From Chloranthus sessilifolius (taxonomy: Eukaryota; Streptophyta; Magnoliopsida; Chloranthales; Chloranthaceae): a DNA stretch of 64,000 bases. Positions 1-64,000 of this stretch are shown piece after piece. Within the stretch, counting starts at the first letter, position 1. The number at the start of each line of letters is the position of its first letter. Position numbers and translations under genes: made by a program. Under the pieces are notes generated by a model, which was not told the origin of the DNA, made no database searches, and was given only the letters and a program-made list of their open reading frames with translations. The stretch covers positions 74,589,301-74,653,300 of the forward strand of contig CM037592.1 in the NCBI GenBank assembly GCA_021018995.1. Reading direction: 5' to 3'.

Positions 1-455
1 AATTGCATCCGCGTTGTCGCGCAATTTGTGAGAATCTTGAAGCTCTCTCACTCCTTAGCCATTCGAATTCTGAGATTGAGAGAGTCTGCTTTGAACTCGC
101 AACTGGCGATGTGTTCTACTCTTGAGCTTGAGGCTGCAGATTTGAGTTTCTGAAGCTCTTCATTCACTCATCTGCGAGAGGTTCTTTGTAAAGTCTTGGG
201 AAGCTTCGGTTGAACTGCGAGGCATATTTCTCTGAATCCTCTAAAGCTTGGGTCACTGCGTGAGGCTCATTTCGGTCTAGATTGAGTTCATTCTTGAGGG
301 ATATTTAGTGCCAGCGGGCTCCTTAATGAGATTCGGCCTTATTTCACTTTGATTATTACCTACACAAAACGCTTAACAAGAACTTATTTGGGGGCTAAGG
401 GTCTAATCAAAGGTTAAGTTAAGGGGTGAAAAGTGGTACTTTTCAGGTCTTAACA
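1..455 (-). repeat. B-type LTR, partial, unit I
   Basis: U3 end of a B-type LTR read on the minus strand; the rest lies left of the window. It matches 5500-5961 and 10980-11437. It ends at ...CTTAACA, which is the TGTTAAG start of the LTR on the minus strand. It holds decayed copies of the CGCGAG motif that fills this U3. Confidence 0.85.
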
Positions 456-1604
456 CACCCCCAAACCTAATCTTTGCTAGTCCCTTAGCAAAGCTATATT
501 AAATCTACTCTAAAAATTAAATGCCACTTTCGTAGGGAGCACGGATACATTTAGCATATGTACCAAGCCTTTTAAACCCCTAGGTGATCCCTAGTGGAGG
601 AGTGAAGTCTCCTGAGGGTTTTCAGTGAAGACACCCACAAGCATCTCAAATAAAACAGTTAACAAAAGTGCAATATCATCCAATGAGCAGTTAAGGAATC
701 TGATTTATTCTACTCTTGAATCAGTACACATAAAAGAAATTTAATTCATTGGTTGCATAGTAACTTAAACAACATAAACTCTCATGATTGCACAGCATTT
801 CCAAATAGTTTGCAATCACAAAAAACTGCACAAGTGTGTGTCATCACTGAGCTTATCCTTATGTCAAAAAATTAGGTTAAGGTCATACATAATGCATTCA
901 AGTTCAGACCCAAAAGAAAAATTTGCAGGGCATACTCTCATAAAGGTTTGTTGAGGGGTTCATTTTCTCACAGGCTCAAGAGCAGTTACATCCCCCAAAT
1001 GGGTTTGTAAGCATGAGCATAGGCAGAGTTCTTAAGTGCTCACATCATTGGTAGTTCCTCACCATAGATTGGATAATTCCTTATCTTCACGTGACAGCTC
1101 ACTCAAATTTGGATCACAAGGGCTTTTAACTGGGCTGTAATGTGGCTTATGAGATAGGGTTAAAAAGAATGAAAGGTTGAAAAGGGGTTCCAATTTGAGA
1201 AATTAGTAGGTCACAGAGGTGGTTCATGACTTCACCTTCCATAATTCAGCTCCCTTCATCTTCTTTGAGATTTTTTGATTTGAAGTGATCAGTTTCTCTT
1301 CTTGATTTTGATTTTCCAATGAAAGTTCCTCTTGACTTCTCCCTTATTCCTCTTCATTATTATTTTTGTTTCTTTTTACTGGAGTTTCCTTCTTTTTATT
1401 TTGCTTTTGCTTTTCAGAAATGCCACCATGTTCTCAGTTACCATACTGCCAGATTTTTGAGATCTTTCTTCTCCATTACCCTAATGTTGACCATAGCTAG
1501 TCCATCTTCAACTCTTTCTCCTTTACCTTCTGAATTCTCAGAGTGAGGGTAGGTTGAATCAGGTTCATAGGTTCGGGTTCAAGTACTCAGGTGTATTTTG
1601 AAGA
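456..1604 (-). other. B 3' untranslated region with PPT, unit I
   Basis: Non-coding 3' region of element B on the minus strand. It starts with the polypurine tract (CACCCCCAAACC on the plus strand, 456-467). It contains the conserved hairpin chain at about 472-614, here with intact stems, including CTTTGCTA/TAGCAAAG. The short ORF at 1319-1546 recurs only because the sequence is duplicated. The region stops at GAAGAAATT and is joined to an A LTR fragment. Confidence 0.8.
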
Positions 1605-3149
1605 AATTAGGGTTTTCCTGACGCTAATTCACACACAGCCGACTGCTATATAAGCCTAAGCCTAGCTTAACTTTAAGGACCTTTTTTTGGACGGACTTCA
1701 GACTTAGACTTTTTCAGACTTCGTCTTCTCGATTAAGCTGAAAATTTCAGTAGGCTAAGTTAGGTTCTAGGTAGTCTCTTTTTCCTTTTTCCCTCCATAG
1801 TCTAGCACTTACTGGCTATGCCTTTTGTATGATTATTTGGTATAGAGTTTAATGGAGTTTTTTGTAATAGGATCTGTTACATGTATGGGACGTTGTTTTT
1901 GTTGTGAGTTGTGCTGTACAAAGCTGCTGCCTTGAGATCCTCCATTGCTAAGTTATTTTGTAAGCAATGGGGGATTGTTTTTAAGGTTTTATGTAGATCC
2001 AAGTGACCAGTGTGTCCAGGTTAGGCACATTACAGGCCTTCCCCAACCACAGGATCCACTAAATCTGAATTCCCATGGGAGCTAGCGCTGGTAGCCTTGT
2101 GAACATGGTGGCGGCAACAATGTTCTTGTTCTGTCCTAGACCTTTGTGGGGAGGATAGCTTCTGTGGATAGTCTGTGACCATTCAAGTTGACAGATTATA
2201 GCCCTAGGGTGAGGCCAATCCACAGAACTAAGACAGATTCTTCTTCTCTAAACTTGTGCTTGTAGCCTTGTGAGAGATTGTGCAGTGACTGACTCCCCTA
2301 TATTTGTATAGATCTCCCATCAGATTGCATATCAGATTTGGCTATAGAGATTCTAGGCTTCTGACTAGGTCATTGCAGTCTTTCTGAAGTAGTGAACAAC
2401 TATGCTAAGAAGCTAGTACTCAAACTCTTGCTGGTCCTGTGTGTCCAGGCTCGTGCACTTTGTAGGCCTAGCCCCACATGCAGAACTTTAGAGGATGAGG
2501 TTCCTACGGATTCTTGAGCTTGTAGCCTAGATGAAGTAGTGCCTACAATGGTAAACGTGTTCTGACCCATCTATGGATAGTGGTTCCCCTATTGGATAGT
2601 CTGTGACCATTAAAGAGGACAGGTTATAGCCATAAGGGATTGGATCATGGCACAGGGATGAGTTGGATTCTTTCTCCTCTTTGGTGATAATGTAGCAATT
2701 GGACAGGATTTCTATAGCAACAGATCTGAGTCTGAGTTACAAGACCCCATCAGATCTGTACCTAATAACATACTTCTCACCCTCTTTTAATTATTTTCTT
2801 ACACTCCATCCATTTTCTCAACCCTTTCTATAGTTTAGACATTAGGACACCTTAGAATTTAGATTATAGTGACCCAAAATCCCCTTCCATTAAGGATTGC
2901 CAAATCTGTAGTCAGATCTGGAGAGCCTTCTAAAGATAGCTCCCTTGGAGCTTTAGATCAATTTTCCCTATGGGACAAACTCTTACTTATCAAAACTTGC
3001 TACAACAGGCCCTGTATCTTGTAGGACTGTGCATATTTTTGGCTTGCTATCCCGTAATTTCATCCCACCTTTCATTCATTTTCATTCACTCCATTCCTAT
3101 CACTGTCTTTAATAAAGTCTGTAGCAAGCACTTAAAAATTATCCTAACA
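1605..3149 (+). repeat. Truncated A-type LTR, unit II
   Basis: Last 1545 bp of the A LTR, matching 35817-37359. It begins in the telobox (ATTAGGG) just upstream of the TATA box (TATATAA at 1647-1653) and ends ...ATCCTAACA at 3149. The upstream U3 with the CGCGAG cluster is missing, so this promoter now sits behind B 3'-region sequence. Confidence 0.85.
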
Positions 3150-3155
3150 AGTTTT

Positions 3156-3173
3156 TGGCACCGCTGCTGGGGA
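3156..3173 (+). other. Primer binding site, unit II
   Basis: TGGCACCGCTGCTGGGGA, six bases (AGTTTT) after the LTR end. It has the form complementary to a tRNA 3' end reported for Athila-type elements (tRNA-Asp as I recall; not checked). Differences from the C element site (37841) are C/T or G/A transitions. Confidence 0.8.
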
Positions 3174-3394
3174 ATTTGATCTAATAGTAGACTCTAAATT
3201 TTTGTATTTTATTCTTTGGTAGCTGTACTTGTGAATAATTGATACTGCTAATTTACTTTTGGAATTTTTCTTGCAGATCTGGACTGTAGCAGAGAAGGAG
3301 ATTAGAATTGCACTGGAGTCTAGCTACCTCTGTTTGCATTTCTATAACCTTCAAAAACCTCAATTTATTTCTCCTTTGAAGATTCCATAGCAGT
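3174..3394 (+). other. A 5' leader fragment, unit II
   Basis: About 220 bp of untranslated leader following the primer site of element A. It ends GCAGT, where the B LTR begins. A second copy lies at 8666-8886. No coding signal seen. Confidence 0.75.
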
Positions 3395-5961
3395 TGTTGA
3401 TGACTTCTGGTGTGCTTACATTATTGGTTGGTGGTGAAAGTTATTTAAAAATCAAAGACAGAGTAAAACAGGGGGTGAATCCAGCACAAGTCAGAAGTCC
3501 TAGACCTGCAAGATACAGGGTCCATTGTAGCAAGTTTTGATAAGTAAGAGTTTGTCCCACAGGGAAAGGTGATCTAGAGCTCCAAGGGAGCCATCTCTAG
3601 TAGTCCCTCCAGATCTGGCAGTCCTAGAAGGAGGGGAGTTTAAGGTCACTTATTCAAAGTATTTTAATATCTAAACTACAGTAAGGGTTGAGAGAATGGA
3701 TGAAGAGTGGAAAATAAGTATAAAAAGGGTGAGAAGTACGTTATTGAGCCAAGGTCAGAGAAGTTTTGTAACTCAGATTCAGATCTGATGTTATAGAAAT
3801 CCTGTCCAGAGGCTACATTATCACCACTGAGGAGAAAGGATCCAACCCATCACTCTGCCATGATTCCACCCTTAAGGCTATAACCTGTCCACTTAAATGG
3901 TCACAGATTATTCCATAGGGGAGCCACTATCCAGGGATGGGACAAAACATAACAAGTAAATCATTGCAGGCACTATTTCATCCAGGCTACCAGCTCAAGA
4001 ATCCATAGGGAACCTCAACCTCTAAAGTTCTAAATGTGGGGCTAAGGCTGTAGGACCATGATATCCCAGACACATAGAACCAGCAAGAGATTGAGTACAA
4101 CCTTCGACCTAGCTGTCCATTGCTTGAGCGAGGCTACAATGGTCCAGTCACCAGCCTATAATCTCTATAACCAGATCAGATCCAACATCTGATGGCGGAT
4201 CTATACAAATATAGGGGAGTCTGCCTCTGTACAATCTCTCACTAGGTTTCTACAAGCTCAGGTGTAAAGAAGAAGGATCCATCTTGGATCGATGGATTAG
4301 AATCACCTTAAGGCTATAATCTGTCCACTTAAATGGTCACAAACTATCCCAGAGGTTATCCTCCTCACGGAGCCTAAAACAAAACAAGAATATCGCTACT
4401 ACCACCATGCTCACAAGGCTACCAGCTCAAGTTCCCATGGGGATTTTAGATCTAGTGGGTCCTGTGGTGGGGCTAGGGCTGTAGGACCATGATATCCCAG
4501 ACACACAGGTCACTTGGATCTGAATGGCCCTTAGAATCAGTCCTCCATTGCTTTGAAACAAAGCCAAAGCAATGGCGGATCACAAGGCAGCAGCCTTGCA
4601 CAGAGCATCTCACACATAAACACCAATCCCACAAAGTACAGATCCTATTACAGAACTTTCATTGATCTAATTCAAAAACAAATACAAAGGCATAGCCAGC
4701 AAGTGCTGGACTTTGGAGAGAAGGAAAGAAAAAGAAAATTACTTACTGCTAAAAAGAAAGAGAAAAGAAAAAATGATCTGAGATGGGTTCCTAGATACCT
4801 AAACCTAAGCTAGGTATGGATTTATATAGCAGTGGGGTGGCGGCGCATTAGGGTTAGGAAACCCTAATTTTAGCGATGCCACGTGGCCTAATAATGATCC
4901 TTGGATGCCTCGGGGAACGTGCACAGAGATTTGAGCATGGGAGTGCGTGCCCTAATCGCTAGAAATACCCAGAAGGTCCTCTGCTGAAGAGATGGAAGTT
5001 TAGGGTCAGAGCTTTGCTAGGTAGCTGTAGTTTCCCAGACTTGTCACGTGGTGGCTCTTTACTCTTCGCTAGGATGATTTGACACTGAAGCTTCAGCCTT
5101 CGTGAGGTTACCTTAGTTTGCTCTTCAGGCAGGCGTGCGGTAGAGAATTACGCTCTCGCTGGATTGGGCTTCGCGAGGTTGAATAGAAAACACAGTCTCA
5201 AGTGTCGCGGGATTGAAATTCAAGCAGTCGCGAGGTCGCTCGGTCTTCGCTGGGCTGATCTTCGCAAGAGTGAATTTGAGCAGCGCGAGAACTTCGCGAG
5301 CACTTCTCTTTACTGGACTTCGCGAGTTACCTCCCGAGGCTCTACTGAGTTCTAAACTGCGCAAGGTTCTATGTCTCACTTGATCTTTGCGAGATTGGCT
5401 TTGCCTTTCCCAGGATGTTTTCTTTCTTGAATGGCGCGAGAACTACACGAGGCATTCTTCTTCTGATAATTGCATCCCGCGGCGACTGTGTGACAGCTGC
5501 GCGAGGAATCTTCTGAAGCTCTCACTCCTTAGCCGTTCTGAGCGAATTGCGCGAGATTGAGAGAGGTCTGCTTTGAACTGCGCGACACTACGCGATGTGT
5601 TCTACTCTTGAGCTTCACGAGAGCTGCGTGAGTTTGAGTTTCTGAAGCTCTTCAGTCACTCATCTGCACGAGAGGTTGCTGTAAAGTCTTGGGAAGCTCA
5701 GTTGAACTACGCGAGGCATATTTCTCCTGAATCCTCTAAAGCTTGGGTTAGCTGCGCGAGGCTCATTTCAGGTCTAGATTCAGAGTTCATTCTTCTGAGG
5801 GATATCTAGTGCCAAAGCAGGCTCCTTAACAGGATTCCTGGCCTTAATTCACTGCTAATTATTACCTACACAAAACGCTTAACAAGAACTTATTAGGGGG
5901 CTAAGGGTCTAATCAAAGGTTAAGTTAAGGGGTGAAAAGTGGTACTTTTCAGGTCTTAACA
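3395..5961 (-). repeat. B-type LTR, full copy, unit II
   Basis: 2567 bp, TGTTGATG...CTTAACA on the plus strand, so TG...CA on both strands. On the minus strand: U3 with a CGCGAG cluster (about 5100-5760), a G-box (GCCACGTGGC, 4878-4887), a second CACGTG at 5045, an inverted telobox pair, a TATATAAA box near 4820-4830, and R/U5. It is the unit II duplicate of the 3' LTR of B and keeps a G-box that the 8887-11437 copy has lost. Confidence 0.9.
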
Positions 5962-7104
5962 CACCCCCAAACCTAATCTTTGCTAGTCCCTTAGTAAAGC
6001 TACATTAAATCTACTCTAAAAATTAAATGCCACTTTCGTAGGGAGCACGGATACATTTAGCATATGTACCAAGCCTTTTAAACCCCTAGGTGATCCCTAG
6101 TGGAGGAGTGAAGTCTCCTGAGGGTTTTTAGTGAAGACACCCACAAGCTTCTCAAATGAAACAGTTAACAAAAGTGCAATATCATCCAATGAGCAGTTAA
6201 GGAATCTGATTTATTCTACTCTTGAATCAGTACACATAAAAGAAATTTAATTGGTTGCACAAGAATTAACAAGATAAACTCTCATGATTGCACAGCATTT
6301 CCAAATAGTTTGCAATCACAAAAAACTGCACAAGTGTGTGTCAGCACTGAGCTTATCCTTATGTCAAAAAATTAGGTTAAGGTCATACATAATGCATTCA
6401 AGTTCAGATCCAAAAGAAAACTTTGCAGGGCATACTCTCATAAAGGTTTGTTGAGTGGTTCATTTTCTCACAGGCTCAAGAGCAGTTACATCCCCCAAAT
6501 AGGTTTGTAAGCATGAGCATAGGCAGAGTTCTTAAGTGCTAACATCATTGGTAGTTCCTCACCATAGATTGGATAATTCCTTATCTTCACGTGACCGCTC
6601 ACTCAACTTTGGATCACAAGGGCTTTTAACTGGGCTGTAATGTGGCTTATGAGATAGGGTTAAAAAGAATGAAAGGTTGAAAAGGGGTTCCAATTTGAGA
6701 AATCAGTAGGTCATAGAGGTGGTTCATGACTTCACCTTCCATAATTCAGCTCCCTTCATCTTCTTTGAGATTTTTTGATTTGAAGTGATCAGTTTCTCTT
6801 CTTGATTTTGATTTTCCAATGAAAGTTCCTCTTGACTTCTCCCTTATTCCTCTTCATTATTATTTTTGTTTCTTTTTACTGGAGTTTCCTTCTTTTTATT
6901 TTGTTTTTGCTTTTTAGAAATGCCACCATGTTCTCAGTTACCATACTGCCAGATTTTTGAGATCCTTCTTCTCCATTCACCTAATGTTGACCATAGCTAG
7001 TCCATCTTCAACTCTTTCTCCTTTACCTTCTGAATTCTTAGAGTGAGGGTAGGTTGAATCAGGTTCATAGGTTCGGGTTCAGGTACTCTGGTGTATTTTG
7101 AAGA
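5962..7104 (-). other. B 3' untranslated region with PPT, unit II
   Basis: Duplicate of 456-1604 and of 11438-12591. The polypurine tract is at 5962-5973, followed on the minus-strand upstream side by the conserved hairpin block. It shares TAGTAAAG with the copy at 11468, while unit I keeps TAGCAAAG, so units II and III are more closely related to each other at this point. No gene seen. Confidence 0.8.
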
Positions 7105-8641
7105 AATTAGGGTTTTCCTGACCCTAATTCACACACAGCCGACTGCTATATAAGCCTAGCTTAACTTTAAGGACCTTTTTTTGGACGGACTTCAGACTTA
7201 GACTTTTTCAGACTTCGTCTTCTCGATTAAGCTGAAAATTTCAGTAGGCTAAGTTAGGTTCTAGGTAGTCTCTTTTTCCTTTTTCCCTCCATAGTCTAGC
7301 ACTTGCTGGCTATGCCTTTTGTATGATTATTTGGTATAGAGTTTAATGGAGTTTTTTGTAATAGGATCTGTTACATGTATGGGACGTTGTTTTTGTTGTG
7401 AGTTGTGCTGTACAAAGCTGCTGCCTTGAGATCCTTCATTGTTAAGTTATTTTGTAAGCAATGGGGGATTGTTTTTAAGGTTTTATGTAGATCTAAGTGA
7501 CTAGTGTGTCCAGGTTAGGCACATTACAGGCCTTCCCCAACCACAGGATCCACTAAATCTGAATTCCCATGGGAGCTTGCGCTGGTAGCCTTGTGAACAT
7601 GGTGGCGACAAAAATGTTCTTGTTCTGTCCTAGACCTTTGTGGGGAGGATAGCTTCTGTGGATAGTCTGTGACCATTCAAGTGGACAGATTATAGCCCTA
7701 GGGTGAGGCCAATCCACAGAACTAAGACAGATTCTTCTTCTCTGAACTTGTGCTTGTAGCCTTGTGAGAGATTGTGCAGTGACTGACTCCCCTATATGTG
7801 TATAGATCTGCCATCAGATTGCATATCAGATTTGGCTATAGAGATTCTAGGCTTGTGACTAGGTCATTGCAGTCTTTCTGAAGTAGTGAACAACCATGCT
7901 AAGAAGCTAGTACTCAAACTCTTGTTGGTCCTGTGTGTCCAGGCTCGTGCACTTTGTAGGCCTAGCCCCACATGCAGAACTTTAGAGGATGAGGTTCCTA
8001 CGGATTCTTGAGCATGTAGCCTAAATGAAGTAGTGCCTACAATGGTAACTCGTTCTGACCCATCTATGGATAGTGGTTCCCCTATTGGATAGTCTGTGAC
8101 CATTAAAGAGGACAGGTTATAGCCATAAGGGATTGGATCATGGCACAGGGATGAGTTGGATTCTTTCTCCTCTTTGGTGATAATGTAGCAATTGGACAGG
8201 ATTTCTATAGCAACAGATCTGAGTCTGAGTTACAAGACCCCATCAGATCTGTAGCTAATAACATACTTCTCACCCTCTTTTATTTATTTTTCACACTCCA
8301 TCCATTTTCTCAACCCTTTCTATAGTTTAGACATTAGGACACCTTAGAATTTAGATTATAGTGACCCTAAATCCCCTTCCATTAAGGATTGCCAGATCTG
8401 TAGTCAGATCTGGAGAGCCTTCTAAAGATAGCTCCCTTGGAGCTTTAGATCAATTTTCCCTATGGGACAAACTCTTACTTATCAAAATTTGCTACAACAG
8501 GCCCTGTATCTTGGAGGACTGTGCATATTTTTGGCTTGCTATCCCGTAATTTCATCCCACCTTTCATTCATTTTCATTCACTCCATTCCTATCATTGTCT
8601 TCAATAAAGTCTGTAGCAAGCACTTAAAAATTATCCTAACA
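7105..8641 (+). repeat. Truncated 5' LTR of element A, unit III
   Basis: About 1537 bp of the A LTR from the telobox to ...CCTAACA. TATATAA lies just after the junction. This is the 5' LTR piece attached to the A element that continues into gag at 22340. Under a tandem-duplication origin the intact left end of A would lie to the left of this window. Confidence 0.85.
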
Positions 8642-8647
8642 AGTTTT

Positions 8648-8665
8648 TGGCACCGCTGCTGGGGA
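8648..8665 (+). other. Primer binding site of element A
   Basis: TGGCACCGCTGCTGGGGA, separated from the LTR end by AGTTTT, identical to the unit II copy. The same six-base spacer is found in A, B, C and D. Confidence 0.85.
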
Positions 8666-8886
8666 ATTTGATCTAATAGTAGACTCTAAATTTTTGTATT
8701 TTATTCTTTGGAAGCTGTACTTGTGAATAATTGATACTGCTGATTTACTTTTGGAATTTTTCTTGCAGATCTGGACTATAGCACAGAAGGAGATTAGAAT
8801 TGCACTGGAGACTAGCTACCTCTGTTTGCATTTCTATAACCTTCAAAAACCTTAATTTATTTCTCCTTTGAAGATTCCATAGCAGT
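8666..8886 (+). other. A 5' leader up to the B insertion
   Basis: Untranslated leader of A. It ends ...CCATAGCAGT; the last five bases GCAGT (8882-8886) pair with GTAGT (22264-22268) as the target-site duplication of element B. The leader resumes at 22269, about 70 bp upstream of the gag start. Confidence 0.85.
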
Positions 8887-11437
8887 TGTTGATGACTTCT
8901 GGTTTGCTTACATTATTGGTTGGTGGTGAAAGTTATTTAAAAATCAAAGACAGAGTAAAACAGGGGGTGAATCTAGCACAACTTAGAAGTCCTTGACCTG
9001 CAAGATACAGGGTCCTTTGTAGCAAGTTTTGGTAAGTAAGAGTTTGTCCCACAGGGAAAGGTGATCTAGAGCTCCAAGGGAGCCATCTCTAGTAGTCCCT
9101 CCAGATCTGGTAGTCCTAGAAGGAGGGGAGTTTAAGGTCACTTATTCTAAGTATTTTAATATCTAAACAACAGAAAGGGTTGAGAGAATGGATGGAGAGT
9201 GGAAAATAAGTATAAAAAGGGTGAGAAGTACATTATTGAGCCATGGTCAGAGAAGTTTTGTAACTCATATTTAGATCTGATGTTATAGAAATCCTGTCCA
9301 GAGGCTACATTATCACCACTGAGGAGAAAGGATCCAACCCATCACTCTGCCATGATTCCACCCTTAAGGCTATAACCTGTCCACTTAAATGGTCACAGAT
9401 TATTCCATAGGGGAGCCACTATCCAGGGATGGGTCAAAACATAACAAGTAAATCATTGCAGGCACTATTTCATCCAGGCTACTAGCTCAAGAATCCATAG
9501 GGATCCTCAACCTCTAATGTTCTATATGTGGGGCTAAGGCTGTAGGACCATGATATCCCAGACACATAGAACCAGCAAGAGATTGAGTACAACCTTCGAC
9601 CTAGCTATCCATTGCTTGAGTGAGGCTACAATGGTCCAGTCACCGGCCTATAATCTCTATAACCAGATCAGATTCAATATCTGATGGCGGATCTACACAA
9701 ATATAGGGGACTCTCCCTCTGTACAATCTCTCACTAGGCTTCTACAAGCTCAGGTGTAAAGAAGAAGGATCCATCTTGGATCGGTGGATTAGAATCACCT
9801 TAAGGCTATATTCTGTCCACTTAAATGGTCACAGACTATCCCAGAGGTTATCCTCCTCACGGAGCCCAAAACAAAACAAGAATATCGCTACTACCACCAT
9901 GCTCACAAGGGTACCAGCTCAAGCTCCCATGGGGATTTCAGATCTAGTGGGTCCTGTGGTGCGGCTAAGGCTGTAGGACCATGATAGCCCAGACACACAG
10001 GTCACTTGGATCTGAATGGCCCTTAGAATCAGTCCTCCATTGCTTTGAAACATAGCCAAAGCAATGGCGGATCACAAGGTAGCAGCCTTGCACAGAGCAT
10101 CTCACACATAAATACCAATCCCCCAAGGTACAGATCCTATTACAGAACTTTCATTGATCTAATTCAAAAACAAATACAAAGGCATAGCCAGCAAGTGCTG
10201 GACTATGGAGAGAAGGAAAGAAAAAGAAAATTACTTACTACTAAAAAGAAAGAGAAAAGAAAAAATGATCTGAGATGGGTTCCTAGATACCTAAACCTAA
10301 GCTAGGTATGGGTTTATATAGCAGTGGGGTGGCGGCGCATTAGGGTTAGGAAACCCTAATTTTTGGCCTAATAATGATCCTTGGATGCCTCGGGGCACGT
10401 GCACGGAGATTTGAGCATGGGAGTGCGTGCGCTAATCGCTAGAAATACCCAGAAGTTCCTCTGCTAAATAGATGGAAGTTTAGGGTCAGAGCTTCGCTAG
10501 GTAGCTGTAGTTTCCCAGACTTGTCACGTGGTAGCTCTTTACTCTTCGCTAGGTTGATTTGACACTGAAGCTTCAGCCGTCGCGAGGTTACCTTAGTTTG
10601 CTCTTCAGGCAGGCGTGCGGTAGAGAATTATGCTCTCGCTGGATTGGGCTTCACGAGGTTGAATAGAAAACACAGTCTCAAGTGTCGCGGGGTTGAAATT
10701 CAAGCAGTCGCGAGGTCGCTCAGTCTTCGCGGGTTGATCTTCACAAGAGTGAATTTGAGCAGCGCGAGAACTTCGCGAGCACTTCTCTTTTCTAGACTTC
10801 GCGAGTTACCTCGTGAGGCTCTACTGAGTTCTGAACTGCGTGAGGTTCTATGTCTCACTTGATCTTCACGAGATTGGCTTTGCCTTTGCCAGGATGTTTT
10901 CTTTCTTGAATGGCGTGAGAACTGCACGAGGCGTTCTTCTTCTGATAATTGCATCCCGCGGCGACTGTGCGACAGCTGCGCGAGGAATCTTCTGAAGCTC
11001 TCTCTCCTCAGCCATTCTGAGCGAACTGCGCGAGATTGAGAGAGGTCTGCTTTGAACTGCGCAACACTGTGCGATGTGTTCTACTCTTGAGCTTCGCGAG
11101 AGCTGCGCGAGTTTGAGTTTCTGAAGCTCTTCAGTCACTCATCTGCACGAGAGGTTGCTGTAAAGTCTTGGGAAGCTCAGTTGAACTATGCGAGGTATAT
11201 TTCTCCTGAATCCTCTAAAGCTTGGGTCAGCTGTGCGAGGCTCATTTTAGGTCTAGATTCAGAGTTCATTCTTCTGAGGGATATCTAGTGCCAAAGCAGG
11301 CTCCTTAACAGGATTCCTGGCCTTAATTCACTGCTAATTATTACCTACACAAAATGCTTAACAAGAACTTATTAGGCTAAGGGTCTAATCAAAGGTTAAG
11401 TTAAGGGGTGAAAAGTGGTACTTTTCAGGTCTTAACA
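8887..11437 (-). repeat. 3' LTR of element B
   Basis: 2551 bp, TG...CA ends. Compared with the other two full B LTRs it has lost a short stretch holding the GCCACGTGGC G-box next to the telobox (near 10360), and it has several private substitutions near its start. Confidence 0.92.
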
Positions 11438-11449
11438 CACCCCCAAACC
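11438..11449 (-). other. Polypurine tract of element B
   Basis: Reads GGTTTGGGGGTG on the minus strand, directly next to the 3' LTR start TGTTAAG. The same tract is at 34852-34863 (A), 41557-41568 (C) and, changed to AGGCTTGGGGGG, at 44719-44730 (D). Confidence 0.85.
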
Positions 11450-13326
11450 TAATCTTTGCTAGTCCCTTAGTAAAGCTACATTAAATCTACTCTAAAAATT
11501 AAATGCCACTTTCGTAGGGAGCACGGATACATTTAGCATATGTACCAAGCCTTTTAAACCCCTAGGTGATCCCTAGTGGAGGAGTGAAGTTTCCTGGGGG
11601 TTTTCAGTGAAGACACCCACAAGCTTCTCAAATGAAACAGTTAACAAAAGTGCAATATCATCAAATGAGCAGTTAAGGAATCTGATTTATTCTACTCTTG
11701 AATCAGTACACATAAAAGAAATTTAATTCATTGGTTGCACAGTAACTTAAACAGCATAAACTCTCATGATTGCACAGCATTTCCAAATAGTTTGCAATCA
11801 CAAAAAACTGCACAAGTGTGTGTATGACCTTGAGCTTATCCTTATGTCAAAAAATTAGGTTAAGGTCATACATAATGCATTCAAGTTCAGACCCAAAAGA
11901 AAACTTTGCAGGGCATACTCTCATAAAGGTTTGTTGAGTGGTTCATTTTCTCACAGGCTCAAGAGCAGTTACATCCCCCAAATGGGTTTGTAAGCATGAG
12001 CATAGGCAGAGTTCTTAAGTGCTAACATCATTGGTAGTTCCTCACCATAGATTGGATAATTCCTTATCTTCACGTGACAGCTCACTCAACTTTGGATCAT
12101 AATGGCTTTTAACTGGGCTGTAATGTGGCTTATGAGATAGGGTTAAAAAGAATGAAAGGTTGAAAAGGGGTTCCAATTTGAGAAATCAGTAGGTCACAGA
12201 GGTGGTTCATGACTGCACCTTCCATAATTCAGCTCCCTTCATCTTCTTTGAGATTTTTCGATTTGAAGTGATCAGTTTCTCTTCTTGATTTTGATTTTCC
12301 AATGAAAGTTCCTCTTGACTTCTCCCTTATTCCTCTTCATTATTATTTTTGTTTCTTTTTACTGGAGTTTCCTTCTTTTTATTTTGTTTTTGCTTTTTAG
12401 AAATGCCACCATGTTCTCAGTTACCATACTGCCAGATTTTTGAGATCCTTCTTCTCCATTCACCTAATGTTGACCATAACTAGTCCATCTTCAACTCTTT
12501 CTCCTTTACCTTCTGAATTCTCAGAGTGAGGGTAGGTTATATCAGGTTCATAGGTTCAAGTTCAAGTACTCAGGTGTATTTTGAAGAAATTTTGGATTTA
12601 AAGCTCAAAGGGGGGTATGGACTAGGGCAGTTGCTTTAGGATTGGTCTTTTTAGGCTCAAACTGTCCAAGAGAAGGCCTTGATCCTTTCCTAGGTCTCAT
12701 GAGTACTGTTAGTTGTTTCAACTTGGAGTTACCTAACTTCTAGTGAGCATGACTGATCGATCCTTAGAACTAAAAGAAATGCCTTAGTTACTCCTCAAAG
12801 AATAGAAAAATTTTGTAGGCCCAATTCTCACTGGTTATGGTCATCCTTTGAACTTTCAAGTATGTCCTCACCTTTTTCTCTCTCTAATGATTCACTAAGT
12901 GCTGATACAAGTAGGTTTCCTTGGTGATATTATCATGGAAATGTGGAATATTAGAAGTTTATAATGTCCAAGGTTTACATAAATTTTAAACTTATTAATT
13001 TCATGATTCTTAAGTGAACAGAGGTCCATTTTCATATTGCTCAGATGAGTCTGCTGCACTTATGCTAGCTATTCCATTGGCAGGGTCTACCTGGCACGCC
13101 CCTAAACCTATGAGGAGCAGTGTCCTCACTAGTTCAAAGTGAATGTGCAGCAGAACGAATGAGGCTAAAACAAAAGGAAAGAACAGGGAACAAAACACAC
13201 AACAGGCAAAGCAAGATAGTAAAGACAGGGGAAAAGTCAATGAAAAATTAGAAATGTACAAAATACAAGAAAACAGTTGCAAAAGAAACAGAGAAATTCC
13301 TAGGTACAATCTAGTTAGAATCTGTC
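11450..13326 (-). other. 3' untranslated region of element B
   Basis: About 1.9 kb between the ORF3 stop and the polypurine tract. It holds the conserved hairpin chain (11454-11595), and near 13085-13140 a block matching A (33206-33250) and D (46370-46420) that reads CACTGCTCCTCAT on the minus strand. No gene supported; plus-strand ORFs here are shadows. Confidence 0.8.
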
Positions 13327-16300
13327 TCAAAACTTGTCCCATCCCATCTTCTTTGCATGCTCCTGCAGGAGAGCCTCTTCTTCTTTCTTCTTTCGTTCCC
13401 TCTCTGCCTTTCTTTGCTCGAGAGTTTTGGGTATGGTTGGAGCCCGGACCCTCATTTTTCTCTTCTTGGGTTTAGGAGGGATCTTCGAAGATTTAGCAGT
13501 GGTTGGCTCAGGGGGTTTGGTGGGAGATTTTCCTTTGGGGCCCTTACCTTTGGGCTTGCCTTTGGAGGCTTGCCCTTCTTGGCGGAGGGGAATAAGAGTG
13601 ATTGGGCTTGTCTTTGGCTCGGGAGGACAGAGATTTAGCTTAGGCTTGCACCTGAGACAGGAGAGGACTTTTCCCTTTTTTTGGTTTAGGGGGAGCCACA
13701 GGAGATGGATCTGGTACTTTGGCTGTAGGAATGGCAGGGCTCTTCCCTTTCTTGGTGGCTTAGTGGTGGTGCCTCCTCGGTAGATGTTTCTTTCCAATTT
13801 TCAAAGAGCGACTTGGGGAGTAGTCCTCTTTGCAACTTTCCTTCCGAGGATAGGATTGTGAGGGCTTGGATGAAGGAGCGACGATGGGTTGGGCACTAGG
13901 ATCCGTCGGTGGTGCAACATCAGATTTTGAGTCAGAAGGAAAGAGCTCAGTAGGGTCCAATCCAAGGATAGCAGCAACCTGTCTGCGTTCTTCTTTGGAA
14001 AGTAGTCGCCCATGGGGATCATCCTGAGCAGAAGCTCTGGTGACCTTTAGAGGTGGGGATGGAGGGGCCGACCTTTTTCCTTTTTGGGCTGTAGTGGCTC
14101 TTTTAGAAGTGGGCTTTTTCTTGTAAGGGGTGTGTTTTCTTTTGAGAGCAGGACAGGGAACAGGGGGGGCACTGAGGGAGGAGCAGGAACTGTAGTAGGG
14201 ATTGGCACTAAGGGGTGTGTAGGTATTGCAGAAGGAACTGCAGTAGGCATTTGAGGAGGAACAGGAGGAGCTACCGGAGTGGGGGCTGTGGGAGTTGGGG
14301 GAACAGATTGTGTAGGGGTTGGGGCAGTGGAAGAAGATGGGGCCTCAAGGGGAGCGGTGGCGATGGGGGTGGCCTGTATAGGTTGGGACAGTAGGAATGC
14401 AACTCTCTGTTCCAAGATTTCAATTTTCTTCTTAGCCCATAGGAGATTGGTATCTGCAATCTCCTTATTGAGTCGGTTGATCTCCTGAGCATTGTTCAAT
14501 TTTTTCTCTAATAGCCTGTTGTGCTTTTTCACCCTCTCTGCATTGGCCTTTTCAATCTTAGTAGTCATTCTGTAATACGTTGCTGCAACCTTGTTCGCAT
14601 TTAATGTCTCCAAAATTGCCTCCCACCCTTTGGAAATATCTCTCAGCTGCTCGTGATGAGCAAGCTTCAAGTCACTATGTTTCTGCAGCAAGGGGTATTC
14701 GAGGGCTTGGCGGAGTTGGGCCATGCCATTGAGAACATCCCTCTTGATATAGGGATTGTCCCTCATGGCATGGAGGAGGGTGAAGTAGGGAGGGGTGTAG
14801 TAGGAGTGTCTGGGCAAGATTGGTAGAAATGGAGTGGAAGGAGGAGATGGTGATGGATCCTGGGGGGGAAAAGTGGGGGTTGTAGAAATGGTTGGGGTGG
14901 TGGGGGTGGAAGGGGCAGTGAATTGAGGAGGGGGTGGGAGAAGAGGGGGAATGGAAGGTATGGGTGGAAAGTGAAATGAAGGAAGGGCAGCGGATGTGGA
15001 TGGTTCAGGGTAAGGGAAGAAGGGGATGGTGAAGGGTTGAAATGGAAGGGGTGGGGTGCAAATAGGGGGTGGAATGGGAAGGTGGATGGGAATGGAATGG
15101 GGTTAGGTTTGGGTAGAAGTGTTGGTAAATTGAGGGGAGGTAGTATTAGGGGTGGAAGGATAGGTAGAGGGAAAGGAGTGGTGGGTATGGTGTCATGGAG
15201 GAGGAAGGGTGGAGGTAAGTCAATGTGGGTGGGGTCTGTTGGAACTGGGCAGTCAGAGGTGGAAGGGGATTGGGTCAATGGGGAGGTAGGATGTTGTGTT
15301 GGGATTAGGGGGTTTGTCAATGTTTGAAGGGTGGATTGTATGGTGGTTATGTCAGTTTGCATTTGGGCTTGGTTCTGTGTGGTGTTGGATAGTTGGGTTT
15401 GATGTCATGTATGAGGGAAAGGATATGAGTAAGGGTATCTCAGGTTGGTTGAGGTGGAGTATGAGGATAAGATGGAACAGGTTGGAAAGGGAAGTGGGGC
15501 ATGATGGAGAGTGGTGGGGGGAGGAGGTGAGGGGTCTGGCGAATGATGTGGTGGAGGGAGAGGGGACTCAGGGAGAGGGATGTCATGGGTGGGCAAGGTA
15601 TCAAGCAAGGTGGTCATGAAGGCTTGATACCCTGAAGTGGTGGCTAGGTTAAAGTCTAGGGCATGGAGAGGTGGGACTAAGGGTTGGTCAATAAGGGGTG
15701 TGTCTGGGAAGGGACGGGGAGGTGGAAGTGGGTATGATGGGGCGGGGGGTAGTGTGAGAGGTTTTCTTTTTAAGGTAGGTTATCAAGGGAGGCGTGGTGT
15801 GGATCAGATGATATGGGAGGCTGGTGGGTGAAGGTGGAGTGTTGTCTGGGTTCAACACTTTCTTCCAGTCGGATAATAGTGGGAGGTGGAATGGAAAAGG
15901 AGATAAAGAGGAAGGAGAGATGGAATAGGTGAAGAAGGTAGTGGAGAGGCAAGTGTGGTGGATGGAGGATTCTTTTGAAGCAGAGGTGTGGCTCGCGCCA
16001 CCTTCTTTGGGCGGTTTTAGCCTTCTTTTTGGGCGGGGTGGCTTTTGCCACAGCTCCCTCTCCACCTTTCGAGACATTCTGAGCTTGACCTTCTTCTTCT
16101 TCTTCTTCGGGGATCCATTAGACTTCTGCTGATCCCCCATTGTCTTTTGGCAAAAGTGGTGGGAGTGAGGTCAGCAGATAACTCCCCCACTGGTATCTTG
16201 TACCCTCCCCTCAGAAGTAGTCTGGTGATGAGTCTTCCATAGGGGAGAGTGTGGACCTTCTTTTACAGCCTAATCCTCACCATCATGTCTTTCATGGCTT

Positions 16301-16995
16301 CAAAAATCAACCATGCAACATTAAATCCGTGGCCCAGAGAGAAGGAGTAGAGAGCATCAGCAATTGGTGTCCTCCTTTCTTGGCGATGGCGAGCAAGAGA
16401 TATTCTTCCTTAGCACTTGATTGATGAACAGTTTGGGATCCAAATCTCTTCTTGATGGAGTCCCTGTGGCCTTCAAGCCTCTCGGTAATGGCTTGGGCAA
16501 TGGTATCGAGAGGGGCACTCACGGGGCACCATAACCATGATTGGGATAAAAAATGGCCGGGATGTCCATGACTTCCGCAATTAACTCTGGGCTAAGCAAC
16601 AACTCAAAATTATCAACTAACACAAGGAGGCCTGGCTGCCCCTGTGTGTCTGGTCTGAACCTAAGGAGTTGGTAAAAGATTTGCACTAATCTAGGATAGG
16701 ATAGTGCAGGAATCATTTGCATCAAGAGGAACAAACCAGCCTTGCGCAAGAACTCAATGGCAGGTGCTGACAACGGCTCTGATTCAAAGAAAGAGACATT
16801 GAAAATGGCTTCAGGCTCTAAGGGAATGGAAATGAGGAGCTCAGAGGGTGTAGAATAATCAGGTGTTTATGCAGCCACCTCAGGAACCACCTCCTTCCCT
16901 TTGTGTTGTGCCGTAGAGGACTTGGCTTTCTTAGAGGCAGGCTCCACAGTGGCCTTGTCCCTGGCTCTCTTCACAGGTGCACTTTTAGGAGCCAT
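13327..16995 (-). pseudogene. ORF3 of element B, broken
   Basis: Starts MAPKSAP at 16995 and ends ...HAKKMGWDKF at 13327. Parts in order: a Lys-rich, nuclear-signal-like N terminus (stop at 16867-16869); a globular domain containing YPRLVQIFYQLLR and LLVLVDNFELLLSPELIAEV (16519-16773), which I relate from memory to the Pfam family 'putative plant transposon protein'; a frameshift near 16520; a long Pro/Ser/Thr-rich part (about 14760-16140); a charged coiled-coil-like part (about 14400-14817, MRDNPYIKRDVLNGMAQLRQ); a second Pro-rich part; and a Lys-rich tail. No signal peptide or membrane segment is visible, although the position is that of the env-like ORF of Athila elements. Function unknown; homologues in A and D share the order. 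Confidence 0.8.
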
Positions 16996-17450
16996 CACAA
17001 CTCTCCTTGGTGAGTGTGCAGTTGAAATTTTGAAAGGAAGGATCAGGAGCTGAGTCTAACCCTAAAAGTTAGGGTTCTATTCAATTGGACGCATGGTGGA
17101 TCTCAAGAGCTCTTAGCAGGGGGCAACTATTGATGGAAGCTTTAAGAACAAAAATCCAGAATTTCAAAGTGAACAAGGAACTGGGCAGAGGATCTTTGGA
17201 GGAGAGAGATTGAGAGGAGTGGAGCTAGGGTTTATTTGGTAGGATAGGAAAAGAAAGCGATGAAAAGCGCGAGGTGGGATTTAAATATCGCGAGGCTCGG
17301 CGCGCTTTGAAAATGTCTGCTCGCTGGCTGGGAATGAATGGGTTGCGAGATTAGAGGTTCGTTTAAACTACGCGAGACAGCCCACCCAGTTATATCTGAA
17401 ACTCGCGACAGCAAAACAAAGTAGTTCTTTATGAATTGCGCTAGAGGGGA
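16996..17450 (-). promoter_or_regulatory. ORF3 leader and candidate internal promoter of B
   Basis: On the minus strand: a cluster of CGCGAG-type motifs (about 17255-17440), a TATA-like ATATTTAAAT at 17279-17288, a telobox AAACCCTAG at 17225-17233, a pyrimidine-rich leader and the ORF3 ATG at 16995. The LTR U3 of the same element has the same three signal types in nearly the same order. That this drives a separate ORF3 transcript is inference. Confidence 0.5.
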
Positions 17451-17804
17451 CCAAACCCATTATTCAAAACCCCGCAATGGCTTAACCGAGTTAGAATTCA
17501 CTCACCCATGAGTCAGTTGTTTGACGCTGACTTTATGGGTGGATTCTCTCACAGACTCTCTTCCAGGGACACCCCCAAGCATTATAAAGCATTTACAAAT
17601 TCCCATACTTTCAAGGCATTAAATTCATACATCATGAAAAGCATTCAAATACTACATTATCATTCAATCACTTGAAATTATCAAACAAGGGGAGCTGGTA
17701 TAAAAGTAGGCATTAAAGCACTAAACTCAGATTCCAACAAGATTGCTAACAATTCTTATCAACTGTAAAATACATATCATACAACGGTGCACAGTTCTTA
17801 ATCA
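17451..17804 (-). other. Gag-to-ORF3 linker of element B
   Basis: About 350 bp of AT-rich non-coding sequence between the gag stop and the ORF3 leader. This is where pol lies in element A. No protease or RT similarity seen in any frame. Confidence 0.7.
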
Positions 17805-19357
17805 TTAATTTAATGAAAGATCTCCCTCAAGGTTGGAGGATCCTTCACCAATCAAAAATTGGCCCTTGGGATTAACCACTGGTTGACTGGGCAACCTTCC
17901 CTCTTCTCTTTTGGCTAAGGTGTTCGCTAGTTGTCCAATTTGTTCTTACATCTTCTTGATGCTCTGACCATGAGAGTTCACAGTCTGAGTCAAGGAACCC
18001 AGGTTTTGCAGTGATGTTAAGACCTGGTCCTCGAAAGAAGTATATCTAGGTTGAGAAGGGGGTAAGACCAACTGATTTTACAGCTGATGGTGTTGGAAGG
18101 TAGACCTAGGGGCATTCCCTTGATTGAACTACTGTTGTCACCTTTATGGTAAGGCCAACATCTGCTGGGGCTGCATGTAGTTATCTTGCTTCCACCTCAG
18201 ATTTGGGTGGTCTCTCCATTGGTAACCAGCATTTTGGTGCTGGTATCCATATTACGCTATTGTAGCCCCAGTTGTTCTTTGGCCATAAGATTGAGCTGAC
18301 ATGTTCCAACATCAATTCAGGAAATTGCCCTGCAGATGGACATTCCTCCACTGTGTGCTGTGGGGACTGGCATATCAAACATGCCTCAGCCACATGAGCA
18401 GCCCTTCTGGGTTACATCACAGTCAATAATTTATCAAACTTCATAGAGAGGTTTGCCATCTGCAGCTGCAGGTCATTGTTCCCCTACACCTCATAAACTT
18501 TTCCTCTTGATCCCGGTGCACCACCTTTTCAGTTCACGACTAGTTCTTGCCAGGGATGGCTTTTGAAAAGCATTCTCACTAATCACCTCAAGCAGTTCCC
18601 ACGCCTCCTCGGCAGTTTTGTGCATGTAGGATCCACCACAAGAGGCATCGACCATATCTCTATTTTTCTCATCAATCCCATTGTAGAAGCTTTGTACAAG
18701 CTGCCACTCAGGGATCTTGTGGTGGGGCCATTGTTTGAGCATCTCTTTAAACCTATCCCAGGACTGGTTAAAATCCTCAGTTGGGGATTGAGCAAATGTA
18801 AGAATCTCCTTCCTCAACTGACTAGTTTTGGTCTCAGGGAAGAATTTGGTTAGGAATCTGGTCTGCAGGTCTTTCCAAGAAGCAATGCTATTGTTGGGAA
18901 GAGTGGTCAGCCAGGTACTGGCCCTATCCTTCAAAGAGAAGGGAAAGAGTCTGAGCCTAATAGCCTCAGGTCTCAAACCAGTAATATTAAAAGTGGTGCA
19001 CAAGGCCAAGAACTGGTCAATATGGCTGTAAGGCTCCTCTTTGCTAAGCCCATGGAAAGCTGGCAGCATCTGGATGATTGAAGTTTTTATCTCATAGTTC
19101 CCCTGAACTTCAGGGAATTGAATGCTAAAAGGGGAGTTATAGTCATCCAGAGTATTCAACTCCTTGAGGGTTCTGGGCTGTTCTTCACCCATAATTGCTA
19201 TCACAGATTCACTTGGGGGCTCTCCTGTAGTGTGCCTGTCTCTTCTAAGTCTCCTTCCCCTTTCTAACTCAGGGTTAAGAGGCTCTAAAGCAGGGCTGAG
19301 GGATCTCCTCCCTGGCATACAAACACACCAACAACAAGGAAAGCTTCTTGCAAGCAC
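17805..19357 (-). pseudogene. gag: Gag of element B, frameshifted
   Basis: Capsid/nucleocapsid polyprotein of a plant gypsy element. The likely start is MPGRRS at 19318, since M-x-GRRS recurs in A and D; the open frame extends to 19357. The Retrotrans_gag core is well kept (LRLFPFSLKDRASTWLTTLP; a W-Q-L-V-Q-S-F-Y-N-G-I motif), followed by the zinc knuckle CLICQSPQHTVEECP (CX2CX4HX4C) near 18350. A frameshift near 18530 and in-frame stops after the core break it. It ends with ...EGRLPSQP, GSSNLEG, then a unique DLSLN and stop at 17805-17807, just before the point where A continues toward protease. Gag would package and multimerise RNA in the cytoplasm. Confidence 0.88.
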
Positions 19358-19659
19358 ATCGCAAAAGAATGATTTAACACTAACAAATTTATCGAACTAG
19401 TTTACTGCTATTAAAAGAATACATTTAAACTATCCTAGATATTGCTAAATTTTTTTTTTTAAGAAAGATAGACAGAGCTTTAAAAGTCAGAGAGTTTGCA
19501 AACAGAGTTAGATAAGCTCCAATTATAGTCCAACTATCCTTCACTGCTGCTGTCTAGATCTATAAGAAAGGTTCCAAATTATGTTAGCAGTATCAATTAT
19601 TCACATGTGCAAAGAATACTAAGAATACAAAAACTAAGGGGCTACTAATAGATCATCTT
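19358..19659 (-). other. 5' leader of element B
   Basis: About 300 bp between the primer site and gag, AT-rich, with a run of T near 19448. It resembles the A leader at the primer-site end (CTACTAATAGATC). No coding signal. Confidence 0.7.
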
Positions 19660-19677
19660 TCCCCAGCAACGGCGCCA
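19660..19677 (-). other. Primer binding site of element B
   Basis: Minus strand TGGCGCCGTTGCTGGGGA, six bases from the 5' LTR end. It is the least decayed match here to the Athila-type tRNA site besides that of C. Confidence 0.88.
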
Positions 19678-20996
19678 AAAACTTGTTGATGACTTCTGGT
19701 GTGCTTACATTATTGGTTGGTGGTGAAAGTTATTTAAAAATCAAAGACAGAGTAAAATAGGGGGTGAATCCAGCACAACTCAGAAGTCCTAGACCTACAA
19801 GATACAAGGTCCTTTGTAGCAAGTTTTGATAAGTAAGAGTTTGTCCCACAGGGAAAGGTGATCTAGAGCTCCAAGGGAGCCATCTCTAGTAGTCCCTCCA
19901 GATCTGTCTACAGATCTGGCAGTCCTAGAAGGAGGGGAGTTTAAGGTCACTTATTCTAAGTATTTTAATATCTAAACTACAGAAAGGGTTGAGAGAATGG
20001 ATGGAGTGTGGAAAATAAGTATAAAAAGGGTGAGAAGTATGTTATTGAGCCAAGGTCAGAGAAGTTTTGTAACTCAGATTCAGATCTGATGTTATAGAAA
20101 TCCTATCTAGAGGCTACATTATCACCACTGAGGAGAAAGGATCCAACCCATCACTCTGCCATGATTCCACCCTTAAGGCTATAACCTGTCCACTTAAATG
20201 GTCACAGATTATCCCATAGGGGAGCCACTATCCAGGGATGGGTCAAAACATAACAAGTAAATCATTGCAGGCACTATTTCATCCAGGCTACCAGCTCAAG
20301 AATCCATAGGGAACCTCAACCTCTAAAGTTCTATATGTGGGGCTAAGGCTGTAGGACCATGATAGCCCAGACACATAGAACCAGTAAGAGATTGAGTACA
20401 ACCTTCAATCTAGCTGTCCATTGCTTGAGCGAGGCTACAATGGTCCAGTCACCAGCCTACAATCTCTATAACCAGATCATATTCAACATCTGATGGCAGA
20501 TCTACACAAATATAGGGGACTCTCCCTCTGTACAATCTCTCACTAGGCTTCTACAAGCTCAGGTGTAAAGAAGAAGGATCCATCTTGGATCGGTGGATTA
20601 GAATCACCTTAAGGATATAATCTGTCCACTTAAATGGTCACAGACTATCCCAGAGGTTATCCTCCTCACGGAGCCCAAAACAAAACAAGAATATCGCTAC
20701 TACCACCATGCTCACAAGGCTACCAGCTCAAGCTCCCATGGGGATTTCAGATCTAGTGGGTCCTGTGGTGGGGCTAAGGCTGTAGGACCATGATAGCCCA
20801 GACACACAGGTCACTTGGATCTGAATGGCCCTTAGAATCAGTCCTCCATTGCTTTGAAACATAGACAAAGCAATGGCGGATCACAAGGTAGCAGCCTTGC
20901 ACAGAGCATCTCACACATAAATACCAATCCCCCAAAGTACAGATCCTATTACAGAACTTTCATTGATCTAATTCAAAAACAAATACAAAGGCATAG

Positions 20997-21010
20997 CCAG
21001 CAAGTGCTGG
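20997..21010 (-). other. R/U5 palindrome of B LTR
   Basis: CCAGCA-CT-TGCTGG read on the minus strand, about 115 bp downstream of the TATA box and so near the 5' end of the genomic RNA. It is present in the B copies and in D (54092-54105) and partly decayed in A (36009-36026). It could be a dimerisation or packaging hairpin; that is a guess. Confidence 0.45.
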
Positions 21011-21122
21011 ACTATGGAGAGAAGGAAAGAAAAAGAAAATTACTTACTGCTAAAAAGAAAGAGAAAAGAAAAAATTATCTGAGATGGGTTCCCAGATACC
21101 TAAACCTAAAGCTAGGTATGGG

Positions 21123-21189
21123 TTTATATAACAGTGGGGTGGCGGCGCATTAGGGTTAGGAAACCCTAATTTTAACGATGCCACGTGGC
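21123..21189 (-). promoter_or_regulatory. LTR core promoter of element B
   Basis: On the minus strand, 5' to 3': G-box GCCACGTGGC (21180-21189), inverted teloboxes ATTAGGGTT/AACCCTAAT with a 4-bp gap (21149-21170), and TATATAAA (21123-21130). G-boxes bind bZIP/bHLH factors and teloboxes occur in plant growth-gene promoters; activity here is inferred. Confidence 0.65.
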
Positions 21190-22263
21190 CTAATAATGAT
21201 CCTTGGATGCCTCGAGGAGCGTGCATAAAGATTTGAGCATGGGAGTGCGTGCCCTAATCGCTGGAAATACCCAGAAGGTTCTCTGCTGAAGAGATGGAAG
21301 TTTAGGGTCAGAGCTTCGCTAGGTAGCTATAGTTTCCTAGACTTGTCACGTGGTAGCTCTTTGCTCTTCGCTAGGATGATTTGACACTGAAGCTTCAGCC
21401 ATCGCGAGGTTGCCTTGGTTTGCTCTTCAGGCAGTCGCGCGGTAGAGAATTACGCTCTCGCTGGATTAGGCTTCGCGAGGTTGAATAGAAAACACAGTCT
21501 TAAGTGTCGCGGGGTTGAAATTCAAGCAGTCGCGAGGTCGCTCGGTCTTCACTGGGCTGATCTTCACGAGAGTGAATTTGAGCAGCGCGAGAACTTTGCG
21601 AGCACTTCTCTTTACTGGACTTCGCGAGTTACCTCACGAGGCTCTACTGAGTTCTAAACTGCGCGAGGTTCTATGTCTCACTTGATCTTCGCGAGATTGG
21701 CTTTACCTTCGCCAGGATGTTTTCTTTCTTGAATGGTGCAAGAACTGCGTGAGGTGTTCTTCTTCTGATAATTATATCCCGCGGTGACTGCGCGACAGCT
21801 GTGCGAGGAATCTTCTAAAGCTCTCTCTCCTCAACCGTTATGAGCGAACTGTGTGAGATTGAGAAAGGTCTGCTTTGAACTGCGTGACACTGCACGATGT
21901 GTTCTACTCTTGAGCTTCACGAGAGCTGTGCGAGTTTGAGTTTCTGAAGCTCATCAGTCACTCATCTGCGCGAGAGGTTACTGTAAAGTCTTGGGAAGCT
22001 CAGTTGAATTGCGCGAGGCATATTTCTCCTGAATCCTCTAAAGCTTGGGTCAGCTGCGCGAGGCTCATTTCAGGTCTGGATTCAGAGTTCATTCTTCTGA
22101 GGGATATCTGGTGCTAAAGCAGGCTCCTTAACAGGATTCCTGGCCTTATTTCACTGCTGATTATTACCTACACAAAATACTTAATAAGAACTTGTTAGGT
22201 GGCTAAGCATCTAATCAAAGGTTAAGTTAAGGGGTGAAAAGTGGTACTTTTCAGGTCTTAACA

Positions 22264-22268
22264 GTAGT
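22264..22268 (+). other. Right target-site copy of element B
   Basis: GTAGT, paired with GCAGT at 8882-8886 (one mismatch). This places the B insertion inside the A leader. Confidence 0.75.
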
Positions 22269-22339
22269 TGGTTAGGATAGTTGCATTTTTTTAGTACAAT
22301 GTGCCTGCGAATAGTCTTCCCCGCTGTTGGTGTGTGTGC

Positions 22340-24187
22340 ATGTTAGGAAGGAGATCCCTCAGTCCTACATTAGAGCCTGCTAACCCTGAGATAGAAAAGG
22401 GTAGAAGACCGAGAAGGCACAGACACCCCATAGTCGAGCCCCCTATTGAAATTGAGATAGCAGTGATGTGTGAAGAGCAACCTAGAACATTAAAGGAACT
22501 GAATGCTCCGAATGATTACAATTCTCCATTCAACATTCAATTCTCAGATGTTCAAGGAAACTACAAAATTAAAACTTCCATCATCCAAATGCTTCCCTCT
22601 TTCTATGGGCTTAGCAAGGAAGACCCTTACAAGCACATTGACCAGTTCTTGGCCCTCTGCACGACATTCTCCATTGCTAGTTTGGGACCAGAAGCCACTA
22701 GGTTAAGGCTCTTTCCTTTCTCCCTAAAGGACAGGGCCATGACCTGGTTATCTACTCTCCCAAACAACATCACTTCCTGGAAAAACCTCCAGATAAGATT
22801 TCTATCTTAATTTTTCCCAGAGACCAAAACCACCCAGTTGAGGAAAGGCATACTTGATTTTGCCAAATCCCCAACTGAAGATTTTAATCAAGCCTGAGAC
22901 AGATTTAAGGAAATGCTCAAACAATGTCCCCACCACAAGATCCCTGACTAGCAGCTTGTCCAGAGCTTCTACAATGGGATTGATGACAAGAGCAGAGACA
23001 TGATAGATGCCTCTTGTGGTGGAACGTACATGCATAAAATAGCTGATGAGGCATGGGACTTGTTTGAGGTCATAAGTGAAAATGCTTTCCAGAAGATGTC
23101 CTCATCTAGAACTGTTCAAGAGCCTTCTCCTAAGTTGGGGCTTACTGAGACTTCTAAAGGAAAGATGTATGAAGTTAGGGGAGATGATGACCTGAGAATG
23201 CAGATGGCCAATCTTACTGAAAGATTTGATAAACTTATAACTGTGGTGCAGCCCAGAATGGCTGCACAAGTGATGGAGGCATGTTTGATATGTCAATCTC
23301 CACAACACACAGTAGAAGAGTGCCCATCTGTGGGGCAATACCCTGAGTACGTAATGGAACAGACTGCTGCTACCCAATCTTTGGGACAACAACAATCTGG
23401 TGGCTACAATAAACAATCATATGGATACCAGCACCAAAATGCTGGTTGCCAATGGAGAGACCACCCAAATTTGAGGTGGAGGCAAGACAATTATATGCAG
23501 CCACAACAGATGTTGGCCTTACCTCAAAGGCCACAACAGCAGTTCAACAAAGGTTATGCCCCAAGGTCGAAGTTTCAGCAGCAACAGTAGCCCCAGCAAT
23601 AAAATCAATTAGTAGTTCGCCTACAAGAGCCCCGAAGTGCTTCTTTCGAGGACCAGGTTTTGGCCCAATTGCAAAGCCTTGGACCCTTGAATCAGACTGT
23701 AACTTCTCACAGTTAAAGCATTAAGAAAATAGAAGAGCAGCTTGGCCAAATAACCAATGCCTTGGCTAAAAGAGAAGAGGGCAGGTTGCCAAGCTAGCCA
23801 ATAGCCAACCCTAAGGGCCAGTATTCGATTGGAGAAGGCTCCTCAAATTTTGAGGGGGCCAATGCCATCACAGCCCTAAGGTTTGACAAGCTGGTAGACA
23901 ACCAGGTGGGAAAGGAACAAGGAGAGGTCATTCCCAAGGAAATGCCAAGTGAAAGTGATAAGGACTTTGTCAGAGCACAGAGTAAAGAACTGCCTGCTAC
24001 CCTTTAACAAGGGAAAAATAAAGAGGTTTTAGTTGAGCCCCAGCAGGAGACAAAAATAGAAAAGAGAAAAAAATAAAAGTTCAGTCATAGGCTTGCAGCT
24101 GAGGAACCAGCAGTACCTCAACTGCCATTTCCTCAAGCTTTGAGTGACCCTGCCCCTTTTGATAAGGGGTAGGCACAGATCGAGGAA
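22340..24187 (+). pseudogene. gag: Gag region of element A, ten nonsense codons
   Basis: The likely start is MLGRRS at 22340 (the frame is open from 22301). It has the Retrotrans_gag core LRLFPFSLKDRAMTWLSTLP, a W-to-stop change in the conserved D-W-Q-L-V motif, the zinc knuckle CLICQSPQHTVEECP near 23280, a Gln-rich stretch, and the KREEGRLPS region near 23765 where B and D end gag. All sequence to the end of pol is in one frame. In-frame stops lie at 22808, 22895, 22949, 23588, 23600, 23714, 23795, 24005, 24074 and 24170; many look like CAG/CAA-to-TAG/TAA or TGG-to-TGA/TAG transitions. Originally it would have been the N-terminal half of a Gag-Pol polyprotein. Confidence 0.9.
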
Positions 24188-25420
24188 ATGATGGAGACCT
24201 TTAAGCAGGTCAAGATAAATTTACCCCTGTTTGATGCAATCCGACAAGTCCCAGCCTATGCAAAGTTTCTGAAAGACCTTTGTACTCAGAAAAGGAAGGC
24301 CAGAGGCCATTTGTCCAAAAAGGTCTTTACGACTGATACAGTTAATTCTATATTAACCTTGACAATGCCTAAGAAGTTGCAAGACCCAGGGATACCCACT
24401 ATTCCCTGTATTATTGGAGACCACACGATTGGAAGGGCCCTTTTGGACCTTGGAGACAGTGTTAACCTACTGCCATACAATGTGTATCAGCAGCTAGGTT
24501 TGGGGGAGCTGAAGCCCACCCCCATTGTTCTATTGATGGTTGATAGGTCTGAGAGGAAACGCATGGGAGTGGTCGAGGATGTCCTAGTGGGGGTAGACAA
24601 GTTCTTCTACCCTGCAGATTTCCTTATCTTGGACATGGGCTGCAACAAGAGTACATTCCCAATACCTGTTATTCTGGGCAGACCATTTTTGGCCACTGCC
24701 AATGCATGCATTCGATGCAGGTCTGGGATCATGGAAGTCACTTTCGGACGTATGAAAGTTGAGCTTAATGTGTACAATAGTGCAAAGTACCCTCAGCTGG
24801 ACAATGAGGAATGCTTTGCAATGGATGTACTAGAAGAAATTATTGAAGAAGAACTGCCCACTCTGCTGGAGTGGGGCAATATTGTCACTGATTTAACTAA
24901 AGTTTGGAACATGGTGGAGGAAGGAAGCCTAGCTTTAATGCCAGAAGACATATCCCTAGTGAAGTCTTCTGTGGGCTTAGTGCAGCATTCCAATTGGAAA
25001 CCTACATTGCTACCCCTTCCTCTAACCAACAATACACCAATCCTGCCATCCATCCAACAAGCCCTTGATCTGGAGCTCAAGAAGCTTCCAAAGACATTGA
25101 AATATGCTTTCCCCAAGAAAGACGAGAAACTTCCTATAATTATCTCCTCTTCTCTTACCAGTGAGCAAGAGGAGGAATTGCTAACAGTTTTGAGGAAGCA
25201 CAAGAAAGCAATTGGCTGGACCATTACTGATTTAGGAGGGATTGATGCATCGATCTATATGCATAGGATTCATCTAGAGGAGGGCTCAACACCCTCCAGG
25301 GAAATGCAGAGGAAACTGAATCCTCACATGCAGGAAGTGGTCCTGAAAGAAATCATTAAATTACTGGATGCTGGGGTAATTTACCCCATCTCTGACTCTG
25401 AATGGGTGGCACCAATCTAG
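24188..25420 (+). pseudogene. pol: Pol N-terminal part of A: protease and RT start
   Basis: 410-residue open stretch in the same frame as gag and RT. It has a conserved lead-in (ETFKQVKINLPLFDAIRQVP), then the aspartic protease with active site at residues 87-91 read as DLGDS; fragment E keeps the usual DLGAS. Later motifs are ILGRPFLATANACI and the start of RT (SSLTSEQEEELL ... AIGWTITDLGGI ... LLDAGVIYPISDSEWVAPI). It ends at TAG 25418-25420, probably a former CAG, since the equivalent codon in F is CAG. The A-to-D change next to the catalytic triad may weaken the protease. Confidence 0.9.
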
Positions 25421-27973
25421 GTGGTACCCAAAAAATCTGGCATAACAGTGATCACAACTGAGTTTAGAGAGTTGAGACCAGCCAGGGAGACCACTGGCTG
25501 GAGAGTTTGCATCGATTATCGAAAACTCAACTCCAAGACCAGAAAAGACCACTTCCCTCTCCCCTTTATTGATCAAATTTTGGACAAGTTGGTGGGGAAA
25601 GCTTTTTACTGTTTTCTTGATGGGTACTCAGGATACAATCAAATCCCTGTGCATCCTCTTGATCAAGAGAAAACTACTTTTACTTGTCCTTTTGGCACCT
25701 TTGCTTACAGAAGGATGCCTTTTGGACTATGTAATGCCCCAGCTACCTTTCAGAGGTGTATGTATGCCATCTTTTTTGATATGATTGATAAATTTTTAGA
25801 AATTTTTATCGTTGATTTTTTGGTTTATGGGGATAGCTTTGACCAATGTCTACAACACCTCCATCAGGTCTTACAAAGATGTGAAGAGACCGATTTGGTC
25901 TTAAGTTGGGAAAAGAGCCACTTCATGGTAACACAAGGAATTGTGTTGGGCCATGTGGTCTCTAAAGATGGAATTGAGGTAGACAAGGCCAAAGTTGACC
26001 TCATTGCAAATTTGCCCCCTCCAAGAACAGTCAAGCAAATCAGATCTTTCCTTGGACATGCTGGATTCTACAGGAGGTTTATCAAAGACTTCAGTAAAAT
26101 TGCTAAACCATTGTGCCACCTGCTCTGCCAGGATGTGCCCTTTGACTTCTCTGCTGAATGTATTAAAGCTTTTGAAACTTTGAAAATTTGCCTCACCTCT
26201 GCCCCTGTACTCCAAACACCTGACTATACCCTGCCCTTTGAGTTGATGTGTGATGCATCTGACTTGGCAATAGGTGCTATCTTGGGCCAGAGAAAAGATA
26301 AGCTACCTGTGGTCATTGCATATCTCAGCAAATCACTTACTGAAGCTCAGCTGAACTACACAACCACTGAGAAAGAGCTTCAGGCAGTGGTTTTTGCAGT
26401 GGACAAGTTTAGACCTTACCTACTTGGGTCTAAAATTGTCATCTTTACTGACCACTCAGCATTAAAGTACCTACTGTCCAAGAAGGATGCAAAGCCCAAA
26501 TTGATTAGATGGATACTCCTGTTGCAGGAGTTTGACATCGAAATCAAGGACAAGAAGGGTGTAGAAAATGTGGTGGCTGACCACTTGTCCAGAATTATGT
26601 TGGAGAAAGGTGTTGATGACCTTGCTATAAATGATGTCTTCCCTGATGAGCAACTATTTGCCATCCAATATTTAGTTCCTTGGTATGCATATATTGTCAA
26701 TTATCTAGTTATAGGTAAGATTTCTACCCATTGGACAAAAATGGACAAAGACCTATTTTTCTCACAGGTCAAATTCTTTTTCTGGGATGAACCTTGCTTG
26801 TACAAGTATTGTGCAGACCAAATCATTCGAAAATGTGTTCCCGAAAGTGATGTCCTCAATATTCTGGCCATGTGCCATGAAAATGCATGTGGGGGTCACT
26901 TTAGTGAGAGAAAAATAGCTGACAAAGTGTTGCAGTGTGGGTTCTATTGGCCTTCTCTTTTTAAGGATATCAATACACACTGCAAGACCTGTGAAAGATG
27001 TCAGAAATTAGGAGGGCTGTCCAAACGACATTCAATGCCTTTACAGCCCATCCTTGTTGTAGAACTGTTTGATGTATGGGGTATTGACTTTATGGGCCCC
27101 TTTCTTCCTTTAAATTGTTTTCATTTCATCTTAGTGGCAGTGGACTATGTTTCCAAATGGGTAAAAGCTATTGCCAATAGAACTAATGATAATCAGGTTG
27201 TCCTCAAGTTTATAAAGCAGAATATCTTCTCCAGATTTGGTACCCCTAGAGCCATTATCAGTGATGGGGGGAGCCATTTCTTCAATAGAAATTTCAAAAG
27301 CTTGCACAAGAAATATTTTGTTACCCATAGGATTGCTACTCCCTACCACCCACAAACCAGTGGGCAAGTTGAAATTTCAAATAGGGAGATCAAGCATATC
27401 CTTGAGAAGACTGTGAGGACTGATAGGAAAGATTGGGATGACAAGCTTGATGGTGCACTGTGGGCTTATAGGACTGCCTATAAGACTCCCATCGGTATGT
27501 CCCCTTTCAGACTGGTCTATGGCAAGGCCTGTCATCTCCCAATGGAGTTAGAGCACAAGGCCTATTGGGCCATTAAACATTTAAATTTAAACCTAACTTC
27601 TGCTAGTCATCACAGGTTACTGCAGCTGTCCGAATTGGAAGAGCTAAGGATGGATGCATATGCTAATGCCAGGATCTACAAGGAAAGGTCCAAAGGTTTC
27701 TTTGACAAAGGGCTGTTGAGAAAGAGTTTCAGAGCTGGTGATAAGGTTTGGCTGTTTAACTCTAAACTTAAATTTTTTCTTGGTAAATTGAAATCCAGAT
27801 GGGAAGGTCCCTACATCATCGTGCATGTTTCCCCATCTGGTGCTATGGAAATCAAGGATCCCATGTCTGGGAGAACCTTGAAGGTGAATGGTCAGAGGCT
27901 TAAGCTTTATTTTAAAAAACCTGCCGAATTCATGGACACCATTCACTTTCAAGGGGATCCTTCTTCAAACTGA
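25421..27973 (+). pseudogene. pol: Pol of A: RT, RNase H and integrase
   Basis: 850 residues without a stop. RT has [10 protein letters not shown] (D67) and [14 protein letters not shown], but the catalytic FMDD is FIVD (V131-D132), which should abolish activity. RNase H has D278, E319, D344 and D387. Integrase has zinc residues H486, H493, C524 and C527, the core D556, D615 and E651 (exact DX35E), and a C-terminal GPY motif at 797-799. Length and order fit Ty3/gypsy pol. The product would copy element RNA in cytoplasmic particles and insert it in the nucleus. It is the only full pol in the window and could have served B and D before decay; that is inference. Confidence 0.93.
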
Positions 27974-28309
27974 TCCACAGGTGTGTCATTACTGTATCAT
28001 ATGTACTTAGTTTTTAGTTGATTTATCTTGCTTTCTTTTGTTTATATTCTCTAGGATTTGTTAGTGGTCCCATCTGAATCTGGACCTATCTTTTTTAAAC
28101 TTTTGATGCTTGGTTTGATTCTTACTGCTCTTCAATTGATAGCTTCTGTTGAATGCCTAATGGGGGAGGTTGATTTTTGTTGTCCCTAATGGTAGGATTG
28201 AGTTTTCATGTGTCTAAAGGTAGCCATGGTGAGGGTCATGCCTAGGATCCAACCACAGCAAACATGCAAAAAGGGTAGAACAGAGAGCACATGCTCTTTG
28301 CTTTATACC
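27974..28309 (+). other. Pol-to-ORF3 linker of element A
   Basis: T-rich non-coding sequence after the pol stop. A short stretch (ATCATATGTACTTAG) resembles the D linker (CCATATGTATTGAC). It could be a 3' end or intron-like region; nothing decisive seen. Confidence 0.6.
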
Positions 28310-29109
28310 TTGCTGTCGCTGGGTCCAAATTGAAGCCTAAGAGACTCTCGCACACTACAGATAACATACTTCATTAGCTTTCACGAGATTCTCAGGCTGT
28401 CGCGAGGTTAAAGAGGGAGTCTGGGAGAATTTCGCGCAGTTCACATGGAAACATTCAAGATTATCGTGAGACTCATATGTACCTGACTACCTCTCGCGCG
28501 ATCCACATCGAGCTATTAATTAGTTATCACGAGATTTCAAGACTATCGCGAGGTTCAGAAGGTAAATTGGGAGACTCTCACAAAATTTAATAGAAATACT
28601 TCATTTGCTGTTGCGAGATTCTAAGTCTGTCGCGAGATTCAAAATGAACCTTAGAGCTTTTCGCGCAATCCAAATAGAGACCTAGGAGCCACTCGCGTAA
28701 TTCACATGAATTAATCTCACACTGTCGCGCGCTCCAAGGTCAACCTGGGAGATTGTCGTGCAATCCAGATTGAATCAACACCTTCGCTAGGTTCATTTCC
28801 AACCCCGCGATCAGAGGTTCCAAAGTGCGCCGAACTTCGTGATAAGTATTTTAACCCTGTGCTTGGTTCCTTTTCCATTATTTTCTGCCTTCTTCCCTCT
28901 GCGAAACCCTAGCTTTTAGCGCTCTCCCCCTCTCCCCTCCAGCATCAATGCTACAGCTCATCATTCACTTAACAAATCTACAGAGTTGTTCCTAGCATCA
29001 CCCCCATCCATTGCCCTCTGCTCAAAGATCTTGAGGTGCCTTGTGCGTCAAATCAAACCAAACCCTAGATCTCAGTCTCCGTTTCACATACTAGAAGACA
29101 GAGTTAGAA
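28310..29109 (+). promoter_or_regulatory. ORF3 leader and candidate internal promoter of A
   Basis: 28310-28860 is packed with CGCGAG-type motifs and their CpG-decayed forms (TCGCGAGGTT, TATCGTGAG, CACGAGATT). Then follow TATTTTAA (about 28847, weak), a telobox AAACCCTAG at 28904-28912, a CT-rich leader (28919-28939) and the ORF3 ATG at 29110. B and D have the same layout. Confidence 0.5.
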
Positions 29110-32100
29110 ATGGCTCCAAAAATTACACAGAAGAGAAAGGGGAAGGACAAGGACCTTGCTGAGACCACCCCTAAAAAGGCCAAGACTTCAAAGTCACCCA
29201 AAAAGGGAAAGGAAGTGGTTGAGGAGGCGGCGGAACCAACCTCTAAGTTCTTTGCTCCTTCTGAGCTCATGATGTCAATTCTATTAGAGCCTGAGACAGC
29301 CTTTGATCTACCATTTTTTTAGAAGGAACACTCTCGCCCTGCATGCATTTATGAAAAAGCGGGCCTGATGCCATTAATGAGAGGAATTTCAGCACTAGCC
29401 TACCCTAGGCTAGTGCAGCTGTTCTATCAGCACATCAGAGTCAAGAAGGACAAAGATGGACAAGAGTGCTTGCTGGTGCTGATTGATGACTTTGATATGT
29501 TAGTGACCCCTAAGGTGATTGCTGAAGTTTTGGGCATCCCAGCAGCATTCGACCGTAGCTGTGGATATGGCCCCCCTCTGAGTGCATCGATGGATACAAT
29601 TGCACGAGCCTTAACTAGAGGATTAAAAGCCACAGGGGACTTGATCAGAAGGAGAGAATTGGAACCTGAACTCCTGTTCATTGACCAAGTCCTGTGAAAG
29701 AACATATATTGCTCAGGACATCAGGAGAGGAGAACCCCCATTGCGGATGCTGTCTACTACTTCCACATGGGCCATGACTTTCATGCAGTCTGGCTAATTT
29801 TTGAGGCAATGAAAGACATAGTGGATAAGATAGGGATAAACAAGAAGCCTCACACACTCCCTTATGCCAAGATCATTACTTTGCTGATACTCAAGGGGGG
29901 ATACAAGATAGGAAAGACTGAGCAGACCACCACCCTTGCCCCTACTACCTTTGCCAAGAGGCAATGGGGAATCAGCAGGAGCTTGATGAAGGCCCAGAAG
30001 AAGAAGAAAGCTGAGGCTCAGGCCACCTTGCAAGTAAGAAAGGCGGGGATCAGGGTCTACCCTTGCTACCAAGGAGGTGCCCCCAGAGCCTATCAGTACC
30101 ATCTCTGCAGCAGCACCCATTCCACCTCCACCTTTTACTCCTACATCCACTACCCCTCTTGCATCCATCTCTCACCCCCCTCTGTTTCCATTCTCCATGC
30201 CCACTCCCCCTTCACCTATGCTTGGTACTTAGGAGGACACCCCATGCCCTACCTTACCTCAGTACACAGCCACAATTCCCCATCAACTCCACATAAACCT
30301 GCAAGCCCTCCACTTACTTCCTATAAAAAATGAAAGACCACTGAGACAATTCCAACCATATCCCAGACACCACCCTCAATCCCTTCTATCCCCATTGACA
30401 CACCACACCTTGAAGAAACCACCACCCCAGCCATACCTACTACATCCCCCCTCACAGACATTGACTTAACCCTTAACACATCCCTAGGCTTCCAAGCCTT
30501 TCTGTCTACCTTCCTTGAAACAATGCCTACCGACTACACCCCTCTCCCAGACTCCCCAACTACCTCACAGAATCACTCCCCAGAACCCCACTCTTCCCCT
30601 CCTTCCACTTTCCACCATGCGCCTTCCTCACCTTTCAAACTAGGACCCTCTTCTTCACTGCCCCAACCTCCCAGCCCTGACACACTAACCCTCATCCTAT
30701 CCTTTATCCAAGACATCCAAGCCCATTTATCCACCAATACCCAAAAACAGGACGGATCACGGTGAACACACCTCCATCCTATCCACCCTACACACCTTAA
30801 ACAACCCACCATCCCTCCCCACCACTTCAACCCCCGGTCCTGTCCCACACAAAACCCAAACCGACTTCCCTCCACTCACCTCCCACCATCAACACCACCC
30901 CCATTCCCTTTCATACCTTTCACCATTCCCATTTCCTCCTCCCCCATCACCCCTACTCCTACTGAGCCTACCCCATTCTCATTTCCCCCTATACCCTCCT
31001 TCCCACCTCTTATCCTACCACCTCCAACTTACACTGACAAAAAGACACAGAGTGACCCCGAACTTATCCCCTTCCCCACACAGACTTTACCCCTGTTACC
31101 CCCCCTTCTCCCCCCAGGACCAATCACAGTTTGCTCCTTCCACTTCCTATCTGCCCATCGCACCAAAACATCATTTTTACAGCCCTCCCTACCTCACCAT
31201 CCTCCATCGCATGAGGGATAATGCTTACCTTAGTAAGGATGTCCTGAGGGGCATGGCCAAACTTCGCCAATCCATTGAGACCCCCTGCTGGAGCTGATCG
31301 ACGAAATGAAGGAGGCCCACAGAAAGCAACTTCTGGGCATCTCCTTGGGGTGGAAAAATATCCTGGAGGATTATCAGAAGACCAAGGCTACAGCTGAGTT
31401 CAATGCGCTGAATTTGGTGTTGGCGAAAGCAAATGCTGCTACAGAGAAGGCGCGGGCCAGAACGTTTGAAAAGAGGCTCAAAAATGCTCAAGAGATCTTC
31501 AACATCCAAAAAGATATCCATGAGACTGACCTCCTCAAACACCAAATTCAGATTGCCTAATTGGAATCTGCATTGGCTTCTGCCAAAAATATTCCTCTGC
31601 AGTCCACCCCAATCTCTGTTCAAATGCCCGACCTAGAGCCTAAAGCTACTCCATCTACAGCTGCCCAGTCTGAGGGGACACAACCAAAGACTCAACAAGA
31701 AAAAGGAAAGGCCCCAGCTGCCCCTCCTCCGTCACCTCCTCCAAAGCAGCCTCCACCTCCCAAGGCCTCTATTGCACCTCCACAAGAGCAAACTTATCCT
31801 AAGCAGAGGAAAGTCACTGCTAAGAGGACTGCTCCCAAAGCTGCCCCTTTAAAATTGGCAAAGAGCCAGCTGCCCAGTCTGAGGAGGCAAATTCCCCTGG
31901 CCAACCTGAGTCCCAAGAAAGAGGGAAATCCCTAGTGGTCCCTACTGAGAAAGCCAAAGCCAAAGCCAAAGGAAAAGGAAAATCCCCTGCCACCCCCTAC
32001 TAAGCGCAAAGGAAAAGCCCCTCAGGAACCCACGGAACTAAAAGTACCCAAGCAACCAAAAGTAAGGGTGAGGGCACCTAAAGCTCCAACTGCAAAGAAA

Positions 32101-32217
32101 ACACCAGCCAAAAAGAAAAAGGAAAGGGAGGAAAAGAAGAAACAGGACAGAGCTGCCCTTAGGGCACATGCTAAAAAGATGGGCTGAGATTTCTACACAG
32201 ATTCGGGTTCAGATTAG
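29110..32217 (+). pseudogene. ORF3 of element A, broken
   Basis: Starts MAPKITQKRKGK. Main frame breaks: TAG 29320, TGA 29695, frame changes between about 30050 and 31300, TAA 31558 and TGA 32185-32187; the last is probably a former TGG of the KKMGW motif kept in B, with the original end near 32217. Parts in order: Lys-rich N terminus; globular domain (LAYPRLVQLFYQHIR, LLVLIDDFDMLVTPKVIAEV; RKNIYCSGHE-like segment near 29700; KPHTLPYAKII); Pro-rich linker; coiled-coil-like MRDNAYLSKDVLRGMAKLRQ to about 31560; Pro/Lys-rich tail. No membrane segment seen. Role unknown; it sits where Athila elements carry an env-like ORF. Confidence 0.82.
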
Positions 32218-32774
32218 ACCATCAATTTTAGATTAGTTTTTTTTAGTAACTATAATTGCCATTGTACATGTTTGTCTATTTAATATAAGTTTCAAATTTT
32301 TGTCTATTGATCTGTTCTGTGTGAGTGTTTAAGTTTTTTTTATCATGGGAGATGTCTTTTGGGTGTTTATGATCATTTCATATGGAAATCATTGTGATGG
32401 TTGACTTCATTCATATGATTCAAGTGGCTTCTTTTTCCTACTTGTGGGCCCTGTACGAACTCCTCGCGGAGTCCTTAACACGCGCCAAACAAACCTCCAC
32501 ACCGACCTCTGTGCAGCTGCGCGACCAACTGAATCCCCTTTATGGCACCGATTAAATTTAGCCACTCATTTACTGCTCATCCTCTTTTCCCAGAATCAGT
32601 TGTGTGTTTCTTCATTCCCCACACAATCATCATTTATTGCCAAGCTTGGAAAGGGGCACAATTTTAAATCCGCCTATTCATGTTCCACAGTCCAACTCTT
32701 TTAAATCGGCCCTCAGTTCCTCTTCATTTCATCCCTCCTATTCTAACCCTAGAGGTCCATACCTCCTCACACCC

Positions 32775-33110
32775 ATGGCGGATGACAAACCCTTTGGGTT
32801 CCCCATCAAATTCTACCCCATATGGGAGGATCCCCCACCACCTAAGGAGCCGGACCCCTTGCAATTTCTCTGGGATGAGTTTGCCAAGGTCCAGCGGATC
32901 CTAGCCAAGGAGGAAAAGAAAAAAAGGATGAAGGAGAAGAGAGAGCAGAAGAAGAAAAAATTGGATCCACCTGCATCTCCCCCACCATCTTCCTCAAAGC
33001 CCCCCCTCGACTCTCCCTTGATCCCTTTCCCCCTATATATATATATATATTTTTTCTTTTTCCATCTTTTTGTAATCTTTTCTTTTTATTTTAATGAAAG
33101 TCTCTTTTAG
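32775..33110 (+). CDS. Small ORF in the A-specific module
   Basis: Predicted 111 residues starting MADDKPFGFPIKFYP. The ATG has a good plant context (ACCCATGGCG) and lies 23 bp after a telobox. The first ~60 residues are acidic and proline-rich (WEDPPPPKEPDP, LQFLWDEF), then a very basic stretch (KKKRMKEKREQKKKK) that could be a nuclear signal or a charged helix, then a Pro/Ser part. From about residue 87 the frame runs into (TA)n and T-rich DNA, giving an artificial hydrophobic tail, so the C terminus is probably not original. I do not recognise the family. It may be captured host sequence or a derived copy of the ORF3 leader; it may also be fortuitous. Confidence 0.4.
   Translation: MADDKPFGFPIKFYPIWEDPPPPKEPDPLQFLWDEFAKVQRILAKEEKKKRMKEKREQKKKKLDPPASPPPSSSKPPLDSPLIPFPLYIYIYFFFFHLFVIFSFYFNESLF
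33036..33050. repeat. (TA)n microsatellite
   Basis: About eight TA units at the end of the small ORF, followed by T-rich DNA. Confidence 0.8.
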
Positions 33111-34851
33111 TTCCATACTATTCAGTTAGCATTTTCTGTTTCTCTGCTTTCTTATGTGTTTATTTTTGTTTCTCTGCCTGAAATCTACTGCATTTTCTCA
33201 CCTTTGAACCAGTAAGGACACTGCTCCTCATGGTTTGGAGGTGTGGCAGGATAGGTCTGCCAATAGAATAGTTAATTTTAGTGCAGTAATAGTAGTAAAA
33301 CTGGGATGAATAAAGTTAATTTCTACTTACCTTGATACAATGAGAAAAATTGTAAACAATTTAAATATTTTTGCAAAATTTTTGAAACATAAAAAGTTAA
33401 AAAATTCTTGACACCACCATAAAGCTAATATTAGAAATTTTTGTTAGGTAGTACTCAGTAAACCTAAGAGGAGAGAAACAAATGAAAATATACCCCATGG
33501 GTTAAATTTGATGACCATACTCAGTGAGATTAGGGCCCAGCATTTTCTTTTGAAAATTGTTTTTGGCATTATTTATGCTCTAAGGACTGATTGAATCAGG
33601 ACTTTTTCACTAGAATTTGTGCACCTCCAAATCAAAACTAATTGACAGCACTCATGAGACTAAGGAAATGATCCAAGGCCCTCATTTGAACAGTTTGAGC
33701 CTGAAAATGCAACCTTTTAAAATCAGCCCTTTTGCATACACTAGTTGAGCCTTAAAATCATATTTTTCTTTCACATACACCAGAACACTGGCACCTTAAC
33801 CTCATGACCTGAGTCAACCTTACCCTCACTCTGAGAATTCAGAAGGTAAAGGAGAAGGAGGTAAAGATACTGAGAATGGTCCAATATTCTGTGGAAGGGG
33901 AAGAAAAGAAACTTGTGAACAGTTGTGTATCAAAGGCAGTTGTGTGGCATTTCATCAAAAGAATGAATAAAGAATTAAAAAGAGAAAAAGAAAGAGAAGT
34001 CTAGAGGACAACATCATCTAAAAATTGAAAAGAAGAGGAGAAGCAGCCACTTTGAGTCTGAAATATAAAAAGAAAGATGAAGTTTTTGCTTAAATGAAGG
34101 TTGTGAAGTCATGAACCACTCCTTACCTTGCTGATTTCTTAATTTGGTCTCTCTTTTTACCCCTTTATTCTTTACACCCCTCTGCCATAAGCCACATTAC
34201 AACCCATTCAAAAAGACCTTGTGGATCCAAAGTTAAATGACCTGTCATGTGGAGATGAGGAGTTGTCCAATCTATGGTAAAAATTCTTGAAGATGTCAGA
34301 AATTAGAAGTTTTGCCTATGCTCATGCTTGCAGGTCCATTTGGGGTCTGTAACTGCTCTTAAGCTGATGTGAATGTGAAACACCCTTAGATTGATAATGT
34401 TGAGAGTTAGCCCTAGTAAAAATTGGGTCTAAATTTTAACCTCATTGGGGTTGTATCCAACCTGAATTTTGAACTAAAGGCAAACCGGGTACTGATTTTT
34501 ATACATTGAAATTCTAATATTAAATGAATGGTGGTCAGACAAACACATGTTAACTTTTAAGTTTTAAATGGCCTGCAACATTGCTGCAATTTTCTCTTAG
34601 TGTTAAAAAAAAATTAGGTGTGGAATGAAACTTTAAACATAAGAATTTGTGTTGTCATTATCTGCACTATACTTAACTGATTCTAATGGTGAAGTTTGTG
34701 GGTGTCTTCGCTAAAAACCCTCAGGAGACTTCACTCCTCCACTAGGGATCACCTAGGGGTTTAAAAGACTTGGTACATATGCTAAATGTACCCGTGATCT
34801 CTACGAAAGTGGTATTTAATTACAGCTTTGCTAAGGGACTAGCAAAGATTA
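33111..34851 (+). other. 3' untranslated region of element A
   Basis: Non-coding, AT-rich, recognisably related to the 3' regions of B, C and D over more than 1 kb, with the strongest similarity in the last 150 bp. No gene seen. Confidence 0.8.
34723..34847 (+). ncRNA. Conserved hairpin chain before the PPT (element A)
   Basis: Four consecutive inverted repeats: AGGAG-ACTTCA-CTCCT (34723-34738), CTAGG-GATCA-CCTAG (34742-34756), GGTACAT-7-ATGTACC (34772-34792), CTTTGCTA-AGGGAC-TAGCAAAG (34826-34847). Equivalents occur in B (11454-11595, minus), C (41405-41552) and D (44734-44879, minus). The third stem shows two paired changes between A and D. It is probably a cis-acting RNA structure of the genomic RNA 3' end, not an independent RNA gene. 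Confidence 0.55.
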
Positions 34852-34863
34852 GGTTTGGGGGTG
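34852..34863 (+). other. Polypurine tract of element A
   Basis: GGTTTGGGGGTG, directly before the 3' LTR start TGTTAAGACC; the plus-strand DNA primer site. Confidence 0.88.
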
Positions 34864-37359
34864 TGTTAAGACCTGAAAAGTACCACTTTTCACCCCTTAA
34901 CTTAATCTCTGTTAGACCCTTAATTATTTAATAAATGTCTTTTGAGTCTATTCTGTAGGTAATAAGTAGCAGCTGCAAATAAACCCCTAACCATGCTAAG
35001 AAGCTCACTGTTGCTCCAGAACTACCTCAGCAGAATGAAGGATGAACTCGGACAGAGAGTTGGCTGCTACACAGGCACATCAAAGCAGAAACAAACCAAG
35101 AGATAATGCCTCGCGCAGATGTCGCAGGGTTCAATTAAACCAGAGATAATGCCTTCACAAAGTTGTCGTGAGCTTCTGAAGACAGCACACAAACTGGTTG
35201 CGCAGTCTTCGCGTCGTTCTCGCTCGATTTGGTGCCAGAAACAATTAAAAAGCAGACTTCGCGAGGTCCTCACGAGGCTCAGTCTTAAGCGCTCGTGCAG
35301 TCTTGGATAGCTCAAGAAAGGAGTCTTCAATCGTCGCACGATTCATTGAAGTGAGAGAGCTCCAGGCACTCCCGCGGGCAGTTGTCGCGCAGTGGCCGTG
35401 GGATACAAACCTCCAAGGAAATGCTCGCGCGATCCATAGGCTCATGAACACTGCTTCTTTGCGAGGATTCATCGCGAGATTCACCAAGGGACGAACCGCG
35501 CGAGAAATTCCCGCGCCATTCAAAGCTGAAAGAACAATCTTACGACAGCCATTAGTATCCCGTGATGACCAAAATGTCAATCCTGCAACTGCAAGAGCTT
35601 CAAGGCAAAGCAACCCCGCGACGCCAATTCTACCATGCGACAAGATCTACAAATCCTTTCTACTCTGCGAGGATCGGGTTCTAAACTTCTCCCCACTTCT
35701 GCAAGGGTAATTTGGGAACTTTCAGTAACTAGGGCACGCAGTCCAATGCTCTAATGTCCGTGCACATACCCTGAGGCATCCAAGGGACAAGAATGGGCTG
35801 AAATTGCATTAATGAAATTAGGGTTTTCCTAACCCTAATTCACACACAGCCGACTGCTATATAAGCCTAAGCCTAGCTTAGGTTTAAGGACCTTTTTTTG
35901 GACGAACTTCAGACTTAAACTTTTTCAGACTTCGTCTTCTCGATTAAGCTGAAAATTTCAGTAGGCTAAGTTTGGTTCTAGGTAGTCTCTTTTTCCTTTT
36001 TCTCTCCATAGTCCAGCACTTGCTAGATATGCCTTTTGTATGTTTATTTGGTATAGATTTTAATGGAGTTTTTTGTAATAGGATCTGTTACATGTATGGG
36101 ACGTTGTTTTTGTTGTGAGTTGTGCTGTACAAAGCTGCTGCCTTGAGATCCTCCATTGCTAAGTTGTTTTGTAAGCAATGGGGGATTGTTTTTAAGGTTT
36201 TATGTAGATCCAAGTGATCAGTGTGTCCAGGTTAGGCACATTGCAGGCCTTCCCCCACCACAGGATCCACTAAATCTAAATTCCCATGGGAGCTTGCGCT
36301 GGTAGCCTTGTGAACATGGTGGCGGCAATAATGTTCTTATTCTGTCCTAAACCTTTGTGAGGACGATAGCTTCTATGGATAGTCTATGACCATTCAAGTG
36401 GACAGATTATAGCCGTAGGGTGAGGCCAATCCGCAGAACTAAGACATATTCTTCTTCTCTGCACTTGTGCTTGTAGCCTTGTGAGAGATTGTGTAGTGAT
36501 AGACTCCCCTATATTTGTATAGATCCGCCATCAGATTGCAGATCAGATTTGGCTATAGAGATTGTAGGCTTGTGAATGGGTCACTGCAGTCTTTCTAAAG
36601 CAGTGAACAGCCATGCTAAAAAGCTAGTACTCAAACTCTTGCTGGTCCTGTGTGTCCAGGCTCATGCACTTTGTAGGGCTAGCCCCACATGCATAACTTT
36701 TGAGGATGAGGTTCCTATGGATTCTTGAGCTTGTAGCCTGGATGAAGTAGTGGTTACAATGGTAAACTTGTTCTGACCCATCTTTGGATAGTGGTTCCCC
36801 TATTGGATAGTCTATGACCATTAAAGTGGACATGTTATATCCATAAGGGATTGGATTATGGCACAGGGATGAGTTGGATTCTTTCTCTTCTTTGGTGATG
36901 ATGTAGCCATTGGACAGGATTTCTATAGCAACAGATCTGAGTCTGAGTTACAAGACCCCATCAGATCTATACCTAATAACATACTTCTCACCCTCTTTTA
37001 TTTATTTTCTCACACTCCATCTGTTTTCGCAACCTTTCTATAGTTTAGACATTAGGACACCTTAGAATTTAGATTATAGTGACCCTAAATCCCCTTCCAT
37101 TAAGGATTGCCAGATTTGTAGTTAGATCTGGAGAGCCTACTAAAGATAGCTCCCTTAGAGCTTTAGATCAATTTTCCCTGTGGGACAAACTCTTACTTAT
37201 CAAAACTTGCTACAACAGGCCCTGTATCTTGTAGGACTATGCATATTTTAGGCTTGCTATCCTGTAATTTCATCCCACCTTTCATTCATTTTCATTCACT
37301 CCATTCTTATCACTGTCTTCAATAAAGTCTGTAGCAAGCACTTAAAAATTATCCTAACA
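34864..37359 (+). repeat. 3' LTR of element A
   Basis: 2496 bp, TGTTAAG...CCTAACA. U3 carries CGCGAG motifs (about 35100-35650). A telobox pair ATTAGGGTT/AACCCTAAT (35817-35839) precedes TATATAA (35858-35864). U5 ends with a T-rich 3' part. Its first 40 bases match the B LTR, but the last ~100 bases differ from B, so A and B are sister subfamilies with different U5 ends. Confidence 0.92.
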
Positions 37360-37364
37360 ATGCA

Positions 37365-37834
37365 TCTACCGGGGTAAAACTTGGGGAGCCTGTAGCCAGA
37401 TGAAGGATTGTTGCAGATCCGATCTAAGCATTGCCTTTGATTCGATTCATTTTCAGTGGAATATCAAATCCCTAGCTATTGATCTTCAACCTTTTGATTT
37501 TTAATCCATCTTCTCTTACCTCTGTGTTCTCTTAAGCTCTGGATCAACTACATTTAAAATCTGTAGTTTATAGTGATAAAAACCCAAAAACCTCTCCTCT
37601 CTCCTATTTTAGAGTAGCTTAAATTAGGATAGAGTGCTAGATCTATTGTAGATCTGGAGATCCATCATAGTTTATTTATATTTTCCCTGTGGACATACCC
37701 TTACCTATAAAACTTACTGTAATAGCCCTGTATCTCGCAGGTCTAGGAGATTGTAGCTGTGCTGAATCCATCCTTTGTTTTAATTTGATTTTATTTTGTT
37801 ACACACTAAATCAGCACACTCCATTTTCCCAACA
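37365..37834 (+). repeat. 5' LTR fragment of element C
   Basis: Last ~470 bp of the C LTR, ending ...TTTTCCCAACA, related to 57800-58245. The rest was separated by the insertion of A, whose right target copy would be ATGCA at 37360-37364. Confidence 0.75.
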
Positions 37835-37840
37835 AGTTTT

Positions 37841-37858
37841 TGGCGCCGCTGCCGGGGA
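37841..37858 (+). other. Primer binding site of element C
   Basis: TGGCGCCGCTGCCGGGGA, six bases after the LTR end; the most GC-rich, least deaminated version in the window. Confidence 0.88.
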
Positions 37859-38271
37859 TCATGTGATCTAAACTTGGTAGATCTAAGTTTCCTTTCTATT
37901 TTTTTTTTAGATTTATAATTATGATTATCTGTTGAGTGTTTGACTAATTGCTCTAATAGTATTTTATAGCTTGAGTTTCTTTTCAGATCTGAATCTGTGG
38001 TGCTCTGAGCATTGCGCTAGAGGTTATGCTGAAGTTTGCATCTGTTTACTCCTTTATTATTTTTCAGATCTGTTCATTTGTAGATTTATTAGTTGTTTGT
38101 GCTTGTTCCTTGTTGTATTAGTTGTGAACTGCATTTTGGGCATTGTGCGAGTGGTGTATATTTGGAAGAAGAACTCTCAACCCTCAAATTTTGTCGTTAA
38201 ATCTAAAGGTTGAAAGGATTCTTAGACCCAAACAAACCCCATCTACATCTGCTGAAACTGAATTTGTTGCA
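37859..38271 (+). other. 5' leader of element C
   Basis: T-rich untranslated leader. An ORF frame opens at 38143 and includes a FGRRT sequence that parallels the M-x-GRRS start of the other gags; the first conserved Met is at 38272. Confidence 0.65.
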
Positions 38272-40039
38272 ATGGGTGAGCAATCGAGGTTGTTGTTGAA
38301 GGATTATTATGCACCTGGGGCATACAACTCTCTTTGTATCCAGTTTCTTGCTGTGGAAACTAATTATGAGATTAAGTCCTCAACCATTCAGTTGTTGCCT
38401 TCTTTCCATAGTTTGAGTAAAGAGGACCCATACAAGCATGTGGATGAATTCCTTGCCTTGCGTACCACCTTTAACATTACAGGTCTAGGATCAGAAGCCA
38501 CCAAGCTTAGGCTATTTCCTTTTTCATTAAAGGACAAAGCCAGGGCCTGTTTATCTTTGCTTCCCCCTAATAGTATCAACTCGTGGGATGACATGCAAAG
38601 GCAATTCCTAGCTAAATTCTTCCCCATGTCTAGAACCAGTCAGTTGAGGAAGAATATCCTTTCATTTTCTCAACTCCCAACTAAAGGATTCCATGAGGAA
38701 TGGGAGTGATTCAAGGAGCTGTTGAGGTAGTGCCCCCACCACCAAATTCCTGAATGGCAACTTATCCAAAGTTTCTATCAAGGAATTGACTCAAAGAGTA
38801 GAAATATGGTGGATGCTTCTTATGGAGGTACATACCTTCATAAAACAGCTGAGGAACCATGGGAATTGTTATTGTGATGGAGAATACATCAAGAGGAAAA
38901 TTGTCTGAGATTGGTGGGTATAACGATTTAGAAAGAAAGATAGCCAGCTTAATTCAAAAACTGGAGAATATGATGGAGGAGAGGCAGTCTCCATTGGTTG
39001 CTAGTGTGAGAGAGACATGTCCCATTTGTCAATCTCACACTCATCCCATTCACGATTGCCCCTCTGTTGGGAAATTCTATGAATTGGTAATGGAACATGT
39101 TGCTACTGCTCAGTCTTATGGTCAACATCCAACTGCTGGTTATTCCTGAAGAAACCGCCCTAACCTGAGGTAGGAGCAAGACAATGTGGAAAATCCAAAC
39201 CAGCATCAGTTCTACAAACAACCGCAACAAATGTCTTTTAAACCTGCTCCCTAAGCTTATCAACAGAATTTTGTTCCAAGGATCCAATACCAGCAACCTA
39301 TGGCTCAGCTTATGGTTCAACCTTTACAACCAAATGCCCCAACTTCAGCTTCTAGAACACCCTCTTTTGAAGAGCAAGTTCTGGCCTCATTGTAGAACTT
39401 AGGCTCTTTGTCTCAAACAGTCCACTCTCATAGTCAGAGTATAAAAAAGATAGAAGACAATCTTGGTCAACTGTCTAATGCATTGATAAAGAGAGAGGAA
39501 GGTAGGCTGCCTAGTTAGCCCATGGATAATCCAAAGAGACAAATGTGGTAGGTGAAGTCTCTTCTTCCCATGAGGAAGTTAAATCTGTCACCACATTAAG
39601 AAGTGGAAGGCTGGTAGACAATCAGGTAGACTGTGGGCCTTTGACAAATTCCAAGGAAGATGATGAAGCAGTCCCAAAGAATGTCCAGCAGGAGCAGCCC
39701 AGTTTGAATAAGGGGGATGTTAATGCTCCCCAACAGAAAAAAGAAAAAAAATAAGAAAAAATTGAAAACAAAAATAAAGAAAAATTTGGTGAGTTGGCTA
39801 AGGCTGTAAATGGGAGGCCAGTTCCCCATTTGCCATTTCCAAATGCTTTAAAAGTAGCTTCTCCTTTTTGTAAGGGGAATGCCAAAATAAAGGAAATGAT
39901 GAAAACCTTTAAGCAAGTAAAGATCAACTTATCTTTACTTAATGCAATCAAACAAGTGCCATCCTATGCCAAGTTTTTAAAAGATCTTTGCACCCACAAA
40001 AGACAATCGAGGATTCACCTATCCAAGAAAGTCTCCTGA
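38272..40039 (+). pseudogene. gag: Gag of element C, broken, ending before protease
   Basis: The start MGEQSRLLLKDYYAPG matches the MGEEQ/MAEKQ start region of the others. The core LRLFPFSLKDKARACLSLLP is intact to 38709, followed by a TGA (a former Trp in E-E-W-E-x-F), further stops and a frame change, the zinc knuckle CPICQSHTHPIHDCP near 39020, and the Gln-rich and KREEGRLPS regions. The pre-protease lead-in (MMKTFKQVKINLSLLNAIKQVP, about 39900) runs to LSKKVS and stop at 40039, after which the sequence is 3' region. This is a deletion derivative; the product would lack protease and everything after it. Confidence 0.85.
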
Positions 40040-41556
40040 TTTCTTTTAGAAAAGAGGAAATTAAAAACTTTTTAAAACTGAAATCTGTTGTAGTTCTAAC
40101 ATTTTCATGAAGTAAATGTCAAGAATTTTCAAAAATTGATGCTTAGTGAACCTGAAAAGAGAGAAATTTGTGTGGATATACCCCAATAAATTTGATGGAA
40201 GGCCATAACCAGTGACACTTGGGCCTGTAAAATTTCTTTGAAGAATGTCTTGGCAATTTTTCTACTCTAAGGAGTGATTGGATCAAGTCTTGATCACTAG
40301 GAGTTACGAAAATCTAAATTGAAACAGCTTGACAACATTCATGACATTGAGGACATAAAGTAAGGCCATACCTTTGACAGTTTGAGCTTAAAAATTTCCC
40401 ACCTTTGAGTTGCCCTTGATACACACCATTTTGAGCCTTGAAAATTTAAGCTTTTCTTTGATAAAAACCAGAAAGTGTGAATCCAAAACTCAGTGACCTG
40501 ATGCAACTTGACCCTCACTCTGAGATTTCAGAAGGTAGAGCTCGTTTGACATCTGGTTGAAAGAAAGCACATTTGGTGGTAGCTGTGGCGTGCCAGCCCA
40601 TAAAAAGTAAAACAAAATGGAGAAAAATACAAAAGAAAAGCATACAAAAGGAAGAAAAGAAAAATAGAAAAGCAAAACAAAAGAATGAAAAAGAGAAGTC
40701 ATTTCATTGAAAGATTGAAAAAAAGATTAGAAACTGGTCACTTCAAATCTGAAAATTCAAGAAATAGATGGAATTGTGTTGAAATGAAGAAGGTGAAGTC
40801 ATGAATCACCTCCTTACTTTAGTAATTTCTCAATTTTGACTCCTATTCCACCCTTTTATTCTTTGTAAATTTCAACCATAAGTCACATTACAACCCAATA
40901 AAAAAGTCCTTACTGATTTGAAATGGATTGAGCTGTCATGTGGAGATGTGGATTTGTGTGATCTATGGTGAAAAGAGTTAGAAAATTTCAGAACTTAGAA
41001 TGATGCTTATGCTCATGTTTGCAGTCCTATTTAAGGGTTGTAACTGCTCTTGAGCTGTATGGAATGATGCACCCTTCTATTTTTATTGTGAGTGATAGCC
41101 CTGATAAGACTTGGGTCTAAAATCCAATTTGTTTGGGGCAATATCAAAATAGAATTCTCGAATGAAAGGTAAACTCTGCATTAATTTTCATGCACAATGC
41201 CTTGACATGAATTGATTGATGGTGAAGGAATTATAGCAGAATTTCAAGATTAAATTGCTGATTTTCTGCTAAGAATCCTCTAAAAATTGAATAGACAAAG
41301 TGTGGAATGAATTTTATTTTACTTAAAACTCTGTTTTAACATGTTGCATTAATATTAACTGCTTTTATTGGAGAAGTTTGTGGGTATCTTCACTGAAAAC
41401 CCTCAGGAGACTCCAGTCCTCCACTAGGGATCACCTAGGGGTTTTAAAAGGCTTGGTGTATGTGCCAAATGCACATGTGTTCCCTATGAAAGTGGCATTT
41501 ATTTTTGGAGGTTCGTTGCTTTAAATTTCACTTTGCTTGAGGACTAGCAAAGGTTA
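40040..41556 (+). other. 3' untranslated region of element C
   Basis: Matches the A 3' region from about 33360 on. It ends with the hairpin chain: CTAGG-GATCA-CCTAG at 41424-41438, GGTGTAT/ATGCACA at 41455-41475, CTTTGCT/AGCAAAG at 41531-41552. No gene seen. Confidence 0.8.
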
Positions 41557-41568
41557 GGTTTGGGGGTG
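41557..41568 (+). other. Polypurine tract of element C
   Basis: GGTTTGGGGGTG immediately before the LTR start TGTTAGTC. Confidence 0.85.
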
Positions 41569-42006
41569 TGTTAGTCAATGATTTTGATCATATTTTACCC
41601 TTTAAACCTGGCTTTTGCTAAGCCTCAAAGTACTTAATAATTGCTCTTTAGTGTTGATTCGTAGTTAGGAAGAAATTATGCAGCTATCCATGCTTATGTG
41701 CTAAGAGGAGGAGATTAGAAGCAACCAAGTGCTTCAATCTACATCAACAGTTGCAAACAAATATGTGGTTCGGCTCATTCAAGCAAACAACTGTGAAGAG
41801 GACTCAAAGGGCTGCAAAAGTATACATTTTAAGCTAAGGAGCAGATCCCGAGCATGAGTTGCACATTTCAGCAAATGGGCACACTAAAGAAGACATCAAA
41901 ACGATTTACCATTTGCAGAAATTGTCCCCAAGCAAACATGAAGCGACTTGAGCAGCTGAGCATTAAAACAGTATAAAGCAATATGAGAGCAGCTGTGTGC
42001 ACACAA
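41569..42006 (+). repeat. 3' LTR of element C, first part
   Basis: First 438 bp, cut by element D. The last five bases CACAA (42002-42006) are the left target copy of D. Confidence 0.85.
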
Positions 42007-44718
42007 TGTTGTTGTGGGATTAAAGTGTGTGCTGATCTTATTGTGTGGTGAGAATAAATTAAAAATCAAAGTAAAATAAAAGATGGAAACAGCACAACTA
42101 AAATAATCCTAAGCCTGCAAGATACAGTGATATTGTAGCAAGTTTTGATAAGTAAGAGTTTGTCCCACAGAGAAATTGATCTAAAACCTAAAATGGGCAA
42201 TAATAGTAAGCCTCCAGATCTGGCTACAGATCTGACAATCCTAAAGAAAGGGAGTTGGGTGTCACGTCAACACTAAATTACCTACTAAAAAAAGAAAGAA
42301 ATAAAGTGTAATCCTATCCTAAGAAAGGGTTATAAAGAAGGGGGTGATGGTGTATTAAAATAATGATAAAAGGGTGAAAAGTAAGCAGTTTAGGTTAAAG
42401 GTTCATTTAGTTAAGTAACTCAGATTTAGAGCTCTCTCTGCAGCAAATCCTTACTGAAGCGCTATCAATAACCTCAACAAGATAGAAGTATCCAACTTAA
42501 CCCATGCCATTTGGGGAGCTCTTAAGGCTATAGTCTATCCACTCAAATGGCCATAGTCTATCTAATAGAGTCTATCAAATCTCATTGATCAAGCCAAAAA
42601 AGGTAACCTAAACCAAAGGAGTGAGCTGATCAAACCTCATCCAATGAATCAAATCAGGCCATGAATACCACTCCAGACACTATGTTTGCCAGTGCTACAA
42701 CCTCTTCAGATCTGCGCACAGATATGGCTGACATTCATAGGGGTATTAATCCTAGGAAGATCAGATGGCAATCAAGAGATCTAAAGGTTAAGCGAATGGG
42801 TAATTCCAAAATACATAAATCCGATCGAGAATCTAATGGAACCAAAAGATCTATAGATTGAAATAGACTTTAAATCAACACTCTTATTGCTTAAAAATAG
42901 CTTGCAATAAACTGTCCTCCCAGATGTAATCACTATAGAGAAGCTAGATCTAACATCTGATAGCGGTCAAGTAAGACAGAGGGGAGCCTGTTCATGCACA
43001 ATCTCTCACTAAGCTACAAGCTCAAGTACTGAGAAAAAGAATCCATCTCATATCAGTTATCAAGTTTGCCCTAGGGTTATAGTCTGTCCACTTTAATGGT
43101 CACAGGCTATCCACAGACGCTCCTTACCTATAAATGCTGAGATAGAACATGAAAACTGTTGTCAGCCACCATGGTCCCAAGGTTACAAGCTCAAGCTTCC
43201 ATGGGTCTTTCAATAATCTCAAATCCTAAATGTATGCTATAGCTTGAACAGAACTATGGACAAATAGGAAGATAATAGATTGAGTAAGCATTCAAATATA
43301 AATTCCATTGATCTAATGTTACTAACAATTAAATCCCTCAAGGTAGCAGCCTTGCACACAATAGCTCAACACCAAATCCCAATGTTTAAATGACCTATTA
43401 TAAAACTTAAATAAAACTACACCTAAATGCTTACCAAAGATTTAGCCAGCAAGTGCTGGGCTAAGAGAGAAGAAAAAATGAAAAAAGAGACAATCAAACC
43501 CTAACCCTAACCCTAATCTGCTTGAGCTCTCGGCCGACAAAGGTTGAAGGAAAGAGTGATTGATAAAATTTCTAAGTTACAAGCGTAGCTTATATACTTA
43601 GTCCCAATGTTGTGGCTGAGAAGAGAGTAAAGCCTAATCTTTTCAAGCAGATGTGGCACTATTATATTCCATGGAAGTCTTGGAATGTGTGCATCAGAAT
43701 ATGTACCTCGGGGTGTGTGCCTTAGACCTGGGGAAATTCCTAAAAGGTCCTTGAGTTAAGATTGAGAAGTGGAGAGCTCGAGTTTCGTCTGCATATCACT
43801 TCTGTCATGCAGCTATAGAGTTTTGAATATCGCTGTCTCATGCAGTAGAGCTTTGGATGATCGCGTAACTACTTCAGCTCTGAATACACTCATACAGAAG
43901 AGCTTCAGGTGCTTAGCTTGCTCGTGCAGAAGAGCTTCAGGAACTTCATTCATGAGGTACTCACACAGATGCCTTTGCATCTCACTCAGTATAGATTTAA
44001 ACTTTTAGTCGTGCGAGAGCTACGTGAGAGAACTTGGGCGTCTCTCTCTTCCTGAGCCATGCGAGAGCTGTGTGAGGTTTTTACTATTGTTTGCACCAAT
44101 TAGTCTTGCGAGGTAGTGCGTGCTGCTACATTAAGGTTTGATCCTCACGAGAACTTCATGAATTATATTTCTGGAAGCATAGTGCGCGAGAGCTCCGCGA
44201 GCTCCTTCACACATTGATTTCAGCTGAAGTGCATGAGTGTTGTGCCAGAGGACCTTTGTGATAACCCCTTCATTGAGTTGTGTGACTTCTTCACAAGCTC
44301 TTTTATGTTGCATATCTTAGCTGTGCGAGGGAGCTCCACCAGTAAATTGAACAACGCGAGGCAGCACCTCAGTTGTGCGAGATAGTTTAATGGCTCCTCT
44401 GCTACTATGCATATGCTTTTGTTGCAGCTTTCTCCACTCTCACCTATACTTCTTTCATCTTCTGGACTTTCTGGGTCCATTATGACATGCAAAATAGTCA
44501 TCATGGTGTGTACCACTATGGTGTTCCATCACTTTCTGGTTCAGCTGTCATCATTTGCATGAATTCTCTCTTCTTGGCACCAAAAGCATAAACTTTGTGT
44601 TAAGCTGCACAATTTATTCTTAACTATAAAACAAGCTAAAAAGAATTTATTAGTCAGCTTCAAGGTCCAGCAAAGGCTAGGTTAAGCGATGAAAAGTGGT
44701 ACTTTTTAGTGATTAACA
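42007..44718 (-). repeat. 3' LTR of element D
   Basis: 2712 bp, TGTTGTTGTGGG...GATTAACA. It holds a three-unit telomere-like stretch (AAACCCTAACCCTAAC..., 43496-43516) downstream of the TATA box in minus-strand sense, and degenerate GCGAG motifs (43980-44350). Confidence 0.92.
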
Positions 44719-44730
44719 CCCCCCAAGCCT
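44719..44730 (-). other. Polypurine tract of element D
   Basis: Minus strand AGGCTTGGGGGG next to the LTR start TGTTAATCAC; slightly different from GGTTTGGGGGTG of A, B and C. Confidence 0.8.
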
Positions 44731-46626
44731 AATCTTTTCTAGTCCTTGAGCAAAGCAATGTTTAAACATCTACCCTAAGAATGTAAATGCCACTTTCGTA
44801 GGGAGCACAGATGCATTTAGCTTATGCATCAAGCCTTTTAGACCCCTAGGTGACCCCTAGTAGAGGAGTGAAGTCTCCTAAGGGTTTCAGTGAAGGTACC
44901 CATAAACTTCTCAATAAAACAGTTAACAAAAGTGCACATAGTGGTTAATCTGTTTGAAATAAATATAGTTCACTTCATCCTTGCTCTGTCAAAGTTAGAG
45001 GAATTCTAAAGCAGTATGTACAAAAAATTTAACACCTCAGTCATGCGTGCATGATCATTATATCCAATCAACTGACATCAAGAAAACAATGTGTAAAATA
45101 GTACCAAGCTTTCCAGTACATCAAAATTCAGGTTCACACAATGCCCCAATGATTTCAATCTCAGACCCAATGCTCACCAGGGCTGTCTCTCATAACTGAA
45201 TATAAGGGTGGATCATTTCACATAAGCTCAAGAGCAGTTACATACCCCAAATTGTTTTGCAAGCATGAGCATAGGCAGTTCTTCTAATTTCTGACATCAT
45301 AAAGTACTTCTCACCATAGATTTAACATTCCTTCATTTTCACATGACAGTTCATTTGACTTTAGATCAACAAGGGCTTTTCAGGGATTGTAATGTGACTT
45401 ATTGGTATGGGTTGTAAAGAATAAAAGGAGTAAAAAGGGATTCAAAATTGAGAAATCAAACACAGGTAGGAGATGATTCATGACTTCACCTTCTTCATTT
45501 CAACATAGCTTTTTCTTCTTTTGAAATATCAGAGCTAAAGTGGCCAACTTCTTCTCTTCTTCTCAACATTTCCAATGAAATTCTTTTTTTGACTTCTCAT
45601 TCTTTTCTTTTTATTTTTCTTTATTTATTTTTTTTTGTTTTTTTTTTGTATTTATATTTTTTTTATGATGGTTGCTACACATCTATAACTGCTACACTAT
45701 TATTTACCTATCTCCTCCTCTCTTCTTCTTCTTTCACCAAATGTTAAATTTTGCTCACTTATCTTCAACATCCTCTCCTTTACCTTCTGAATTGTCAGAG
45801 TGAGGGTAGGGCTGAAACAAGTTAAGAGGTTCAGGTTCAAGTACTTTGGTGTTTGTTGAAAAAAAATGGGGCTTTCAGGCTCAAAAAGTGTATGCACAAG
45901 GGTAGTTTCACAGGTTTGATCTTTTAGGCTCAAACTGTCCAAATGAAGGCCTTGATCCTTTCCTTAGTCTCATGATTACTTTCAAACAGCCTCAACTTGG
46001 GGTGTCTAACTTCTAGTGAAAAGGGCTTGACTCAGTCAGTCCTTAGAAAAGAAAATTTTTTGCCACAGACACTCTTAAAAAAATTTTATAGGCTCAAAGC
46101 TCACTGGGTATGGTCTTCAATTTCACTCAAAGGGGTATGCTTTCACATGTTTCTTTCTTATTGGTTCACTAACTACTGCTTTATAAAAAGTTTCCTGATG
46201 TTAACCTCATAGAAGTATTGATTTTCAAAGGATTTTAGCGTTAAAAAGGTCTATACAATGTTTAAATTTTCTCACTTTCAATATTGCTTAGGTGAAATTC
46301 ATTATATTTATTCCTCACTTAGTTAAGATTGCTGCACTTAGGTTAACTATATCATTGGCAATCCTTGCCACACCCCCAAACCTATGAGGAGCAGTGTCCT
46401 CATTGGTTCAAAGATAAGAGGGCATGTGCAGCTGGGAACACATAGAAAATCGACACTAAAATAAAGCAAATAAAAGCAAGAAATAAGGCACATACAAACA
46501 ACTAAAACAAACAAACTAGTTATGAAGCAGAAATGGAAAGCAAACAAAACTAAACTAAAAATGAATTTTATTGCTAAAATAAACATGTGTACAAAAAGTA
46601 TATCCTAACTAAGTACATGTATAAAA
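44731..46626 (-). other. 3' untranslated region of element D
   Basis: About 1.9 kb. It holds the hairpin chain (44734-44879) with a perfect GATGCAT/ATGCATC stem, a T-rich tract near 45595-45665, and the CACTGCTCCTCAT block (about 46390, minus) shortly after the ORF3 stop. No gene seen. Confidence 0.8.
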
Positions 46627-49608
46627 CTAATCATCTGAATCCTCTTCAACAGCAGGTGGATCTTGAATTCCTTTGCCCTTTGCTTGTCTCAAAGCAGCAG
46701 TAGCAGCAGACTGTAACCTTTTGGAAGTAGTGCTTCTTGGCTTGGAGGAACTTTTACTTTTCGGAGTGGGCTTTGGCTTGGAAGTAGGTTATTTGATTTT
46801 GATTCCAGGCCTGGCTTTGTTAGGTTCCTTGGGTGTAGGGGTTGTTTCCTGGTGAGGTACATCAGGGTTTAATTGTTTGGAAATAGCTTCTGCTAACTCC
46901 CGGTCACTATGTTCAGTTAAGTTCTTCTGCAGTGCTGCAATAGTCACTTCATAGTCAAAAACTTTGTCCTCTACTACTCGCAAGTCTACCTGTAATTTCT
47001 TAATGACATCCTCCATCCCCTCAGCCCTAGTCTTTTCCTCATGTATTGTATCATTATCTCTTGCCAGCCATGTTTGACTCTCTTCCTTTCCAATTTATGA
47101 GTGAGTATCAGAAGTTTGATTTTCTCCAGGAGGGGTTGCTGCACAGAATGTCTAAGGACAGCCATTCCTTTGACCACATCCCTCTTGATATAAGCATTGT
47201 TCTTCATGGCTCAAAGAAGGGTGTAGTATGGAGGTGTAGGGTTGAAAGAGGCTGGTAGTATGGGCTTGACATCACTATAGGAAGGGCTAGCCAGCAAAGA
47301 TGGAGGGGTGGGTGGTGGCAAGGGTGTTGGGGAATCTAGCACCTCAGGGTCAGTTTGGGTGGCAGATGCTTTAAGGGTAATGGGAACAGATTCCAAGGGG
47401 GTAGAAACAGGAGATGATTCTGCTATGGTTAAAGGAGGGGTAGATTGGGGTGGGGTAGGCAAAGGGGAATCTAGGGGGACAAATGGCTATTGGGAAGGAT
47501 GGGTTCAATGTGACAGTGTGGATTGAATGGCTTGTAAGCTTGTTTGAATGGAGGTTTGGTTTTGGAGGGTGGAGTTCATGGATTGTAGATTGGTTGTGAT
47601 TGATGATTGGGTTTGGGTATCGGCCAAAACTTGAGCTTGGATGGAAAGTAATAGGTTAAAGATATTAGGTAGGAAATCAGGGGTGGGGGTGGAATTGGTT
47701 GAAATTGGGAGGTGGGTGCGTGGGAGAAGGTGGTGGCCTGTGGGGACTATGGAGGAGGGGTGAAATGTGGAGGGGGAGGGGAATCAGGGAGAGGGGTAAA
47801 CTTATAATTGATGTCCCCTATAATAGAGGACATCATGGCTGAGTATCCCTCTTCTAAAAGAGGGATTTGGTCATGGGTGGGTGGAAATGGGATTGATTCG
47901 TCTAGAGGCTCACAGGTCACAGATTCAAAAGGTATGGAAGTGTCAATGGGCTGAGAGGGGGTAGTGGAAGAGGTATGTGGGATGCCAAAAGTTGGAGGCT
48001 CAGGCTTAAAGGCTTGGGCTGGTGAGGGAGTTGGAAGGTCAAAGGTTTGGTCTGGTATGGTTGTGGTTTCAGTGGTTGGGATGGTTTGGGAGATAGAGGT
48101 GGGTAGGGGTTTCTTCTGTGCTTTGGTTAATCTTCTTTTCTTTTTATAGGTTGTTAGCACAGGTGAGGGTAGTTGAGGGATTGGTATGGTTTCTGCAGAT
48201 GTGGAATGGATGGGTGAGCTTGGTGTGCCTAATGTGATGGGTGAGGGAATGGTTAAGGAAGCAGCAGGTATGAGGGCTGTGGGGATGGGTAAAGTTAGCT
48301 GGAATGAGGGTAAGGGAACTATGGAAGGTTGTGAGGCTTGGGTTGAGGGAGTAGTAGCTGGTAAGGTGATGGCTTCAGAAATGGGGGTGGTGCTGGCTGG
48401 CACAAGTGAATGGGTTGCCTGAGAGAGGGCAGCAGAGGGTGGAGCCACAGATGCAGCAACATCAGCAACCTCAGAGGTTGCTGGCACATCAGCCTTCTTC
48501 TTTCTCTTCTCAATGAGAGTGCCACTGATCCCCCACTGATTTTTCCACAATTTTTGGGGTTCAGGGCAATTATTTCTTTATTCATTTGAAATTGATATCC
48601 TCCAAGCTTCAGCATGGCTATAATAAGCCTACAGTAGAGAAGGGAATGGGGTTTCTTGTTTGTGTTCACCTTCTTCACAATGTCTTTTATGCCCTCAATA
48701 ATTAGCTTGGCAGCATCCAAGTTATAGTTTTTGTGAAAGGGGAAGAGTGCATCAGCAATAGGAGATCTCCTCTCCTACTCATGTCCAGAGCAATAGACAT
48801 TTTTCCTCAGCACCCAATCCATAAATCTGAGGTGGGAGTGCATATCTCTCTTCCTTATTGATACCCCTGATGCAGTGATTCCTCCAGTCAGCTCCTTGGT
48901 TATCTCTAGGATGGTGGCTCTCAAAGGGGGACCTAAGCCACATTTAGGGCTATACCTGGCTGGTATCTCAAGAATTTTAGCAATTACTGCCTGATTGAAC
49001 AACATCTCAAATTTGTTTATCAACACCAGCAGTGTTGGGTTCCCATCATCCCCAGTTTTGATTCTGATATTCTGGTAAAACAATTGAACTAGTCTAGGGA
49101 AGACTAGGTGCATTGGGGGCCTCTGCAGGGGTAGCAATGTGGCTTTTGTGAGGTACTCCATGACAGCAGCTGTTTCAGATAGCTCCTCAAAGAAAGCCTT
49201 ATAAAAAATTGTCTCAGATTCTACCTTGATTGCTGCAATAAATTCAGATGGGACCCTGAGGTATTCATTATCTTCTTCATCTTCATCCTCAGGGGCCCCA
49301 GGGGCTACTTCCTTGCCCATTACTTGTTTCTTCTTTGACTTCTCTGGGCTTTTAGATGGTGGGTGCTCTTTGGCCCTCTTCTTAGGAGCAAATTTCTTTT
49401 TGGTACCTTGGGCATAAGAGGCCACACCTTTGCATTTGTACACAGTTTTCTCAACTTAGGTCTCCTCAAAGGGTGAAGTTACCACAGGGGTCTCTACATT
49501 GGAGACCTCTGCAATCCTTACAGATTTCTGAGTAGGCATAGGGCACCCAGCAGGTGGTGGGGTTACCAAAGTAGACAAGGTGTCTGAGAATTTTGAACCC
49601 ATGGCCAT
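46627..49608 (-). pseudogene. ORF3 of element D, broken
   Basis: Chosen start MAMGSKFSD at 49608; the frame is open from 49662. It ends ...EEDSDD and TAG at 46627-46629. Lys/Ser-rich N terminus (PPSKSPEKSKKKQVMGKEV), an acidic run (EDEDEEDNE), then the globular domain (VFPRLVQLFYQNIRIK, LLVLINKFEMLFNQAVIAKI, RKNVYCSGHE) up to a TAG at 48775. It continues in frame (IKDIVKKVNTNKKPHSLLYCRLIIAML), has a frame change near 48550 at K-x-QWGIS, then a Pro/Thr/Ser-rich region to about 47750 and further breaks. Near 47210 comes the MKNNAYIKRDVVKGMAVLRH segment, a coiled coil (46850-47016) and a short basic tail. No signal peptide or membrane helix seen. Role unknown. Confidence 0.82.
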
Positions 49609-50400
49609 AACTATCAAATTTCTCCAAATTAGGGTTTCAAAATCCCAGCAATTGTAATGCACTCTTTCATAAATAAAACAGACCCCAAATTGCTCTCTTC
49701 TTACATTAGAGTAATGTCCAATTAAATCAAGAGAGAGTGAGAAATCTTATCAAATGAAAGTTAGGGTTTCACCTCACACGTTGCAAAAATGTCCAAATTC
49801 TCCCAAACCTAGCTCAAAGTGGCAAGGAGGTGATGGGGAGCAAAAATGTATGAGGAAACTAGCTAAGCTTTAGTGGAAATGGTAGTATAGAAGAAAAGAA
49901 AAAAGGGGGAGCTCGGAAGTGCATAGGGAAAGTTAGGGCGAAAAGATAGAATGAAGAAAATGAAGCAATTCTTAGGGTTTATAGGGCTTAACCCATGCTT
50001 CGCACAGTTGTCGCTAAGTTCTTGTGGAGTACATTCCTCGCGCAGTATACAACTAACCTCGCGAGAGCCTCAGTCGCAAAGATAAGTAGAACCTCGCGAA
50101 GACAGATTTAAAAGCTTCAAGTGCCTCGCGAGGCTCTTCGCAGAGTTAAATTCAGGCCCAAGTGTGCGAAGTAGTTGCTCATATCTCACACAACTAGAGT
50201 AGTGAAGCCTCGTGAGCATTAAAATATGAGTCTCAAGCATCTCGTGGGGCTACTATCAGGCTGCAGCATACGTCCTTGTGCTCGTGAAGCTCTTGCGCAG
50301 TACAAAATATTCATCAAAACTCTGCGAGAAAACTTTAGGCAGCTCATGAGCATTAAAATTTAGGCCATTTAGCCTCGCGAGAGGGCAACACTTAAACTTT
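49609..50400 (-). promoter_or_regulatory. ORF3 leader and candidate internal promoter of D
   Basis: On the minus strand: a CGCGAG-type cluster (about 49998-50391), a TATAAA overlapping a telobox (CTATAAACCCTAAG, 49971-49984), an AT-rich leader and the ORF3 ATG. It corresponds in position to 28310-29109 of A and 16996-17450 of B. Confidence 0.5.
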
Positions 50401-50832
50401 TCTCTGGGTTGGTGCCCTAGCCTGTGCATGTACAATGTCATGCACCAATTTAATGTGCATCAGCACCACTCCATGACACATTCTCCATTTCATCATGACA
50501 GTTAAGTTACCCTTTATCAACATTGAAACATCACAAATTTAGAATTCTAAAGATAATCATTTAGATCAAATTCATGAAATATATTGTGAGAGTATCTTAA
50601 CTATCACCAGCAGACATGAGAATCAAAATTCAGATGACAAATATGCACTAACACTCAAAACAAAACCAAACAACATAAAATCAAACACACAATCAAAGAA
50701 TTATTACCCTAAGAGCAGTACTTGAAAAAGTTTTAAACAACACAAAACAAAACACACAGTCAATACATATGGTACACACATTCTTTGGTTATTCACTACT
50801 CACCTTCTTTCCTTTTTACTCCAGTGACCTCC
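50401..50832 (-). other. Gag-to-ORF3 linker of element D
   Basis: About 430 bp, T-rich on the coding strand. A GGTGAGT just after the gag stop resembles a 5' splice site; no matching acceptor was identified. No pol remnant seen. Confidence 0.6.
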
Positions 50833-52318
50833 TCAATTTCCTTGTCCTACTAAACCATCATCCACATGAGAAGAGGATGCATCTTCAATCATGTACTGCA
50901 CCTTTGGATTGGCCAAGGGCTGATTGGGCAGTCTACCCTCCTCTCTTTTATTCAAAGCATTACAAACTTGACCAAGTTGGTTTTCAATTTTCTTAATGCT
51001 TTGCCCATGAGAGTTCATAGTTTGGACTAAGCTCCTCAAATTCTACATGGATGCCAGCATTTGCTCTTTAAAAGAAGAGGATCTGAGCTGTTGTGGGGGC
51101 AAGGTCAACTAGTTGGGCTGTGGAATACGCAACTAAAAATTTTGCCTAGGTGGGTATCCTTGGTTAAACTGGTGCTAAGGTCTATATGGAGCCATCAACT
51201 GCTGCTGCTGGGGCTGAGGGTATGTAACTTCTCTCCACCTCAAATTTGGGTGGATCCTCTATGAGTAACCAGCAGGTTACTGCCCAAATGCTTGGGCAGT
51301 ATTGGCATGCTCCATAATAAAATCAGGGAATTGGTTGGCTGATGGATAATCCTGTAGAAAATGTGTGGGAGATTGGCATATCAGGCATGCCTCCTCCACT
51401 TGTGCAACCAACCTAGGCTACATCACATTCATTAATTTGTCAAACTTCAAGCTCAAATTGTCCACCTTCTTTTCTAACTCCCTTTGTACCTTCACTTCAT
51501 ATATTTCACCGCTAAGGGTGGACTCTTTCACCAACTTAGTAGGGGTCTGATTGTCATTGCGAGATAGTAACTCCTGCTGCATGGAATTTTCTCCTATAAT
51601 GTCAAATAGCTCCCAAACCTCATCAGCTGTCATCTGGAGGTAACTACCATCACATGAGGCATCCACCATATCCCTGCTCTTGGGATTAATTCCTTCGTAG
51701 AATACTTGCACTAGTTGCCAGATTAGAATTTGGTGGTGGGGGTATTGTTTTAACATCAACTGAAATCTCTCCCAAGCTTCATAAAAATCCTCAATTGAGG
51801 ATTGAGTAAATGACAAAATACTTGTCCTCATCTGGCTGTCCTTGTTCATGGGAAAGAATTTAACCAAGAATTGACTCTGAAGGTCACTCCATGTTTGGAT
51901 GCTATTGGCTGGGAGCTTAGAGAGCCAGGTGTTGGCTTTGTCCTTTAGGGAAAAAGGAAAAACTCAATTTGGTGGCCTCAGGTCCCAAGCCAGCGATATT
52001 GAAAGTGGTACAAAGTGTCAAAAATTGGTCAATGTACTTGTAAGGATCTTCCTTACTAAGCCCATGAAAAGATGGCTGCATATTGATGATGGAGGACTTG
52101 ATTTCATAGTTTCCTTCCATTGAAGGGAATTTAATGCAAAAGGAGGAAGTGTAATCCCCTGGTGCATTATATTCCTTCAAGGTTCTTTGCTTCTCAGCCA
52201 TGTTAGCTTGCTCAGTTTTAATAGTAGGGCTGTGTGTGGTGCTTCTTGGTCTAAGGATCCTTTCAACCTCAGGATTTGGAGGTTCCAACTCAGGGTTAAA
52301 GGACCTTCTCCCAAGCAT
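50833..52318 (-). pseudogene. gag: Gag of element D, frameshifted
   Basis: Likely start MLGRRSFNPELEPPNPEVER at 52318. The core begins intact (NMAEKQRTLKEYNAPGDYTS) but shifts frame at about 51955 inside the LRLFPFSLKD motif. The second half (51418-51867) is open and has W-E-R-F-Q-L-M-L-K-Q-Y-P-H-H. The zinc knuckle reads CLICQSPTHFLQDY: the last Cys is Tyr. Several stops follow. The end is KREEGRLPNQP ... DASSSHVDDGLVGQGN and stop at 50833, at the same position as in B. Confidence 0.87.
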
Positions 52319-52629
52319 ACACCCGAAACTCAGCAAGTAAGGAAAATGCTTACAACACTCAAAGAATTTCTAAACTAAAATAACAACTAATCAAATTTAT
52401 ACCAAGTTAATTACATTAAATTCAACATTAAAGTACTAAGTTTTAGGGGAAAGAAGTACAAACAGAGCTAGCTAGACTCCAACTACAGCTCTAGCTTTTC
52501 CCATCTTCTGTTGTCCAATTCTGCAAAATTCATAAAGAATCAGTAGTACTTTTATTCTACTATGGAACAACTACAAAGAATTTTTTAAATATAATATAAT
52601 ACAACTCAGGTCTACTAAAAAGATCAATG
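52319..52629 (-). other. 5' leader of element D
   Basis: About 310 bp AT-rich leader between primer site and gag, no coding signal. Confidence 0.65.
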
Positions 52630-52647
52630 TCCCCGACAGCAGCGCCA
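52630..52647 (-). other. Primer binding site of element D
   Basis: Minus strand TGGCGCTGCTGTCGGGGA, six bases from the LTR; two C-to-T changes relative to C. Confidence 0.85.
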
Positions 52648-52653
52648 AAAACT

Positions 52654-55381
52654 TGTTATTGTGGGATTACAGTGTGTGCTGATCTTATTGTGTGGTGAGA
52701 ACAAATTAAAAATCAAAGTAAAATAAAAGATGGAAACAACACAACTAAAATAATCCTAAGCCTGCAAGATACAGAGTTATTGTAGCAAGTTTTAATAAGT
52801 AAGAGTTTGTCCTACAAAGAAATTGATCTAGAACCCAAAATTGCCTATAATAGTAGGCCTCCAGATCTGGCTACAGATCTGACAATCCTAAAGAAAGGGA
52901 GTTGGGTGTCACGTCTACACTAAATTACCTACTAAAAAATAAAATAAATAAAGTGCAGTCCTGTCCTAAGAAAGGGTTATAAAGAAGGGGGTGATGATGT
53001 GTTAAAATAAAGATATAAGGGTGAGAAGTAAGCAGTTTAGGTTAAAGGTTCATTCAGTTATGTAACTCAGATTTAGGGCTCTCTCTGTAGCAAGTCCTTA
53101 CTGAAGCACAATCAATAACCTCAACAAGGTAGAAGAATCCAACTTAACCCATTCCATTCGGGGTGCTCTTAAGGCTATAGTCTGTCCACTCAAATGTCCA
53201 CAGTCTATCCAATAGAGTCTGTCAAATCCCATTGATCAAGCCAGAAAAGCTAACCTAATCCAAAGGAGTGAGCTGATCAAACCTCATCCAATGAATCAAA
53301 TCAGGTCATGAATACCATTACAGACACTATATTTGCTAGTGCTACAAGCTCCTAGATCTGCACATAAATATGGTTGACATTTATAGGGGTATTAAACCTA
53401 GGAAGATCAGATGATAATCAAGAGATCTAAAGGTTAAGCGAATGGGCAATTCCCAAATACACAAATTCGATCAATAATCTAATGGAATAAGAAGATCTAT
53501 AGATTTAAATAGACTTTAAATCAACACTCTTATTGCTTAAAAATAGCTTATAATAAAATGTCCTCCCAGCTGCAATCACTACAAAGAAGCTAGATCTAAT
53601 ATCTGATAGCGGTCAAGTAAGATAGAGGGGAGCTTGTTCATGCACAATCTCTCACTAAGTTACAAGCTCAAGTACAGAGAAAAAGAATCCATCTCAGATC
53701 TGTAATCAAGTTTGCCTAGGGCTATAGTCTATCCACCCTAATGGTCACAGGCTATCTACAGACACTCCCTTACCCACAAATGAGGAGATAGAGCATGAAA
53801 ACTACTGCCAGCCACCATGGTCCCAAGGCTTCAAGCTCAAGCTTCTATGGGCCTTTTAATAAGCTCAAATCCTAAATGTATGTTATAGCCTGAATAGAAC
53901 TATGGATAAATAAGAAAATAACAGATTGAGTAAGCATTCAAATATAAATTCCACTGATATGATATTACTAATAATGAAATCCCTCAAGGCAGCAGCCTTG
54001 TGCACAACAGCTCAACACCAAATCCCAATGTTTAAATGACCTATTACCAAACTTAAATAAAACTACACCTAAACGCTTACCAAAGATTTAGCCAGCAAGT
54101 GCTGGGCTAAGAGAGAAGAAAAAATGGAAAAGGAGATGATCAAACCCTAATCCTAACCCTAATCTGCTTGAGCTCACAGCCAACAGAGGTTGAAGGAAAA
54201 AGTGATTGATAAAATTTCTAAGTTACAAGCATAGCTTATATACTTAGTCCCAATGTTGTGGCTGAGAAGAGAGTAAACCCTAATCTTTTCAAGTAGATGT
54301 GTCACCGTTACAACCCTTGGATGCCTTGAGGTGTGTGCCTTAGACCTGGGGAAATCCCCAAAAGGTCCTTATGTTAAGATTGAGAAGTGGAGAGCCTGAG
54401 CTTCGCGAGACTAGCTTCTGCATATCACTTCTGTCATGGAGTTACAAAGTGTTTTAGGGGTAGAGTTAGGCTTTGAATATTGTTGTCTCATGCAGTAGAG
54501 CTTTGGATGATCACACAGCTGCTTCAGCTTTAAATGCACTCGTGCAGAAGAGCTTCAGGTGCTTAGCTTGCTCGCACAGAAGAGCTTCAGGAACTTTGTT
54601 CACGAGGTACTCGCGTAGATGCCTTTGCATCTCGCTCGGTATAGATTTAAACTTTTAGACTCGTGAGAGCTGCTCGAGAGCTACACGAGAGAACTTTTAA
54701 GCGTCTCTCCCTTCCAGTCCCACGCGAGAATTGCGCGAGGCTTTTACTATTGTTCACACCAATTAGTCTTGCGAGGTAGTGCGCGCTGTTGCATTAAGGC
54801 TTGATTCGCATGAGAACTTTGCAAATTGTATTTCTGAAAGCTTAGTGCGCGAGAGCTCTGCAAGTTCCTTCACACATTGATTTCATCTAAAGTGTGTGAG
54901 TGCTGCGCGAGAGGAGCTTTGAGATAACACCTTCATTGAGCTGTGTGACTTCTTCGCTAGCTCTATTATGTTGCATGTCTTACCTGTGTGAGGGAGCTCC
55001 GCTACTGAATTGAACAGCGCGAGGCAGCACCTCAGCTTTGCGAGATAGGTCAATGGCTCCTCTGCGGCTATGCACAAGCCTCTGTTGCAGATTCCTCCAC
55101 TCTCACCTATACTTCTTTCATCTTCTGGACTTTCTGGGTCTATTATGACATGCAAAATAGTCACCATGGTGTGTAGCACCATAGGGTTCCATCACTTTCT
55201 AGTTTAACTATCATCATATGCTTGAATTCTCTCTTCTTCGCACAAAAAGCATAGGCTTTGTGTTAAGCTGCATAATTTATTCCTAACTATAAAACAAGCT
55301 AAAAAGGAGTTATTAGTCAGCTTCAAGGTCCAGCAAAGGCTACGTTAAGAGGTGAAAAGTGGTACTTTTCAGTGATTAACA
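52654..55381 (-). repeat. 5' LTR of element D
   Basis: 2728 bp, TGTTATTGTGGG...GATTAACA. On the minus strand the TATATAAG box is at 54235-54242, a CCAGCA/TGCTGG palindrome with TTAG/CTAA arms at 54088-54110, and U3 with GCGAG-type motifs at about 54400-55060. Telomere-like CCCTAA units lie near 54143. Confidence 0.92.
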
Positions 55382-55386
55382 CACAG
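55382..55386 (+). other. Right target-site copy of element D
   Basis: CACAG, paired with CACAA at 42002-42006 (one mismatch). Confidence 0.7.
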
Positions 55387-58245
55387 ATACCTAGCTGCAC
55401 ACTTCATTATCTTTAGCAGCTGTAGGGTGTGCACACTACTGATCCATCATAACAGCAGCAAACCTATTGAAAAGTGCAATCCCATGCTTCAACCTCAACA
55501 CCTATCAAATGTATTGGTGCACCTTCAGCAAAACTGTCAAAGGCTTAAAGCAAGTGCAGCAGTCATGACGTCCACTACATCCTCTCGAAGAGTGGCACAT
55601 GAAATCATTGTACCCATCGAGCACTTCAGTGCAATGCATAACCAACATCTCGAACAACAAGCCAACTCCTTTAAGATCCTATCGAGTAGAAGTGATGCTA
55701 GAAGAGTACGTGTCGACACCTTTGTAGATGCACTTTGCAATCCTGTCAAGCACTCAATCAAAATAGCAACAACCTCTAAGCATTTAAATCTGTCGACAAC
55801 AGTACACTTCAAGTCCCCAGTAATCCCCTCGAGCAGATGAGCTCCAACCTCTCGAAGAGTAGTTTCTCAAGCCTTACACCTGTCAACCTTTATGACGCTT
55901 CAGCCCTCCATGTTGCATCTTATCGAGCAGAGGTAGACTCTCCAGCTGAGTTGTCGATTGGTTCAACAAGCAGTTTCAGAACCTCCCATTGATCCTGTCG
56001 ACAACTTTGAGTTCCCTCCAGCCAACATCTCGAGCAGACGCCCTAAACCTGTCGACCAACATTTGCAGCTCCCATTGATCTTGATCCTGTTGACTTGTAG
56101 TCCCATTAATCCTCTCGACTAGTAACCCCTTGAACCTCTCAAAATGAATAGCAAAACCCTCCAACCTGTCGACCAGCAATCTTCCTAGCCATGCATCCTG
56201 ACAATAATTATCCCCACTTGATCCTGTCGATACCTTCTTAGGAGCATAGCAGAACCTATCGACTTGAAGTACCTTCCAATCCTGTCAACAGTAGCTTCAG
56301 CAATCTCCTCCATCCTATTAAAGCTTTCAGCCTTCAAGAGACATCCTATCGACATATAGCTGAAGCTGCAGCCAATTGCTCGAGAAGTGCATCACACTCT
56401 AAACCTGTTGAATAGCAGCTGCACTTCAATATCTGCTCGAACACTATAACCTTTTATCCTCTCGAGAAGTGCAACAACCTCCCAAACCTATCGAAGGCTT
56501 AAAGAGTGAAGCCTTTTCCTTAATCTTGTCGGGTTACACTTCAGCATCCTGTTGACCTCTTCACTACACCATCAAACCTCTCAAGCTTCAGCCTTATAGT
56601 TCAGCCAACCTCTCGAATACTCAAAGCACACCTTCAGCAGCGGCTCGAGCATTTCATCCCTTTAACTCAACAACCTATTGAGTACATCCTCCAACATATC
56701 GAGTAGATTGCTGAAGCCATCTTTCCCGAGCTATTCCATATCTTTAACATCTCAAGATCTCATCAGCAACCTCAAGAATCATGGCTGCACTGCAATCTAA
56801 AACTCTTAAGATCTGATGCTTCAATTTAAAGCAGCTTCGGTCCCATCAAATCTAAATTATTTCCTAAGTAAAGGGGTTGTTTTAGTAATAAACAATAGAA
56901 GTTACCTTGGGCTATTTGGAAATAATAACAGTAGGGGCATTTTGGCCAACCAAGAGGATGGTGAGCTTAAATTGGGACATTCTCAGCAGCTTGGGCTTAA
57001 TTTGTTACAACAACTATAAAGGGGTGTAGCTGGGGTATTTTTGGGTAAACAAGGGCAAAATTGGGAAATCCAATGCACAAGACAACTATGCACATGAACA
57101 ATAAATAAGTCCCAAATATTTGGCGGGAATGTAGATTACTTCAGCTGAGCACAAAACTAGATCCATTTCTTCTCTTTGATTGGTTGGAGTGCTAAGCACA
57201 TGATTAGCATAAATTGAAATTGAATTCTCTCCTCTGATTAGCTGCAATCCAAAGCACATGGATCACTGCACTTGTATAAATAAAACTCCTTACTGCTATA
57301 ATATCTCAGCAAGGAATCCATAGAATAGCTTTGGTTCTCCTTAGCTCATTTAAGTTTAGTTTAGGTTTTATTTTTCCTTTTTTCTCTTCCCCCTTCTCTC
57401 CCTAATCTAGCATGTTAGATTAAACCTAGATAAGTAGTCCAGATCTGGTTTGTAATTGTATTTTGAAAGCTTCAAAGACTTTGTAAATAGATTGGATGTT
57501 GCACAGATTGCAGATCAGAGCTCAATAGGCTGTAAGATATTATTATAGTAATTATGGCTTTTAAAGGTTATTCTAATCTAAATTTCACTTTTTCATATTT
57601 GATTTTCCTAGATTAGATATTCCTGTGGATGCTTGAGATTATAGCCTGACACCCACAGCATCTGTCATAGCTTACCTGTTCTAATCAAGATCAGTGAACT
57701 AGAACAATCTCTGGGATAACCTGTGGCCACCAAAAATGGACAGATCATATCCTTAGGATTGCTCCAATTCTTTGGTTAAGATTAGATTCTTATACCATGC
57801 ATCTGAGCTTGTAGCCTTATGAAGGGTTGTAGCAAATCTTTCCTCTGCAGTGCCTTTGATCCAATTGATTTGCAATGAGAACCAGTCCTTGGCTGCCTAT
57901 TTCTTACCATTTTCTATTTCATTTTACCATCCATCTTTCGCCATCTTTTATACGTAGTTTTATATTTTTGTTTTATAGATTAATTAGATCTAGTGACACC
58001 AAAAAAGCTCTCTTTCTTCTTAGATTTAGGCTAGAATTGCCAGATCTGTAGGCAGATCTGGAGGTCTACTATACTCCTTCTAGGTTTAGATCACTACTCC
58101 GTGTGGGGCAAACTCCTACTTATTAAAACTTGCTACAAATGGACCCTGTATCTTGCAGGTCTAGGAATATTTTAGTTGTGCTATTTCCATCCCCTATTTT
58201 ACTTTGATTCTAATTTGTTTTCAGCAGACAATAAATCAGCACACT
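55387..58245 (+). repeat. 3' LTR of element C, second part
   Basis: U3, R and U5 of the C LTR after the D insertion. TATAAATA lies near 57278. The last recognisable LTR bases are AAATCAGCACAC; about 15 bases of the expected end (as at 37820-37834) are missing and inverted pol sequence follows. The ORF at 55427-55840 lies in this U3 and looks fortuitous. Confidence 0.82.
55560..56710 (+). repeat. Dense TCGA motif cluster in the C LTR U3
   Basis: About 25 TCGA tetramers in 1.15 kb, mostly in the contexts CCTNTCGAC, CCTCTCGAAG and CTCGAGCAG, against about 4-5 expected by chance. It occupies the U3 place that in A, B and D carries the CGCGAG cluster. Confidence 0.7.
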
Positions 58246-60690
58246 AGAATTCTGCAAGAACGGGTGATCAGCCACCACATTCTCTACTCCTTTTTTGTCC
58301 TAAATTTCAAGATCAAACTCCTGTAGTAGGAGGATCCATGTAATCAGCCTTGGCTTTGCATCTTTCTTAGCCATTAGGTACTTTAGGGCAGAATGATCAG
58401 TGAATATGATAATTTTAGACCCAAGTAGATAAGATCTAAATTTGTCCACAGCAAACACTACTACCAGAAGCTTTTTCTCAGTTGAGCTTCTGTCATTGAT
58501 TTGCTAGCATAATAAACCACACATGGCAGTTTGTCGTTTCTCTATCTTAACACAGCTCCCACAGCCAAGTCTGATGCATCACACATTAATTCAAAAGGTA
58601 GAGCATAGTCAGGTGCCTAGATCACAGGGGCAGAGATTAAACATTTCTTCAATACCTCAAAAGCATCAAGACATTTAGCATCAAAATTAAATGGCACATC
58701 CTAACACAGCAGGTGGCACAAGGGTTTGAAAATTTTACTAAAGTCTTTGATGAACCTTTTGTAAAATCCTACATGTCCTAAAAGGGACCTGATTTTCTTG
58801 ACTATTTTTTGGTGGGGACAAGTGTGCGATCAAGTCAATTTTACCTTTATCAACCTTAATGCCTTTATGGGAGACCATATGGACAAGGACAATGCCTTGG
58901 GTGACCATAAAATGGCTTTTCTCCTAGCTCAAGATCAGGTTGGTCTCATCACACCTTTGAAGAACCAGACTGAGGTGATGTAAGCATTGACTAAAACTAT
59001 CCCAAAAAACTAAGAAATCATTCATAAAAATCTCTAAGAACTTGTCAATCATGTCTGAAAAGATTGCATGCAAGCATCTTTGGAAGGTGGCTGGAGCATT
59101 ACACAGTCCAAATGACATTCTTCTATAAGCAAAAGTGCTAAAGGGATAAGTAAAGGTGGTCTTTTCCTGATCCTGTGGGTACACTGGTATCTAATTATAA
59201 CTAGAGTACCCATCCAGGACATAATAAAATGCTCTTCCAACCAGCCTATCCAAAATTTGGTAAATGAAGGGTAGAGGGAAGTGGTCTTTTCTTATCTTGG
59301 AGTTCAATTTTCGATAGTCAATGCATATGTTGCAACCAGTAGTTTCCTTGGTTGGCACTTACTTCCCAGATTTAGTAATGACTATGATACCAGACTTTTT
59401 GGGGACCACCTAGATAGGTGAGACCCACTCAAAGTCTGAAATGGGGTATATCACCCCTGCATCCAACAGTTTCACAATCTCTTTTAGGACCACCTCCTGC
59501 ATATGAGGGTTCAACTTTCTCTGCATTTCCCTTTAAGGCTTGGAACCCTCTTCCAAATGTATCTTGTGAATACACACTGATAGGTCAATCCCCCCCAAAT
59601 CTGTAATAGTCCAACCAATTGCTCTTTTATATTTTCTAAGGACACCTAACAATTCCTCTTCCTGCTCACCAGTAAGAGAGGAAGAGATAATTAAAACAAG
59701 TTTTTTATCATACCCTAGGAAGGCATATTTCAATGTTTTTAGTAGTTTTTTAAGCTCCAGATTAGGTGGACATTCTACTGAAGGCAACAAAGGTTCCTTA
59801 GAGGGTTGAGGTAGGGGCAACAATTTGGATCTCCAAATGGAGTACTGCAGTAGACCCACCGAAGATTCTGATGTGTTATTTTCTTCAGCAATGCAAATTG
59901 GGGCCTCCTTCTCATAAACCTTAGTCCACACATTTTTAAATTCCTCACAAAGTTTATCCCAATACAGCAGATTGGATAAATTTCCCACTACCAGGCTCTC
60001 TAGTACATTCATTGCAAAGCAATCCTCATTGTCAAGCTGAGGTTGCTTGGCAATATTGTACACATTCAACTTTACTTTCATGTTCTCAAATGTGACCTCC
60101 ATCTCCTCAAACCTGCATTGAATGCATGCATTGGCCAGAAATGGCCTGCCCAAGATCACAGTAATTGGGGTGCTACTCTTTGAAGGTTCCTTGTCCAATA
60201 CTAGAAAATATATAGGGTAGAATAATTTATCCACCCCACCAACAATCCTTCAACCATTCCCATAGGCTTTTTCTCAGACTTATCATCTAGCTGGAGCACA
60301 ACAGGTGTTGCTTTTTGCTCCCCCAAACTCAACTATTCATATACTGAATATGGCATCAGCTTCACACTAGCCCCCAAGTCTAAAAGGGCTTTGCCTATGG
60401 TGTGATCACAAATAATACGAGTGATGGTAGGCACCCCAGGGTCTTGAAATGTGGTCGGTGTGGTAATAGACAAAATTGACTTGACTTTCTCAGCTGTAAA
60501 GACCTTCTTGGATAGATGGATCCTTGCTTTTCTTTATAGTGTACACAGGTCCTTGAGGAACTTGGCATAGGTTGGGACCTGTTTAATGGCATCAAGTAGA
60601 GGTAATTGATCATAACTTGCTTAAAGGTCTCCAACATTTCCTCCATTCTAGCATTCCCCTTATCGAAAGGAGAGGGGCTCATAAGAGCAT
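58246..60690 (-). pseudogene. pol: Pol fragment E: protease, RT, RNase H
   Basis: Inverted, heavily broken pol of an Athila-type element. Minus-strand order: lead-in (about 60600), protease DLGAS intact at 60366-60380, ILGRPFLANACIQCR in an open stretch 59533-60234, RT with [21 protein letters not shown] and a catalytic FMND (Asp to Asn at 59020-59022), then RNase H with a TDHSALKYL motif near 58400, ending at about 58246 where ADHLSRI would follow. Integrase is missing. Multiple stops and frameshifts make it an old, dead copy, abutting the truncated C LTR without a recognisable element end. Confidence 0.85.
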
Positions 60691-61821
60691 GAGAAAATGG
60701 CAGCTGTGGTACTACTAGTACCTCAGCTGCATGCCAAGCTATCTGATCAAAATTTTTGTTCTTTTTACTTTTCTTATTTTTTTCTTTTTGTAAGGGCTAA
60801 ACAACAGCCCCATTATTGTGCTCTTGCTGCTCATCAGCAGGAGATGAGTTGCTTTTCTCCTTTGCACTCTTCTCTTTCTCCACATTCTCCCTGCCCACCT
60901 GATTGTCCACCACCTACCACTCCTTAGGGTAGTGATTGCTTTAGCATCCTCATGGGTTGAGGAACATTCACCAATCATAAATTGACCCTTTGGATTATCC
61001 ATGGTCTGGCTTGGAAACCTGCCTTCCTCTCTTTTGGTCAAAGCATTAGAGATTTGACTAAGTTAGTCTTCAATTTTCTTTATGCTTTGACTGTGAGAGT
61101 TCACTGTTGGTGATAAAGACTCCAGGTTTTGTAGTGATGCCAAAACCTGTTCCTCAAAAGAGGGGGCTCTAGACTGTGGTGGTGGCAAAGCCAACTGGTT
61201 TGGCTATGGGGCAGACTGTTGGAGGGGTTGTTTAGGGCATACGCCTGATGATACTGTGGATGTGGCGTATATTGCAATGCAGGCTGCTGCTGGGGTGACT
61301 GATAATTGTCCTATCCCTGCCTCAAATTGGGGTGGTTTCTCCATTGATACCCAGCAGGCTGCTGCCCATATGAATGGGCAGCATTTATATGATCCATGAC
61401 CAATTCAAGGTATTGATTGGCTGATGGATAGTCCTCAAGTGAATGTGTTGGTGACTGGCATATTAGGCATGCCTCTTCCACTTGTGTAGTCTTTTTAGGC
61501 TGCATTATAATCATTAACTTGTCAAATTTCAGGCTCAAACTGTCCACCTTTCTTTCCAGGTCATTGTGAACATTGACTTCATACATCCTTCCTTTAGAGG
61601 TAGATTCTTTTACCATTTTAGTCGGAGTCTTAATGTCATTTCAGGATAGAGACTTACTATATGGAATTCTTAATGATGACATCAAAAGGTTTCCAAGCCT
61701 CTTCAACTGTCTTGTAGAGGTAAGTACCCCCACATGAGGCATCCACCATATCCCTACTCTTGGGATCAATTCCTTGGTAGAAGCTCCAGACAAGCAGCCA
61801 CTTAGGAATTTGATGGTGGGG
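60691..61821 (-). pseudogene. gag: Gag fragment of E
   Basis: C-terminal part of gag. It runs from about C-P-H-H-Q-I-P-K-W at 61815 through VDSLSLKFDKLMIIMQP (61500), a zinc knuckle CLICQSPTHSLEDYP whose last Cys is Tyr as in D, the Gln/Pro-rich part and LTKREEGRFPSQ near 61020, into the pre-protease lead-in. Frameshifts lie near 61640 and 60930. The N-terminal half is absent because of the inverted junction at about 61821. Confidence 0.8.
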
Positions 61822-64000
61822 CAATAGGTTGGACTATTGTTGATCTTGGAGGAATCAATCATATTGTTTATATGCATAAGATCCACCTGAAAGAGGGTTC
61901 CAAACCCTTTAGAGAGAGGCAAAGAAACTTAAATCCCCACATGCAAGAAGTAGTGATGAAGGAGGTGGTTAAATTGTTAGATGCAGGAGTCGTCTATCCC
62001 ATTTCAGATTCTGAATGGGTGGCAGCTACTCAGGTGGTACCTAAGAAATCTAGAATCACTGTGGCTAAATCAGATTCTGGTGAGCTAATTCCAACAAAGG
62101 AGACCACTAGTTGGAGGGTGTGCATTGATAATCGAAAGCTTAACTTAAAAATCAGAAAAGATCATTTTCCTTTGCCCTTCATCGCCCAGATTTTGGATAA
62201 GTTAAAAGGTAAAGCTTTTTATTATTTTCTTGATGGATACTCTGGGTTTAACCAGATTCCTGTGTATCCATAAGATCAGGAAAAAACAACTTTCGCATGT
62301 CCATTTGGCACCTTTGCTTATAGGAGGATGCCATTTGGATTGTGCAATGCCCCTGTAACTTTCCAAAGGTGTATGTATGCCATATTCTTGGATATGATTG
62401 ACCAGTTTTTAGAGATATTCATGGATAATTTTTTTGTCATTACGAAAAATTTTAGCCAGTGCCTACATCACCTCAGCCTAGTACTCTAGATATGTGAAGA
62501 GACCAACTTGGTCTTAAGTTGGGAAAAGAGTCACTTTATGGTCAATCAAGGCATTATCCTTGGCCATGTTGTTTCCCACAGACATATAGAGGTAGACCAG
62601 GCTAAAATTGATTTGATTACACATCTGCCCCCACCCAAGACTATCAAATAGGTCAGTTCCTTTTTAGGGCATGCTAGTTTTTATAGGAGATTCATCAAAG
62701 ATTTCAGTAAAATTTCAAAACCTCTTTGTCACTTGTTGTGCCAAGCGGTCCCTTTTGTATTCAATGATGAATGTCACACTACTTTTGAGTTTTTAAAAGG
62801 ATGTTTGACCTCTGCACCTATCCTTCAAGCCTCTGATTATTCTTTGCCCTTTGAACTGATATGTGATGCATCAAATTTTGTAATTAGTGCACTTGTGGGG
62901 CAAAGAAAGGACACAGTACCTTATCTGATTGCTTATGAAAGGAAGACAATAATTGATGCTCAGTTAAACTATACCACAACTGAGAAGGAATTGTTAACCA
63001 TTGTATATGCTTTAGAAAAATTCAAGTCTTATGTGTTAGAATCTAGGATTGTGGTGTTCACAGATCATTCAGCCCTAAAATACCTTTTGTCTAAAAAGGA
63101 TACCAAGCCAAGATTAATCTGATGGATCCTCTTATTATAGGAGTTTGATCTTGAGATTAAAGCCAAGATTAATTAGGTACACACCATCTCACTACTTGTC
63201 TAGGATCTTAGCTACGGAGTTTGATGGATTGCCTGTCAATGACTCATTTCAAGATGAGCAACTTTTTATTGTCAGCATGAGTGTACCTTGTTTTGCAGAC
63301 ATAGTTAATTATTTGGCAGTGTGTAGGATTCTCTCACATTGGAATAAAATGGATAAGGATCTATTTTTCTCTCAAATTAGATACTATATGTGGGAGGATC
63401 GATATCTTTTCAAGAACTTGGCAGACCAAGTTGTGAGATGGTGTGTACCTAAAAATGAATTCCATAACATACTAACAATGTGTCATGAACAGGGTTGTGG
63501 AGGCCATTTCACTGGAAACAAGACTGGAGCAAAAGTACTTCAAAATGGATTCTATTGGCCTACTATATTCAAAGATGCATGGCAGCACTGCATAGCCTGT
63601 GAAAGATGCCAGAAAATGGGAAGTACTTCTAAAAGAAATTCCATGCCTTTACAGCCCATTCTTGTAGTTAAATTGTTTGACAGTTGGGGGATTGACTTCA
63701 TGGGTCCCTTCCCCCCATCTTATGGGTATAATTTTATTCTTGTGGCTGTGGATTATGTGTCTAAGTGGCTAAAGCCATAGCCCCAAGAACCAATGATCAG
63801 AGAGTTGTCATTAAGTTCTTGAAAGATAATATTTTCTCTAGGTTTGGTACCCCCAGAGATATCACTAGTGATGGGGGAAGCCATTTCTGTAATAGGCATT
63901 TTGAAAATCTGCTTAGAAAGTACTCTGTGACACATATAGTTGACACCCCATACCACCCACAGACCAGTGGGCAAGTGGAAATGTCTAACAAAGAGATCAA
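61822..64000 (+). pseudogene. pol: Pol fragment F: RT, RNase H, integrase start
   Basis: Plus-strand pol that begins abruptly at A-I-G-W-T-I-V-D-L-G-G and runs off the window. RT: LLDAGVVYPISDSEWVAATQ, LDGYSGFNQIPVYP then a stop (TAA near 62271), FGLCNAPVTFQRC, catalytic pair FMDN (second Asp to Asn, 62427-62429). RNase H: CDAS, TTTEKEL and TDHSALKYL in an open stretch 62733-63122, then a stop and a scrambled VADHLSRI region. Integrase: zinc-binding CHEQGCGGHF ... CERCQ and GIDFMGPF (63145-63780), then a frame change near 63778 before the second Asp (SDGGSHF-like, about 63868) and GQVE at the edge. Dead copy; it differs enough from E and A to be a separate element. Confidence 0.87.

Follow-up and report, generated by a model that had tools for sequence, protein, structure and literature searches.

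Hairpins that span the junction between the polypurine tract (PPT) and the 3′ LTR are already known from Sireviruses and from HIV. Sireviruses, which are Ty1/copia elements, carry an inverted repeat around this junction that has been proposed to aid formation of the PPT primer (Bousios et al. 2010, PMC2829016, in the part consulted). HIV, although it belongs to a different element class, likewise has a PPT-containing hairpin formed with U3, and the part of PMC3601003 used here urges that LTR retroelements other than Sireviruses and HIV be searched systematically for PPT-containing hairpins. The 3′ end described below is one such example, from a Ty3/gypsy lineage; its PPT lies in the stem instead of the loop. 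As in Sireviruses, a left arm lies in the linker by the PPT and a right arm lies inverted in the 3′ LTR, about 28 bp from its start. In contrast to the Sirevirus structure, in which the left arm stops at the PPT and the PPT stands at the edge of the loop (same part of PMC2829016), the PPT is here part of the stem; moreover, the element is of the Ty3/gypsy type and a cluster of hairpins lies further upstream. No earlier report of a junction hairpin in the Athila lineage was encountered in the literature found, although a prior description in Wright and Voytas 2002 is possible. Since hairpins at the PPT/LTR junction are already known, what may be new is the Ty3/gypsy case, whose PPT lies in the stem.

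The window, by which we mean the whole 64-kb stretch of plant DNA analysed, is packed with nested Ty3/gypsy retrotransposons. Element A, on the + strand, comprises in this order gag, pol, a post-pol coding region, a 3′ non-coding stretch, the PPT and, from 34864 onwards, the 3′ LTR. Its pol (25421–27973, +; reverse transcriptase, RNase H and integrase) shows the gypsy-type succession of the Pfam domains RVT_1, RT_RNaseH, Integrase_H2C2 and rve; the copia-type order is absent, and a Sirevirus identity was rejected on this ground. Elements B, C and D were mapped by self-comparison of the window. Element C lies on the + strand and element D, with an LTR pair that is 87% identical, on the − strand, as does element B, whose 5′ LTR starts near 22263 and whose gag (18494–19396, −) is recognized by Pfam Retrotrans_gag. 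The 3′ end and LTR of element B occur as three tandem repeats at 32–12599, with a period of 5.5 kb and an identity of 94–96%, and the tandem units contain a 1.25-kb inverted copy of about 76–77% identity. When the element A pol was used in tblastn (E ≤ 1e-5), no pol match was obtained inside element B (11431–22263) or between the LTRs of element D (42007–55382); gag and later frames are present in both, and these two elements look non-autonomous. The regions past pol that code for proline-rich sequence show strong GC skew, of +0.59 in B (14001–16000) and −0.46 in A (30001–32000).

For Athila, Calypso and Diaspora, the part of PMC1142308 consulted describes a PBS motif a few bases past the LTR, an ORF after pol (except in Diaspora, where only 128 bp separate pol from the PPT) and a further PPT-like motif inside the element; the part of PMC2829016 that we used also reports an additional PPT in the linker of Athila4 and Calypso. 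The present elements resemble this lineage in the placement of a PBS-like motif, the ORF after pol and the second internal PPT-like motif, and they differ from it in that neither a conserved hairpin block nor a junction inverted repeat is described in that part of PMC1142308. The motif TGGCGC, PBS-like by placement alone, stands a few bases past the 5′ LTR end in elements B and D, matching the PBS position of Calypso and Diaspora (PMC1142308, same part); in an Athila element the PBS would be expected to start about 5 bp past the LTR and to be complementary to tRNA-Asp. The internal PPT-like motif precedes the real PPT by about 1.6 kb, lying at 33216–33246 in A (+), about 13052–13139 in B (−) and 46328–46419 in D (−), flanked by small hairpins of which the downstream one reads GGCAG/CTGCC in A and GGCAA/TTGCC in D. 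Among 111 gag matches, the relatives with named sources were mostly flowering plants, apart from two odd bacterial labels. We take the gag resemblance to indicate the Athila lineage; on that assumption, with which the placement of the PBS-like motif also agrees, an Athila-like identity of the Ty3/gypsy elements of the window is a good lead.

All four elements carry at their 3′ ends a common block, which is present in A (+), in three tandem copies in B (B1, 453–642; B2, 5959–6148; B3, 11435–11624; all −), in C (41380–41571, +) and in D (44710–44906, −). The preliminary description, made from the letters of this DNA, had called the block the best-conserved non-coding sequence of the window. This holds for its first half, 34690–34764, where mean pairwise identity is 0.89 as against 0.37–0.78 in the other 21 intervals of 75 nt of the 3′ non-coding region (the values of seven intervals before 33715 resting on 1–3 of 6 pairs); it does not hold for the second half, which contains a variable spacer and reaches only 0.70. 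A coding role of the block is disfavoured, as the families defined below differ by single-base indels. No Rfam family matched at gathering score anywhere in the window, and with E up to 5 there were only two weak matches, both to the same scaRNA family and at 13 bits short of its gathering score of 65. Folded alone, the element A block has an ordinary energy, with z −1.58 and 9 of 200 shuffles reaching it.

Further copies were collected from the source genome assembly only (2.17 Gb, 32 contigs). Block queries from A, C and D, for which the 40 best of 2752, 4604 and 6096 candidates were scored, contributed 8, 30 and 30 loci, and two added queries (40 best of 7496 and of 3795) gave 11 and 29 more pieces. 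Another 80 copies were taken from the first 100 matches listed, all on one contig, to a 17-mer from the 3′ edge of the conserved hairpin cluster; this 17-mer has 10,038 exact copies in the genome and its reversed control none. It spans 34802–34818, and the 80 copies are uninformative there on a small GAAA hairpin and on the 3′ side of helix P1 (see below). With the six window copies counted, and three loci that are these same window copies left out, 191 sequences were aligned and fell into families of 8 (A), 5 (B), 31 (C), 30 (D), 73 (E), 14 (F) and 30 (G), later loci being placed by their nearest exemplar. Outside the assembly, viral contigs gave no match to the stem 2 pattern or to a 19-mer of the block, and relatives sought with the element A pol protein were none of them confirmed. 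A single match of the 19-mer in a prokaryote genome was discarded as chance, because it lies inside a long bacterial frame and the rest of the block is absent.

The clearest structure of the block is stem 3, a stem of 7 bp with a 7-nt loop at 34772–34792 (arms 34772–34778 and 34786–34792, +). Its sequences in A, B, C and D are those given in the preliminary description. The imperfect pairing noted in element C exists and looks like decay, since 21 of the 31 C-family copies have the perfect stem GGTGCAT/ATGCACC. Families E–G, with 117 copies, played no part in proposing the stem and were used as a held-out set; they differ from element A at a median of 6 of the 14 arm bases, and 98 of the 117 copies keep all seven pairs. 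Canonical pairs fill 506 of 518 cells in the A–D copies and 797 of 819 in the held-out ones. From family to family, G-C, G-U or A-U is seen at pair 1 and G-C, G-U, A-U or U-A at pair 2, while pair 4 alternates between A-U and G-C and pair 7 between U-A and C-G. Among 34,980 registers of 7 bp, stem 3 ranks first by canonical fraction, and its value of 0.974 was attained by 0 of 200 sets of a tree-based null (0.704 ± 0.066). This null is harsh on nearly invariant stems, and its values for stems S0–S2 were set aside as evidence. When each family is given the arm of another, the paired fraction of 0.971 drops to 0.852 on average, only 6 of 40,320 permutations, identity included, being as good.

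On the tree, 11 branches that each carry three or more leaves show changes in stem 3, and the outcome is a standard pair every time, including same-branch double changes from GC to AT at pair 4 and from TA to CG at pair 7; at pair 2, however, the inferred root state is the non-pair G-A, which makes a single split of two of these 11 branches. Pairing is lost at pair 4 in two double changes, each confined to a single copy. In a tree-aware test of single pairs on the 188 distinct sequences, the two best pairs of stem 3 rank 2 and 4 of 37,950 (E 0.05 and 0.45), rank 1 being taken by a pair inside the LTR and outside every named stem. A looser count of paired-and-variable columns gave no excess (139, null mean 229.5), and its best register, of 3 pairs, was equalled in 9 of 100 null sets. 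Thus, covariation in the large alignment, which the preliminary description had put forward as a check, is strong for stem 3 at the level of the helix and modest at the level of the pair. The conservation of stem 3 is beyond chance and, on this comparative evidence, it is a true hairpin whose pairing was kept while the arms diverged. Its loop contains GCTAA (34781–34785) in 147 of 191 copies. Family F has it in 8 of 14 copies and family C, where GCCAA prevails, in no more than 3 of 31; this pentanucleotide is possibly a binding or kissing motif.

Stem 3 belongs to what we call module 1, the hairpin cluster of the 3′ non-coding linker (34695–34807, + in element A). Stem S0, GGGT/ACCC (34700–34703 with 34717–34720, +), had gone unnamed in the preliminary description. 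Its pair 34700–34720 underwent two independent same-branch double changes from GC to AT, one branch of 3 leaves breaks pair 34702–34718, and 8 of 40,320 arm permutations were as good. Stem S1, AGGAG/CTCCT (34723–34727 with 34734–34738, +), is conserved without informative variation. Stem S2, CTAGG/CCTAG (34742–34746 with 34752–34756, +), is the stem 2 of the preliminary description; it is as described in all four elements and almost invariant. The variation claimed for its loop needs qualifying, GGTCA being found in only 2 of 30 D-family copies, of which 24 have GATCA. Being nearly invariant, S1 and S2 provide no covariation evidence and are no proof of structure. Selection on pairing, which had been claimed for the chain of hairpins, is thus borne out for stem 3 and for one pair of S0. 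It is not borne out for stem 4, whose core is invariant and with which a longer helix competes. RNAalifold applied to 24 real copies predicts a closed, branched domain in which a possible closing helix P1 (34695–34702 with 34800–34807, +) and a possible helix P2 (34715–34720 with 34757–34762, +) surround S1, S2 and stem 3. The two predicted helices show single-sided changes to or from G-U, and they exclude S0, so that two folds may alternate.

The linker–LTR helix, overlooked in the preliminary description, forms what we call module 2. In element A, the PPT, GGTTTGGGGGTG (34852–34863, +; aligned in A–D), adjoins the start of the 3′ LTR (TGTTAAG and onwards; 34864–34922, +). The 32 nt of linker that end with the PPT (34832–34863, +) are 81% complementary to 34891–34922, which are LTR positions 28–59. 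When 42 nt of linker and 74 nt of LTR were folded together, seven of eight family representatives formed one long helix of −35.2 to −42.1 kcal/mol, gaining about 14–30 kcal/mol over linker and LTR folded apart, and when the LTR part was mononucleotide-shuffled 200 times, only 0–1 versions folded as well; the representative of subfamily Et lacks the helix, 111 of 200 shuffles being as good. At least 20 linker–LTR pairs are predicted in 169 of 190 copies (one C copy dropped; Et 10 of 17, G 22 of 30). A Sirevirus-type inverted repeat with a linker arm and a 3′ LTR arm is therefore present, and the PPT is predicted to lie outside its loop. For the 116-nt stretch, 186 of 191 copies have a predicted probability above 0.5 of PPT–LTR pairing, as do 177 of 191 with the whole block folded, which would place the PPT in the stem of the predicted junction hairpin.

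The two arms are, as far as sequence comparison can tell, co-adapted within families. By score, only 2 of 5,040 assignments of arms to families, identity included, were as good as the own-family one, in a test in which 183 of 191 copies passed the filter, at most 10 per family were sampled and the LTR start was taken two bases late. With at most 8 copies per family, 21 of 40,320 assignments were as good by energy and 179 of 40,320 by number of pairs, identity again included. Families C, E and G are nevertheless matched better by the LTR arm of D than by the one they carry themselves. Departures of single copies from the Watson–Crick pairs of their family are G-U in 138 cases and A-C in 125, about equal, as expected from neutral decay.

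This predicted helix bears on stem 4 of the preliminary description, CTTTGCTA/TAGCAAAG (34826–34833 with 34840–34847, +). The stem is perfect in A and in B1; a single mismatch interrupts it in B2 and in B3, D has two mismatches, and C forms 7 pairs. All eight aligned pairs occur in 12 of 74 A–D copies and in 0 of 117 E–G copies, a count in which the alignment columns miss the stem of family F, shifted there by one base. Its 6-bp core TTTGCT/AGCAAA is exact in 139 of 191 copies, without informative variation, and 1542 of 40,320 arm swaps were as good, the swap counts of F suffering from the same shift. In the folds of seven of the eight family representatives, the 3′ arm of stem 4 is recruited by the linker–LTR helix, for which a far higher stability is predicted. 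The idea that stem 4, with its invariant core, is the principal fold beside the PPT was accordingly set aside, without being refuted.

Conservation of the block, the pairing of stem 3, the co-adaptation of the junction arms and the predicted folds lead us to consider it fairly probable that the genomic RNA of these Athila-like elements ends in two cis-acting structured modules, a hairpin cluster that would act as a recognition platform and a PPT–U3 hairpin that would act in plus-strand priming. Module 1, with stem 3 as the clearest part of this cluster of small hairpins, would be recognized by element or host proteins, for packaging or, alternatively, for export or stability. We propose recognition because the pol-less elements retain module 1 and because its distance to the LTR varies. 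Retroviral export and packaging signals are cis-acting structured RNAs in a non-coding genome end, and module 1 may be their analogue, with the difference that an Rfam match at gathering score is absent here. Module 2, the long imperfect hairpin in which the PPT, together with its upstream flank, pairs with an inverted copy in the LTR, would hold the PPT in duplex RNA up to the copying of the LTR arm by reverse transcriptase, and would thereby govern both the timing and the site of the RNase H cleavage that yields the plus-strand primer and the integrase-ready end. Since U3 is reverse-transcribed ahead of the PPT, the junction duplex would come apart immediately before the action of RNase H; copying of the LTR arm could then leave the short stem 4 free to form. 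More tentatively, it is tempting to speculate that module 1 is a portable 3′ signal by which Athila-like proteins pick their own RNAs, autonomous and pol-less alike, and that the PPT–U3 duplex is a timing switch that releases the PPT after copying of the LTR, stem 4 then forming. If true, such a switch for plus-strand priming would be undescribed for Ty3/gypsy elements in the literature found, and module 1 would be a concrete candidate for how abundant plant retroelements, pol-less copies included, are recognized, given the number of genomic copies of the 17-mer.

Placing the RNase H cut, one of the roles suggested for the hairpins in the preliminary description, suits the junction helix better than the cluster. 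Module 1 does lie upstream of the PPT in the copies of the window, as it should if it solely helped plus-strand priming; its distance to the LTR, however, has family medians of 45 to 109 nt, whereas that of stem 4 has a median of 38 nt in all seven families. The cluster is for this reason ill-suited to position the cut, and a purely priming function of module 1 appears improbable. It is somewhat less improbable, though still doubtful, that the selected form is DNA, either a cruciform or a single-stranded hairpin in minus-strand cDNA. Inverted repeats exist in DNA too, and the junction repeat takes in the LTR end used by integrase; nevertheless, among 280 family-majority pairs 22 are G-U and none is A-C (3 and 0 of 56 for stem 3 alone), which favours the + strand, weakly, because the structure was itself predicted by RNA rules.

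Of a different kind is the possibility that proteins such as transcription factors, integrase or Gag bind the DNA or the linear RNA and that most hairpins are incidental, which we regard as unlikely while giving it more weight than the other alternatives. S1, S2 and the core of stem 4 hardly vary and the fold energy of the A block is ordinary. Likewise, the preliminary description had named equal conservation of non-paired positions as evidence against its proposal, and this is what module 1 as a whole presents: family majorities disagree at 13 of its 74 unpaired columns and at 10 of the 48 paired ones, a comparison in which 80 of the 191 copies had been selected by a 17-mer that covers part of both column sets. 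Structure is hence not the sole constraint, and a constraint at the level of the sequence also acts. For stem 3 the picture is the reverse, since 8 of its 14 arm columns differ, more than in the rest of module 1, while pairing persists in the held-out families, and the co-adaptation of the junction arms would also be unexpected of a linear signal. Finally, reverse transcription or repair may copy one arm of an inverted repeat to the other and so create paired changes without selection on structure. Such templated correction is a known mutation mechanism at quasi-palindromes, and the double changes of stem 3 at pairs 4 and 7, each on one branch, are of the kind it would produce. Yet G-U is the majority state in whole families (pair 2 in B, pair 1 in F and in the main E group), pairs 1 and 2 pass through G-U on the tree, and the junction arms remain imperfect, with mismatches and bulges, so that this is the explanation to which we assign the smallest likelihood. 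The two-module structure of the RNA 3′ end is thus the reading that we retain. Elsewhere in the genome, at G000:C11:108566273-108606650, four F-family copies of the block follow one another at intervals of about 13.3 kb, as if entire elements were arrayed in tandem there.
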